64,000 nucleotides of DNA from Prorocentrum cordatum. Its lineage: Eukaryota; Sar; Dinophyceae; Prorocentrales; Prorocentraceae. The notes under the pieces were generated by a model, which ran no database searches, had not been told where the DNA came from, and was given only the letters and a program-made list of their open reading frames with translations. The stretch lies in the NCBI GenBank assembly GCA_963575745.1, contig CAUYUJ010015284.1, positions 278,972-342,971 of the forward strand, read 5' to 3'. Numbering within the stretch: position 1 is the first letter of the stretch; each line of letters begins with the position of its first letter. Both the position numbers and the translations under genes were made by a program. This document shows, in pieces, positions 1 to 64,000 of this stretch.

Positions 1-206
1 GCCGATGACGACGACGATGCGCGACCCAGGACGGTTCCGGCACCTTGGAGCCGCACGAGCTCTACCCGGTGATGGGCGGGCGGACGTGTTGCCTCATCGG
101 CCGCGTCATCGTTGTCGTCGCGTGCGTCGTCCGATCTCGTTTTTCGTTCGCAGTTTGGAGGATAATCAGAAATAGCGAATAGACACAAGAGACGAGGCAC
201 GACGAT
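1..206. other. leading segment, no gene recognised
   Basis: No reading frame with recognisable protein similarity and no repeat that recurs in the window. It runs into the first purine array. Confidence 0.4.
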
Positions 207-262
207 TAGGAGGAGGAGGAGGAGGAGGAGGAGGAGGAGGAGGAAGAGGATGAGGAGGAAGG
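207..262 (+). repeat. GGA trinucleotide array
   Basis: Nearly pure AGG repeat directly abutting the left end of composite repeat copy A. A comparable GGA array abuts the left end of copy B at 8.2 kb. Confidence 0.9.
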
Positions 263-267
263 CGGAC

Positions 268-1065
268 CAATGTGAACCTTAGAGTCATCAGCGATGTTGG
301 AATACACCCTTCCCCCAAGCTACCCCTTCATAGGCCCCTACAGTGGTTCATTTTAACTGAGGCAATTAATTAATTGCCTCGTTCGAGGACAACCGTTGAA
401 AGACCTTGAAGCATGCCAAAACATTGCTTCGGGATCCGAACGCCACGGAATAACCTGACTGAGCGTTGCGTACTGACGGTCCCGAATCGTGCCAGAACGC
501 CATTCTTGGGACTTCAACACCACGAACCAGCGCAACTGTTGCACCTTCATAAGCCATAATCCGTCCAAAACACCATGATTGGTACGCTGATCGTGGGAGT
601 CCGTGAAACGCTTGCATTTTTTACAACGAATGCGTGCGGCGCTGATGACCAAACAATATGTTGAAAATGAGCCGCCCTCAATCCGTGAAGCTCTTGCAAA
701 TGTTTAAAACGAATGTGCGCCGCGCTAAGGCAAGGCGATATATACATGTTGAAAGCAATATTGCGAATCTTTTAAACGAATGTGCGCGGCGCTAAGGCGA
801 GAGCCACATGTTGAAAACCATTCGTCCTCCATCTGTGAAGCTCTTGCAAATATTGAACACAAATGCGCGCGGCGCTAAGGCGAAAGGCCCATTTTGAAAA
901 CCACCCGCCTTCCATCTGTGCAACGGTTGCTGTGAAACGGCTGCCAATGTTTAAGTGTCAGGGTTGTACTTGGTGAGGAAGTGCCGGGCGTAACGCCAAG
1001 CCCACCCTAAAAATTGGCTTCTGTGTGCGACGGGGAGAATTGACTTAGGTGGAAAAGGAATTGAG
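268..1065 (+). repeat. composite dispersed repeat, copy A
   Basis: About 800 bp that aligns throughout with 8232-9090. Shared landmarks in the same order are CATCA(G/A)CGATGTTGGAA, TTCATAGGCCCCT, AGCATGCCAAAACATTG, GTGCCAGAACGCC and an internal tandem block, ending in a purine array. No protein is evident. Both copies start and end in GGA tracts, which suggests either a transposed unit that targets purine arrays or a segmental duplication that carried its flanks. Autonomy and class are unknown. Confidence 0.75.
607..945 (+). repeat. internal ~85-bp tandem repeat of copy A
   Basis: Four diverged units, each with TGAAGCTCTTGCAAAT followed by a GCGCGGCGCTAAGGCGA block and a GCCACATGTTGAAAA block. 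The GCGCGGCGC core is itself self-complementary. The matching block of copy B has five units, so unit number changes between copies. Confidence 0.75.
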
Positions 1066-1400
1066 GGATGAGGGAGTAGGAGGAGGAATTCGTGGAGGAG
1101 CGGAAGGTGGAGGAGGCGAAGGAGGAGGAGGAGGAGAAGGAGGAGGAGAAGGATTTTCGAGGAGGAAGCGGGGAGTGGGAGGAGGCAGTGGAACATCATG
1201 GGAGAGGTGGACGCGGATGTGCAGGATCATGATTGTTGACGAGAGGACAGGGTGAGGGGAGGAGGAGGGGGGAAGAGCAGGATGATGAGGATCGAGGAGG
1301 AGTAGGATTGACGAGAGGAGTGAGGGCGAGGGGGAGCTTGAGGCTCGGCAAAGTGGAGCAACATCATCGCGGAGGAGGTGGAAGGGGGATCGCGGATCTA
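1066..1400 (+). repeat. purine-rich GGA/GAG tract
   Basis: Degenerate GGA repeat with short interruptions. Reading frames over it (glycine or proline/serine rich) are products of the repeat, not genes. Confidence 0.8.
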
Positions 1401-2650
1401 AAACAGGGGAAGCGTTGGGTATGACCCCCCCCTCTCCTCCGTCGCCCTTTGTTGCGTATAGTTGTTCCTCTTTCGCACCACCAGACTCAGACGCGTAAAG
1501 GTAGAACGGTCTGGGTACATGTTGTTCGATTCGTTTGTGAGGTTTGCGGTTCCCAACCGCAGCGCGGATAGATGGCGGATGTTGTGGCCCGTGCCCCGCA
1601 AATCAAGGGAGGAAATACCGTCCCGACCCCCATATCTGGCGTTTGCTGAACATCCCTGGTCGTTTTCTGGGCAGCCCCCCCCCCTGATCAGGTCCTTTCC
1701 CCGGGGGCACTATTGCGAAAGGGGCTTGCTTGGACAAGGTGCCTGTGACGAGGGTGGTCCCTCTGCCCGTTAAGCACAGAGGGGGGCTTTGAAGTGCGCG
1801 CCCTGAGGCACGGGCGGGGGCGCCGGCGGCCCGCGGGCACCCGGTGGGGCGCCCGCGCGCGGCGCGCGCGCGGGACTCTGTCCGCCCCATGGCGCCCGCG
1901 CCGCGGGCTGGGCTGGCGGACCTGTACGCCGAGCTGGAGGCACGGCCTCGGGCCTGCCCCCGAACGGGCCACCAGTCAGGGGAGGGAACGGTACTGATGC
2001 CGCGGCTCGTCCTGGAGAGCTCTCGTCGCCACAGCTGGCCTCTCCTCGAGCTTTCTGTCACTGCGAACCCCGGGAGACGTCCTGGGAGTGATCATCAGTC
2101 TGGTCGGACCGAGGTCTAAGATCGAGGTCGGCTCGGGGACGGTGCCCTCATGTTCTTCATGGTTGTTGGATGCTCTTGTGCACCCTGGGGAGGGACCCAT
2201 GGATGCTCTGTGTGTATTGGTCGGCGGAGGGCCCCACGTCCTTGAAGGATGCTATTTTATCCTTGGTCCGGCTGTAGCGGTATCGGTACGTCTTCGTCCC
2301 CCCCAAGCGGCGGTCCGTCGGAGGCCCTGTTCGGCCCTCGGCCGACGTCGGCGGCCGTCGGCGAACATCGGCGGCCGTCGGAGGCTTCCGTGGGAGGAGC
2401 CGGGAGGAGCAGGAAGAGCATCGGCGGCGAACGAGGGGGGACGTGAGAAGGAGAAGGCCTTCTCAGGAGGCGGCGGGGCTTCTCAGGAGGGCTCCAGCGA
2501 GAATAAGCCCGAATCCAACCACTTCGGACCGTTTGCGAACCACTTCGGACCGGTTGAAACCAGTTGAGGGCGATTGATCGCAACGTGCCATATTCTTTTC
2601 GTAACCGTACAACGCGAAAGCGAGAAGCTGATTTCATTTTCCCAGCGCCT
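1401..2650. other. GC-rich stretch without a recognised gene
   Basis: Several overlapping open frames on both strands are low-complexity and GC-driven. Two CCACTTCGGACCG motifs near 2520-2550 recur in related form at about 4330-4360 (CCGAAGTGG). No conserved domain seen. Confidence 0.5.
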
Positions 2651-2654
2651 GGAG

Positions 2655-2990
2655 GATACTGAGGGACTCGTGAGGATTCCTGGGGGAATCTTGCGGATCC
2701 TGGAGGACTCTCGGCGATTCCTAAAGGATTCCGGGGAATTCCTGAAGGATTCGGGGGGGGGTCCGGGAGGATTTTTGAGGATTTTTGCAAGACTCTTGAG
2801 GACTGGAGGGATTCCCAACGAATGTTTTGGGGATTCTTCACGGATTCCTGAGTGATCCAGTTGTGTCTGGAGGGATTCCTAAGGAACTCTGGGAGGACTG
2901 CTGGGGGACTCTTGCGGATTCCTGAGGGACTTTGGAGGGATTCCAGAGGGAGCCTCGAGGGTTCCTAGGGATTCCTGCAAGATTCCTGAG
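2655..2990 (+). repeat. irregular ~24-bp minisatellite (GGATTCCTGAGG type)
   Basis: About a dozen diverged copies of a unit related to GGACTCTTGCGGATTCCTGA. The opposite strand reads as a proline-rich collagen-like peptide, which is a by-product of the period rather than evidence of a gene. Confidence 0.7.
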
Positions 2991-3174
2991 AGAGTCTTGA
3001 AAATTTGTGGCGGTTTTGCATTCGTCATTCCTCCTGCGTTCTCCGCCGTGTTGGCGCTGTCAGTCGTCCGCCGTCCGCCGTCAGTGGTCCATCGTCGTCG
3101 TGCTCTCTCTCTCTCTCTCTCTCGCGCGAGCCGCCGCCCGTGGGGAATGGGAGGATTGCGAGCGAATTGTAGGA

Positions 3175-3639
3175 GGAGGAGGAGGTGGAGGAGGAGAAGG
3201 AGGAGAAGGGGTGATGATAAAGAACATATGATGATGGTGGTGCTGATGATTGGTAATGGTGAATGACGATGGTGATGATACTGAAGCTGATGTTACTGAT
3301 GATGATAACGATGGTGATGGTGCTGTTGATGAGGATGGTGATGATTATGCTGATGATAATGATGGTGATGGTCATGGTGATGGTGATGCTGTTGACGAAT
3401 ATGATGGTGGTGATGATGGTGATGGTGGTGACTAAGATGAAGTTGATGATGCTGATGATGGTAGTGATGTTGGTGATGATGATGTTGCTGATGCTGATGC
3501 TGCTTCTCATGCTGAAGGTAGTTGTGTTGATGATGATGATGATGATGATGCTGATGAGGATGGTGGTGATGCTGATGAGGATGATGATGATGATGATGAT
3601 GGTGATGATGATACTGATGGTGATTATAGTGGTGATTGC

Positions 3640-3703
<64 letters not shown>

Positions 3704-3770
3704 GTGATGGTGATGGTGATGGTGATGGTGATGATGCTGCTGATGACGATGAGGATAGTGATACTGGTGC
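3175..3770 (+). repeat. GGA then ATG/GATG array
   Basis: A short GGA run followed by about 540 bp of interrupted ATG, GATGATG and GGTGAT repeats. All frames are open (poly-M, poly-D, poly-I/H). I treat none as coding. Confidence 0.9.
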
Positions 3771-3944
3771 GAAGGAGGGCGTTGATGACGATGATGGTAA
3801 GGAGGGCGAATCTGGGCATGAGAAGAGGAGGGGGGTGATATGGGGGGGTGATATGTAAGGTGGGAGGAGGAGGGGTTGGAGGAATTTGAGGGGCAATATG
3901 GAGTAGGAGACGACGAGGTAGATTAGAGCATGAGGATGAGGCTG

Positions 3945-4006
3945 GCGATGATGGTGATTATGCTGGTTGTTGTGGTGCTGCTGATGATGATGATGATGAT
4001 GATGAC

Positions 4007-4061
<55 letters not shown>

Positions 4062-4125
4062 CTGATGCTGATGCTGATAATGATGATGATGGCAATGATG
4101 ATGATGATGGTGATGGTGATGGTGA
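3945..4125 (+). repeat. ATG array
   Basis: Second ATG block, with a nearly pure (ATG)n core at about 3995-4065, separated from the first by about 170 bp of GGA-rich DNA. Confidence 0.9.
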
Positions 4126-4985
4126 TCATTGATAAAGCTGATGATGGCGAACGGTCGGCGATCGGACAGATAACAACCGCTTTTACAGAGTTCCATCGGG
4201 AAGCTGAAGGGAGCTCACTGCATCCAGAAGCACTCTTATGATCTCTCCCTGAATATGAGCCTTCTTGAAGAGCCCACCAAACGTCGCAACCGCTTCAGAC
4301 CGACCGCAACTGGTTGCAATCTGTCCGAAGTGGTCGCCGATCGGTCCGAAGTGGTTGCCACCGGTCGTAATCACGTACCTTCTGAGAAGTTCTGTGTCTT
4401 CGGGGAAGGCTGAGAAATCTTCTCAGAAGACCAGGGGACTACCGAGCCTTCTGACAAGGCCCGCCCTTTCTCACTTCCCCCAGGGCTCGCCGCCGAAAGG
4501 AAGAGCGAGGTTCGAGAATAGAGGGTCGAGGTTCGAGGGCCGACTTTTCGGGACGAGCTCGGGTCTTGTTGCTGTCGCAGCCATAGTCGTCGTCGTCCCT
4601 AGGGATCCCATGCGCCCCCACCCGAATGCCCAGAGCCCCTCCGCACTTTACTCCACCCTCGTCCTCTTTCTCGCACGCATCAACGTCATTGTTCTGGTCG
4701 TCCCTTTCCTCATCCTCCTCATCTTCCTCCCTCGCACCTCCCGACCTTTCTCCTCGCCCCCCTTCGTCTATAAACATTATGAGTATGCTGCTATCCCTCC
4801 TTGTCCTCGCGGGTTCTTTTTTCTCCCACTCCTCGTCTTTCTCATATTTGTATTGCTCAGCCCTCCTCTTGTTCTGGTAGGCCAGATCTGCGGTGAGGTT
4901 CAACTCACATGCAACACACCCTTGATTGACGGCCCGAGATCCGATAAGCGGCAGAGGATGCGGAGGAGGCTCAGGAGGAGGAACG
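4126..4985. other. no gene recognised
   Basis: Mixed sequence with CT-rich blocks at about 4620-4870. Long frames on both strands are low-complexity. Nothing assignable. Confidence 0.4.
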
Positions 4986-4991
4986 GTGGCC

Positions 4992-6523
4992 GCTGATCAT
5001 GCTCAAGGCGATGTGAATACTGTTTTGCGTGACCTTGGTGTGTGTGTGCAGACGCCCGCCCATTGGGAACTTGCACTCGTTTCTTGTTTCCGCCGCCTGA
5101 GGTAGAGAAGGATGCCGACGCTGCCACGATCAAGAAGAGCTACCGCAAGCTGGTCCTCAAGTATGCGGCTGCCTGCGGCAAGTCCCGCTGCCGTGCCAGC
5201 GAGGCACTGATCATTGGTGTGGCTCCAAGCTAAGGTTGTTCTGCCATGGGCCAACCGCAGTTCCACGGGGCCTCCACGGCCCCCAGCATCCGCTTGGGCC
5301 ATCTCGGGCGTGCTGGTTACCAAGCTCGTCCGAAGCGAAAGTGCGACAGCCACCTTGAGGCCTCCTGGATCAGTCTCTGGGGCCGTCCTGGGGCGGATGA
5401 CGCCTGTGACGTCCAGGCTAGGCGCCAGGCGCGGAGCACCATGGGGCCCGCGGGGCAGTTCAGAAGGTTCTCCAGTCCAGGGGGGGGGGGAACGCCCTGT
5501 CAGGGGCCGGTGTGCCAGGAGGTTCTTTATGGCGCCTTTCGCCATCTTGGGGCCAAGGGCTCCGTGGCCATCTGGGCGCAGATCGGGGCCGCCTCTTGGG
5601 GGTGCGCCCCCCTTGCGGGGGTCCCCCCGGGACCCTCTGGGCGCCACCTCGGGGCCGGCTCTCGGGCCTCTCCTGCTGGCCGCCTCGGCCATCGCCCAGG
5701 GGGCCGCCTCGGCTGTCGCCTCGGGGGGCCCGTCTTGGGGCCCGGCCCGCGCGCCCCCCCCCCGCACTGGCCGCTGGCCACCGCCTCCCCAGCTCGATCA
5801 GTCGGCCGTCGTGCTTTTCGGCGCCAGGGTGGCGGGCGCCCGGGGCCTCCAGGGGCCGCCCCCCGAGGGAGGGGAGGCGTGGCAGGCAGGGAGCACCGAC
5901 GGTGGACTGAATGGAGGGCCACCTTCCGGAGAGCCTCCTGGGCGCCTCTTGGGGCCCCCCGTGGAGCTGTTCGGAGCCGCTTGGGGCCATTTGAGGTTCT
6001 TGGCGCCGCCGTTTGGCTCGGGCGACGTGATGCGATGAGGGAGGCTGCCCTTGGAAGACTTCTGGCATGTGCAATGGCATTCCATATTGTGACGCGCCCC
6101 TGCGTGCCAGGTGGCACGGTGGCGGACCACCCAGACAAGAATCCTGACAACGCGGAGGCTGCAGAGGAGAAGATCCGCAGGATCAACAACGCGTACGAGA
6201 CGTTGAGCAACCCAGCGAAGCGCATGGTCTACGATAACCAGGCAAGGTCCATGGAGACTAAGGCTCGGGGCATGCGCGTGGACACCTCGATGATCAAGCC
6301 TCGGATGAGCATCCCGAAGGCATTCATGCTGCATCCCATGGGGCACCCGGACAGGTTCCTACGCGCCATCGGGCGCGGGCTCGCCTTCCACTGCCGTGCT
6401 GACTTGCCCGAGGTAGAGTTCGACGCGTTCTTCCAGGCGGCCGTCGGCCTGAGCTGGCGCGAAGTATGCTCCGGCTTGCTCCTCAGACAAGGAAGCGATA
6501 CCGATACCGGTACCCTTTCCTAG
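4992..6523 (+). CDS. J-domain (DnaJ/Hsp40) protein, partial, split by introns
   Basis: The three parts of a J domain are spread over 1.1 kb. A short exon tail up to 5039 reads VNTVLRDLG. Exon 5102-5164 reads VEKDADAATIKKSYRKLVLKY, which is helix I to helix II. From about 6111 the frame reads the HPDKNP loop at 6128 followed by the helix III stretch EEKIRRINNAYETLSNP. The HPD tripeptide that stimulates Hsp70 ATPase is intact. A canonical GT-AG intron fits 5040-5101 (62 nt). The long gap of about 950 nt keeps frame, but I cannot place its splice sites; a GC or GTATG donor near 5160-5165 and the AG at 6109-6110 are candidates. After the J domain the frame continues with a conserved-looking stretch (IKPRMSIPKAFMLHP, HPDRFLRAIGRGLAFHC) and stops at 6523 after a degenerate end, so the true 3' end may be spliced further on. 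The 5' end is not found. Confidence 0.7.
5165..6110 (+). other. probable long intron inside the J-domain gene
   Basis: It separates the helix II exon from the HPD exon. Very GC-rich with runs of C and G, and open in several frames on both strands purely from composition. Length between Y and H codons is a multiple of three (963 nt), so retention would not shift the frame. The boundaries are uncertain. Confidence 0.5.
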
Positions 6524-7340
6524 TCACCACGGCGGGATTCGCTTCGAAGTTCTGGTCAGAACGCACCCTGGGAGAGGTCTGGGGAGTAGCCGTATCGGTA
6601 CGTGTTTGCCTCAGCTACTGTGCTTGATCCCCCCAGTCGGGTCGATCCTGAGCACAGGGCTCGAGTTATACGGTGTTTGGGCGATTTCGTGGACCGTTTT
6701 CGTTTTGATTCCGTTTCGTAGCAAAGGCAGAACGACGACACAACGAATGAATCCGAAAACAAAGCGAAAACGAGAAACACTGTTTAGCTCGAGCCCTGCC
6801 TGAGCGCGTGCGGGTGACGCCGGTTCCCGATGTTGGCATCTTCGTGTCTCTTCTCTTGTCTGGTGCCAGCTTGCGCGGCACCCCCATAACATCCAATAGC
6901 GAGTCCTGGTTCATTATCCTCGCCCTCCTCCTCCGGGTCCTACTCGTCTTCCCCCTCTACCTTCCCACCCCCTCCCATGAAAGAATACATGTCAAAACTG
7001 CTCCCCACAGACTTCCCAGGTCCACGCGATTTGTTCGAGCCTACTCCTCCATCCTGGGGACTCCTCCTGGGATCCATTCTAGCTTGTCTTCCATGCGGGA
7101 TCGATGTCTTACAGTCCCTGGGCGAAACGGTCCGCCAGAGGCCCGAATGAGGAGCAACCCCTTTGCGATGTTTAGCATGATTTACTCCTGCACCCCGCAG
7201 GGGAAGCCTCCTGAGGTCCATCCCTGTTGGATTTCTGACGGTCCCTGGATCCGAAGTATGCCCCAGACATTGCAAATGGCGCAAGACCTCATCGAACCTC
7301 ATCTTCCAACCTCCCCCGTTTCTCCCTCTTCTCCTCCCAC
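6524..7340. other. no gene recognised
   Basis: No domain or repeat I can name. The motif GTATCGGTACGT at about 6594 also occurs at 2280. Confidence 0.4.
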
Positions 7341-7344
7341 CTAC

Positions 7345-8235
7345 TCCTGAGGAGGGAGGGGGAGGAGTAGGAGAGAGGGGGGGAGAAGGAGGAAGGGGGG
7401 GGGACAGGAGAGCTAAGGAAGAAGGGGGGGGGACAGGAGAGCTACTGCTGAGCTGCCACAGGGCGATGGCCGCCCTACTGCGTGCGCCTCCACCCTGCAG
7501 GGCGTGGCCATCGCAGCTAGGACGGGGGCCTTATCTCACAGGACTTGGCCCCAGCATGCTTGCGGAGGCGAAGGGGGGAGGCAGCAACCATACCCCACAG
7601 CGCGGCTGTTAGCGAGGGTTGGCGGAGCAGGCGAGGGAGGGAGGGTGGGAGGGTGCCGCAACCGGGTTGCAACCGTGCCACTCAGGGCGTGGCTGGCCGG
7701 GGGCAGCTTCATTCCGCAGGCTGTGGCTGGCGTGCGGCAGCCGTACCACGCAGGGCGCGCTGTCGGAGAATAGCCGTGCCCCCGAGGGCGTTGCTGACAG
7801 AGCAGGAGGGGGGAGGAGGAGGGGGGAGGAGGAGGAGGAGGAGGAGGAGGAGGAGGAGGAGGAGGAGGAGGAGGAGGAGGGAGGATAAGAGGGGATAAAG
7901 AGGAGCAGGACCAGCAGCAGCAGCAGCAGGAGCAGGAGAAAGAGGAAGAGAAGGGAGGGGGACGAGGAGGAGGGAGGAGGAAGGACGGAGGAGGGGGGAG
8001 GGAGAAGGAGGAGGAGGAGGAGGAGAAGGAGGATAAAGAGGAGCAGGACCAGCAGCAGCAGCAGCAGGAGAAAGAGGAAGAGGAGGGAGGAGGGAGGAGG
8101 GAGGGAGGGAGGAGGGAGGTGGGGGGAGGGAGGAGGATGAGGAGGAGGAGGAGGAGGAGGAGGAGGAGGAGGGAGGAGGGAGGAGGGAGAAGGAGGAGGA
8201 GGAGGAAGAGGAGGAGGAAAAGGAGGAGGACCAGT
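7345..8235 (+). repeat. long purine array (GGA, GAGG, with GCA blocks)
   Basis: Two sub-blocks, each ending in a run of CAGCAG (7915-7930 and 8048-8070) preceded by GATAAAGAGGAGCAGGACCAGCAG, so a segment of about 135-150 bp is tandemly duplicated inside the array. The block 7440-7790 is less repetitive. No coding content is accepted. Confidence 0.85.
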
Positions 8236-9090
8236 GTAAACCCAAGAGCCATCAACGATGTTGGAAAGCGCCCTCCCTCCAAGCTCTCTCTTCATAGGCC
8301 CCTGCATCGGTGCATTTCCATTGAGAGATCTGCCTCGTTGGAAGACAACCGTTTGAAGACCTGGAAGCATGCCAAAACATTGTTCTCTGGATTCCAACGC
8401 CACGGATCAACCTGACTGTTGCGTCTTGACGATCGTGGATCGTGCCAGAACGCCGTTCATGGGATTTCAACACCGCGAATCGACGTAACTGTTGCACCGG
8501 CAAAATCGCGAACCCGTCCAAAACACCATATCTGGGTCGTTGATAGTGGGAACGCGTGGAACCCTTGCAAATTGTATGAACCAATGTGCGCGGCGCTAAG
8601 GCAAGAGCCACATTTTGAAAAGGAACCGCCCTCAACCCATGAATCTCTTGCAAATGTTTAACACGAGCGTGCGCGGCGCGAAGGCGAGAGCCACATGTTG
8701 GAAACGGGTTATCCTCAATCCGTGAAGCCCTTGCACATTTTGAGAACGAATGTGCGCGGCGCTCAGGCGAGAGCCACATGTTGAAAACGGCTGATCCTCA
8801 GTCCGTGAAGTTCTTGCACACTTTTAGAACGAATGTGCGGCGACGCCAAGGCGAGAGCCATTTTTCGAAGACGTGTGATCCTCAATCCGTGAAGCTCTTG
8901 CACAATTTAACAAACGAATGTGCGCGGCGCTAAGGCGAGAGCCACATCTTGAAAACCACCCGGCCTCCATCTGCGAAGCGGTTGTCAACTTTTGATATTC
9001 CGAGTCATAAACGGTGAGGAAGTCTGGCGAAACGCCCGGAAAGACTGAAAAACTGGTCTCGGGGTTCGACATGGAGAAGTTAGGTTTAAG
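8232..9090 (+). repeat. composite dispersed repeat, copy B
   Basis: Homologue of 268-1065 over its full length, with five internal ~85-90 bp units at about 8553-8985 instead of four. The same GCGCGGCGC core is kept in most units. GGA tracts flank it on both sides. Confidence 0.75.
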
Positions 9091-9094
9091 GAAA

Positions 9095-9165
9095 AGGATT
9101 GGAGGAGGAGGCGGAGGAGGAGAATGAGGAGGAGAAGGAGAAGGAGGAGGAGGAGGAGGAACACT
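9095..9165 (+). repeat. GAG/GGA array
   Basis: Purine trinucleotide tract at the right end of copy B. Confidence 0.8.
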
Positions 9166-9169
9166 GCGA

Positions 9170-9930
9170 CGACGACACAAAGGAAGGGCGGAGGCAGGAG
9201 AAGCGGCGACAGCAGGAGGGGAAGGCGAAGACGACGATGACAACACGGGGAGAGGCGGCAAGTTGCCGAGAGAGCCCCGTGGCCAAGCTGCTTCTCCCTC
9301 ACGGCGGCCCCTGCTCAAGGGCTTGCCCCCTTCAGCAGGCGCCGTTGTTTGCCCGTTGCCTTTGCGCGAGTGCGGTAGCAGCGCCTCCGGCGAGGCGCAC
9401 CCTGGCGGCCAGCTCCTCGATGGTGTCCGCGTTGCGCAGCGCCCAGTCCATCATGTGGCCTCTCCGGCAGCCCCGACCCGGACGGCCACCGCGGCCTGTC
9501 GCCCTTCTGCGGAGGGCGGGAATTGCGCCACTCAGTGGCTGAGGCCGCTCGCCCCCGGGCAGCACATGGCGCACACGACTGGCGGCCGCCCCGCTGGGAG
9601 CCCCCACACTTCGGACGTGATGATACCGGTGATGCGCGCTGTGCACCACGCCCGGTGGAAGCGCCACATCGTCCAGCCCCAAGCTCACCGGCGCGGGGAT
9701 CTGAATGGCGTGCTGTGTTGTTCTTCCTGTGACCGTTCTGCTGTTGGCAGCATTTGGCGGTTTCATGGCGAATGTTGGCAGCATGCCAGGAAGGGGTCGG
9801 AGCCCCTCGGTCGGCTCGCCCACGGACTCTGGCGAACGTCGGGCAGGAGCTTTCCAAGGTGATTGTGGTGAGTTGTCCAGGCTAGCACGTGGAAGCCACG
9901 CGTTCGCCATAGCACCATTGAGCTCCGCAT
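9170..9930. other. no gene recognised
   Basis: A frame on the minus strand runs through this interval into the neighbouring CTC array. Its non-repetitive part (about 9332-9900) has no motif I recognise, so I do not call it a gene. Confidence 0.35.
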
Positions 9931-9934
9931 TCTC

Positions 9935-10025
9935 CTCCTCCCCCTCCTCCTCCTCCTCCTCCTCCTCCTCCTCCTCCTCCTCCTCCTCCTCCTCCTCCTC
10001 CTCCTCCTCCCCCTCCCCCCTCCCC
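9935..10025 (+). repeat. CTC array
   Basis: (CTC)n of about 90 bp, the reverse orientation of the GGA arrays elsewhere. Confidence 0.9.
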
Positions 10026-10269
10026 CTCCCTGGAGGCGGCCAGATTCTCCTTGTGGTGGCTGCCCCTGGTGAACAACATGTGCCGGCTCCGCACGCAGCC
10101 GCTCGACGTATCCACGGGCATTGTGGGGGCAAAGCAGGCGAGGCTCGCGCAACAGGCTCGGATAATGTGGAGGGTTGATGAGGAGAGAGGAGGAGAAGGA
10201 TCGAGGGGGTAGAGAAGGAGGTGCACGAGGGGAAGAAGGAGCATGTGACCTGCATCCACGCCGACTTGT

Positions 10270-10375
10270 GCCTCGTCAGCAGGAGGAGGAGGAGGCGGAG
10301 GAGGAGGAGGGGGAGGAGGAGGAGCAGGAGCAGGAGCAGGAGGAGGAGTAGGAGGATGACGAGGAGGAGGGGGTC
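10270..10375 (+). repeat. GGA/GGAGCA array
   Basis: Purine array directly upstream of the 153-bp tandem repeat. Confidence 0.85.
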
Positions 10376-10377
10376 GA

Positions 10378-10790
10378 CCAAGGTGCCGAACGTCGACACC
10401 GCCCTGAAGGCCGAGTTCGACTCGTCCTGCATGGGTCTGCGTTGCGGCGGTGACTATCCTTGCCCGTACGCCGACAACGTAGCCGCGCACCCGCATGTGG
10501 AGAATATGCCCAACCGAACGGTCGACGGATACAAGGTGCCGAACGCCAATACCGACCCCGAAGATCGGGTACGATCCGTCCTGCGCGGGGCTGCATTGCA
10601 TCGAAGACGATCCTCGCAGCTACGTCGACAGCGCGGCCAGGCTACAACAGTGGAAGTACATGCCCAACAGCAGGGTGGACTGCCACTAGGTGCTGAATGC
10701 CAGCACGGCCCTGTGGATGGAGTGCGCCCCGTCCTGCACGGGTCTGCACTGGTTCAAGGGACGATCCTGGCAGTGAGATGTCCACCACGC
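10378..10790 (+). repeat. three-unit 153/154-bp tandem repeat, possibly cysteine-rich coding
   Basis: The motif TCCTGC followed by GGGTCTGC or GGGGCTGC recurs at 10425, 10579 and 10732 (spacing 154 and 153). On the + strand each unit can be read as SC-x-GL-x-C followed by YMPN or NMPN, a VD pair and VPNA or VLNA, giving a 51-residue repeat, but the second spacing breaks the frame and there is an in-frame stop near 10689. This may be a decayed fragment of a repeat protein. No name is justified. Confidence 0.5.
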
Positions 10791-10799
10791 CCTTGAACA

Positions 10800-12280
10800 C
10801 CACGTCTGGGAACGGCAGCGCGCCGCTGAGACGCACGACGCAGGCGAGCACGACGACGTCGAGCAGCACGATACCAGGCCACTCAACCATACTACCTGAG
10901 GCGTTGTGGCAATTCTGGCCCGCCCGCCAGCGCGAAGGGAATAGTGTCATCCTTGTCCTTTACGCCTCCTTCGCGGAGGTTTGGACCACCACGGGCACAG
11001 AGGCAGCAGTGAACGAGAAGTTGCCAGGCCTCGGGTTCATGGTAGGCGATGTTTTCTGGCTCCTTGTCTTCAGGGCCCTCGTCGCCGTGGAGACGATGAT
11101 GAGGGTATGGGCGCCGCCGTTTGCTGACTGACCCGTGGTCGCGTCGCGGCTGCCAGGCTGGATGTTCGCCGCTGCCGGAACCGCATGTGGGGAATACGGC
11201 CGAGCTACAGCCGACCTCGGAGGGATCATCGCCGTCGCCGCAGCCGCGTTTTTTTTGGCCGCCGCCCCCTCGTAGCGGGCGTCCCCTCACTCGCCCCAGC
11301 CGCTTGGGCCGTGCGCTGGATCGCCATTGATTCCGACGCGACGCTCGGGTATCCTGGCGAGGGCCCCGCCGCGGCCGTGGCATCAGTAGCAGTGGACCAG
11401 CCGCCAGAGCAGGTCGAGGTGCCGCCGCCGCCAGGGCCGCGCCCGCAATCCCGCCCACCTGGAAGCCCAGACGTCTTTGTGACGACGTGGGCAGTGGACG
11501 TCGTGCGTTCCCGCTGGCGCTGCCTGCGCCAGGCGAGCCACTGTCGGGGGTCCACAGAGAGGGCGAGCTCCGAGTTTTCAGCCCAGCGCTGGCTAACCCG
11601 CAGTAGTTTCATTCATCGCAGTGCATTGAGGGGGGCGTGGGGCCATGCGAGCAGGTGCACGGCACGGCGGCGCTGACGCCTGAACAGGAAGACGAGACGA
11701 GGGAGTGCTGCGACCAGCCCGACCGGCCCTCCGGAATGGAGCATGTGGAGGACGTCCGCCAGGCCAAGAGGGCCAGAGAGGACCCCGAATCACAGCGCTA
11801 GGCAGCATCGCTAGGAGCCCCACTTCAACGGGCGGACGATGGCGACCCAGGCAGGCCATCAGAGGAGAGGGGGGGGGGGGGGGGGGAATTGACCGTCAGC
11901 AGCCGCGCAACTTTGCCTGGTAGGGCGGGGTGGTGTACCCGAAAGACTTCGTGGCGACGGTTACCGACACCGACGTTCCCCTCGAGGTCGAGGCGGCGGG
12001 GGGCCGGGCCTAGCTCCGGTGCCGGGTGGCCACGGCACGGCGCTACTTCAAGCATTGGAGTGCGGGGGTGGCCTGGCGCAGTATCGCGCGGAGAAGCTGT
12101 TCATTTTCTTGGAGGGGATGGTCTCGTTCAAGCCGTCGATGTCACGGGGCGGGCGAAAGGCTGGGAATAGCGGGGGCTTGGCCGGCATGTTCATCCTCAG
12201 GCTGGGGACGTGGGCCGGGCTTTCCAGGAATGCGTTTGCAGCAGTCGCCGGGGCACCGCGACGACTGCGCAAACCACTTG
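10800..12280. other. no gene recognised
   Basis: GC-rich. It may include the 5' part of the LINE that follows, but I see no endonuclease or zinc-knuckle motif in any frame. A poly-G run lies at 11870-11885. Confidence 0.35.
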
Positions 12281-12284
12281 CGCT

Positions 12285-13450
12285 GGCCTAAGTCGCGAAG
12301 GCGGGGGAGAAGCTCGTGGGCGAGCACCTGATCAGCAAGGCCCTGGTCCACGCCAGCAGCCCGGCGACCCTGGCCGCCGGCGCGAGGGCCCAGGATGGGT
12401 TCGAGAAGTGGCTCCCCCGAGTGCATCGGCAGACCCAGGCGCGGCCCCCGGCCTGCCAGACCAGGCCACCGTGGACGACTTCGTCGCCGCCGTATAAACG
12501 AGCATGGCCAGAAGCTCGCAATGGTCGGGGCCAGGCGCGAACGGGGGCATATTCGAGCACTGGCGCACCCTTCTCGCGGACAGCGCTGCGCTCGAGGCTT
12601 TGGCCGAAATCGCTGTCCTCTTCCTGCGCGGGGGCCTCGGCGCAGTGGCGACCCAGGCCAACCTCGGAGCGCGGTTGGCGGCGCTCCGGAAGCCGAACGC
12701 ACGGCGGGTTGCGACCCATTGCGCGCGGGGGAGTGTTCAGGAGGCTGGCGGCCAAGGCAGCCTGCGAGGTGCACGAGGCGGAGGTTCGCCAAGCGCGTGG
12801 GCCGCCTCAGTACGACGTGGGATAAGCAGCCGGGCGCGAGATAATGCACACGTGCACCTCCGCTCTCATCGAGCAAGCCCTCGCGGTGATGTCATGGCTT
12901 TCGACTGCTCGAACGCCTGCGTCAGCCTCCCGCGTGCTTGATTTTTCCCATGGGCTCTGGGCGCGGGGGCCCAGCCTCCTCCGCGCCGCGCGCAGATGGC
13001 CAGGGATGGCAACTAGTACGCACTTCTTGGGATGACACCAAAGGGGCCCTGCCGGCTACAGCCACCGCCCGCGTGGACCAAGGACGCCCGCTCTGCCACG
13101 GCTTCAACGCGATCATAGTAGCCGACTGCCTGGGCGAGGCCCCCCAGGAGCCCCAGCATATTTCGCCAGCCTGCAGGTTGTTCTCCAGGGCGACATGACG
13201 GCGATCGCGCCCCAGGATCACACGGCAGGAGCTCAGCGGCAGGCGGCGGCCGCCCTGACCCACCATGGCTTGGCGGTCAATCAGAGCAAGACCGCAGCGT
13301 GGTCAGCGGACCGAGTGCGACCACCCCGAGGCTATCCGGGGTTTGGAGTAGACCGCCTGAAGTGTTCGGGCAGCGCCGCGCCGCGTCTCGAACAACAGGC
13401 CGACAGGGTCAGACTAGACGGCGCGACGGCCGCGCAGCGGGCGCAGGCTA
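12285..13450 (+). pseudogene. decayed non-LTR (LINE-type) retrotransposon, reverse transcriptase region
   Basis: Pieces of an RT of the type common in dinoflagellate LINEs are recognisable in order but in different frames. From 12504 comes VATQANLGARLAALRKP, then in another frame GGVFRRLAAKAACEVHEAE. At 13075-13110 an altered QGDPL-like box reads QGRPL. From 13195 the stretch ALTHHGLAVNQSKTAAW is the segment after the catalytic box. The catalytic (F/Y)xDD itself cannot be read (QGDMTAIAP in its place). At least three frameshifts are needed, so it is dead. An ATG array follows immediately. Confidence 0.6.
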
Positions 13451-13459
13451 TCACCCGGG

Positions 13460-13795
13460 AGGAGGAGGTGTTGATGATGGTGCTGCTGTGGCTGATGGTG
13501 AAGCTGATGGTGGCGAGATGATGCTGATGATGCTGATGATGGCAAGGTTCATGGTGATGGTGATGATGACTAGAATTATGATTGTGAGTCGGATTACTAC
13601 TCCGCTTGAGTTTGTGCTGATAATGTTGTCGAGTATGATGAATATGATGATGATGACGAAGCTACTGGTGATGCTGATGTTGATGATGATGATGTTGATG
13701 ATGATGATGCTGATGATGACGATGATGATGATGATGATCAAGATGATGATGATGCCAACGATGTTGTTGATGCTGCTGATGATGATGATGCAGAC
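13460..13795 (+). repeat. ATG/GATG array
   Basis: Interrupted ATG repeat beginning right at the end of the LINE remnant. LINEs of some protists end in simple repeats, so this could be the element's own tail. Confidence 0.85.
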
Positions 13796-14940
13796 GGCCG
13801 ACCGCGGGCCCCTTCCAGCCAACTGGAGGGATGCTTGGCCCTCTGACGAGGAACGCTGCAGCTGCAGTCGAGGTAGCGGAGGACTAGGGGCGGGAATGGT
13901 CATGAACGAGGAGGCGAATGCACGAACGAGGCTGGGAAGGACGACTGGGGCAGGCGAGAGGAAAGAGAAGAACTCGATGAGCAACAGCAGGATGAAAAAA
14001 TGAGGGGGGAAGATGGCGACGAGGAGCACGAGGACGAGGATTGGAGGAAAGAGGACGAGAAGATGAGGACGAACTCGACTAATATCGAGGGCGGAGGTGT
14101 CCGAGATGCCCTGGTTGCAGCCGCGGCGCGTGCAGCTCGAGGAGAAGGTGGCAGCGCTGGAGTTTGCGAAGGATGCGTTGGTCTACCATGTGCAGAACTG
14201 GTCGGTCGCATCAATCCTCCTCCTCCTCGTCTCCCTCCCCCCTCTCCGCCTCCTCTCCTCCACCTCGTCCTCTTCCTCGTCGCAACTTCTCCCAGCGCAA
14301 TCCCCTCGTCGCCTGGCCCCCGAGGCCCAAGTGATGGCGGATTGGTCTCGCATCGATATCTTTCCAGGTCGTCCGAGGCCGACATGGACTACGCCGAGTG
14401 CGTCGCTGCCACCACAAAGGCCATCAGCGGGTGAAGAGGGAGAATGAGGAGGAGGGAGTGGAGGAGGAGGAGGAACTGGAAGAGGATGAAGCAAGGGAAG
14501 ACGCAAGATTGACAGATCCTCCCACTCGCGATCGCCTATCCCGTTGATCCCTCCATGGGTGCAACGGTCGAGGGGATCGTGAGAGGGGGCGGGGACTCCA
14601 GGCGAACAGCTTCTACCAGATGACCACCCTGTCCAGCAGTCCGTCGCCGCGGCCAACGCGCAGATCGCACCGCCGTGATCCACCGCCCCGACCCGAGCAC
14701 AAGTTCGAGAGGAGGGAGGATCCGGCATCACCGTAAAGGAAGAGAGAATGATGAAACAATCGGCGGGGGGGTGACGGAAGGTGACGGAAGGAGCTCCAGA
14801 TGAGGGTGATATCTTCGAGGGCAGTGATCGAGTGATCAGACCTCCTCTCGATAGTAAGGGGGCCCTCGAGGGGCTCATCGGCCATGTTTCTCGGCCATTC
14901 TGAAGGGTGGGCGCCTAAACATTTCAACGCCCCTTGTCCC
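13796..14940. other. no gene recognised
   Basis: Short GAG-rich patches (about 13990-14080 and 14435-14500) and a CTC-rich patch (14215-14290). No domain seen. Confidence 0.4.
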
Positions 14941-14942
14941 AG

Positions 14943-15000
14943 TCAGAGACGGGCCCGCGGATGGGGGGTGCCCCCCCCATATGCGCGGGCCCGTCTCTGA
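14943..15000. repeat. 58-bp perfect-stem hairpin
   Basis: The arm TCAGAGACGGGCCCGCG (14943-14959) is exactly complementary to 14984-15000, and inside it ATGGGGGG (14961-14968) pairs with CCCCCCAT (14973-14980), leaving a TGCC loop. The outer-arm text GTCTCTGACCCTGG is repeated at about 15055-15068. Confidence 0.85.
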
Positions 15001-15284
15001 CCCTGGAACCTTCTCTTCGTTTGGGGGCCCGAGGCCATGCCCAGAGCCCGAGGCCGTCTCTGACCCTGGTGCCCTTCCTCGTTCGGCCGAGGCCATGCGA
15101 AGGCCGACGTTTCGGACCGATCGGTCCTAGTTTGCTGGCGCGCGACGCGCGCGACGTTACAGCTCGAGCAAGGCGAGGAGGGGCTCGCCGTGCATCGCTC
15201 GAAATAAGCGACGCGTTCTCGAGAATTGCACGTCTCCTCCTCGTGCCCTTCTTCAGTCGTCTTCCTCCGCCACATTACCCCCCT

Positions 15285-15345
15285 CTTCTTCTTCATCCTC
15301 CTCCTCCTCCTCCTCCTCCTCCTCATCATCATCATCATCATTCTC
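15285..15345 (+). repeat. CTC/ATC array
   Basis: (CTC)n followed by (ATC)n. Confidence 0.85.
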
Positions 15346-15349
15346 CTCC

Positions 15350-16808
15350 TTCCAAGTTTAGTGTACCTCCACGCGTAGTGTTTACACGCCCTGGTTGCAG
15401 GTACCCTCCCAGCTTGATTGTCTGAGGAGGGCGTGGCACTCAGCTGGTGGAGCATCATCTCGCCCGCCCGATCCCCATCCAACCATTCCCGCCCGACCCC
15501 CTGACGCTCCTTCCTTCGCCTCCCGTACTGGTGCAGGCATCCTTGCAGAATGCTCTGCACTGAGTTCGTTAATGGTGCTACGTGGGTCGTCCCGAATACG
15601 CTCGCGCGGGCACTCCAAGTGTTGCTGATCACCCATCCCCAGTTCTACTAACGAGGGGCGAGAAGGGATGCCAGTGGACATACGCACATCATATTATGGA
15701 GGCGTGGAGTGGAGGAGCCAATTCTGTTTTTGAGAGGGGCCCCAGGGTCAACAACGTTTGGTGACACCTCCCTGGGAGCTGGGGGCCTCTATACCTCGCA
15801 TGGAGGAGGGGGGAGAGACATCATTGAACACCTCGCCACATCCATCATCAAATGCAATCATGCTGCATCTTGAAGATGTGTGCTGTTCCATTGCGTACCT
15901 GTGCATCCTTGCTTCTGCTGACCAGGTGGAGGCAAGTTCCAGCTAGGGGAGCTCAAGGAACTTGCATCGTCACTGCGCGCATCCTGGGGCCATCGACGCC
16001 AGAACTGATACGATATCATGGTTTTAAACAATATGTTGTGGCTGTTCACTTGAAGCGTTTCAAACAAAACGTTGTGGTTGTTCACTTGAAGCGTTCGGTT
16101 TGATTGGGTTTGTCCGTAAGCGTTTCGGTTTCAAACGATACGTTGTGGTGGTTTCACATGTCAGCCCGCGCCGCTGCAGCCCTGCTCTCGAGATCCACCG
16201 ACGCTGGAGGTGGAGGGGGTCGCGCGGGCGCTGGAGGCAGTGCGGGTCGCGCTCCTGGTGTGGACGCTGGAGGCAGCCCTGGTGTGGGCGCTGGAGGCAG
16301 TGCGCGTCGCGCTCCTGGTGTGGGCGCTGGAGGCAGTGGGGGTGGCGATCCTGGCGCTGCAGGCCAGGGCACGTCGGCGGTTGAACCGCAGGGCCCTGGT
16401 CCGAGGGATGTGGTTTGTATACGAGTGTATGTATGTATGTGTGTATGTATGCCTGTGTACACATATATGCATATACGTATACATGATTATATATATATAT
16501 GTATGTACAGATGTATGTACATACATCTATGCATACGTGTGCGTATACACATGTAAACCTGTTTGTAGGAAGGGGCGGTAAGGTGACCTTCCCCTCGGAT
16601 GACGTTTTAAATCCCGTCTAGATCCCGTCTGTCAGGGCCCTGTGTTTGAACCGCCGAAGCAACGGATCTGGCCTCCGAGAGTACGTGGTGGACAGGTACC
16701 GCCGTGGCCTCTGGACGGCCACTGACGCGTGCATTCTAGCGCACCACTTCACTCATGCAGGCCAGCCCCGTGGAGTATAGCATCTTCCATCCCCCACCTC
16801 CTTTTTTT

Positions 16809-16861
<53 letters not shown>

Positions 16862-16900
16862 CTCTTTATGTTATCCCTGTCTCCTCCCTCATCGCTGTCC
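15350..16900. repeat. repeat-rich interval without a gene
   Basis: Holds a roughly 40-bp repeat at 16015-16140 (GTTGTGG then TTCACTTGAAGCGTT, 2-3 units), a tandem repeat at 16205-16370 of a unit with GCGCTGGAGGCAG (about 4 units), TATG/TACA-rich DNA at 16410-16560, and a T run followed by (CT)n and (AT)n at 16801-16862. No coding frame accepted. Confidence 0.6.
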
Positions 16901-17103
16901 TCCGCTCATCCCCCCTCTCCCCTGCGCATTTCCTTGTCACCCTTCCCCTTGCATTTGGAAGATGCGAACACTCCAGCGGTTTTGCAGGGGGCATTGGCCT
17001 GAAAGACTTAGCCCGCGCTCCGGGTCGTGGGCAGCATGCTGAGCACATTAGGCATGCACTGGGTGAGAGACGTGCTGCATAATTTTACACGCGTGCCCTT
17101 CCC

Positions 17104-19141
17104 ATGTGGAGCAAGCATACGGAATCGAGATACTTGAACAAAGAGTTCCCCATTAGCTTACCACACGGGAGGTTTTTCGAGATGCTGGAGCAACCTCCTG
17201 CAGATTTCAACACTGCTGTTGATATTAATGATTTACCTGGGACGTATGCTTCGCACCCTGTTGTTTTAGAAAGAGGACGCGCATGCACCATTCCTCTCAC
17301 GCTATACGCAGACGGAGTTCCGTTCTCGAAAACAGATTCATTTATTTGCTGGCATTGGAGTTCGGCTGTGGATCCCAACAGAAAACGACATTTGATTTGC
17401 ATTGTGAGAAAATCTGACTTTTGCCAGTGCTCGTGCAAAGGGTGGTGCACGATGCAAGTAATCCAAAAGGTGATCGCCTGGTCATTCTCGGCGCTCGCCG
17501 CTGGCACGTTTCCGTCTCTGGACCACAACCAAAAGCCTTTTTTTTCCCAAGAGCTTCGCGAGCTCCACCGCGGCCTCCCCTTCGGGAAATATGGCGCTCT
17601 CGTGGAGCATCGCGCAGACTTGTTAGAATATGTTTCTTGTTTCGGTTTTACAAATTGGACGCACGTTCACCACCCATGCTTCTGTTGCAACGCATCCCGC
17701 GCTGATATGTTTAATTCTGCCCGCGCGTTGGCCCTCTGCCCTTGGCGCCCCCGCCAGCGTAGCGATTTTAATGGTGACCTCGGGGCGTGCGTGACCAAAG
17801 GGTGCGTTCAAAGTCGTGCCCAGCTGCGCAGGCTTCTAAGGTGCATGGAGCTTTCGCGCAAATATGGTGGCTTTGCGCTGGTAAGGCCTTTGCCAGAACT
17901 TCATAAGGCCGTGGGGTGGATCGTCATTTGCGACGAAAGCCTACTTGATTGGCACGCCCTCGTGGGCACAGGTGGATCCCTTGGCGTGGATATGCCAGGC
18001 TGGCTCACGTTTTTCAACGCTGCAGACACTTCCAACATTAAATTCTGGAGCCCGCTGTCCACCATCAGAGGGTCTAGTGTCGATTGTCTTCACCTCGATT
18101 GTATGCACGTTTTCGACCTCGGCATCAGCCAAAATGTTGCTGGTGAGGTCATGCTGAAACTACTTGACGCAAAGTTTGCGCAATCTGCGGAAGAACGGGG
18201 GCCCGCGCGCGTGCCGAGTTCGCAACCTACCTGCTGCTCTCACTTTTGGGATCCTCTGGTCATTCCTCCTCGTCCGACGTTGTCTGCCCTCTCCATTCCC
18301 ATTATCGTCAAAAGGCGTGCTTGGGGGCCCAATCACCCACCGTGGAGCGGCGGCGGGTCGATAACATGGTTCATTTGCGCAGGCGCCTCAAGGCGCATTT
18401 ATAGTATGCGCCGTATGCCGCGCGGCAAGCATTCAGTAATCAACCGCTTACAGTACAACCAGCTAAATGCTGGCGGCGCGCGCCCCCCCCCTGAAGGCGA
18501 AAGCTGCGCGAACGCGGAGACTGATGCCTTTCATTCGGATTTTAGCTGATGGGAATTGGCGCTTTCTCGGCGCAGGCCATGGGCACCTTCGCCGCGTAGT
18601 TTCGGCGCTCGTGGATATGGAAGTCGCCATGAAACGGTCGCCCCGCAGAATGCAGCCAGTTGCTCTCTCACAGCTCCAGAACCACATCGTGACAGCTCTG
18701 CGCGAGTTGAAGGCGTGGGGCGGCCACGAAACGTATAAGTTTCACGCGGCCTGGGACCTTGCCAAAAGAGCAAGTACCCAGGGCAACCCCTTTTTTTATT
18801 GGACATATGCGGACGAGCAGGAGAACCGAGTCATGGGGGCAGCTGCGAAAAGCGCGCACGCGGGACCAACATTCTACGTTACACTGTTGCAGAAGATCTT
18901 GCCCGAGGCGCGCCGATCGCAGCGCGCCTCAGGTGGGGCAGATCTTGAGCACGTGTACGCGCGTAATGTTTGCGTCGCGTGTGGGCTCTTCAAATCTGCT
19001 CCCTTGGCGCGTCACCTCCTGCTCGTGACAAAAGAAATTGACTGTGCACCGCACGTGCTCAACAAGGAAAGGGGTTTGCAACAACAGTGGGGCTACTTGG
19101 CGACCAAACGCACTTATCGAATCACAACGCACACAAACTAA
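17104..19141 (+). CDS. multi-copy dinoflagellate-type protein of unknown function, interrupted
   Basis: Two frames belong together. Frame 17104-18225 reads LYADGVPFSKTDSF, a Cys cluster CQCSCKGWC, PCFCCNASRADMF and CLHLDCMHVFDLG. Frame from about 18480 to 19141 reads RLMPFIRILADGNWRFLG, then the conserved-looking FHAAWDLAKRA, GNPFFYWTYADEQENR and a final Cys pair. From memory this arrangement is a family repeated many times in dinoflagellate genomes with no assigned function. The spaced acidic residues and CxC/CxxC pairs would suit a transposase-derived protein, but that is inference. The 250 nt between the two frames is either an intron or a decayed segment. The upstream in-frame stop is at 17080, so ATG 17104 is the first start. 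Whether this copy is functional is uncertain. Confidence 0.55.
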
Positions 19142-20645
19142 TGACGATCTGTGCAATACAGGAGCACATCAAACACACAACAATGCTCATGTGCAAAACG
19201 AAACACAACACCAACACAAAAAACCCGTTGAATAAGAGATTGCGTTGCTTGTCAGAAGAGATTGCTTGTTTTGCCGACTCCTCCTCTACCTCGCCCCCTC
19301 CAGCACCCCCATTCGATCAACCTCCCCCACCCCCCCCGCCACCTCTTCCACCCCCACGACCTGGATGGTCGACGGTTTGGCTGCTGCTGGCCACCCTCGA
19401 GGGGCGCGCGTGCCATTTGCGACGTGAGCATTGCCCTGGCATGGTATTTCCTGGCGGTGAGAAGACATTGCGCTGTTGTTCGCATTCCTGGGGGCAGGGG
19501 AGGGTAAATGTGGCCCACAATGGATGAGCGGAGATTGCGTTGATTTGTTGCTCGTCGGGCGCCGGCTGCGGGGCAGCCAGGTGCTCGAGGCTGGCATGAG
19601 CGAATTCTGAGCGCTGCTAATTTCTACGGATGAGAAAAAAGATGGGGGACGAGATTGCGTTGTTATTTGTTTTTGCTCTGTCGGTCTGGAGTGCCCGAGC
19701 GGCTTCCAGGCGGCCCCTGCGGCGAGGCAGCTGCGCTGCGCGGCCATCGATTTTACATGTTGCTTCTACGAGTTAGATGACAAGAGGGGGGGAGGGAGGA
19801 GGAGGGAAGCGGGAATGCGCGAGAGGGGGAGGGAAGCGGGGGACAATAGATGAGAAGACATTGCGTTGTTCGCTGCTCTGGCACCGAAGTGGCTGCAACG
19901 CAGGCGCGGGCCGCTGCGCAACGGCGAGCGGTTGGGGCCCATCGCCCAATCCGAGTTTAGAAGGGGTGAGGGTGTGTAGCGGAGAAAGGATGGACGGACT
20001 GTGAAGGGAAATTGGATGATAATACATTGCGTTGTTTGTTGCTCGTCCCACACATCGGGTGTCTCGAAAAAATCGAGACGACAATATGTCATGATTGTCT
20101 GATTTTTTTGGGGTGGGATTTCACGTGCAGGCCCTCGGGACCTTCAAAAAAACAATTCGAAAGATCGAGGCGCCTGATGTGTGGAGGGCGCAGGGGGCTT
20201 ATGGCCTCCTGGCCCAGGCGGCGCCCATCGCGGGCCCACGGACTCCACGGAGAGCACTTTATGTACCGTTTCACAGCGTTTCACTCGCAACTATTGTGTT
20301 GTTGCTGCCCTGGCAGAGATTGCTGCGATCGCCACTGCGGTGCGCTTGAACGATTTCATCAACAATTTCCATGCGTGGTCGCTGTTTTTGTCCCCTGGGG
20401 GAAAGGGGCAGGGGCATAGTATTCAGGCGGGATAGTGATAAGAGATTGCGTTGTCGGCTGGCCCCGCCGGAACGGGCGCCTTCTTTTTCCAGTCAGCTGC
20501 TGCTTTATCCAGCCAACTTAACGTTCCGAAGAGGAGCAGAGATTGCGTGATTGTTGTTTTGCGTCAGGCGCGCATGCAGCCCACGTGGCTGCATCGCCAA
20601 GCGCGCGGTGAGCAGATTGGAAACCCAGACATCCGACGCCTCAAT

Positions 20646-20728
20646 TTTTTCGAGACGCGGGCCCCCGACCTCCCGACCATTTCCCTGGGGCCAGTTTTTC
20701 ATCCCGAGTGGTTTTTTGACGGCCCCGA
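20646..20728 (-). repeat. dispersed repeat shared with 54273-54353
   Basis: The reverse complement of this segment aligns with 54273-54353: GGGCCGTCA, CTCGGGATGAA, AACTGG and GGGGGCCCGCGTC occur in the same order. The mini palindrome GTCTCGAAAAAATCGAGAC at 20060 belongs to the same sequence type. Confidence 0.6.
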
Positions 20729-21224
20729 CGCCCGGCGAGGGCCCCGAGAGGCCAAAAACTATGTAACACCTCTGTCTCGATTGTGTCGAGACGCCCGAAG
20801 TCTGGGAATACTTACAGCGTCGCCACCGCGCGTTATGCATACCCATCCTTCCTGAGGGTGATATTGGGAAAATCAGGGAGAGAGAAGGGGGGAATTCAAG
20901 GCAGAAGGAGGACAAGTAGGGGAGGTGATGACTAGAAATTGCGTTGTTTGGTTTGTTGCGTTCACGGCGCCGCATTCGACAATTCCATGTCGAATTTCTC
21001 GATGACTACGGAGAAGGATCCGAACATACTTTGCGAATAGAGGTGGATACAGATTGCGTTATTGTGCGTTTTCGGTGGCGGGGAACACCACCGCCGCCAA
21101 CCCTTCTGCTCGACTTCCGCTTTGCAGGTGTTTCCCTGGCAACGATTGCAAGGATAATTGGAAAATGGATAGGGAACCGTGTGATAATAATGTAGCAACG
21201 TAAATAACAACGCGAAACAGCATG

Positions 21225-21350
21225 GTCATGTCAACACATATATGAACACAAGCGCACTGCCATACATATACGTATACACATATATTTCCATGCGCTTCAA
21301 CATATACGTACGCATACAGTTGTATTCATGTGTATATATTCAAATATGAT
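21225..21350 (+). repeat. ATAC/TATG-rich tract
   Basis: AT-rich alternating sequence of the same type as 16410-16560 and 59580-60055. Confidence 0.7.
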
Positions 21351-21565
21351 GTTTGTTCCACCACCCTTATGTTTCACCACCGTGGGCTGAATATTTCACC
21401 ACTCCTATGTTTCACCGCCCTGCTGATTTGGGGTCGCGTTTCTTCTCAGGCCTCGGGCCCCTGGCGGCGCCGGCTGCAGGCCTTTGACATTTCCGAGAAC
21501 GGTGCCCCTGCACGTTCCCGTCCGAGAGCGGCGCCCTACACACTTGCGTGCTACAGTGCAAAGCT

Positions 21566-21566
<1 letters not shown>

Positions 21567-21613
<47 letters not shown>
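21567..21613 (+). repeat. (GA)n dinucleotide array
   Basis: Pure GA repeat of about 46 bp. Confidence 0.95.
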
Positions 21614-21616
<3 letters not shown>

Positions 21617-21779
21617 ACGAGAGCCAGGAACAATTGAAAACAGTAAAGACCTTGAGACTCGTCGCTCCTGGCCCATATTTTTCTACATGCGGTCGCCCTT
21701 CGGGGCGCCGCCCTTCGGGGCGAAGCTTCCATCCCAGGACGAGAAGAGATTGCGTTGTTGTCGCCACGCATATGTCGCG

Positions 21780-24330
21780 TCCGCGCGTGCATTTTTACGA
21801 TGATCCAGAACTGTTTGCCTTGCCTAAACAATCATCGTCATCCCGCATGTTTGCGTATCTGGTGGGTTCTCTGTCCGCGCTGTTCCCCAGCCCTGACTCG
21901 CCAAACTATCCTCTCGGCTTCCGCCTGTGCTCCGGCACCCTTGAAACGCAGAGGCGTTACTACCAGCGCCCAACGACGCAGTTCCTAGCTCATAATGCAC
22001 GCGGTTGCAGCAACAGTCTGTTGTTGGCAACGCTTACATATAGTAGAAAAGCTGTCTACATACACACAACATCTTCACAACGAACCAACGACAACAGACA
22101 CGCTATTTCACCAGAGCTACAGATGTCTCGTTGTTTGTGCAATGTCTTGTTTTTGTTCTGCTTTGTCTTGGATAAAACCATGACGTTCTGGGCGGCATTG
22201 GTTTTTTTAGGGCTGTCTGATGTCTGGGAGGGCCCTCGGCCCAGCCACCGCCGCCGGGCCCTTCGGCGCAGGAGTCCGGCCCGCCGGTCGGGCGATCGAT
22301 TTGGCGGCTGGGCAGCCGCCGCGGCCGCTGCCTACAGGGGCGCCGCTGCGCTCGCGATTTCGATTTCCGGCCTCGAAGTGCTGCCCGGCTCGCGCGCGGC
22401 CGGTTCTGTTGGCGCCATGCCTCCGCTGCTCCTCGCGTCGTTCACAATTGCGCTCGCCTGGCCGCCGGGGGCGCAGCTCCTGGCATCGGTCGACACTGAT
22501 CCAGGATTCCGACGCGATCGCGCTGTGATCTGGACATGCGGCGTTGGGCCCTGCGTTGTCTACGCGGCGGGTGGCCATCCCCCCGCGGTGGAGAAGGCAG
22601 ACTGGGCGAGGGCGCATCGGATGGGCAGTTGCCGCGATCCGCTCCCGATGACCGCGCCCGCCTGGCGCAGTTCGACCAGGCGCCCTCGGGCGCTGCGTTG
22701 CAGCAGCTCGTCGTGAAGGCGCGCTCAGAGATCGCGGAGCTCCGCGCTGCGGGCCCGGAGCGGGAGGCTCTGCGCAACCCCGCCCGTTGCCCTTGAGAGG
22801 ACGGCCGTGCGCCCCCATTCGTGCGGGGGCGCGCGCGCGCGGCAAGCAGCTCGCGCCCTCCCTCGGCGTTGCGCCCGTGCAGCGCGCGCCGGCACCTCGA
22901 GGCGGCGGCGTTCTGCCTCGCCGCGCGCGGGACCTGCGCGGCGCCCTCCGACGCGGGCGCCAGTCGCGGGCCAGCCCCCGCGCGGGCCGGCCCGGGCCTC
23001 TTCCGCCGCTCAGCGCCGCGGAGGCAACGTCGGGATGTGGCCTGACCCGCGGGCCCGGTCCAAGATCATAGCCTCCGCCAAGCGGGCGCGCCATGGGATT
23101 CCGGAATTTGTGCGAGGCGTTGTGCGCGGACGGTGCGCGCGATCAACTGAGCGCGCTCTCCTGCGGCCCATCCAGCTGGGGTTAGGCACCCTGCGGCTGC
23201 GCCTGCTGGCCTGCGCTGCCAAGCTGCCCCGCGTCGCCCTCGTTCTCCTCCCCGCCCGCATCGCGCCGCCTCGCCCTGGCTGGATGGAGGAAGGGAGGTA
23301 GAGTGTGGTCGTGGCCGGTCGGCCAGCGGCTGCACCTGCGCCCGGCAGGTCGCGTCGGGCCGGGAGAGGGCCGGCTGCGCTGCCCTGCCCCTGCGAGGTT
23401 TTCGATGTTTTCGACGCGTCGGATCCAGAGCATCACCGACGCTGGCTCGGGGGCCCGTCTCGCCCCCAGCGGTCGAGCGTCAGGCAGCGCTCAGGCGCAG
23501 CCTCCGCCGTGGACTGGCGTCGCCCAAAGGTCAAGGATGAGGCCTAGATCGCGGCGATGCGGCGCCGCGCTCAGAAGCTCCCAGCTGCCGCCGGCGCCTC
23601 GGCCGCCGGCGGCCTGCCCGGGGCAGGCGCCACCGCCGCGCCAGGTGGCCTCAGGGGATGGCCGAAAGGAAATTTCACGGGGGGGGCCCAAGGGCGGCGA
23701 GTTCCAGGAGGGGCCGCAGCCGCCATGACCGAGAGGCCCCCGAGCAGCAGACCTGGCCCGCCCGCCGCCGCCTTGCTGGGGCCTGCACGCGGCTTCTTCG
23801 AGATGCCCCCTCTGCCAGGCGATCCCGCCCTTGTCGAGGGCTACAGGGGCCATCTTCTTTTCGGCGCCCATCGTTGGTTCTGCCGAGACTAGCGAGAGCG
23901 CGCGCGGGGAGCTAAACGTCGCGAGCGCGGGCTTCGGCACCTCGTCGGCGTCGGCCCCCGCCTTCTACGCTGCCGGCAGGGCTTTCTCGAGCGCATCGCC
24001 TCGGGCAACGATTTCCACTGAGGGCCGCCTGATGACTGCCCCCCCGAAGGGGGCCCACGCGGGGCTACTTCGAGGCCGCGGAGTCTACGACGCCGAGACG
24101 GCTTACACTACGCTGGCGCCCTACCACAGCGGCGGGCCCCCCCTCCTGGACGACGCGACCGCCGCGCCCGCTGTGGCCTCTCTGCTGCGCGGCCGCGCTC
24201 TCGAGTGCCTGGCGGAGGCTGAGGGGCAGGTGATCGCGGCCGCCGAGGAGGCCCAGCTTGATCGCGGCGTGAATGGCGCGATCATGATGCGGCAGTCGCC
24301 GGCGCCGCGCCGCATTCATCAAGGGCCCGA
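21780..24330. other. GC-rich stretch, no gene recognised
   Basis: May be the 5' part of the retroelement that follows. Long frames on both strands are Ala/Arg/Pro-rich and compositional. No motif found. Confidence 0.35.
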
Positions 24331-24344
24331 GGCGCCGCGGGCTG

Positions 24345-25260
24345 GTCGGCTTCACTGAACGCCCCAAGGAGTTCGTCGGAGTTTCCCTCACGCGGAGGAA
24401 GTAGCTGGCCACCGTGGGCATGGCGTTGGGTCGCCGCAGGTCCGATCCGCACTTCGAGAACCCTTGGGGTGGATTTGCTGACCGCGGATCGCCTCGACCG
24501 CGCAGAGCACGGGAGCGACGGCGGCGACCCTGCGCTGCCCATCTTCTTCGGCGAGGCCGACGTCAAGCATTGCTTTAACCTCGTGATGTTTGACGGCCAG
24601 ATGTCGCGCTACTTCTGCTACCCCAGCAGGGTGGCCAAGGAATTCGGCGCGGTGGGGAACGGCATTGGCGACAGGACTGCCGTCGCCCACGACCTCGCGT
24701 GGCCCTGCGCCCTGGCGCTCCCAATGGGTTGGACGCAGTCGCTTTCCCTTGCCCAAGTCTCTAGCCCGGGCCTCGTTGAGAAGGCGCCGGCGGCTGCGTC
24801 CAGTCAAGCAGTTGCCGATCGCGCCCCCCCCCCCCTGTTCTGTTCGCCGCGAGTTCCTGGCGCCGCGCAGGCGCGGGCGCCGCCGTGGGGGTTGGAGGCG
24901 CTGAGGCGCTGGGTGCGCAACTCGATGGCGACCGCCGCCACGCGGTCGACGCCCACTGGCGCTGAGGGTCCAGCACGCCCTCCGCTTGGCTCTCGCCCTC
25001 CGCCGCATGGCGGGGCGCGTCGGTCTCTCGCGCTGGGAGAGCCTCGCGGCGCGGCGCACCATCTACATTTTCATTCGCGAGCGCTACTGGGCGAGAGCCC
25101 ACGGCAGACCGATGTCGCATGCTTCTGGGCCCGACGCCGCTGCTGCGCTCTGAGTGGAACCGGCCGCGGCTCCCGCGAGTCCTCTCCGTGGGCGCCAGCC
25201 TGCGCGGCCGGGGGATCTCTCCTTCCGACGCTGGCGCCTCCGACGCGAAAAAGCATGGCC
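24345..25260 (+). pseudogene. decayed RT-RNase H region of a retroelement with tyrosine recombinase (DIRS-like)
   Basis: Frame 24469 onwards reads FFGEADVKHCF (RT box with the first catalytic Asp), then SRYFCYPSRVAKEFG and ALPMGWTQSLSLAQ, the fingers/palm segment of an RT type common in dinoflagellates. Just upstream, in another frame, KEFVGVSLTRRK is the preceding box, interrupted by TAG at 24402. Further on, RMAGRVGLSRWESLAARRTIYIF (about 25010-25080, frame 3) fits the connection region, and LLRSEWNRPRLPRV with VGASLRG (about 25145-25205) fits the start of an RNase H. The second catalytic RT box is not visible. Several frameshifts; inactive. Confidence 0.5.
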
Positions 25261-26299
25261 GCGTGATGAAGCGATCTCGTTTCTGCCGCCGAGGCTGGAT
25301 TCCCGCTCTTGCCAGCGCCCTCGTTGCCTCTGGCTTGTCGTGCTTGCCCGACGCCCGGGGCGTCGACCGTTAGGGAACATAATGCGGGATGTTTTAGAGG
25401 CTGGCACCTGAGAGATCCCAGGGCCCCTTCTTCACGGAGATCGGTGGCGTCTTACCTCGCGCGGCAAGTGGGCCCAGGGCGCCCAAGTCTTTGGGGCCCG
25501 CGTCCTCGCCAAAGTTGTCGCCATAGTCTGTAAGTGTGCTCCTGGTGGTTTCTGCAGAGTTCTGTTATTGGGTCTCAACGTGTCCTCTCCGCCAGGCGCG
25601 GTAGATATCGAGTCCGTAGTTTTGGTCTCCTGGTCTTGATAAGACCCCTTGCGCATTGCGGCCCATGCGGCCCACGCGCTGGGCCGCGATCTTCGTTTCG
25701 GATTATGTTGGCACCCCTTGGAGTTGAACGGCAGCGATGCTGGGCCCTGGATTTGCGACCCCATGCAGCCACGACCGACCTCGCCCGACTGGTGGCTCGG
25801 GGACAGCCCGCGGGTCATCCTGAATCGGAAGGCGTCTTGGCTCGATCGAGCTCGTCGATCCTGAGGCCCTTTGTCTGGCCTGTGCGCGTTCCTCGATTGC
25901 GACGCAAAAGGACTCGCATCCTCACCGCGCCCTTCTGCCCGAATCCGGCGACGAAGCAGGCGCGGGCCCGTCGGGCGAGAGTTCCGACGCCGGGGTCGAC
26001 GCAGCCCGCGGCGGCGTCGCGTCCGACGAGGACTCGGGCGCTCGGGGCGCCAGGCGTTCGAGACAGCCTCCTGACCGAAGCGGGTCGGTCTGCGCAGCCG
26101 TCATTAGAGGCAGCGGCCGACAGCGGGGCCGCTCGGGCCACGGCAGTTGTCGCGGCCGCTGCCGCCGCCGAGGCTGCCGGCGTGGACGGCGATGGCGTTG
26201 ACACGGATGTCGACGAATCGACCGAGGCAGCGCGGGCCGAGGCGCATCGCCAGCGCCTTCTGCGCGCCGCGTGCCGCGCCCGCAATCATTTCCTGCGGG

Positions 26300-27298
26300 C
26301 AGAGACGCCCCCGCCACAGTTGGCGCCCGAAGAGATGGCGGTGACGGCGCGGGCAGGGAGGCAGCACATCCTGGAGCTGCAGCAGTTCGTCAACTTTGCG
26401 CGCGCGGAGCAGCGCCCCGCGGCGGGCCTGGCCCAGGTCGTCGCGGCGCCGGTGAAGTACATAAACTACATGTTTCTGAATGAGAGCAGGCGCGCGGGGG
26501 CGAGAAGTCCCGAACCGCCGCGCTGGCCCGGGCGCCAGAGCATTCGCGCGTGGGGCGGCCTCGCGGGATGGCGCCGCCTTGCCCCCGTCGGTCGCGGAAA
26601 CCGGCCCCCTTGCCGGTCTGGCGCGCCATCGCCGTTGAGCTGGCGCGCCGCGGGCTGCTCGCGATGGGGCCGGCAGCGATCATCGGGGTCAGCTGCTCGG
26701 GCCTTCGGAGCTCCTGACCCTCGACGCCTCGAACCAGGCGGCTCCTGCCTCGCCGCCTCGCCAGCGTCGCGCTACTGGAGCCTCCTCCTCTAGCGCCCCT
26801 CGGAGTGCTCGAATCGCAGCGGGGCCGGGGAGGCAGACGACTTGATTGCGATCGACAGCCAGTCTATGCTTTCGTGGGTGTGCCACTACCTCCAGGTCGC
26901 AAGGGGGCGCGGCCGCTCGCTGTGTTCCTTCGGCAATTTTGCATCCCAGGCGGAGTTCAAGACTGATTGCAAGATGCTGGGGGAGATCGAGCTGGCGCCC
27001 TCCCGGGCGCGCCACTCAGGGCCCCCAGTCGACCGCCTGGAGCCCACGAGAACGCGGGAGGAGTGCCAGCAGCGAGGGCGGCAGAAGTGCCCGCCACGAG
27101 AAGTACGCGCGTCTCGGCAGCCTCTGGGACGAGCTCTCGGTCGCGATGCGATGTCACATGAAGCTGCGCAGGGAAGAGCTCGCCGCGTTCTTCCTGTCGC
27201 CCAGCTGTTCCCCTTCCGCCGCCAGCCGCATGAAGGTGACCTCCGATGGTTCCTACGTGGCCGACCTCTTCGTTAGTTTGGGAAAAGGTCGGGCGTGA
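26300..27298 (+). pseudogene. decayed tyrosine recombinase of the same retroelement
   Basis: The N-terminal SAM-like half is read at 26340-26500 (RQHILELQQFVNFA, KYINYMFLNE) and at 26550-26700 across a frameshift (PLPVWRAIAVELARRGLL). The catalytic C-terminal half has RARHSGPPVDR (about 27007-27040, the box with the second catalytic Arg) and RGRQ (about 27075), then after a frame change RHEKYARLGSLWDEL (about 27095-27140). In intact relatives I recall RYEK at that place, so the nucleophilic tyrosine appears to be replaced by histidine here. RT, RNase H-like and recombinase parts in this order are the arrangement of DIRS/Ngaro-type elements. No split or inverted terminal repeats were found. 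Confidence 0.5.
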
Positions 27299-27299
27299 G

Positions 27300-28690
27300 G
27301 CAACTCGATTGGGCTTCTCTGCTCGGGCTTGGGGCATCCTACATGGACCAGATCTTGGCCTCACTCCTGAGCGTGTCGTTGTCAGTCGTTATCCGACATA
27401 CGTATCGGAAGGGTCTTCGGTGCTATGATTGCGTTGCCGCGTTTTCATTGATCACCACCCGGGACAAGGCTTACCATATAAGGTCCAGTACTCAACCCTA
27501 GGGTACCGATCTCAGTCACGATTCCGATCGTGGCAGACACTATGGAGGCCGGCAATAAGATAACCCGTGCTTTTTGTATGCATCTTCGCACACTTCAGCA
27601 AGTATCTTATATACAGGTCCCGATGATCTCTGGGAGTCCTCGCACAAGTAGATTGTTGCACATACCTGAGCTACTCTCCCTCTCTGAACGTGCTCGAGCG
27701 CGATGGCGTTTGACAGTTTCCTGCCAGTGGGGGGGGGGCATGGCGGAAGAGGACTTGACTGGTTTGTGGTAATATCAGCGATGCAGATTCTGGTCACGTC
27801 GCACGCGATTGTATTGGCAAGAAGGGTAATCGCTCCCGCACCGACCGTAGCCACATCGAGCTTCCTGGGCGGGATGCCAACAACATTTTGCGGATCAGCA
27901 TCGCGCAGCCGTGCCCGACACGTCTGGCGACAGCCATGGCAAAAACTTTGACTTCAGAAGGATTCGCTGCTTCCTCGTACAACGCCGGTGGTCTGATCAG
28001 AACTACTGTTGCCGAATGGTTTCTTTTTCGTTCCTCCCCAGTTGCTGTGGCAGTGTCCCGCCCGTCCCTGGGGAACCCATGTCCTCGGGATTTCGGGAAG
28101 CTGGGATTGGCCGAGCGCCTGTTCCAGCCGCCCTCTCGAACGTTGAAGTTGTGCGTGACCCTGTGCAGTCAGTCAGTTACTCCGATGGTGCCCGCTGTAG
28201 CAATGACGTCTTATCATGTAGGTGCGTGCGCGGGAATGATATGTAGTGTGTTTCGTGTGCCGGGGCCCTGACGTCTCCTCGGGCCCATTGGTCGGCGAAC
28301 GTCTGGGCTCGAGCTCGACAGGCACTTTCCTTGCTGCTGCTCTTTGCACCCGCCCTTTTTGATTTTCGTTCTGTGGGGTTGGCCGAACAACTGTTCCAGT
28401 CTCCTTCTCGAACGTTCGAGCTGTCTGTAACCAAGGGCAGTCAATTAGTGCAGATGTTACCCGCAGTAAGAAATCACGTCTTCTCGCAATTAAGTTATTG
28501 ACATGAGTTTGCGTTCAGAGGCGGGGTGCCACGGGGCCGCTCCTCCAAGAGGCTGTTTCCGGTAGGAGGCGCTCCCGTGGCTAGGAACCCTGAACAATAA
28601 TCTGAACGCCCGGGGGTCTCCTTTGGTGAATGGGGTGGGGGTCCACTCGGGTGATGCCGCGGGTTTGTTTTGGAGGGGGTCGAACACGGG
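27300..28690. other. no gene recognised
   Basis: Less GC-rich than its surroundings. Two related segments, about 28095-28200 and 28380-28460, share GGCCGA(G/A)C(G/A)(C/A)CTGTTCCAG and TCTCGAACGTT, a diverged duplication of about 100 bp. No coding frame accepted. Confidence 0.45.
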
Positions 28691-28694
28691 CAAA

Positions 28695-28760
28695 ACACGC
28701 CCGGAGGAGGAGGAAGAGGAGGAGGAGGAGGCGGAGGAGGAGGAGGAGGGAGGGAGGGAA
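28695..28760 (+). repeat. GGA array
   Basis: Purine trinucleotide tract in the presumed intron upstream of the exon at 28882. Confidence 0.85.
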
Positions 28761-28881
28761 GGCAGATGAAGGGAAAGGAGGGGAGAGGAGCGAGAAGGCG
28801 GACAAGAGGGAGCGGGGGGTGGACGAGGCGTGGGCCAATGGCCCGCGCCGCTGTCCCTTTATTTCTGCTTCCTCCGTGCAG

Positions 28882-29976
28882 GCGTCTTCAGGCCCGTCGG
28901 GGCAGATCCTCAGCTTCGGCCTCGGGCCAGGCGATTCGCAGTCGGACGTGATGCTCTCGGACAACGAGCAACCGCAGTGCACCAACGTGATCGCCGTGGC
29001 CAGCCCGGACTACCCTGGGGCGTACCGGTTCGAGGCCGCCTATTGCCCGGGCCATTATCTGTCTTTCGACCCGCCGAAGCACGCCCAGATGATGCGCGGG
29101 GGCGACCAATTCGCGGTCATCGACTTCGTCTTGACGGATTTCTTGGTCAGCGAAAACTTCAAGACAATCGACGAGGTGCTGTGGCCGCGCGCAAAAGCGG
29201 CCAGGGCGGGGGGGGCGGCCTTCTGAGAAGGCAGGGGGCTTCACAGAAGCCGTCTTGCCTTCAGAGTTCACTGTTTAGAAACCTCGGAGTGGCGACGGCC
29301 CCTTCGAAGAAAGACTGCCGCCCTCCTCGCCTTGCTTCTTTGTGTGCACCGCCGACCCTCGACGAGGTGCTGATCCCAGCGGTCGAGGCCCTGGGGGGTG
29401 GCAAGGAGGGCGTCAGCCTCACAAGGGTCTGCCAGAACTCTGGCGTCGTGCACCACTTCCAGAAGACCATGGGTGGCGTGATCTGGGATTTCGAGGACTT
29501 CAGGCTGGAGAAGACGAGGGCCTCGAGTGGGAGGAGGAGGGGTGGGGCGAGAGAAGAAGGAAGTAATTGTTCGCCGGAACAGAGATTTGTCCGCGCTTGC
29601 GTAGCGTCTCTTTCTCCGTCTTCCTTCGTTGCCTCTGCTGATGTTTGCTCTTCCCCCGTCTTCCTCCGCAGTCGTATGTTCAAGCTCTCTTGGCCCCTGC
29701 GGGGCCCGGTGCCTTTTTCGGGGTGGACGGGCATTGCCGAAGCACGGGCGGCCTTCGCCTAGGGGGTCGCAGCCGTCATCAGTGCCCAGGCGGCGCTGGA
29801 GCTGGCGCGGGACGGTACGCCCCTGGCGTGGGTGGGCGAACGCCTCATGCACTGCGATGGCGCCGACCATTGCTGTCTCGCGGTCGTGTATGGCGAGCGG
29901 GCTGGCGGGTGCTACTTGCAATGTGTCGCTCAGCCTGGCAGCGAGGAGCGGCAGCGGCGCAGCACGAGCGTCTCGG
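28882..29976 (+). CDS. unrecognised host gene, exons interrupted by the copia element
   Basis: A pyrimidine-rich stretch ending CCTCCGTGCAG places a 3' splice site at 28880-28881. Exon 28882-29175 reads ASSGPSGQILSFGLGPGD, later YPGAYRFEAAYCPGHYLSF and FVLTDFLVSENFKTIDE. A 191-nt GT-AG intron (29176-29366) joins it in frame to 29367-29510, giving VLIPAVEALGGGKEGV, SLTRVCQNSGVVHHFQKTMG and GVIWDFEDF. A further acceptor (TCCTCCGCAG at about 29671) precedes coding-like sequence up to 29976 (AAVISAQAALELARDGTPL, HCDGADHCCLAVVYGERAGG) that contains a TAG at 29760 and ends at the left LTR. The AYRFEAAYCPGHYLSF segment looks like beta-strand sequence, but no family is recognised. The retrotransposon has very likely broken this gene. 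I did not find its continuation beyond 47005. Confidence 0.5.
29176..29366 (+). other. intron flanked by 14-bp direct repeats
   Basis: The sequence TCGACGAGGTGCTG occurs at 29168-29181 and again at 29359-29372, so both splice junctions fall inside an exact direct repeat (CGACGAG|GTGCTG). Removal keeps the codon frame. It contains the palindrome GCCTTCTGAGAAGGC at about 29218. Confidence 0.65.
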
Positions 29977-30355
29977 ACTTTAAACGGAGAAGGTTAAAGG
30001 CGAGGTATAAATCGAGCATGTACCGCTGCCGTGCCTGGCTCAAGCCGGGCCCGGCCAAATATGTGATTGTGCCTCACCGAGGCGCACGACTTGCATCAGA
30101 GATCGGAAAATACCTTTTCCATTGACGATGCCCATCCTATCCTTTACTCCAGATCCCATGCTTCGTCTTGCCCTCTTGCTCATGCGATATGAGCCAAAGC
30201 CTGGGATATGGCAACGCTTAAAGCGTAACACATACCTTTATTTGTTTTTTTTTTTTTAAATTTTATTTTTTTATTTTTTTAAATTATTTTTTTTATTTTA
30301 TAAGGCTTACCAGCTTGTTTTCGACTTTGGTTGCGACAGCGCGTCGTTTTCGACT
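29977..30355 (+). repeat. left LTR of the copia element
   Basis: Matches 46721-47005 with four substitutions. It differs by a 64-65 nt T-rich insertion (30238-30301) and by one extra copy of a segment ending GTTTTCGACT, which brings its end flush against the primer-binding site. It contains TATAAAT at 30007-30013 and CCGTGCCTGGCTCAAG at 30029-30044. Confidence 0.9.
30238..30301 (+). repeat. T-rich insertion in the left LTR
   Basis: Almost only T and A, absent at the equivalent point of the right LTR (46980), where CACATACCT is followed directly by AAGCTTACC. One LTR acquired or lost it after the two became separate. Confidence 0.85.
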
Positions 30356-30367
30356 TGGTAGCGGAGC
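30356..30367 (+). promoter_or_regulatory. primer-binding site (tRNA primer)
   Basis: TGGTAGCGGAGC immediately follows the LTR end. It ends with the complement of tRNA CCA and closely resembles the complement of an initiator-Met tRNA 3' end. The same 12-mer lies at 47563-47574 at the head of the second copia element, which supports the call. Confidence 0.7.
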
Positions 30368-30720
30368 TGGCTACACTCTCGTGTGGCTGGCTCTCGCTCT
30401 GATTCCAGTAATCCACGGCACAACTTGGTGGACTACTACTACGGTGGAATACCATGTTGCGCCGGCTCTGCGAGGAGCGGAGCCAGTCCGCGATCGAGCT
30501 AGCGGGGCAACCCGCGAACTCGAGACGCTCTCTCCTACTTCACTGCGCTACTTCACTCCCGACTTCCACAGATGCCAATCGGCAACTCGATCGAGAACGT
30601 GGTCACCCTGCGGGGCTACCCGCAGCGGGGCCACCTGCATCCCGTGCCAGTCAGGCGCCTCACGGCTACTACGCCAGAGCCTGACAAACCACAGCCTAAA
30701 CCAATCACCGAAGCCGTCAC

Positions 30721-32478
30721 ATGCACTGGATTAAGATAACTATCTTCGGCATTCTGTGGGTAATAATGGGATGTGCTGTGGGATACATGCGGCAGGGGAT
30801 GGACGACACGCGTACTACTGGCCCTTCATGGGACCCTGCCGGTACTACGCCTTTTCGCGAATATGTTCGCGAAGTACATGCATGGTTTAACGTAACGAGC
30901 GGCAATATGACACCACCACAACAAGCTGCAGCACTACAACGAGGCCTTCAAGGTCTGGCTCGTCGTATCGCCATGCAGGTCCCCTCCCAGATCATCAATT
31001 ATGGTGTAACTGTCATTGGACAGCCAACGGATGCAGTAACATATATACTGTACTTACTGAGCACCAAATTTGAAAATCTGGAAGATGAGCGCCAGCTCAA
31101 CTCTGGCACTGCCCTTATCGACTTTCGCGTCGATAGGGGCGAGCGAATCGACTCAGTGTTAGCTCGATTCGAGATGGCCCGTGACGAGGCTAACTCTGTT
31201 GGCTTTGTCATCCCCAACTTTCAGATCCTAACGCTGATTCTCTTCAGAGCGTTAGGCGTTGGCGCGTCACGAGCCCAACACCTGCTTGAGCCCTTTAATA
31301 ATCAGATGCCCCGAACACAAGCAGACTATGACAGGCTGCTGACCAGGATGAGGAACTACGGACATGTTGCCGAGCGCTCTCCTGGCAACATAGCGGGTAT
31401 CTTCACAGGGCACCACTCACATGCAGGTGTCTACGCCACGACTGCGGGGTCACCCGCTGGTCCTGGCGAGCCAAATCCTTGGGCTGACCCTGCCGATATG
31501 CCCAACGAGGCCACTGCCCTTTTAGGACAGACTGGCCAGGCATCGGCAGAGGCAGCTGAGGCGAACGCCTGGTCGAACTACTCGCCAGGCGCCGCCTACA
31601 CTGCAAGCCCGCCCTCGGGCACAACCCTCTGGGGCCAAGCGGAGTCATCCGCTCAAGGGTCTCAGCCACCCTCACCGTTTGAATCTGGCACTGACACAGA
31701 CACCTCATCTGACGATGAGCACAAGGGCATAGTCTCTGCTGGTAATGACTATCCAGCGGATGACACTCACCTTTCTGAACAACAAAGAGCGGAAGCCGCT
31801 TTTATGGCCTATCGCAAATCAAAACGCCGTTGGAGGCGCTTTATGAATAAACCAGTCAGAAAAGTGAGACGTGCAGTACGCCGACATTTCAAACGATATG
31901 GAAAGGGTCGTGGCAAAGGGGGTCGCAGACGCCGTATGCATGGTAGGGGTATCACTGCTTTCCGCACGTCCTTAACTGATATAGCCTTTGAAGAAGTTCT
32001 TATCGGAGGCAAAGGTCGGGGTCACAGGCGGACCTCCGGTAAGGGAAAAGGGCGGAGGGGCAACCCTAGGGACGCTTCTGGCAATACTATGAAGTGTCAT
32101 ACATGCGGTAGCACAGAGCATTTGCGCGATCACTGCCCGAAGGGGAAAGGAAAGGGATCCGTACATTTGGCTCAAAATTCTTTTATGGATGACATAGATT
32201 ACATTGACTACGAGTTTTACGTCAATCCAGAAGCGGCTCCCGCTGCGGGCTCCTCCACGTATTACGTGATGGCCCGCTACGCTGAAGCAACCGTAGCCCT
32301 GGAAGACTACGCAGTGACCCTCTTCGACGAGTTCCACGGCTGGGACGAGGTCGACGAGGTCGCGTTCAATGCTTGGTTCGGTCTTCCAGCGGGGCACCCG
32401 CCGGCGACGAGGTCTCCGAAGCTGAGACCGTCCCGGCGACCGAGGAAGAGCTCACCGCCGCGCTGGCACCGCAGGTGA
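30721..32478 (+). CDS. gag: Gag-like ORF with CCHC zinc knuckle (copia element)
   Basis: 585 residues. A hydrophobic N-terminal segment (residues about 4-22, KITIFGILWVIMGCAVGY) could be a membrane anchor. WDPAGTTPFREYVREVHAW, RGLQGLARRIAMQVP and FLRAL-type helices resemble the Gag of dinoflagellate copia elements I recall. A basic stretch (residues about 360-420, rich in RR and GKG) is followed by a CX2CX4HX4C knuckle (Cys at 32095, 32104 and 32134, His at 32119) expected to bind the element RNA. The region 30454-30720 upstream also contains short frames with three hairpin copies, so the true start may lie upstream and be frame-broken. The frame is lost at 32389-32401, where one hairpin copy is 13 instead of 14 nt, and a TGA follows at 32476. 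Confidence 0.8.
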   Translation: MHWIKITIFGILWVIMGCAVGYMRQGMDDTRTTGPSWDPAGTTPFREYVREVHAWFNVTSGNMTPPQQAAALQRGLQGLARRIAMQVPSQIINYGVTVIGQPTDAVTYILYLLSTKFENLEDERQLNSGTALIDFRVDRGERIDSVLARFEMARDEANSVGFVIPNFQILTLILFRALGVGASRAQHLLEPFNNQMPRTQADYDRLLTRMRNYGHVAERSPGNIAGIFTGHHSHAGVYATTAGSPAGPGEPNPWADPADMPNEATALLGQTGQASAEAAEANAWSNYSPGAAYTASPPSGTTLWGQAESSAQGSQPPSPFESGTDTDTSSDDEHKGIVSAGNDYPADDTHLSEQQRAEAAFMAYRKSKRRWRRFMNKPVRKVRRAVRRHFKRYGKGRGKGGRRRRMHGRGITAFRTSLTDIAFEEVLIGGKGRGHRRTSGKGKGRRGNPRDASGNTMKCHTCGSTEHLRDHCPKGKGKGSVHLAQNSFMDDIDYIDYEFYVNPEAAPAAGSSTYYVMARYAEATVALEDYAVTLFDEFHGWDEVDEVAFNAWFGLPAGHPPATRSPKLRPSRRPRKSSPPRWHRR

Positions 32479-33914
32479 TTGGCATGCCGTTGCTGCCAGA
32501 CCTTTCGCGAGCTGGTTCGGAGGCGGGAGACGCTGATGACGAAATGCGGGGCCATCCCGCGTATTCTGACTCTGAAGAGGCCGAAGAGGACTATAAGGAC
32601 ATGCTCCAAGAGCAGGTCGCCGAAGCAATCCAGCTCCTGAGTGCGCCAGCACATCAGCAGATAACCATGAACGACCTGCTGTCGCGCCCAGGGGCCGCAA
32701 GGCTGCGTCCATACCTGGATTCGGACATGTCGGCACCTCAGATGCTGACAGCACTCCAGGCTCTAGCGGGGTCACCCGCCGAAGTGACGCCAGCCGCAAC
32801 AGCGGGGCCACCCGATTGGTCTATGGATGTATTTATGCAAGGTTGTGATCAAATAGACCTTAACGACCTCACGATGGAGCAGTTAAACGACATCGGGTAC
32901 TTCCGAAGCCCGTATCAACACGTGTTCATGGTCCAGGACAGCTCAGAGGACTCGGAGGACATGCGCTACGCCAAGAGGGACAGACGACCGTCGCCTCCCC
33001 GAGACTCAGAGCATGACGATCAAAGGCCAATGGAACGCGGTAGTGCGTCAGCGGGGCCAGCCCGCAGGAGGGGCCGTTCAGCTCCCAGACGCCCTACACA
33101 TGATGCATCGGGCTATCCATACAGTACTGAGCACTCCGTTGGAGTATCCGCTCAGCATGTGCCGGATTGGTACATCAACTGGTACCCCGGCTATTCGATG
33201 GACGTGATCCGCCTCTGGTATTCTAAGGAGTACTGCACCAAAAGGGACGAAACTGGCGTGATAATACGTACCAAGGGTGGCAAGACCAAAACGCCAGAGG
33301 CTTGGGACAAAAGGGCTAAGAAACAGGAGATCATCAACGATCGCAAGACATACAGGAAACAAGTATGTCAACGCGAGCCCTTCAAAGGTCACATGCGCAG
33401 TTGTCCGATGGGCCGCCCCTCCAGGAGTCCTCATCACGGTGAGACCCCGTGGAATTGGTCTCATGGAGACGACGCTGGCAACGTCCATGATCCTAACAAG
33501 GAGGTCCCTGGAGGAGGAAAGCGCATCACCGAAGCCGATCGCGTCCCTATGACCGAAGAGGTGGCCAACATCGTCAGGGAAAATTGGGTACAGCTTCCCA
33601 ATGACCATCGCCTCAAAGAATGGAACCGCCGATTCCATAAAGAGGCGGGGTCACCCGCAGGATCCAGTAAAGAGGCGGGGTCACCCGCAGGATCCAGTAA
33701 AGAGGCGGGGTCACCCGCAGGATCCAGCAAAGAAGCGGGGTCACCCGCAGACGCGGCGCCAGCCGCTGGGTCCGCGGACGACGATTGGATAGCTGTTGCA
33801 TCTGCTGCTGGGTCCGCCGCCGGCACTGACCACACCGATCTGAATGAAGAATGGGCGGCGGAAGACGGCTCAGAGAATCCATTCCCTGATGGATGCGCCT
33901 GCTGGTTTAATACA
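32400..33914 (+). CDS. acidic/basic region between Gag and the Tpt1 domain
   Basis: Continuation of the polyprotein in the next frame. It begins acidic (many E and D), then a basic Arg-rich stretch (about 33040-33090), then an apparently folded part (WYINWYPGYSMDVIRLWYSK, residues around 33165-33230, and WDKRAKKQEIINDRK). It ends in four 30-bp direct repeats at 33643-33762, each consisting of one hairpin plus a GGATCCAG(T/C)AAAGA spacer and coding for AGSPAGSSKE-type repeats. No domain recognised. Runs into the T-rich tract. Confidence 0.65.
33643..33762 (+). repeat. four 30-bp tandem repeats, each with one hairpin
   Basis: AGGCGGGGTCACCCGCAGGA with a spacer, four units with the last one diverged. 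It shows local amplification of the dispersed hairpin. Confidence 0.9.
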
Positions 33915-34009
33915 GATTTTTTTCTATTTTTTTTCTATCTTTTTTGTTTTTTTTTTTTATTTTTTTTTTTTTTCTTTTTGTTCTTTTTTTTTTTCTTTGT
34001 TCTTCTTTT

Positions 34010-34068
<59 letters not shown>

Positions 34069-34117
34069 CTTATTTTTTTTTTCTTTATTTTTTTTTTTTG
34101 TTTTTTCTTCGGCGCAG
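33915..34117 (+). other. T-rich tract, possible GA-AG intron
   Basis: 203 nt, over 90% T. It begins GATTTTTTTC and ends TTCGGCGCAG. The coding frame before it (ending ...WFNT at 33914) and after it (starting AAG TGG at 34118) differ, and removing exactly this segment joins them. If not removed the frame reads poly-Phe and terminates at 34139. Non-canonical GA donors are known in dinoflagellates. Confidence 0.5.
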
Positions 34118-36708
34118 AAGTGGTTTTGCACGAGGGTAATTCACCGCCATGAAAATGGCAAGTACAAACTGGCCATAAAAGGTACTGCCGACATCGACCA
34201 GATGAGGCAGGTCATCCATGATCATGGCCAGCCAGAAGGCCCTCCTAGAGACCCTCCTGGTCCACAACCGGGCAAGGGCAGCAGACCACCTCCAAGACCT
34301 GAAGCCGACTCCTCGTCTTCACCGACTCCTGCGAAAAGGCACCCGTCCAAGAGCCCCGAAGGCACACAGGGGCGGGCGAAGGCCAGAGAGATCGCCAAGA
34401 CGGACGACCCTGAGCCGGTAGATCCTCCCGGTCTGTCCGTGACGGAGAGGAGGAAGGCTTTTGCTGGACCATCGACCCCGATGCCACCGGCTGCCCAAGG
34501 CGATGTCAAGGACGAAGTTCGCAATCAGCCTAAGGCAGCCTTCCGAGGTGACTGGACTCCAACTCTGCATCAGCCGCGCCTTGCACCACGACCAGGTTCG
34601 GCACGAATGAAAGCACAGCCGAAGCCCGAAGCTGGGATGAGGTCGGTGCGGGCAGAAGCGGCCGCCAAGGCTAAAGAGGACAAGGGCTCTGCGGGGCCAC
34701 CCGCTAAAGCGGCGCCAGCCGTAGCAGCGGGGACACCCGCAGAAGGCACTCTCTCAAGAGAAGAACGCTTCAGAGTCCTCAAAGAATTTGGCGACCGACA
34801 GAAACTAACCGATGATGCAGTTGCTGACCAAGGTCACCCGAACCCTGGCGCGGAGTCATCCGCTGGAGCTGCCTCGTCAGCCGCAGGCTCTGCTGGGCCA
34901 CCCGTTAAAGCGCCGCCGGCTGCATTAGCGGGGCCGCCCGCACGCGGGCAGCCAGCAATGTCTGTTCTTAGGAACATCCCTCTGGGAGCCATCGAATACT
35001 GGCAAGGCATTGAAGGCAAAGGCCCGAAGCGCACCATAAACCCACGAGTCACTCGAGACGATACGGACCGATACGAGGTCATTGATTGCCCTGATCGTCG
35101 TAACTTCGAGTGCCGCAACGACTGGGAACGTGAACAACAAACCGTGGGAAATATGTTGCGAGACAGGCCGCCACTACGCGTTGCGCAGCATAAAGCAGAG
35201 CTCCTGAAGGTCATGGAGAGGTTCGGCATGGATCCGACTTTGCCGCGAGAAGGGCAAATGACCAAGGTGTCAATATGGTTCTCTACAGCCCTACGCCATA
35301 GTCCATATTGGAAGGACGGATTCAGCCGACACTTCGAAAAGATCAGCACTTTCGATCCATACGATGGCTGGGTTGTTGTTGACGATCTGCTGACAAACTG
35401 GACTGAAAATGATCAGTGGAAAGGCTATCGTGAAATGCACGAGGTGCTGATCAAGGGCAGGCCCCACACGTCATACGTGTATTGGGTGCTGCTAAACTGC
35501 TGTGAGATGATTGACCATCACGGCTTGCAGAAGGGCAGGCTCCAGATGAAGTGCGTTGATGACAGCATGCTGCTGCCTCCCAGGTTTCGACCAACGGCAC
35601 GCAGGCCACAGTACTTCATCAGAGCCACGAACTGCCACAGCAGTCCAGGCATCCACTGTCCCGAGTCGCTTTATAAGCCGATCACAACATGGATGAAAGA
35701 ACCAGACGACCCAGTATATTTCATCCACGGGACACAGTGGGAGTATGTCAAGGACATTCTTGCTAATGGCCTTTCATGCCTCGCACTGGACAACCCTAAG
35801 AGGAAGGGGGGGCGCCAATTTGTGCACGGCTGCCCCTACCTCCCGGGCGACCCGAGGATTCAATCGGGCATCCGTCCTGACTCGGAGGTGCTCATATTCT
35901 GCAGCATCAACAAGATGCTGTCCTGTGGCTTCTCCCTATGGAGATCAGCAAATGACATAGTCATGACACGGGGCCACGACGGACGTATACCGCCCGATCA
36001 TATCCTCCAGATTGAGAGCATTGCGAAATATCGGGTCGGCGAAGCCTGGAGCAATCCGCTGGCTTATGACAAGTCGCGGAGGCGGGGCCAACCCGCGGAC
36101 AGGATTCGCACCGATGACTACCTGCCACTTAAAATGTGTGACAGAACTCTGGGTGTAATGGAAGATCACGCCATGTACCTAAAGGGCTGGACTAAGACGG
36201 ACGGTCGCCCATTCAATTTGATCATGACCGAGCATGATGTTGCTCCACGACCGTACGACACACAGACAGTCCTCATGATGAATGCCCAGGAAGACGAGGT
36301 CATGCCTGAAGCGGGGCCACCCGCAGGTGCGGGGACACCCGCGGTAGACACCTCGGACGGTTCATGGCAACAAGTGGTCACACCAGTAGCAACAGTAGCA
36401 TCTCCTTGGAGGCCGGATCAGCAGGCATGGGTCCAGGCCCTCAACAGCTACTTGACACCAGCCGACGTTTCTGGACTGACCGATCAGCTATATCGTGCTG
36501 ACCCGTGGGCAGTGCATACAGGTATCCAAGACGCACAGCAGAGGAACCTGCGCCCTCCTGCGGGGCCACCAGGCGTCCTAGGACCACAACCACAACGCCC
36601 TCCGCAGCAAGCTGGAGGTGCGAGGTTTGTCCCTATGGGCGGTTCAGATGGTGGCTCGCCGTTTCGGACTCCGCCGTCTGAAACGTTCGGAATCGAATTT
36701 GGTCGTGT
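34118..36708 (+). CDS. copia polyprotein segment with Tpt1/KptA RNA 2'-phosphotransferase domain
   Basis: Open for 2.6 kb. A low-complexity Pro/Ala/Lys part with hairpin-encoded AGPPA peptides (to about 35000) precedes a domain at about 35100-36020 that follows the Tpt1/KptA family from end to end: ALRH (Arg 35294, His 35297), DGWVVVDDLL (35363), FIRATNCHSS (Arg 35621), HGTQWEYVKDILANGLS (35726), YLPGDP, SGIRPDSEV (Arg 35873), RSANDIVMTRG. Known family members use an Arg-His-Arg-Arg set for NAD+-dependent removal of a tRNA splice-junction 2'-phosphate, and some ADP-ribosylate RNA or DNA 5' phosphates; all four positions are kept here. The usual HIH tripeptide after GLS is replaced by FVHG, with an insertion before it. 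A Pro/Gly-rich tail follows. Presence in a retrotransposon polyprotein is unusual. Confidence 0.85.
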
Positions 36709-36887
36709 GATTGTTGGGCGTCTTTTTTTTTGTTATTTTTTTTTTTTTTTTCTTTTTTTTTTTCATTTTGTTTTTCTTTTTTTTTTTTTTTTTTTTGTTT
36801 ATTTTTTTCGTTTTTTTTTTTTTTTTTTTTTCTTGTTTTGCTTTTTGTTTATTATTATTGCTTTTTTTTTTCTTTTTTGTGGCAAAG
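36709..36887 (+). other. second T-rich tract, possible GA-AG intron
   Basis: 179 nt that starts GATTGTTGGG and ends GTGGCAAAG, with a T-rich core from 36721 to 36880. Removing exactly this stretch joins the Tpt1 frame (ending GIEFGR) to the next frame (LQAICGNP) with a shared Val codon. The GATT start is the same as in the tract at 33915. Confidence 0.45.
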
Positions 36888-39204
36888 ACTCCAGGCGATT
36901 TGCGGGAATCCGGCGCTCGCAGCAGCACTCCAGGCGACCACTCCCTTTGGCACTCCGAGGGGTAGTGAAGGAGGAGTGGCTGCGGGGACACCCGCCGAGC
37001 GAACGCCTGCGGAGCCACCCGCACATGCGGGGCCACCCGCTGACGGACAGCAAGGTTCAGACTACGAACGTCGGGCAGCCAACTTAAGAGCACAGGCTAC
37101 CTTTCTGCAGCAACAAGCTGATAGAGTGCCCAGCCTGTTGCGGAACCGCAACATAGATGGTACGAATCATGGCGACTTTCGGCCTCTCTGGAGCTGGACT
37201 TCTGAAGATGCTCCAAATGCTGATCCCACGAATCCATATCGACAGGTGTTTATTCCAGGAATAGCATCACACCCAATATATGTATGGGACAATCATGGAC
37301 CAGCAGAGGCACAGGCCATGGACGCGCCGATGTACCCGGAGTACTACGCGCAGATGAATAACACTCCTATGATTGCGGGGCCACCTGCGAACGAATACTC
37401 TCGGAATCTTGCCAATGAGATGTTTCGTTTGCAGTTTACACGAGCGGTCGATGCGCAGTCTATGCCGCACTACGCCTACATGCCCACGCCGACGGACCCC
37501 GAGACCGTAGTTCAGCCAGCTGGTCTCGCGGTGCCAGCCGCTATGGGCAGCGTGCCAGACTACATCCGCGACGTGCACAACACGCAGCAAGCGATACTGG
37601 CATCTAGGCAGCAGGCTCGGGACAACACCAGGCTGCGCCAACAACGCGCGATCCAGAGAAGGATTGAGCGGGGGACCCAAGCGGGGACACCCGCAGACGC
37701 GGGGCCACCCGCTGAACGGCCAGATAGACGGCCGCCACCGACGCCATATCGGGAGGGCGAAACCACTTTCGAGCGCCAAGCTCGGACTCGCCCAGACGTG
37801 CCTGCTCCAGTCATTTCAGACTACAACTTCACACAGTGCCCAATCTGTATGGACACCTACGAGATGGGCACCACAGTGTGGAGACTGGCGTGTGGGCACT
37901 TCTTCCACGATATATGCTGGGATCGAGTTGCACAGCAGCACGTCCGCAATCAGCGGCCAGGTGCGCCGAACGAGGCCCCCTGCGCTGTATGTCGTGGGCC
38001 GGGCATAGTTATAGCACATTTCCCATATGCTGGACAGCGCGACGCTGAGTCAGAACAAGCGCGCCAGCAGGAGAGGTACGTGGCAGATGCCCGGGAAATG
38101 CGTCGGCTACGGGAAGCAGTGGAGGCGCTAGAGGCTCGAGCCGCGCAATCGGCGGAGCCATCCGCACGTGCCCCAGCTGCACAGGCATACCCCTGGCCAG
38201 CGCCAGAGCAAGGCATCCAGATGCCAATCCTGCCTACGCTTCGAGCACAGGAGCCCCCAGCTGCGGGGCCACCCGCTGAAGCGGCTCCCGCCGCCAAAGC
38301 GGGGCCACCCGCAAATGGGCCTCCAAATCAAGGTTTCCTGAGGGCAATGGAGGCCAACATCAGGCGGAGTGGCAGGAGCGGAGGCGGGACTCGAAGGCCA
38401 ACTGGATCATCCAGGACCTCACGCGTGGCAAGCCCGGTCAGCGCTAGGAGCCGGGCAAGCGCTGAGAGCGCGGAGGCAGCCCAGTTCCACACCACCTTCA
38501 TGATCGATACAGAGGGGCTGACCTATGCACGTGACGACACGGACACGCTGCCGCCAGGAGGTGAATGGATGTCCACACTCTCTGCGAATTATTGGGTTCT
38601 CGAACAGGAACCAATTACCGTGGAGGAGCGCCGCCAATATGAGCAGATGTGGTGCACCGGGTTAACCATGAGTCAATGGGTGCTTGAACAACGCCTGTTG
38701 AAAGGCACACTCGGTTCACAGATTACGTACCACACCGATGACCATGGTACAATGGCTCTGGCAGCGCGAAATGGGACATTCTTTCCTGACGAAGACGGTA
38801 TGCCCTGCATCTCGTTCATGCTAGACATTGGCTCCAACGTGAACATCATTGGAGCCAATACGGCGCGAACCTTCCAGGAGATTATGGCCAGGTATAATCA
38901 CAGACCTGCCATATGCACCCTGAGCAAGACCCTCTACATCAACGGTGTCGGTGAGGGTGCTGCGATATGTCGGAAGATGGGCAACTTTAAGATCGGGGTG
39001 CAATACGCCAATGAGGCAAGCCCCCGTATCGAGGAGTATGCCTCCAACATCGCAGAAGGCTCGGGTGCCAATCTCCCGGCCATCTGGGGCCTAGGAGCCA
39101 TGGAAGCACGTGACACGATCATCGTGCTGAAGCCAGGCTACCAGAAGGTTATCTTCCCCAGCGGTGACTACACCCTGAAGCTGGAAGGGGCGCCAAGGTC
39201 CTGA
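36888..39204 (+). CDS. copia polyprotein segment with RING-H2 finger and aspartic protease
   Basis: A spacer rich in hairpin-encoded AGPPA/AGTPA peptides leads into a C3H2C3 RING: CPIC at 37837-37848, CGHFFHDIC at about 37891-37917, CAVC at 37981-37992, so all eight zinc ligands are present. RING-H2 fingers usually recruit E2 enzymes for ubiquitin transfer. An Ala/Arg-rich coiled segment (REAVEALEARAAQ) follows. At 38815-38850 the motif FMLDIGSNVNIIG (Asp at 38824) is the active-site loop of a retropepsin; the partner flap and the C-terminal GLGAMEARDTIIVLKPG are present up to 39180. The stop at 39202 is caused by a 1-nt frame change, since the next frame continues with VLKAKKTPSGHLAIPCG as expected for the end of the protease. 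Confidence 0.8.
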
Positions 39205-40322
39205 AGGCGAAGAAAACTCCCTCGGGACATCTCGCGATTCCCTGCGGTTTGTATGACGGGGCTAAAAGCCAGACGGTCACGAACTCCTTCACAATCCGCA
39301 GCAGTCGAGATGGCTACACCGAGACGGAGAACGAAGAGGACCCCGTCAGTGCGGGGCCACCCGCCGGAGTAAGTGCGGGGCCACCCGCCGGAGTAAGTGC
39401 GGGGCCACCCGCCGAGACCACAGCGGGGCAACCCGCGACGGGACAGTCCATGACCGTCACGACTGATACGAACATTGTCGAGCCGTATCTCGACAAGCAG
39501 CTCCTGGAAGACACGACCCGTTTGATCGTGGACAGGACGCTGAACAGCTGGTGGGAGGGCCAACAGTGTCCCGAGGGGACCTGGCCACATATGAAGGACG
39601 CCCTGAAGTCTAAGATATTCTGGGCAGTCCAGGAGGCGGTGAATAAATGGACGCCTGAGAACCAAGCGGGGCCACCCGCGACACCGCCACCACCACCAAG
39701 CTACACGGGCGGAGGCTCGTCGGACTCTGCGGGGCCAACCCGCGTGGAGAGCGTGAGCGTAGCCGCACCAGCGACTCCTGCGGAGCCATCCGCTAACAGC
39801 ATGCCCCCGAGTCAGACGGCAACGTGGTCACACGACCGCCGCTGACGGGGGCAGGCGGGCGCGCCGGCGGCGCTCGCTTGCGAAGAGAAGCCGATTACCG
39901 GCCTCCTCGCTACATACGTTGGCCGCGCTGAGGCCCGAGAGGAAAAATATCATTCAAAATGTCTTGTCATCGAAGATATTCGCACAGCTTGCGCTGAACT
40001 CCGAACCCGTGGATATATATGCGACCGGATTACCCATAATGAGGTAATGACTTCAACTGGAACACAGTATTTGGGAAATTTGTTGGCAGGAGACTTCAAT
40101 ATGTTGTGGGTGGCCACACCCTCTGATTGGTACGTTCGTACTCCAGGAAAGAGGGCGGGACCACGCTATCAACGTATACAAAATCTCCTGATCAAAGCGC
40201 GTGCTCTGAGAATGCAGATTGTTATCCTGGGGCCACCCGGGTATTTCTGGAAACAGGGTCCGATCAAAGTTGTTATCGAAGATTTGAAGCTATTGCTATT
40301 TGATGAATCGGTCGTCAGTTAG
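39183..40322 (+). CDS. copia linker plus methyltransferase-like module A
   Basis: Frame 3 runs from the protease end through a hairpin-rich linker (three tandem AGPPAGVS units at 39350-39415), crosses an in-frame TGA at 39843, and continues to TAG at 40320. The part after TGA reads IEDIRTACAELRTRGYICD, then LLAGDFNMLWVATPSDW, KARALRMQIVILGPPGYFW and a helix. With the first 50 residues of the next ORF (MRLCHFGIKF, KYPSGSYIQVATS, LWKCTCGSHKEH) it has the order seen in module B: a TPSDW/PSC-type loop, a PP or QP-x-x-W loop, C-x-(F/T)-G, KP(S/T), then C and H ligands. I infer a degenerate class-I methyltransferase-like fold; weak. Confidence 0.45.
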
Positions 40323-40473
40323 AAATCGAATCGTGCGTTTTTTACTATCAAATTTACCATTATTTCCCTGTCAATAATTTTCTGAAAAATCTAACTAATT
40401 CTATCTAAGCAATCTTTGTTTATAAACCATAGATATTATCATTATGCGTCTCTTTCTGATTTAATAACGCATT
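40323..40473 (+). other. AT-rich interruption within module A
   Basis: About 150 bp, far more AT-rich than the surroundings, with stops in all frames. CATTATGCG occurs at both 40439 and 40469. It separates the two halves of module A and changes frame; it could be an insertion or an intron whose sites I could not place. Confidence 0.5.
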
Positions 40474-42213
40474 ATGCGAATGAGACTCTGTCATTTCGGT
40501 ATCAAGTTTGACCGATCCAGTAAATATCCCAGTGGTTCTTATATACAAGTTGCTACATCTTGTCCTCATATACCGATAAATTTATGGAAATGTACTTGTG
40601 GCTCACACAAGGAGCATGATTTGGATTGGTATGGCCAAGATCAGCAACGTGCCGAGTTTCGGTATAAAACTTTGGCTATTATTATTGCACGCTTCCTTGA
40701 TCAACTCGATAAAGCCAACATGATCAGGAATGAGCGGAGTGCGGTACACCTCAGTGTGTGTACTCGCGTTGACAAAAAGGTCAGACACTACGTCCAATGT
40801 CCACAAAAGGGTCCTCAATGGGACCATGTTGTTCGTAGAGTCACGACCGACCTGGACACGAATAAGATCGTTCAAGATATCAGAATCCAGGATCAGCCAA
40901 CTGGGTACAATTATGTAGCTCCATTACCTGATGGGTTTACAAACATCAGTACTCGGCTATACTGGGAGCCTCCGGCTCCAGTTCTTCATGGCGACGGTGA
41001 GTCGCGAAGGCCACGCCCAAAGCGTGTGGCGATCGTCGATGACGATCGATCTCCTCCCCCTTCGATTGAGCGTTGCCAAACGCGACCCACCAACACCTTT
41101 CCTGAAATTCCGCCATTTCCTGACTTAACAGCGGATCCCTCCGCAGCGGATCTCTCCGCGGAAACTGCGTTGCCCACTGATGCCAGGATAAAACAGAAAG
41201 AAAAGCAGAAAGCTGACAAAGAAGCCGGCATCAAACCGAAGAAAGTCCCGAAGAAAGTGGAAGACGGTAACGACGACTGTGGAGAGGACCTCAAAGGGCT
41301 TGACTGCTCCACATATTTCAACGACGATCCTCTTGACGACTCGGACTCGGACAGCGAATCAGAGGACATCTTCATGATGTTACCGGCGGGGCAACCCGCT
41401 GACTCACATGCTGATGTCTTCTCGATGGTCCAGTCATTATGCTACGGCAGTAACAATCAAGTGGACATGCTTGAATTATGTGGGGGCAAGGGTGGTATAT
41501 CCATATTAGCCTTCAAGAGGGGACTCTCGTCAGGCGGGAACCTTGACAAGATATCTATGGTTGACCTTGGAAATTCGGAAGTACAAAGAGCAGTCCTCCA
41601 CTACCTCAAGACTTGCTTTGTCAAGATCACGATTCTGCAGCCAAGTTGCAGAACTACTGGACTCCCTTCCTACTTCAACGCGCAGGTCAATCATGATACG
41701 TGGCTTAAACACCACAAAGAGGACCTGCCTCACATCACGATCTGTGGAACAGTTGCTCTATTACAAGACGACCTAAGACGTTTCTTTCTCAGGGAACAAC
41801 CAATGGGCACGTGGGTGGATGAGATCCAGCCATGGAAGGAACTGGCACAACGCAAGGTCACTTGCCAAACGATTATTGATCTGTGCACGACTGGTCTCAA
41901 AGATTCATTTGGACAATACATCCGCAAGCCAACACAGATGATGGCAAACAAAGAAGAGTTGTTGGCACCTTTCAGAGGCAAGCGTTGTCCAGGTAATCAT
42001 GTGCACGCCAATGCTTGTAACAAAGAGCTAGCAAGGGCGGCGCAGTATACATACAGAATGCAGTCATTGATCGTTGATGCGGTGCAAATCGCCAAAGACC
42101 TGTTTGCTTACGGTCGCGATCCATTCGCGAATCGTGAACGCAGCTATGCGTTCGTAACAAACAGTGCTGGCTACGACTTGGACGACCCAACAATCCGGAG
42201 ACACCCAAACTGA
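40474..42213 (+). CDS. copia polyprotein segment with methyltransferase-like module B
   Basis: 579 residues. The end of module A comes first, then an acidic/Lys-rich linker, then module B at about 41455-42010: VDMLELCGGKGGISILAFKRG (glycine-rich motif I), SMVDLGN (acidic residue after strand 2), ILQPSCRTTG (compare the P-C loop of C5-cytosine methyltransferases), REQPMGTWVDEIQPW (compare the ENP loop), IIDLCTTG, RKPTQMM and CPGNHVHAN (a C-x4-H-x-H ligand set). Published work reports cytosine methyltransferases captured by retrotransposons in dinoflagellates, but I cannot say this module belongs to that group. It ends in TGA at 42211; the same frame continues into the integrase, so this is a nonsense codon rather than a natural end. 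Confidence 0.55.
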   Translation: MRMRLCHFGIKFDRSSKYPSGSYIQVATSCPHIPINLWKCTCGSHKEHDLDWYGQDQQRAEFRYKTLAIIIARFLDQLDKANMIRNERSAVHLSVCTRVDKKVRHYVQCPQKGPQWDHVVRRVTTDLDTNKIVQDIRIQDQPTGYNYVAPLPDGFTNISTRLYWEPPAPVLHGDGESRRPRPKRVAIVDDDRSPPPSIERCQTRPTNTFPEIPPFPDLTADPSAADLSAETALPTDARIKQKEKQKADKEAGIKPKKVPKKVEDGNDDCGEDLKGLDCSTYFNDDPLDDSDSDSESEDIFMMLPAGQPADSHADVFSMVQSLCYGSNNQVDMLELCGGKGGISILAFKRGLSSGGNLDKISMVDLGNSEVQRAVLHYLKTCFVKITILQPSCRTTGLPSYFNAQVNHDTWLKHHKEDLPHITICGTVALLQDDLRRFFLREQPMGTWVDEIQPWKELAQRKVTCQTIIDLCTTGLKDSFGQYIRKPTQMMANKEELLAPFRGKRCPGNHVHANACNKELARAAQYTYRMQSLIVDAVQIAKDLFAYGRDPFANRERSYAFVTNSAGYDLDDPTIRRHPN

Positions 42214-44448
42214 GAAATCTGGCGACCACCACCTGGCGGTCTTGGGTGCCCTGGCTGTGTGGACAACAACTACAAGCAATCACCAAAGCACAGCAGGGAT
42301 CCGAAGATGTGTCGGTGGTATGATGTTGAACCGTATTACTGGGACTGTCCACGCTGTAAGAAGGAATATCAGAAGAGCAATCCTCATCACACCAAGATAT
42401 CTGGCCAATGCAGATTCGCCGAAAAATGGAAGCTGCCAGATAACTTTGGCCAGCCGCGCCCGGCGGGGCAAGCCGCTCCTGCGGCGCCAGCCGCGGAAGC
42501 GGCTCCAGCCGCAGAAGCGGCGCCAGCCACAAAAGCGGCGCCGGCCGCGAGAGCGCGCATACGCGCGCCTAGGCCGCCACGGCCTGGTGAGGGCGATCCA
42601 ACCGCAGGCGCCAGCAGCCATGACATCACCAGAGCCGAAGGGGCTAATGGTGGCAACACTGGCGCTGGCAGCTCTGACGATCACCGTAGACTGCCACAAG
42701 TTGCAGCGAGGCGCGGACGCATGGAGGGAGGAGATCCTCCACCACCGCCGCAGCCTCAAGCAGAGCCGAGGCCAAGGCCAAGGCTCCCTGATTGGACTCG
42801 CTTCGACGTTCAGCTCAGCCTCCAAAACCTGCGCAGCTTCGACCCAGCTGTAGTGCAGCGAGAACTCCGCAAACTCCACATGAGATGGTTTCATGCCAAG
42901 GAGCCAAAAATGCGGATGATTCTAACCAAGGTTGGTCTGGGTGAAACCCGTTTGAGTCTGATCAAAGGCATTTGTGACTCGTGTAGAGAATGTCGAGCCT
43001 GGGACAAACCAGGCAACACGGTGATGCCTTCTGTGTCACTGCCAGGACGTTTCAACGAGGAAGTCGAATGTGATCTTTTATTTTACAAACAGGAACATAT
43101 TGTTTTTCACATCATCGACCGTTGTATTCGCTGGGCAGCTGGCACAGAGATTCCTGATAAAGCCATGCATACTGTTCTCGATGCCTATCATGCGACTTGG
43201 ATGCAACATGGCCCTGCTAAAATCTTATACTCCGATGGGGAAGGAGCACTGAATAATGATACAGCAAAGGCCATCCTTAAGGCTAAGGGAACATAGCTTC
43301 GTATTCGAGCGCGTGGCCAACACGCTACAACTATCGAAGCTAGGAACGGCATCCTTCGACACCTCCTACACGTGATGGGAGAAGAATTGAATAGATTACA
43401 TATCCCTCTCAATTTCACTCGTCTCTTACATGAAGCCTTGTTTGCCAGCAACGCATTTACCTTCTACAATGAAGTGTCTCCGTACAATGCGCTGTATGGC
43501 AGACAACCAGCTATGCTTCCCGTTTTCCCTGTCTTGGATCATGATCAGTCCGCTGAATCATCAGATCACTCAAGGGAGGAAACAATCAGGAGGGTTAGTC
43601 TGGAGGCAATCACGCAGGCCACTGCGGTTGCCAAGACGAACAGGGCTCTTCGTACGAAGACTACTGCTACGGGTGAATTTCACTACAAAGAGGGAGATCT
43701 CGTGGACTATCATCGCCCGACCACCACAAAAGACGACTGGGGTGGATGGAGTGGTCCATACCCGGTCATCCGCAACGAACCTGACCGAGGCCAGGTCATC
43801 GTGAAGGTCGGCAGTCGCGAAGTGCGAGTACAGTATCCTGACACACGACACACACTGTACATCGAAGCACTTATGGTCCGCGAGATAGGATCGGACAATA
43901 CGGCCCTTCGAACAGTATTGGCCTTTATTGCCGGTCTGCCAGCGGGGAAACCCGCCATGACTTTCGGATATCTACCAGCGAAACAGGGTCGGCTGCAGAT
44001 GACTGCTGCGAGCCGACTTTCGCCTAAGGTTCACTTGGCTCTTCAGTACCTCATACGCAACTACTTTCGTATTGAAAACGTTGTTGCTGTACGACTTGCC
44101 AAGAGCCTGACGAAGTTGCCTGCTGCACCCTATGCAGACAGCTGTACACTAGTGCACTATGATACTGATGTGACCCCTGGTTTTCATTACTATGAAGCTG
44201 ATGGCACTGCCTTGAACATCTATGACATCACAGGATCTACACACTCACGCATCATCCAGTGTCTTAAATCCAGGAAGCCGTCTGCTGGATTTGACCAAGA
44301 CCTCACTAAGTTTGAGGAACTCGCTGATGGTCCACCACCAAGCGAATCACCTCCAGCAGCTGCTCCTGAGGAGCCCCCTACGGATAACGATGGTCGGCTC
44401 CCGACCATCATAGAGGAACAGAAGAAGATCTGGATGCTTTTGTCTTGA
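42214..44448 (+). pseudogene. copia integrase region with internal TAG
   Basis: The frame continues after the TGA with a zinc-ribbon-like part (GCPGC, CPRCKKEY, GQC) and a run of hairpin-derived Ala/Pro repeats (42463-42550). Integrase follows: zinc-binding LHMRWFH then CDSCREC, catalytic Asp in VECDLLFY (43072), Asp in YSDGEGALN (43234) and Glu in TIEARNGIL (43336), giving D,D-x33-E. The TAG at 43294-43296 falls between the second Asp and the Glu in an otherwise continuous frame. The C-terminal part has SPYNALYGRQPAMLPVFP and KEGDLVDYHRP, typical of copia integrase tails in this lineage. TGA at 44446 ends this frame; RT continues in another. Confidence 0.8.
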
Positions 44449-46617
44449 AGTCGTGGTATGCTGAACTGATGGATGACAGAACACTCCTTGAAGCTGACAC
44501 AGAAGAAGTCATGCATACAGTTCCCACATACATGACAGACACACAGTGTGTGTTAGTCTCTACGACCTGTGAAGATGTGCAAGGCCACTTGCCGGAGCGG
44601 GGTCACCCGCCAGGATACGACATGGACACTTCTTACTACGTTCCTTTAAGCTCCACGGAACCGGATAGCAAATATGATCTGGACTCCGATGAGCACGGGA
44701 AGTATATCGAGCTCTGCTTCACTGCAGACATGTCCAAAGTCGTCCTGTCCGAGCAGCAACACCGACTGTTGGATGACAGCATCGTCACAACTATGCGAGT
44801 ATACGTTAGCGCTGCCTCCAAACGTGCCGTGGTCGTCAAGGAAGACGATCTACTCACGAAGGCCGACATCCAAGCAAATCCGGTCAAAGTTTCCAAAGCC
44901 CTCTACACATAATTGAAGACTTGGCTTGACAACAAATGCTTCCAGATGACTGACTTAAGCAAGGCGTCTAACATCATGACGTCACGCTACGTATACAAAT
45001 GGAAGTTTGTCAAGAACGAAAAGGGCGAAATGGAAAGGACGATCAGGTTACGCTTGGTACTCCGTGGCTTCATGGACCTTGAAGCCTTTGATGTCCAAAC
45101 CTTCTCTGGCACGGCAAGGAGGTCAAGCCAGAGACTGCTCGCAAGTTCTGCTGCATGCAACAAAGCTTGGATCATCGCTTCCCTGGACATCAACATGGCT
45201 TTCTTGAAGGGACTGACCTGTGGCGAGCTCGCCGCGGCAACGGGCGAGAAAGAGCGTGTGGTGTGCTTCACACTACCACCTGGGTCAGCAGCTGTCCTTC
45301 GCACACTGCAGGCTTTGAGTCATATGACGAATCAAAGCATTGTCTCCGGTGTCTGAAACCGGGGGCGGGCACGAAGGATGCTCCCAGGGCATTCTCGCTG
45401 AAGCTCAGGTCCATCACTAGGAGCTTTGGGCTACAGCCTACTTCATACGACGAAGAGTTCGAGATGAGCCCAAACCTCTTGACAGCCAAGCACGTTGATG
45501 ACCTCAATATGACTGGGAAGGAAGAGGCTATTGACAAGTATGTCAAGTGTGTTGAAGATACGTTTGGGAAGTGCAAACTGAACAAGCACACATACACAAA
45601 CTGTGCCGTTCGGTATAACAAGACCGATGATGGGAGCGTCACTCTCGATCAGGACGAATACATCAAACAGCTTCGTCCTATCACACATCCAGAACTCACA
45701 GGAGCTGATCCTGAGAGCAAAGCGACAAAGACGATTTCTGATATGTTCGTCAGTCTTCGTGGCGCTTTAGCCTATGCGTTGATCGCGCAGGTATGGCTGA
45801 TGGTCTATGTTGTCTCACTACAACGTATCCAGGAACCGACAAACATCCAGGTACGACGACTAAACGCGGTTACCAGAAAGCTACAGGCAGGTCCGAAGAA
45901 GATCGTGTATCAACCTATGACCCCAACAGGAGAAGTCGACCTGCATAGCGATTCTGGCTATCGTCGTCTCAACGGAGATGAAGACGACGAAGTCAAAGGC
46001 TATGGTCTCCGCGGGGCTAACCTGCTGAGGCGTGGCCACACGCAAGCGGGGAAACCCGTCGTGCACCTGGTGGACGCATACTGCAAGTCTCATCGACTGC
46101 AAGTGCGTTCGAGCTACTCTGCGGAAACACTGGCAGCAGCCCACAACTTGAAGACTGCTACCCGACCATTGTAACGCTCCACGAGCTACACTCGGGACCA
46201 TTGACCCCCACACAGTTAAAGAACATATTGGAAATGGGTGGTCTATGTATCAAAGTCACTCTGACTATTGATGCCGAGTCTGTCTTCAAGTCTTTGTTTA
46301 GCAAAGATCTGAAGAAGCCCACAGAATGTACTCTGCTTGGGCACATCAGCTGGATCCGCCAGATGATGGAACGCGGAATCGTGGAAAGCGTCCAATGGTG
46401 TGACACGCGGGATATGACTGCCGATGGTCATACCAAAGGTAGTATTGACCGCGCGTTGCTCCTACAAGTAATGGCCTGCCAGCAATCCTTCAAGCACGAG
46501 CTGAAGAAACATACGCCGTATAGGGCGGGCAGGTCGTCTCAGGACGGCCCTGCCTCCCGAGCCAGCGGGGAAACCCGCGGGCAGGTGCGCTTTAGCAGCG
46601 AGGAAACTCGCCGGTAG
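44445..46617 (+). pseudogene. pol: copia reverse transcriptase-RNase H, broken into three frames
   Basis: Frame 44445-45356 contains an in-frame TAA at 44910 just before the RT start (LKTWLDNKCFQMTDL), then RLRLVLRGFMD and SLDINMAFLKG (catalytic Asp 45186). A frame change near 45310-45350 leads to frame 45350-46174: GTKDAPRAFSLKL, then HVDDLNMTG (45491-45517), where the usual YVDD has His for Tyr but keeps both Asp. RNase H has Asp 45950 (DLHSDSGYRR) and Glu 46124 (SSYSAETLAAAHN). A second frame change near 46160 leads to the last frame with Asp 46270 and Asp 46423 (MTADGHTKG). All catalytic acids are retained although the frame is not. Confidence 0.85.
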
Positions 46618-46720
46618 CGAGGCTACTCGCGCGCCCGTTCCTTGTAGGCAGCCGCTGCTGCTTAGCACTGTTTTTTCCGCATAATAGAAGTGCGGTACCT
46701 GCTCGTCTCCTCCCCCTCCG

Positions 46721-47005
46721 ACTTTAAACGGAGAAGGTTAAAGGCGAGGTATAAATCGAGCATGTACCGCTGCCGTGCCTGGCTCAAGCCGGGCCCGGCC
46801 AAATATCTGACTGTGCCTCACTGAGGCGCACGACTTGCATCAGAGATCGGAAAATACCTTTTCCATTGACGATGCCCATCCTATCCTTTACTCCAGATCC
46901 CATGCTTCGTCTTGCACTCTTGCTCATGCGATATGAGCCAAAGCCTGGGATATGGCAACGCTTAAAGCGTAACACATACCTAAGCTTACCAGCTTGTTTT
47001 CGACT
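46721..47005 (+). repeat. right LTR of the copia element
   Basis: 285 bp. It lacks the T-rich insert of the left LTR and one of the two GTTTTCGACT copies at the 3' end, consistent with a deletion between those direct repeats. It contains CCGTGCCTGGCTCAAG at 46773-46788 like the left LTR. Confidence 0.9.
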
Positions 47006-47562
47006 AGACTCCGCCCCCTTCTGTTCAGCGACAGGATCTTGGCCCCACAGGGGCCTCGGACGCGCGCCCGCCGCGAAGGGGCAGGGCCCATGCGGCTCTC
47101 TCTGGGGGCCTGTAAAACTCTCATCGAGACACGTGCTTGAGATGGATCGGTCGCGGCTGCCCGCACAAGCAAGTGCCAGATACAGGCTGGGCTATATAGC
47201 CGCCTTCGCCCCCCCCCCCCCCCCCCGGAGGATTACACTTAAAGGTGCGGCTCTTAGTTGGGCAGCTGAGCCCTGCTAGCTTTAAATGTTGCTGCTGTGC
47301 TATGGTTAGTTGGGTGTTGCCCATGCCTGTCGCTTCGTGTCCGAATGTAGTTGCTGCGTAGACGCTTATGTTGCAGACCTTCCCCTGGCGTCTTTTCCTG
47401 CCGCCCCGATGCGGTTGGGGTTGCAAAGGTAGCGCACGACGTGGCGCCGCCGTGTGGAAACATGCCAGATTTGACGGTGTAGGTTTAGCGTGTGGACGAG
47501 CACTCCGTTCCATATCTGGCTCAAGCTCGAAAAGCATTTCGGAGGAGAGCTGCTGCCGCAGT
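47006..47562 (+). other. probable LTR or leader of a second copia element
   Basis: No gene. It holds a C run at about 47211-47226, CTATATAG at 47193-47200, and a spliced-leader-like stretch at 47505-47525, and ends at the PBS of the next element. A matching second LTR was not found in the window. Confidence 0.4.
47505..47525 (+). other. spliced-leader-like sequence ahead of second copia element
   Basis: Begins CCGTTCCAT and ends TGGCTCAAG. It aligns to the dinoflagellate spliced leader with two short gaps and two mismatches. It lies 37 nt upstream of the PBS. Confidence 0.4.
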
Positions 47563-47574
47563 TGGTAGCGGAGC
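47563..47574 (+). promoter_or_regulatory. primer-binding site of second copia element
   Basis: TGGTAGCGGAGC, identical to 30356-30367. Confidence 0.6.
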
Positions 47575-49810
47575 GGGTTGCCCCGCTGAACGGCCCACGG
47601 GGGCCTAGGCGAGGCGCCGTGCGGCGGCCTGCCTCCCGGCTCTCCCGCGCCCTTGGCGAGGGCCCGGCTCTGGGGTCCGACAGGCGTGGCATCCGCGGCA
47701 TGCCCGAGGAGGGCGATGACGACAAGGACGCGTCGCTGGCAGTGGTTCCAGGAGCGAGCCCAGCAGCGGCAGCAGCAGCGACTTCGTCAACGGGGGCTAC
47801 AGCGACGCCGGGGATCACGACCGAACAGCTGGCGGAGCTAGTGAGAAGCGTAGTCTGGGAGACTACGGGGGCACCAGCGGCGCCAGTGACAGTGGCGACC
47901 CCGAGAGCAGAGACAGCAGCAGACCGCGAGACCGATCCTTGGCACCGAGGCTGCGACCCCTGGAAGAAGAACATTGCCGGCAGCACTGCCGGCTACCAGG
48001 CAGCAGCTCCCGTGACAGACGGCGAGGACGATCACCCGAAGAAATCGAACACCAATTCGTGGCAGGAGTCTGGGTGGCATAATTGGTCGAGCGGCGGTGA
48101 TTACCCATGGTGGCGAGATGATTGGCGTCAGCCGTCCTGGTCAGGTTGTGGCAGAGGTGACTTCTCGGATCCACCAGTCTGGCCCAGGTGGAGTCATTAT
48201 CGTCAGTGGCTCCCGAAGTTTACGACGTCGGGAAACCAAAACAGACGTGACAGTGCGGCGCCGATCAGAGAAATTCCTCAAGCTGTTTGGCTGGAACATG
48301 CAAGCCCGATTAGATGATATGAACGAGATCGTGCTGACGGGTAAGGGCTGGATCGACGCTGTGCTACAGAGAATGGACATGATGATTGGCGAAAGGGAGG
48401 GCGACGACCTTGGCGCGCTGGCCGCAAGGCACTGTTCGAGGCGGTCGGAGAGCCCAACGAGTTATTCAGTACGTCAGCAGGCAGGAGGCCCAACCCACGG
48501 AAGCAGAAGGCAACGATATGTGGCTCTCGACGAGGCTGGAGGGCTTTCTTCTCGAGGAGGGCGCCGGCCTCACGGCCCAAGGCATGCAGAAATTCCGTAC
48601 CCTCACCCAGGGGCGCCTAGAATACCAGAGCGTGGCCTGGGCCCTGAGATAGACTCGGCAGGATCTGAGTGGCTGCTTCCAGGTAGGACACCTGCCAGTT
48701 CGATGTCCGCGGCCCTTGGCACGACGGACGAAGGTCTCGGCCATGCCGACCAGTCTGCTCCCTCCTCCTCTTTTCCCCCGGTTCGGTCGGAGGCTGAAGG
48801 TGGTTCGGAGGGGAATGACGAGTCTGAGTATGACGAAATGTTAGGAAATCCGTCAAGAGGGAGACGAGGCCGCCCTGATGGCAAATATCGAGGACTCGGA
48901 CTTGTGCGAGGACCAGATCGACGGTGCCTTGGCCATGATTGCGAGCCGTCCGACGGGCAGGACATGGAATCACATCACGGATATCAAACGTGCCGCCTAG
49001 AAAGATCGGGGGTACTACGGCGGCCGAGGAGCAGCATCGCCGTCGGCGCGTGCTTTTCCAGACAACCGGCAAGGTCTTGAAGGTCGCGGTGATCGAGGCG
49101 ACCGGGTTCGACAGCGTCCGAGACTCACCATCGAGCAGCAATTGAAAATCACCAAGTGCAGCACCTGTCGCCAGAAGGTCACTGGAGCCGCGGGTGTCCG
49201 AATAATCGCAGCGCGGACGCGGCCCAGGGCAGAGGGGGCGACGACCGTCAGGGATTGTCCGCGTGCTCTTTCATCGGGTTCGAGGGCCAGGAGGACTGCC
49301 GTGCCCGGGCGACCCTGGAGGCGAAGGACGCCTGGCGAGGTCTGCAGGAGGAGATCACGACAGACAGCAACTTCCTGATCACCAAGACGACGCAGGCTCT
49401 GGTGGACCTGTGAGCTGGGGGCGATCTCGTCGGCGTCCAAGCCCTGAGCGGGGAGGCGGCGGCGCTGGCACATCTCGGGCTCCAGTGCGTGGAGATGCCG
49501 ACGCAGTGCCGCAAGCAATGTGCTGCCCATGGCGCGAATATTACCGCTGCTGTTTTGTTTCCGCTGTTGGGCGGGGTGCTCGTCGAGACCGCCGTCCTGG
49601 CGGGCGACGATCCGCGCGTCCTGAGCGTGAGTCTGCTAGACTTCTTGGCCTGCGTCCCGGGCCCCTCGGCCAATGACGCGAAGCTGGGGGCCCTGCGCGC
49701 AGTCGCGAGGGTGGGCAAGCTCAGCCCGGGCCACCGCGTGGCAGATATCGCGCGGCCTCTGCGGCGCTCAGTGTCTGTTCTGAGCTCGTCCCTCCAGCGC
49801 CGTCCGTTTT
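47575..49810 (+). pseudogene. second copia element: decayed Gag and protease
   Basis: Gag pieces appear in order across three frames: GSDRRGIRGMPEEGDDDKDAS and DPWHRGCDPWKK (47660-47960), PPVWPRWSHYRQW (about 48170), RRRSEKFLKLFGWNMQARLDD (48255-48320), GWIDAVLQRMD (48348), then a knuckle CSTC and GHWSRGC at 49158-49200 split by a frame change (CX2CX4HX4C overall). The protease active-site region reads ALVDL, TGA, AGGDLVG at 49397-49430, where intact relatives have DTGA, so the catalytic motif is destroyed. SVSLLDFLACVPG (49628-49665) is the protease end. The relation to copia Gag of dinoflagellates is from memory. No pol follows. Confidence 0.6.
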
Positions 49811-51380
49811 AAAAGCAGGACTCGTTTGAGTTCGCCGGGGGCCGAGTCACGGAGATGCCAGACGCCCTCCTCTTCCTTGTCCCGTGCCTCATCGCCTTCA
49901 GAATCGGGTGGTCGACGCCAAGTCGAGATTTTGGGCGCGACTCGTTCCGAGCAGTGGCCGACAGTAGGACGAGTTATTCGTTGAAGGCGTTGAGGGCTCT
50001 GAAGGACCTCGAGAGGGGGCTGGTCTGCGCGTTCATCTGGCCCCTCAGGTCACAGGCCCAGACTGCCGGCGCAAGATCGCGGGTCGAGGCTCCAGTGCCG
50101 CCGGAGCATGCTAAGTTGCCCAACGCATTGGGGGAGACGGGCCTTCTGGGAACTCTGCAGATCCCCGCGGCTCCTCCCTCATCCTGGTGGGCTTCGTCGC
50201 TGTGAGTTGTCTGACCGCGGCCCATTTGAGCTCGAAGTTCTCAGGGGTAAATTCAGCCTCTCACGCTCAGTCTCCCGACTTGCTACGCGTCTCAGTTCGG
50301 CACGAACATGAGGTTAATCTCAGTGGCCGCCACCTTGACGACGGCGCTGACGGTGCCAGGAGCAGCAGCTCCGGGCAATAACGCCAGGAAGCCAGTGTCT
50401 CACGAGGCCGCGCAGGAGGTGCCGCGGCGGCTTCGCAGCATTCAGAAAGCGACCATGAAAACGGACGGCGGGAGCGCCGACCAAGGCGCGGCCGGGAGCG
50501 TGACTCCGTCGGGCACGTTACCGCCAATCGAGGGGGGTGCCCTAGGTTGGGCACGGCAGGCAGCGGCAGCGCCGACGCTGCTTTTAGCGGCGAGTCCGCC
50601 GACCGTCCCGGGACCACCGAGGAAGCAGCCGCCGCCAAAGTTAGATCCGAGGGCGGTGCCGCCCACGCTTCAGGCGCTGCAGCCGAGCGGGCCTCCGAGG
50701 ACGCCGCCGCCTGTCCCAGACTGTCCGCGTGCAGGCGAGAGGACCGAGGCCGGGCCCAAGGTGTTGTCCCCGGTGGCTCCACCACGATTATGGGCAGCTG
50801 TCCTACGGACCCTGGGGAACGGGTGACTCGCTGCCAGGCGCTGGCCCAGCGGCCCCAGTTGCGGGTTTCGCGCGACGGGGCCCCTGGCTTGAGCGCGGCC
50901 GTATCTCCAGCAGCCAGCCGGGCGGAGTTCCTTATTTTGGACCAGCCGCCCTGCCAGCGCCCGCGCGCGGAGTTGACGGCTGCGCGCTTTGCGGGTGGGT
51001 GCGGTGTACAAGCTGCACGATTGGTGGCGACACGCCGCGCGGCATATGGCGGCCATAGCGCAGGAGGTCGTGCACCAAGCCGTCCAGGACCTCGTGGCAG
51101 GGCACTCCGGGGCCATCGGGGTGCTGGACAGAGCTGGCTTCCAGGCCCGCTGAACTTGCAGCGGCGCCCGCGGGGCTTCGTCGCAATGGCCTCGCCGCAC
51201 GCGGGCGGTTCATCACCTTCTACTTCCGCTTCGCCCACGCAGTCTCCTTCCTCGTCCTTCTTTACGCCGTTCCCCCCCCCCCCCGCATATCAACTTCACC
51301 GTCATCATCAGCAGCACCAGTGCCAGCAGCACGCATTTTGAGCAGCAAGTACCAGCGAGCAGTTCCGATGCTTCCGGAGG
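49811..51380. other. no gene recognised
   Basis: GC-rich, with Ala/Pro-rich frames on both strands but no motif. It could be more of the second copia element. Confidence 0.35.
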
Positions 51381-51384
51381 GTGG

Positions 51385-51630
51385 TGATGATGAAGGTAAT
51401 GATGTTGCTGATGGTGCTGATGCTGAGCTGGTGATGATGGTGATGGTGCTGCTGCTGCTGATGCTGATGCTGATGATGATGTGGAAGAGGACAGGTATGA
51501 TGCTGACATCGAAGCTAGTGGTGATGACATCACGACGGTGATGGTATCATGAGGATGACACTTGTGTTGCTGATGATGATGCTGCTGATGATGATGATGA
51601 TGATGTTGATGATGATGGCTATGACGAGCC
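51385..51630 (+). repeat. ATG/GATG/GCTG array
   Basis: Interrupted ATG repeat, followed by 51640-51900 of non-repetitive sequence without a recognised gene. Confidence 0.85.
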
Positions 51631-51944
51631 TGACTACGAATATGACAACGATTACGAGTATGACCATGCTTACAAGTATGAGCACGGTCGAGCATCTGAT
51701 ACAGAAACCTCCCTCCGAACAGCTGGGCCAGCGTTTTTTTGCCAACTTGCCAGAACGTTCACCCAGTTTCTTGGGCACGCTCGCTTCTTCAGGGTCAACA
51801 AAGTGGCCCAGGGCTGCTCTAAGAAACGTCTGGGAAACTGGCCCATATTTCTTAAACGTCAATCTTTTTGATGAGCTGTATGACTACAGATCTGACTGTG
51901 AATGTGAGCATGTGTAACATGTGTTTGATGAGGAGGACGATGAG

Positions 51945-52265
51945 GATCAGGATGCGGGAGGCAGGTGGCAGAAGGCAGGAAACCAAAGGCCAGGAGGCGG
52001 GTGGCCGGGAGGCAGAAGGCCAGGCGGCAGGAGGCCGGGAGGCAGCAGGCAGGAGGCCGGGAGGAGCAGCAGCAGCAGCAGCAGCGGCGGCAGCAGCAGC
52101 AGCAAAAGCAGCAGCAGCAGCCGGAGGAGGCAGGAAGCGGCCAGATGTGGCAGGAGGAGGGTGCGGAGGAGGCAGGAGGCAGGAGGCAGCAGGAGGCAGC
52201 AGGAGGGCAGGAGGGCAGGAGGGCAGGAGGGCAGGAGGCAGCAGCAGCAGCAGGAGGAGGCGGGA
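51945..52265 (+). repeat. GGCAGGAGGC and GCA repeats
   Basis: Imperfect 10-12 bp units (GGCAGGAGGC, GGAGGCAGCA) mixed with runs of CAG. All frames open; no gene. Confidence 0.8.
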
Positions 52266-52927
52266 GGCGGCAGGTGCCTGCTGCAGGTCGGCGGTCGCTT
52301 GGGCGGGCCTCGGGCCCCGGGCCGGCGTGCCGCCCGTCTCCGAGCACGGACGTCTCTCGCGAGCTCGACGCCGCGGCCCTCGCGGGCTCGAGGCCTCGCG
52401 GCCGTCGAGCGGCGACGCACGCTGGGCACACCTGCGACTGTCGTGGGAGCGAGTTTTCTGTTCTGGACGTTCTTGGCTTCACTCGGGGCCTGTTTTTGTC
52501 GCCGCCTCGGCGATGACGGGCGCTGCCGGGGGGGAGAAGGGGGGGGGGAAAGGGCTGGTAGCGTCACGATTCGGGCCGCGCCGTCTGGGCATCAGGCACC
52601 CCTGGCCATTCCCAGATGGGGCAGGCGCGAATCGTGACGTTCCCGGGGGGGCTGGGGGGGGGGCGGGGAGGGCGGGGGGGGTGGGACGTCCCCGGTCATA
52701 TCATTGGCGCTATTGCCACAATCGTTGACACGGGCGCTCTTTGGCTTCAGGAGGCCCACGGGAGCTTTCGGCTGGACCCTTGACCTCCTGGCGCTTCAGG
52801 GGCCTCCGGCTCCTTCGCCGCCACGGCTGGCACGCAGCTCGGAAAAGACGCCGGGACGAAACCTAGGCGAGGTCGGGGGACCCGTTCCGAGCGGATGCCG
52901 CCCACGCCTCCAGTGCCACGGAATAAC

Positions 52928-53135
52928 ATCGGGGGAGCGTAAGACCCGGGTTTGCCAGGACTCGGGTTCGCCATCGTTTTTTGACGACCGCGCCTCGGAT
53001 TTTGACGAGGAGGAGTTTCGTGGGGTGTCTGCAGCGGGAGGCCTCGTCAAAATGCAGGCTCGGCCTCGTCATTTTTTTGACGACCTCGTCGGGGATTTCC
53101 GAGTCCCCCGTACCCGGGTCTTACGTCTCCCCGAT
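52928..53135. mobile_element. 208-bp foldback/MITE-like element
   Basis: The left end ATCGGGGGAGCGTAAGACCC and the reverse complement of the right end ATCGGGGAGACGTAAGACCC match, and the inverted similarity continues inward (ACTCGG, TTTTTTGACGA, TTTTGACGAGG) almost to the centre. Flanking AAC at 52925-52927 and 53136-53138 is a candidate 3-bp target duplication. No coding capacity. Confidence 0.7.
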
Positions 53136-53261
53136 AACAATGCGTTTTTCTGTTTCTTTTTTCAGTTTTTCCCAACCCTCCTCGGTTGGGTATCCGTTTC
53201 AAATCGAGCACCGCGGTGGCGTCTCCCTCCTTCTCCTACCGCCTCCCGCCTCCGCCTGCCC

Positions 53262-53945
53262 TCTCCTCGCCGTTCCTGGGGGGCTGCGATCTGCGAGACT
53301 GTCGCCACTTTCGAGGGCTGCTGGTGGGTCCAGCGGAGTGAGGCACCGCGCGGACTTGAGGTAGGCCTCGCCATCCCTGGGGGTCTGCGATCTGCGAAAC
53401 TGTCGCCACTTTCGAGGGCTGCTGGTGGGTCCAGCGATGCACCGCGCGGACTTGAGGTAGGCCTCGCCGTCCCTGGGGGGCTGCGATCTGCGAAACTGTC
53501 GCCACTTTCGAGGGCTGCTGGTGGGTCCAGCGATGCACCGCGCGGACTTGAGGTAGGCCTCGCCGTCCCTGGGGGGCTGCGATCTGCGAAACTGTCGCCA
53601 CTTTCGAGGGCTGCTGGTGGGTCCAGCGATGCACCGCGCGGACTTGAGGTAGGCCTCGCCGTCCCTGGGGGGCTGCGATCTGCGAAACTGTCGCCACTTT
53701 CGAGGGCTGCTGGTGGGGCCAGCGATGCACCGCGCGGACTTGAGGTAGGCCTCGCCGTCCCTGGGGGGCTGCGATCTGCGAAACTGTCGCCACTTTCGAG
53801 GGCTGCTGGAGGGTCCAGCGATGCACCGCGCGGATTTGAGGTAGGCCTCGCCGTCCCTGGGGGCTGCGATCTGCGAAACTGTCGCCACTTTCGAGGGCTG
53901 CTGGAGGGTCCAGCGGAGTGAGGCATCGCGCAGACCTGAGCGGGA
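53262..53945 (+). repeat. 96-bp tandem array, about seven units
   Basis: The landmark AGGCCTCGCC recurs at exact 96-bp steps (53459, 53555, 53651, 53747, 53843). Units are nearly identical in the centre and diverge at the ends (53275 and 53880 units). 96 bp is 32 codons, so several frames on both strands stay open through the array. Preceded by a poly-pyrimidine tract ending TTTTTTCAG at about 53164. I see no independent reason to call it coding. Confidence 0.9.
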
Positions 53946-54272
53946 CTTCGCCGTCCCTGGGCGGCCATGTCATGTTGTTGCTGCCCCGCCGACGTTTCGA
54001 GCCCCTTGCGCACAGTCTCCTTTTGGGACCTTGCGTCTTCCTTAGTGACTCAGGGGCTTACTTAGTTACTAATCGTTTTTCCCTTGATTGGGGACCTGCG
54101 AACCTTCCGACCACCGCTCGCAGAGGTATATGCGTCCATGTCACGTCGCCGCCTTCTCGTCAAATCTTCGAAGCTACTCCTGCCCCGGATTGCGCAGGGG
54201 TTGGGTACGTCGCAAAGGTAATTGCACTCTGGCAGCCTGTCTCTGGCACCCTAGGTGCCCTTTCGGTTCGCA

Positions 54273-54353
54273 GGGCCGTCATAAAACGTCTCGGGATGAA
54301 GAACTGGTCGTTAGGGTGGGGTCCACAGGTACGGGGGCCCGCGTCGCGAAAGC
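54273..54353 (+). repeat. dispersed repeat shared with 20646-20728
   Basis: Inverse-orientation homologue of the segment at 20.65 kb. Confidence 0.6.
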
Positions 54354-54387
54354 ACCGCACCGGATCACTCTGACTACGACGGCCAAG

Positions 54388-54475
54388 TGAGAAGAGGAGG
54401 AGGAGGAGGAGGAGGAGGAGGAGGAGGAGGAGAAGGAGAAGGAGGAGGAGGAGGAGGAGGAGGAGGAGGAGGCAG
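54388..54475 (+). repeat. GGA array
   Basis: Pure GGA with a few GAA interruptions, with looser GGA sequence to 54600. Confidence 0.9.
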
Positions 54476-54604
54476 GAGGTAGGAGGCAGCAATGGGAGGA
54501 GGCCGGAGCAGGAGAGGGGGGAGAAGGAGTGCAATGATGAGAAGGAGCACAATGGGGAGGAGGAGAAGGAGGAGGAGGAGGCAGGAGGGAGCTTCTCCTC
54601 CTGC

Positions 54605-55160
54605 TGCCACAGCGGCCAAGCGAGGTTGGCTTAGGCCCTGCTATCTCCCTGCGTTCGTTGCCAGTTCGCGCAGGGGACGAAACGCCAGGACAGCGGATCT
54701 GAGGGGTTCTCCAGGGGAGAAGCTACGCTGCCACCGCACTTAGTGAAGCCACGCCGCGCGTCTCCGGGCCATGGTTTGCCGAATGCGGGCGCCAGTAGAA
54801 CAGTCGGCCGATTTTTGCCATCATCTGGATGCTAGAGTCGGCGTATGCGGGGGAGCGCCCAGTTTTCAGCCAGCTCTGGGGCCCTCGGAGGGCCCCGAGG
54901 CCTTGTTGTGTCTTTGCTGCGTCGCCGAAGCTGCTCGAGGCCTGTCGGCTTCCACGTCGCTGTCGGGTCTGCCAGTTGTCGGTTGCATTGTCGCCGTGGA
55001 TGGCCTTGCATCGCAACGATCCTCCTTCTCCTCCTTCTGCTCCTCTTCCTCCTGCTCCTCCTCCTGCTGCTCCTCCTGCTGCTGCTCCCCCTCCCCCTCC
55101 TCCGCTCCACGGGTGCGATTTTCGCCTTCTCGTCTCGGCGGTCTATGCGTTGGCTCTATG
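54605..55160. other. no gene recognised
   Basis: Includes a CTC/CTG patch at 55020-55100. Nothing else identified. Confidence 0.4.
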
Positions 55161-55162
55161 AC

Positions 55163-56120
55163 TAGTGCCCTATGATGTCTGTGGTGGTTGCGATTTTCGC
55201 GTTCCTGTCCTTGTGCTTTGTGGGTGGTGCTCAATAGTGTGTGCCCTAGGATGCCTCTGATGATTGCGTTTCACACATTATGGCCCTGGTGCATGGGTTG
55301 TGCCTTATGGCTGGTGCCATACGATGCCTTTGATGGTAGCGATTTTTGTAGTATTGCCCGGGTGCTCATTGTATTGCGCTCTACGATACCTCTGATGGTT
55401 GCGCTTTACGCGTTCTGGACTGTGTGGCCTGTGGGTGGTGCTCTATGGCTGGTGCCCTATGATGCTTCGGATGGTTGCGGTTTTCGCGTTCTGGCCCTGG
55501 TGCGCTGAGTGATGCTGTGTGGCTGGTGTCTTGTGACGTCTGTGGTGATTGCGATTTTTCGCGATCTTGCCCCTGCTCCTTAAGGATCGTTCTGGGTGGC
55601 GCTCTATGGCTGGTGCTTTGTGTGATGTCTTGGTTGTTTTGATTGTCGCGTTCTTGCCCTGGTGCACCATGGGTTGTGCTTTGTGGCTGGTGCCCTGTGG
55701 CGTTTCTGCATTGTACGGTTTTTTCGTAATCGCCCTTGTGCCCAATGGGTTGTGATCTATGGCCGGTGCCCTATGACGTCTCTGACGGTGAGGATTTTCG
55801 ACCTCATGTGGTCTTTATGGGTGGTGCTCTTGGGCTGGTGCCCTATGGTGCCTTTGATGATCACGCTTTTCTTTCTTGCATGGTGCCCATGTGTGGTCGT
55901 TGATTAATGTTGTCCATTGCGTCTTGGAGGGTTGTGATTTCCTCGTCCTTGTCATGATTGCTTATGGGTGGTGCTCCATGGTGACCTGTGATGTCTTGGA
56001 TGGCTGAGTTTTTCGCGTTCTTGCCCTTGCGCCCTGTGGGAACTGCTTTACGATAGGTGCCTCATGATACCTTTGATGTTTGCGGTTTTCGCATTCCTGG
56101 CCACCCGTGGGTGGTGTTGG
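55163..56120 (+). repeat. imperfect ~75-bp tandem array, about 13 units
   Basis: Diverged units of the form GGTGGTGCTCTATGGCTGGTG, CCCTATGATG, CTCTGATGGTTGCG, TTTTCGCGTTCTGG. The GATGGTTGCG-type box recurs at 55176, 55259, 55332, 55395, 55469, 55546, 55628, 55713, 55784, 55855, 55929, 55999 and 56075 (spacing 63-85). GT-rich on the + strand. Confidence 0.8.
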
Positions 56121-56394
56121 TCTATGGTTGATGCACATCGCGTGTTCAAAAAAATCCGGGTTGGCGTCCATGTTGACAGTCATGTCTCTCTGTGCTGCAG
56201 AACAGGTCCGTGTGTACTGGAACCCGTTCTCGACTCCCTCCTCGCATCTCCTTGCTCACGCCTTCATTCCCATTGGACGCTCATTAGCTTCAGTGGCGCC
56301 AACAGAATACAAACAAACCTTGTGACCAGCGACCGGGTTGTCGACACGAGATCCGACTGGACTTCCTGAACAGCTCACGTTATGCTGTCATCGT

Positions 56395-56414
56395 CCGTAA
56401 TCGTTTGGCTCAAG
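56395..56414 (+). other. relic dinoflagellate spliced leader (DinoSL)
   Basis: Starts CCGTA and ends TTTGGCTCAAG; the SL consensus is CCGTAGCCATTTTGGCTCAAG with four internal positions changed or lost here. It lies 75 nt upstream of the ATG of an intronless gene. Genomic SL relics at this position are the mark of a gene re-inserted from trans-spliced mRNA. Confidence 0.8.
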
Positions 56415-56488
56415 TGGCTGAAGTCTGCAGACAGGGGGGCAGCGCCGCGCGCTTTCGAGCAACCATTGCCAGCTTCCGTACCCCGACC

Positions 56489-58744
56489 ATGCGTTGCATC
56501 TTCATCGCCCTACTCCTCGCAAATGTAGCCGCCGCGGCGCACGCGGAAGGTCCGAGCGGCCCAAATCTCACGGAGTGGGAAGAGGGCCAGGCCAATGCGT
56601 CGGCGGCTGCGGGCGCCGTGGCCGCCAAGCAGGCCAAGATGGCCGCCGTGGACAAGATCGTCACCATGCTGTCGGACTTGCAGGCGAAGGTGATCAGCGA
56701 GGGCGAGACCGAGGCCAAGACCTACAGCGAGTTCGCGTGCTTCTGCAAGGACACCATTAGCGAGAAAACCGCGGCGATCAAGGCAGGGGAGGACGACAAG
56801 GCGAGCCTCGAGGCCGCGATTGCGGAGGGCGCGGCACTCCGCGACGAGCTCGACACCACAATCGCGACGCTGGTCGAGACCATCGAGGAGGCCCACGCCA
56901 ATGTCACGAAGGCGAAGGAGATTCGCGCCCAGGAGCTCGCCCTGTACAAGGCACAGGCGGCCGATGTTGAGGCCGGTCTCATCGGGCTGGAGGGCGCGAT
57001 CAAGGCTTTGAAAGCCTCGAAGAAGCCAGCCTTCGTGCAGTTGCAGGGGGTTGCCAAAACGGTGCGTACAGCAGCGCTCATAGCCGACTCGCTGGGGCTC
57101 ATGAAGGGTTCGGCCGCAGGGCCTATCAGCGCGTTCTTGCAGGAGGAGCCTGAGGTGCCTTTCGAGAACTACAAGTTTCACTCATCAGACATCATCAGTA
57201 CCCTTGAGGAGCTGGAAAGGTCGTTCAAGGATACCAAGATCAATTTGGATTCTTCTGAGAAGGCGAGCCTTCAGGGACACACCATGTACCTCCAGTCGAT
57301 GGCTGCCAAAATCAAGGACCTTAACCTCGACCTGGATGCCACCAAGGTCAAAAAGGCGGACACGATTGCTAAGATCAAGGCAGACAGCGAGAATCTGTCC
57401 ACTGTCGCTGCGAAGCTGCTTGATGATCAGCAGTACTTGGAGACGCTTGCCCAGATGTGCAAGGACAAGAAGAAAACCTGGGACCAGCGCTCCAGCACGC
57501 GTGCCGACGAGCTGTACACCATCACGCAGGTCATCGGGATCATAGAGGGCGCTGTCAGCAACAAGACCCGTGCGGCGACCGTGCGATTCAACCAGGTTGG
57601 CGTGAGCCTGAGAATCGCAAACGCCGTCGCCATGGACAGGTCTGCGATGGAGGCGGTTGAAGCCGAAGCAGAGGCTGCGGAGGAGGGTCAGCCGGTCGCG
57701 TTTCTGCAGCGCGTCAGCGTTCGGAGGCACCTCGGCGGGGAACCCGTGGAGGATGGCCGCGAGGTTGTGGTATCATTGCTCAAGTCGAAGGGCCAGCAGC
57801 TAAAGAGCCAGGTTCTCGCTTCGCTTGTCGCCCAGATCTCCGCGGTGCATGGCGACGACCCCTTCGCGAAGATCAAGACGCTCATCCAGGAGCTCATCGA
57901 ACGCCTCCTGCAGGAGGCCTCCAACGAGGCGAACCAGAAAGGCTGGTGTGACAAGGCCACCTCCGCGGCCACGCAGAAGCGCGACTACTCCGTGGAGGAA
58001 ATCCGGTCCCTGAATGCTGAGATGGCCGAGCTGGAAGCCTTACGTGACAAGCTCGCCGAGGAGTTGTCTGTGCTCGCAGACGAGATCGCTGAGTTGGTGG
58101 CCAACCGGAAGAAAGCGGAAGAGATTCGCACCAAGGAGAAGGGAGAGAACGAGTTCACCATCGCAGAGGCGGAGGCTGGTCTTGAGGCCATCAACCAGGC
58201 CATGGACATCCTAGACAAGTGGTACAAGACGAATGTCAAGAACGAGGTCTCGTTGGCACAGCAGGGTCCTGAGAAGGATGCGCCCGACGCGGGCTTCGAT
58301 AATTTCGAAGCTTACAAGGGTGCACAGGCCGAGTCGGGCGGCATCATTGGAATGATGGAGGTCATCGCCTCAGACTTCAGCAGAACCATCACCGAGACTC
58401 AGAAGGCGGAGGCCGCGGCGGAGGACGAACACATGGAATTCATGACTGAGACAGGCAAGTCTCTGGGGGAGAAGAAGGCGATCGAGGCGCAGACGACCAC
58501 TGAGAAGGACAACGCCGTTGAGGACTTGGAGGCCGCGAGTGACAAGCTGCAGTCCAACAACGATATCTTGCAGGCATCCATCACCGAGCTGATCGAGCTC
58601 AAGGCCGCGTGCATCGACACTGGCATGAGCTACAGCGACCGCGTGGCTAATCGCGAGGACGAGATCGAGGCTCTCAAAAAGGCCCTGTGCATCCTCGGCG
58701 CTTATGAGAAGTACGGCCCAGATGGAGCCCGCGACGCGTGCTGA
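56489..58744 (+). CDS. secreted coiled-coil protein of a dinoflagellate multigene family
   Basis: 751 residues, single exon, uninterrupted. ATG 56489 is chosen because it starts a signal peptide (MRCIFIALLLANVAAAAHA, cleavage expected after AHA); the frame is open upstream only as 5'UTR from the relic SL. The mature protein is Ala/Glu/Lys-rich coiled coil in at least two blocks (about residues 45-330 and 470-745), with well-spaced Cys (FACFCKD, QMCKDKKK, GWCDKAT, KAACIDTGMSYSDR, ALCILG and a terminal Cys). Blocks such as VDKIVTMLSDLQAKV, FAKIKTLIQELIERLL and AYKGAQAESGGIIGMMEVI recur in a large dinoflagellate family that I know only as hypothetical. Paramecium trichocyst matrix proteins have a similar build (signal peptide, coiled coil, Cys), so an extrusome or cell-surface matrix role is possible but unproven. 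No frame damage, so it is probably functional. Confidence 0.85.
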   Translation: MRCIFIALLLANVAAAAHAEGPSGPNLTEWEEGQANASAAAGAVAAKQAKMAAVDKIVTMLSDLQAKVISEGETEAKTYSEFACFCKDTISEKTAAIKAGEDDKASLEAAIAEGAALRDELDTTIATLVETIEEAHANVTKAKEIRAQELALYKAQAADVEAGLIGLEGAIKALKASKKPAFVQLQGVAKTVRTAALIADSLGLMKGSAAGPISAFLQEEPEVPFENYKFHSSDIISTLEELERSFKDTKINLDSSEKASLQGHTMYLQSMAAKIKDLNLDLDATKVKKADTIAKIKADSENLSTVAAKLLDDQQYLETLAQMCKDKKKTWDQRSSTRADELYTITQVIGIIEGAVSNKTRAATVRFNQVGVSLRIANAVAMDRSAMEAVEAEAEAAEEGQPVAFLQRVSVRRHLGGEPVEDGREVVVSLLKSKGQQLKSQVLASLVAQISAVHGDDPFAKIKTLIQELIERLLQEASNEANQKGWCDKATSAATQKRDYSVEEIRSLNAEMAELEALRDKLAEELSVLADEIAELVANRKKAEEIRTKEKGENEFTIAEAEAGLEAINQAMDILDKWYKTNVKNEVSLAQQGPEKDAPDAGFDNFEAYKGAQAESGGIIGMMEVIASDFSRTITETQKAEAAAEDEHMEFMTETGKSLGEKKAIEAQTTTEKDNAVEDLEAASDKLQSNNDILQASITELIELKAACIDTGMSYSDRVANREDEIEALKKALCILGAYEKYGPDGARDAC

Positions 58745-58789
58745 GTGGTGTCGGCAGCGGTTGGATGGACTGGTGGATGTGGTGTGTGA

Positions 58790-58890
58790 CGGCAGGAGGG
58801 GGGGAGGAGCAGGATGAGGAGGAGAAGGATGAGAAAGGAAGAGGGGGAGGAGGACCCGATCGAGGTGGTGGCGGTGGAGGTGGTGCCATG
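58790..58890 (+). repeat. GGA-rich tract
   Basis: Imperfect purine repeat about 50 bp downstream of the stop codon of the coiled-coil gene; it may lie in its 3'UTR. Confidence 0.7.
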
Positions 58891-59252
58891 AGTGTCGCGT
58901 TCTACCCAGCAGATGCGGAGGACCACCCCTGGTGTCTGCAAGATAAAAGCAATATCACGATCGCGGGCACTGCGCCAGTTCCAACCACAGGCTCACTCAC
59001 ATCTCATTCAGCACATCAGCGTCGAGTCGTCAAATTCTCAGCAGCATGCTCCGCCTGCCAGGGGCCTCGCCGGGATCATGTTTCGTACCCCTCCTGCGCT
59101 GGATTCTCGTTGTGCTGCCGCCTCCCCATTGGTTACTCACGCCTCCCCTCTTCTCTCTCTCTTTCCCGAGGCCTCCGCTGTCGTGAGTCTTGTTGCAACC
59201 TGGACCTCCAGAGGTCTAGACCCATTCCCCAGGACCGGTCTCTTTTCAGTTG

Positions 59253-59437
59253 ACGAACGAACAACGCACACCCATACCCATAGGGGGGTCGTTGGGAGGA
59301 GGACTGGCTATGGGTATGGGTGCGGGCTGTCGGACCCTGGGCAACGCTCCCGTTCGAGCGGGGAGCCCCATCCGACAACACGCACCCACAGCCCTCTCCG
59401 ACCCCCCTGTGGGTATGGGTGTGCGTTGTTGGTTTGT
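59253..59437. mobile_element. 185-bp MITE with 39-bp TIRs and 9-bp target duplication
   Basis: The left terminus ACGAACGAACAACGCAC continues through ACCCATACCCATAGGGGGGTCG; the right terminus is its reverse complement with three mismatches. TTTCAGTTG (59244-59252) and TATCAGTTG (59438-59446) form a target duplication of 7 perfect or 9 near-perfect bp. No coding capacity. TIR length and duplication size suit hAT or Mutator-type elements. Confidence 0.85.
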
Positions 59438-59579
59438 TATCAGTTGGGTCTCTGACGGCCCTGGGGGGCCTGGTGAGGGCCCCATGGCGGCCAAGAACGG
59501 CCAAGAGCCCTCCGCCGTGATGCTCTCGCGACGAGAGGAGGCGGGGGCCCCTTTCCTGCCTCCTACCTCCTGCCTGCCG

Positions 59580-60055
59580 CTTACCTATCTATCTTTCTAT
59601 CCATCTTACATATATAAATAGGTACATCTATCCACACATACATAACTGTATCTTTCGATACATAGATATAGCGACATGTATATCACATAGATCTATATCT
59701 ATTATAACCTTCTCATTTCTGTATATATGCATATATATACACACCTATCCATACCATCAGGGCACACATCGCATGACGCAGCTACACATATACACATTTC
59801 ACATTACATACCTATGTACCTCATATGTTTGTATGCATATATGTCTTTATACCGATCATTAGTTACATGAGCATGTTTTATATAGGCATGTTCGTACATC
59901 CAGATTTGTATATTCACATATGTTTATCCATCTATCTACCGATATTTAATTACACTTATAAGCTATCAATCGACGTATACATATGTATATATATATATAT
60001 GTCACGTTCAGTACATCTGTATATCTATGTATATATATATATATATATATGTATG
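59580..60055 (+). repeat. TATA/TACA-rich tract
   Basis: Strongly AT-rich alternating sequence with (AT)n cores at 59986-60000 and 60032-60050. No gene. Confidence 0.8.
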
Positions 60056-60378
60056 TATCGGAGGTTGGGGGGTGTGTCCGACGTGAAACGGAGACCCCCC
60101 CCTACCGGGAAATCGATTTCGGTTTCGGGTTCGTGTCGTGCGTGCCGTGCGTGCGTGCGTGCGGGCGAGGCGAAGCTGCGTGGGCGGGCGAGAGGAAATC
60201 CTTCTGTGGCTGGGCCGCGGCCGGACCAAATGATTCTCCTCCGGCGGCCGGTGGCGCGCGGTGTCCCGCTGGTGTCCCGCTGGTGTCCCGAAATCCTCCT
60301 GTGGCTGGGCCGCGGCCGGACCAAATGATGCTCCTCCTGTCAAACGGTGTCCCGCGGTGTCCCGCTGGTGTCCCGCCG
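60056..60378 (+). repeat. GTGTCCCG-type repeat module, copy 1
   Basis: Order: ATCGGAGGT, GTGAAACGGAGA, CTACCGGGAAATCGATTTC, GGGCGAGGCGAAGCTGCG, GGCCGCGGCCGGACCAAATG, then short repeats of CGGTGTCCCGCTG. The same module is copy 2 (60975-61305) and copy 3 in reverse (63195-63600). It contains the 12-bp palindrome GAAATCGATTTC. Confidence 0.85.
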
Positions 60379-60389
60379 TGGGCTGCGCA

Positions 60390-60625
60390 TTTTAAAAAAT
60401 CGCCGCTTGCGGCGAGCCATCCAATGCAAGTCTGCATGCAAACCGACATGCAGACCGACAAGCACATCGAAATGCAAATCGATTTGCACATCCAAATGCA
60501 AATCGTAAGGCGCCGTGGGCGCCGCGGCGAGCTTTCCAATGCACGTCGACATGCACATCGAAAAGCAAATCGAAATGCACATCGATATGCAAATCCAAAT
60601 GCAAATCGGAAGGCACATCGCAGGC
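60390..60625 (+). repeat. 12-bp periodic array with palindromic core
   Basis: Two blocks (60420-60510 and 60535-60625) of 12-bp units such as ATGCAAATCGAA and ATGCACATCGAA, each introduced by a CGCCGTGGGC...GGCGAGC...TCCAATGCA leader. TGCAAATCGATTTGCA at about 60473-60488 is a perfect 16-bp palindrome. Confidence 0.8.
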
Positions 60626-60934
60626 GCCGCTGGCACCAAGCTTTGCTCGTGCCTCGAGCGCCGGACCTGCAACCAAGGCAGCATCGGGTGGCGCCGCGAT
60701 CAGTCACTGTTGCACCGCAGCACGCACGTTCGACCACGTCGACTAGCGCTGAGGTGAGGTTCGCGCGATTGATTAGCGCACGCGGGGACAGCGGTTGACG
60801 ACAATGTTAAGTGCGCTTCGCCAATGTCGCCACATCACATCACGCTCAAGTGCACAATCACTCTACTCACGAGACTCCGCCCCACAGGCATTGTCAGAAC
60901 AATATCACCAGTTTTGCCCATGCCCCCCAACCTC

Positions 60935-61725
60935 CTTATCACCCGCAGGGTGGTCGTATAGGTAATGACATACATCGGAGGTGAGGGGGTGAGATCGAAG
61001 TGGAACGGAGAGCCCCCCTACCGGGAAATCGATTTCTGTTTCGTGTTCGTGCGTGCCGTGCGGGCGAGGCGAAGCTGCGTGGGCGGGCGAGAGAAAGTCT
61101 CCTGTGGCTGAGGCGCGGCCGGACCAAATGTCTCCCTTCCGGGCGGCCGGGGGCCCGCGGTGTCCCGCCGGTGTCCCGCTGGTGTCCCGTGTGGCTGAAG
61201 CGCGGCCGGACCAAATGACTCCCTTCCGGGCGGCCGGGGGTCCGCGGTGTCCCGCCGGTGTCCCGCTGGTGTCCCGCGGTGTCCCGCGGTGCCCCCGGTG
61301 TCCACGCGATGATGATGCTGATGCTGATGATGATGTTGATGATGATGTTGATTGATGATGATGAATGATGATGCTGGTGATGGCTGGATGTGATGCTGCT
61401 GATGATGCTGATTGATGAATGTTGATGTTCATGATGATGATGGTGGTGATGCTAATGATGATGATGATGCTGCTGATGATGAGGACGATGATGATGATGA
61501 TGATGATGAGCATCGAGTGAGATCGAGTGTGACATAGATCGAGTGAGATCGAGTGAGATCGATTGTGAGATCGATTGTGAGATCGATCGAGGGAGACCGA
61601 TCGAGCGAGACCGATACTGAGATCGATAGTGAGATCGATAGTGAGACCGATCGAGTGAGACGTTGGTTCCCCCCCCCCGAACCTCCTTATCACTATCACC
61701 CGAAGGGTGGTCGTATAGGTATCTA
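60935..61725 (+). repeat. left arm of a large multi-satellite inverted repeat
   Basis: From outside to inside: the GTGTCCCG module (60975-61305), ATG array (61305-61512), AGATCGA array (61515-61660), and the ACCTCCTTATCAC...GGTGGTCGTATAGGTA box (61680-61722). The box CCTCCTTATCACCCGCAGGG also occurs at the outer edge (60930-60960). Confidence 0.85.
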
Positions 61726-62255
61726 TCTATATATCTGCCTACTTACCTACCTACTTACCTACCTACGTACCTATCTGTCTACCTCCTGCCTGCCTCCTGC
61801 CTCTGCTCCCTCATGCTCGGGTGCCACGACCCGTGCCACCGTGGCGGCTTCCGTGTGCTCTTGGGGGGCCCAGTGTAGCGGTGTCATGCGCAGGCCCAGT
61901 TGCGCAGCTGTGGCGACTTTGGTGCGCGCCTGGGGCCTGGCGGAGTGACAGACGCCCTACGCAGGCTCAGATGGGACCCCGCTCTTCCCTTGGTGCCGCT
62001 GGCTGCGCAGCTGTCGCCATATCCGTGTGCTCCTGGGAGGTCTCCATTCCTTTTGGCCCCATCCTTCTGTTGCATCACTCGTATTATCTGGTCTCTGAAC
62101 TTCTTTCCTTCTCTTGGTCATCGCTGTTTTGCCGTCTTTTCCGCTTCATGCCATATTCTACGGTGCTGCCTCATATTTGTTCGTGAGGCGTGCAACGCGT
62201 ATGCCCCATTTTGCAGACTGCTCAGAGGATTGCGTTCCTTGTAATATTTTCACCG
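61726..62255. other. spacer between the inverted-repeat arms
   Basis: A CTAC/CTGC tetranucleotide patch at 61725-61800 and then about 450 bp of single-copy sequence without a recognised gene. Confidence 0.5.
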
Positions 62256-62908
62256 GGTCGGGATACCTATACGACCACCCTTCGGGTGATAAGGAGGTTC
62301 GGGGGGGGGAGGATGCAGCGTCTCACTCGATCGGTCTCACTATCCATCTCACTATCGGTCTCGCTCGATCGATTTCACTCGATCGATCTCACAATCGATC
62401 TCACTCGATCTATCTCATTCGCTCGGTCTCACAATTGATCTGATTATCGATCTCACAATCGATCCCACATTCGGTCTCACTATCGATCTCACTACTGGTA
62501 TCACAATCGATCTAACATTCAACGTCATCATCATCAACAACAACACCACCATCTCCATCGTCATCGGGACACTGTCATCTTCACATCATCATCGTCGCCA
62601 TCATCATCAACGCCATCATCATCAGGCCATTATCATCAACGCCATCATCATCTCATCATAGTCATCATCATCATCATCGGGACACAGCCATCGTCATCAT
62701 CACCATCAACATCATCATCATCGGGACACCATCATGGTCACCATCATTTTCATCGTCAGCATCATCAACAACAACATCGGGGCACCATCATCATCATCAG
62801 CTCATTATCATCATCAACATCATCAGCAGTATCATCATCACCAACATCATCATCAATATCATCATCGGCACACCATTACCATCACCATCATCATCACCAC
62901 CGTCATAG

Positions 62909-62967
<59 letters not shown>

Positions 62968-63051
62968 GGGAGACCATAATCATCATCAGCACCATCATTA
63001 CCAACATCATCATCAACAACAACTGGCAGAAGCATTATCATCATCGTCATC

Positions 63052-63102
<51 letters not shown>

Positions 63103-63600
63103 ACAACATCAACATACTCATCATCACCAGGACACCATCATCGTCATCATCACCACCATCAACATAACCATCATGATAATCATCAACAACATCATTATCG
63201 GGACACCGACGGGACACCGACGGGACACCGGCGGGAAACCGCGGGCCCAGAAGGGAATCATTTGGTCCGGCCGCGCCTCAGCCACACGGGACACCGACGG
63301 GACACCGGCGGGACACCGCGGGCCCCCGGCCGCCCGGAAGGGAGTCTTTGTCCGGCCGCGCCTCAGCCACACGGGCACGCAGCGGGACACCGGCGGGACA
63401 CACCGCGGGCCCTCCGGCCGCCCGGAAGGAGACATTTGGTCCGGGTCGCGGCCGCGCCTCAGCCACAGGAGACTTTCTCTCGCCCGCCCACGCAGCTTCG
63501 CCTCGCCCGCACGGCACGCACGAACACGAAACCGAAATCGACTTCCCGGTAAGGGGGCTCTCCGTTCCACTTCGATCTCACCCCCTCACCTCCGATGTAC
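62256..63600 (-). repeat. right arm of the inverted repeat
   Basis: Mirror order of the left arm: TACCTATACGACCACC...GTGATAAGGAGGT box (62270-62300), TCGATCTCAC array (62310-62540), CAT array (62540-63185, three times longer than the ATG array of the left arm), and the GGGACACC module in reverse (63190-63600, ending CCTCCGATGTACAT). Confidence 0.85.
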
Positions 63601-64000
63601 ATTGATGGATGCAGTTCGTTCGCATCAGTCAGGTTTTTCATATTGCATTTCTTCGGTATCTCTGTCAAAAATCTTTCTTTCTCGTGCATCTTGACTCGCG
63701 CAATAGCACCTCTGGTGTGCTGGATGTGGTAGTCGGGTGGTGCACAGAGGGGGCGGAGCAGGCGTGGACGAGGAGGACGAGGGGGAGGAGGAGGACGAGC
63801 AAGGGGACGATGATGTGGCTTCTGATGGTGGCTGTGATGATGGTGAGGGCGATGAGGAAGCGAGGCGGAGGATCCGAGGCGCAGATGCGGCGCAGAGGAG
63901 TACGCGGAGTGAGGAGGGTGAGGACGGTGGGCGAGGATCGCAGGCCAATCTGGGCCCGACCGATCGCTGCGCCGGGCCGCATCACCAGGGCGGCGCGCGC
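63601..64000. other. no gene recognised; GAG/GATG tract at 63765-63870
   Basis: Short purine array and unremarkable flanks. The reading frames are not supported. Confidence 0.4.

What the first reader, a model, noticed from the sequence alone, without database searches (positions are those of the whole stretch)
35100..36020. A Tpt1/KptA RNA 2'-phosphotransferase domain inside a copia retrotransposon polyprotein
The domain follows the Tpt1 family from the N-terminal ALRH motif to the RSAN and MTRG motifs, with the Arg-His-Arg-Arg catalytic set present and the frame open over 2.6 kb while pol nearby is broken. Known Tpt1 enzymes remove splice-junction 2'-phosphates using NAD+ and can ADP-ribosylate terminal phosphates of RNA or DNA. 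A retroelement could use this to act on its tRNA primer, protect cDNA or RNA ends, or repair 2'-phosphorylated RNA. I know of no described LTR element with this domain.
Basis: partly seen in the sequence, partly recalled or inferred. Interest (0 to 1): 0.92.

Follow-up and report, generated by a model that had tools for sequence, protein, structure and literature searches.

The report
RNA-repair enzyme inside algal retrotransposon
A family of giant jumping genes in a bloom-forming alga carries what looks like an intact copy of Tpt1, an NAD-using RNA-repair enzyme, built into its own protein chain, which suggests a so far unknown RNA-processing step in how such elements copy themselves.

The parts
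29977..30355 (+). 5' LTR (contains a T-rich insert at 30231-30302 absent from the 3' LTR and a partial duplication near its end)
   Evidence: 266 bp at 98.1% to 46716-46981; alignment of both LTRs; shared end GTTTTCGACT found only 3 times in the window, both strands
30356..30367 (+). Primer-binding site TGGTAGCGGAGC, directly abutting the LTR; resembles the complement of an initiator-Met tRNA 3' end (tRNA recalled, not looked up)
   Evidence: the same 12-mer follows the LTR of the C15161 copy; it also occurs once outside the element, at 47563
30721..32475 (+). Gag-like frame with CCHC zinc knuckle at 32095-32136
   Evidence: position; zf-CCHC weak here, E 0.048, below cut-off; 40% identity over 31408-32220 to the frame of a related copy
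32286..33910 (+). Linker frame between Gag and Tpt1
   Evidence: open frame; a piece of it (33117-33227) at 68-83% identity in P0001-P0003
33911..34115 (+). T-rich tract upstream of the Tpt1 frame
   Evidence: one of only three such tracts in the window, all in the element
34118..36706 (+). Open frame carrying Tpt1
35270..36013 (+). Tpt1/KptA RNA 2'-phosphotransferase domain; tetrad codons at 35294-35299, 35621-35623, 35813-35815; HGT 35726-35734
36708..36880 (+). T-rich tract downstream of the Tpt1 frame; relative P0006 reads through here in one frame
37834..38001 (+). RING finger
   Evidence: zf-C3HC4_2 9e-8 and two further RING models above cut-off; full ligand pattern; position
38780..39190 (+). 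Retroviral-type aspartic protease region, motif MLDIGSN at 38818 (name by motif, recalled)
   Evidence: aligned to P0006 in the same frame as RING; position; no protease Pfam hit
39843..39845 (+). In-frame TGA between Gag-Pro and Pol; same frame open on both sides
   Evidence: 13 of 16 related copies have a TGA at the equivalent place with the same frame open behind it
39846..42210 (+). Pol N-terminal part of unknown function, interrupted; includes a methyltransferase-like motif at 41467 (recalled, no Pfam support)
   Evidence: 46-63% identity to Pol of related copies
42877..43347 (+). Integrase by motif (H-H-C-C then D, D, E; recalled); broken by a stop at 43294
   Evidence: motif positions; no Pfam hit
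44913..46018 (+). Ty1/copia reverse transcriptase, split over two frames; HVDD at 45491
   Evidence: RVT_2 3.3e-8 on 44913-45350; 0.042, below cut-off, on 45092-46018
46021..46614 (+). RNase H by motif (recalled)
   Evidence: open frame; no RNase H Pfam hit
46720..47005 (+). 3' LTR
   Evidence: 257 of 261 aligned bases identical (4 mismatches, 1 gap) over the part without the insert

Best explanation
The domain is a genuine Tpt1 that belongs to a lineage of 16-17 kb Ty1/copia LTR retrotransposons. Shown: in related copies it sits in one frame with a Gag zinc knuckle, a RING finger and a protease motif; it is high-copy; its sequence is under purifying selection among copies with long frames; its catalytic residues are kept. 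Inferred: it is made as part of the Gag-Pro precursor, enters the virus-like particle, is released by the protease, and uses NAD+ to remove 2'-phosphates (left when a tRNA-ligase type pathway reseals cut RNA) from the element's RNA template or its tRNA primer, so that reverse transcription is not blocked. Identity and integral membership about 0.95; this particular substrate about 0.5.
Against: No enzyme assay and no expression data. The pN/pS copies were chosen for long open frames (16 of 150) and are of a sister family, only about 25% identical to the window's region; the window's own subfamily was not sampled at DNA level. P0009 (EukProt, labelled Pyramimonas) has Ile for the fourth tetrad Arg and Cys at a further Arg. 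The window copy is broken in pol. None of the seven annotated P. cordatum proteins found (P0001-3, P0005, P0007, P0010, P0012) holds the NAD+ lobe; they hold only the N-terminal lobe joined to other exons. No target-site duplication or polypurine tract was seen. That a 2'-phosphate stops this element's reverse transcriptase is not tested.
Confidence: 0.55

Rival explanations
1. The domain adds ADP-ribose to terminal phosphates of the element's cDNA or RNA ends (a cap or shield) rather than removing internal 2'-phosphates.
For: Tpt1 family enzymes ADP-ribosylate 5'-phosphate ends of RNA and single-stranded DNA in vitro (PMC8883491 passages). The NAD+-contacting HGT and the tetrad are kept.
Against: The first and third tetrad residues, linked to the second chemical step (PMC6333775 passages), are kept too, so the full 2'-phosphotransferase reaction appears retained.
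Confidence: 0.2
2. Tpt1 and the neighbouring RING work together on host factors (counter-defence): ADP-ribosylation or removal of an RNA signal, with ubiquitylation by the RING.
For: A RING follows Tpt1 in the window (in another frame), in P0006 and, with the full ligand pattern, in 14 of 16 fetched copies. RING is the most constrained part measured (pN/pS 0.066, 15 sequences).
Against: No target known; both lie upstream of the protease in the same frame, which fits a particle role at least as well. Any link between RING ligases and ADP-ribose is recalled, not tested.
Confidence: 0.18
3. A passenger: a captured host fragment without function, or fragments joined by chance.
For: The window copy is broken; one relative lost two arginines; annotated P. 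cordatum proteins hold only the N-terminal lobe.
Against: Order conserved in P0006 at 32-42% identity, in the 16 fetched copies and in exon order of P0001, P0010 and P0012; pN/pS 0.22; a short palindrome occurs 41 times across the element and 0 times in the remaining 46,990 bases.
Confidence: 0.04

Closest known systems
Tpt1/KptA/TRPT1 RNA 2'-phosphotransferases
   Same: Pfam family, NAD+ lobe fold, tetrad, HGT motif
   Different: Here inside a retroelement Gag-Pro frame, with an N-terminal extension (34.97-35.27 kb) conserved in P0004 and P0006
Ty1/copia LTR retrotransposons
   Same: LTRs, PBS at the LTR end, RVT_2, Gag with CCHC pattern
   Different: 16-17 kb long; Tpt1 and RING between Gag and protease; in-frame TGA before Pol
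KptA domains in RNA-virus polyproteins (Botrylloides leachii nidovirus, Beihai picorna-like virus 117)
   Same: A KptA domain embedded in the polyprotein of an RNA-copying element (PMC9503650 passages)
   Different: Those are positive-strand RNA viruses; the paper's text has no occurrence of retroelement or retrotransposon
SymbioLINE-Dnmt and SymbioDIRS-Dnmt3 retrotransposons of Symbiodinium
   Same: Dinoflagellate retrotransposons that took in an enzyme and kept its key residues (PMC5890265 section 6)
   Different: Different enzyme and element classes; that paper states that the LTR Copia superfamily lacks any DNMT domain (passage)

Membership tests
Tpt1/KptA | Pfam PTS_2-RNA above curated cut-off | tested here: met
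   53.5 vs 26 bits; 84.2 in L012
Tpt1/KptA | Arg-His-Arg-Arg tetrad | tested here: met
   window codons and 16 of 16 copies; P0004 and P0006 yes, P0009 no for the fourth; P0008 and P0011 are partial
Tpt1/KptA | HGT motif of the NAD+ lobe | tested here: met
Tpt1/KptA | ADP-ribosyltransferase (NAD+) lobe fold | tested here: met
Tpt1/KptA | N-terminal winged-helix RNA lobe and two-lobe arrangement | tested here: inconclusive
Tpt1/KptA | NAD+-dependent 2'-phosphotransferase activity | not testable with these tools
   needs an assay
Ty1/copia LTR retrotransposon | Direct terminal repeats | tested here: met
   window 98.1% over 266 bp; C15161 96.1% over 282 bp
Ty1/copia LTR retrotransposon | Primer-binding site after the 5' LTR | tested here: met
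   TGGTAGCGGAGC abuts the LTR in window and in C15161; which tRNA it pairs with is recalled only
Ty1/copia LTR retrotransposon | RVT_2 reverse transcriptase | tested here: met
   33.9 vs 31.6 bits; 32.1 in L025
Ty1/copia LTR retrotransposon | Gag zinc knuckle | tested here: inconclusive
   CCHC pattern in 16 of 16 copies, but Pfam zf-CCHC below cut-off in window and L012
Ty1/copia LTR retrotransposon | Integrase upstream of RT | tested here: inconclusive
   HHCC and DDE motifs in the right place but no Pfam hit
Ty1/copia LTR retrotransposon | Target-site duplication and polypurine tract | tested here: inconclusive
   no duplication seen next to the LTRs; the 3' LTR is preceded by a pyrimidine-rich run; exact LTR starts uncertain
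RING finger | Pfam RING above cut-off and full ligand pattern | tested here: met
   pattern in window, P0006 and 14 of 16 copies
DNMT-carrying retrotransposon | DNA_methylase domain | tested here: not met
   no Pfam hit on 41368-42210

The most novel reading that the evidence does not exclude
Reverse transcription in this copia lineage includes an obligatory NAD+-dependent RNA-processing step done by the element's own Tpt1 (on the resealed RNA template or the tRNA primer), coupled through ADP-ribose to the adjoining RING ligase. To my knowledge such a replication step is not known in any retroelement.
Probability: 0.15. Interest if true: 0.97.

Novelty: new variant of a known kind. Interest (0 to 1): 0.88.

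Why it matters
Outside fungi and plants the job of Tpt1 is an open question: the enzyme is dispensable in E. coli and mouse (PMC6333775 passages). A selfish element that has kept a catalytic-looking Tpt1 under selection in many copies suggests that 2'-phosphate or end chemistry matters to a reverse-transcribing element, and gives a defined system in which to find the substrate. It also adds NAD+ chemistry and a RING to the functions an LTR element can carry.

Tried and rejected
Chance junction: rejected (conserved order, many places, selection). Close relatives elsewhere: none by the search for related loci in viral contigs or genome contigs, which look only for relatives sharing two short peptide patterns; none by tblastn in phages or by megablast of DNA in plasmids. 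These do not exclude distant prokaryotic kin. Integrase and RT frames in viral contigs: nothing; RT in the PDB by sequence: nothing. The first structure model (mean pLDDT 46.5) was too poor and was not used; the second (64.4) was. DNMT capture: no Pfam support. T-rich tracts as introns, slippage sites or trans-splice acceptors: considered, not settled; among 16 related copies only L023 has one. A search of the genome with the window's own Tpt1 protein did not complete, so the copy number of the window's own subfamily is unknown.

Literature searches: dinoflagellate + LTR retrotransposon + Tpt1: 0 papers; KptA + retrotransposon: 3, listing only, none on this by title; Tpt1, Ty1, tRNA, NAD, at least 3 of 4: 285 papers, 20 listed, listing only apart from the papers cited; 6, listing only apart from the papers cited; retrotransposon + phosphotransferase domain + polyprotein: 0; Prorocentrum + copia + retrotransposon: 9, 8 listed, listing; PF01885 + transpos: 3, listing only. 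The library holds open PMC papers only, so absence there is weak. Of the cited papers I saw passages; of PMC5890265 also section 6; of PMC10449503 passages and the start of the abstract.

Full report
WHAT WAS CLAIMED. A Tpt1/KptA domain inside a copia polyprotein at 35100-36020.

WHAT IT SITS IN. LTRs at 29977-30355 and 46720-47005; 257 of 261 bases are identical over the shared part without the insert. GTTTTCGACT ends both LTRs and occurs once more inside the 5' LTR end, 3 in all on both strands. TGGTAGCGGAGC follows the 5' LTR directly; it also occurs once outside, at 47563. Between the LTRs, in order: Gag with a CCHC pattern, a linker frame, Tpt1, RING (9e-8), a protease motif, a TGA with the same frame open on both sides, Pol, integrase by motif, RVT_2 (3.3e-8), RNase H by motif. 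No target-site duplication was found and the 3' LTR is not preceded by a purine tract. In this copy the frame changes between Gag and linker, at the T-rich tracts and within Pol.

ONE UNIT. The 14-base palindrome GCGGGGCCACCCGC (up to 2 mismatches) occurs 41 times in the element and 0 times in the other 46,990 bases (mean 0.12, most 2, in 50 first-order Markov resamplings of the element). A different, gapped pattern gave 29 inside and 7 outside (same call). Of the 41, 35 lie between 31444 and 43942 and all 35 are in phase with the open frame there, where the full motif reads Ala-Gly-x-Pro-Ala; 3 lie in the leader and 3 beyond. Relatives P0006 (8), P0008 (1) and P0011 (2) have the peptide too; P0004 and P0009 do not.

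RELATIVES. Three protein searches gave 12 distinct proteins. Seven are annotated P. cordatum proteins carrying only the N-terminal lobe, at 81-98% identity, joined to other exons; three of them (P0001, P0010, P0012) go on to the protease exon, in the element's order. Five are from other sources (P0004, P0006 and P0008 from ENA, P0011 from JGI, P0009 from EukProt, labelled Pyramimonas) at 39-52% identity over the part covered. Pfam PTS_2-RNA is over the cut-off in P0004, P0006, P0008 and P0009 and just under it in P0011, which is a fragment. P0006 is one 1627-aa frame with Tpt1 5.3e-17 and RING and the protease motif at residue 1257, collinear with the window. P0008 and P0011 run from Tpt1 into the same linker. 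P0009 has lost two arginines.

THE GENOME. Search: G000 has 4,128,499,153 bases, close to the 4.15 Gbp given for P. cordatum (abstract). 2877 candidates, 150 scored, 150 over the cut-off; counted by eye in the table, 7 of the 150 have one stop inside the match, 138 lie in frames of 500 aa or more, and 13 in frames of 2926-2943 aa. The first seven rows score higher; the five whose frames I printed (L001, L002, L004, L005, L007) are short frames of 249-439 aa, not scanned for other domains. I fetched 16 of the 150, chosen for long frames. All 16 have tetrad and HGT. In one frame, 16 of 16 have the CCHC pattern and Tpt1, 14 the full RING pattern (L022 and L024 not), 15 the protease motif (L021 not). 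13 of 16 end that frame at TGA in one identical context with the same frame open for at least 40 codons behind it, which suggests read-through into Pol. For C15161 I also fetched the flanks: LTRs 282 bp at 96.1%, the same PBS at the LTR end, RVT_2 1.1e-7, Tpt1 1.5e-23.

SELECTION. Pooled Nei-Gojobori proportions, uncorrected for multiple hits: Tpt1 16 sequences pN/pS 0.221 (113 of 113 pairs with at least 3 synonymous changes below 1); protease 15 sequences 0.228; RING 15 sequences 0.066; Gag-Tpt1 linker 16 sequences 0.348 (114 of 116 pairs below 1); Tpt1-RING linker 16 sequences 0.110. One sequence each was dropped for RING and protease because my pattern did not find the motif. Copies were picked for open frames around Tpt1, which biases the values downward; the comparison between parts is less affected. 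They are of a sister family, about 25% identical to the window's region.

ORIGIN. In a tree of 14 Tpt1 sequences (6 of 16 element copies, window, 3 other-source relatives, 4 other Tpt1-like frames of the genome) the ten element-type rows form one side of a branch (99/97), with two clades: window plus other-source relatives, and the P. cordatum high-copy family. Rows were cut unevenly on the N-terminal side and long branches meet, so this is a lead only.

HOW IT WORKS. Shown: position in the Gag-Pro frame, kept catalytic residues, selection among copies with long frames. Inferred: packaging, release by protease, 2'-phosphate removal from RNA template or tRNA primer. Basis: Tpt1 chemistry (PMC6333775 passages); without Tpt1 in yeast a 2'-phosphorylated junction persists and blocks Xrn1 (PMC6456296 passages); KptA in RNA-virus polyproteins is read as RNA repair (PMC9503650 passages). 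Alternatives: end capping by ADP-ribose (PMC8883491 passages) or host manipulation with the RING.

NOVELTY. Captured enzymes in dinoflagellate retrotransposons have precedent (DNMT in LINE and DIRS; PMC5890265 section 6). A Tpt1, with a RING, in an LTR element did not turn up in what I could search.

Noticed in passing
window 29977-47005: Palindromic 14-mer GCGGGGCCACCCGC dispersed in frame through the element (41 copies, 0 outside); the related family has a similar palindrome read as R/Q-G-N-x-P. Looks like a short hairpin repeat that spreads within the element's own genes.
   Followed up: partly
window 30231-30302, 33911-34115, 36708-36880; L023 7526-7663: The only three T-rich tracts of the window, all on the coding strand of the element, two of them bracketing the Tpt1 frame; the first is absent from the 3' LTR; of 16 related copies one (L023) has such a tract, directly after its Gag-Pro frame.
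   Followed up: partly
window 39843-39845; L009-L020, L024: A TGA separates Gag-Pro from Pol in the same frame in the window and in 13 of 16 related copies, suggesting stop read-through.
   Followed up: partly
window 41467-42000: Conserved Pol region with a methyltransferase-like motif (LELCGGxGGIS), also in a related copy; no Pfam hit; resemblance recalled.
   Followed up: partly
window 47563: The 12-base primer-binding-site sequence occurs a second time, outside the element.
   Followed up: no
window 56288-58744; P0007: Host gene of unknown function; the P. cordatum protein P0007 combines a relative of it (31% over 494 positions) with the Tpt1 N-terminal lobe exon.
   Followed up: no
P0001, P0002, P0003: These P. 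cordatum gene models share the same Tpt1 N-lobe exon start (35207) and an upstream element exon ending at 33227, in otherwise different proteins: annotation artefact or exonised element.
   Followed up: no
window 53265-53915: Tandem array of a 96-base unit, 6.7 copies, 97% matches.
   Followed up: no
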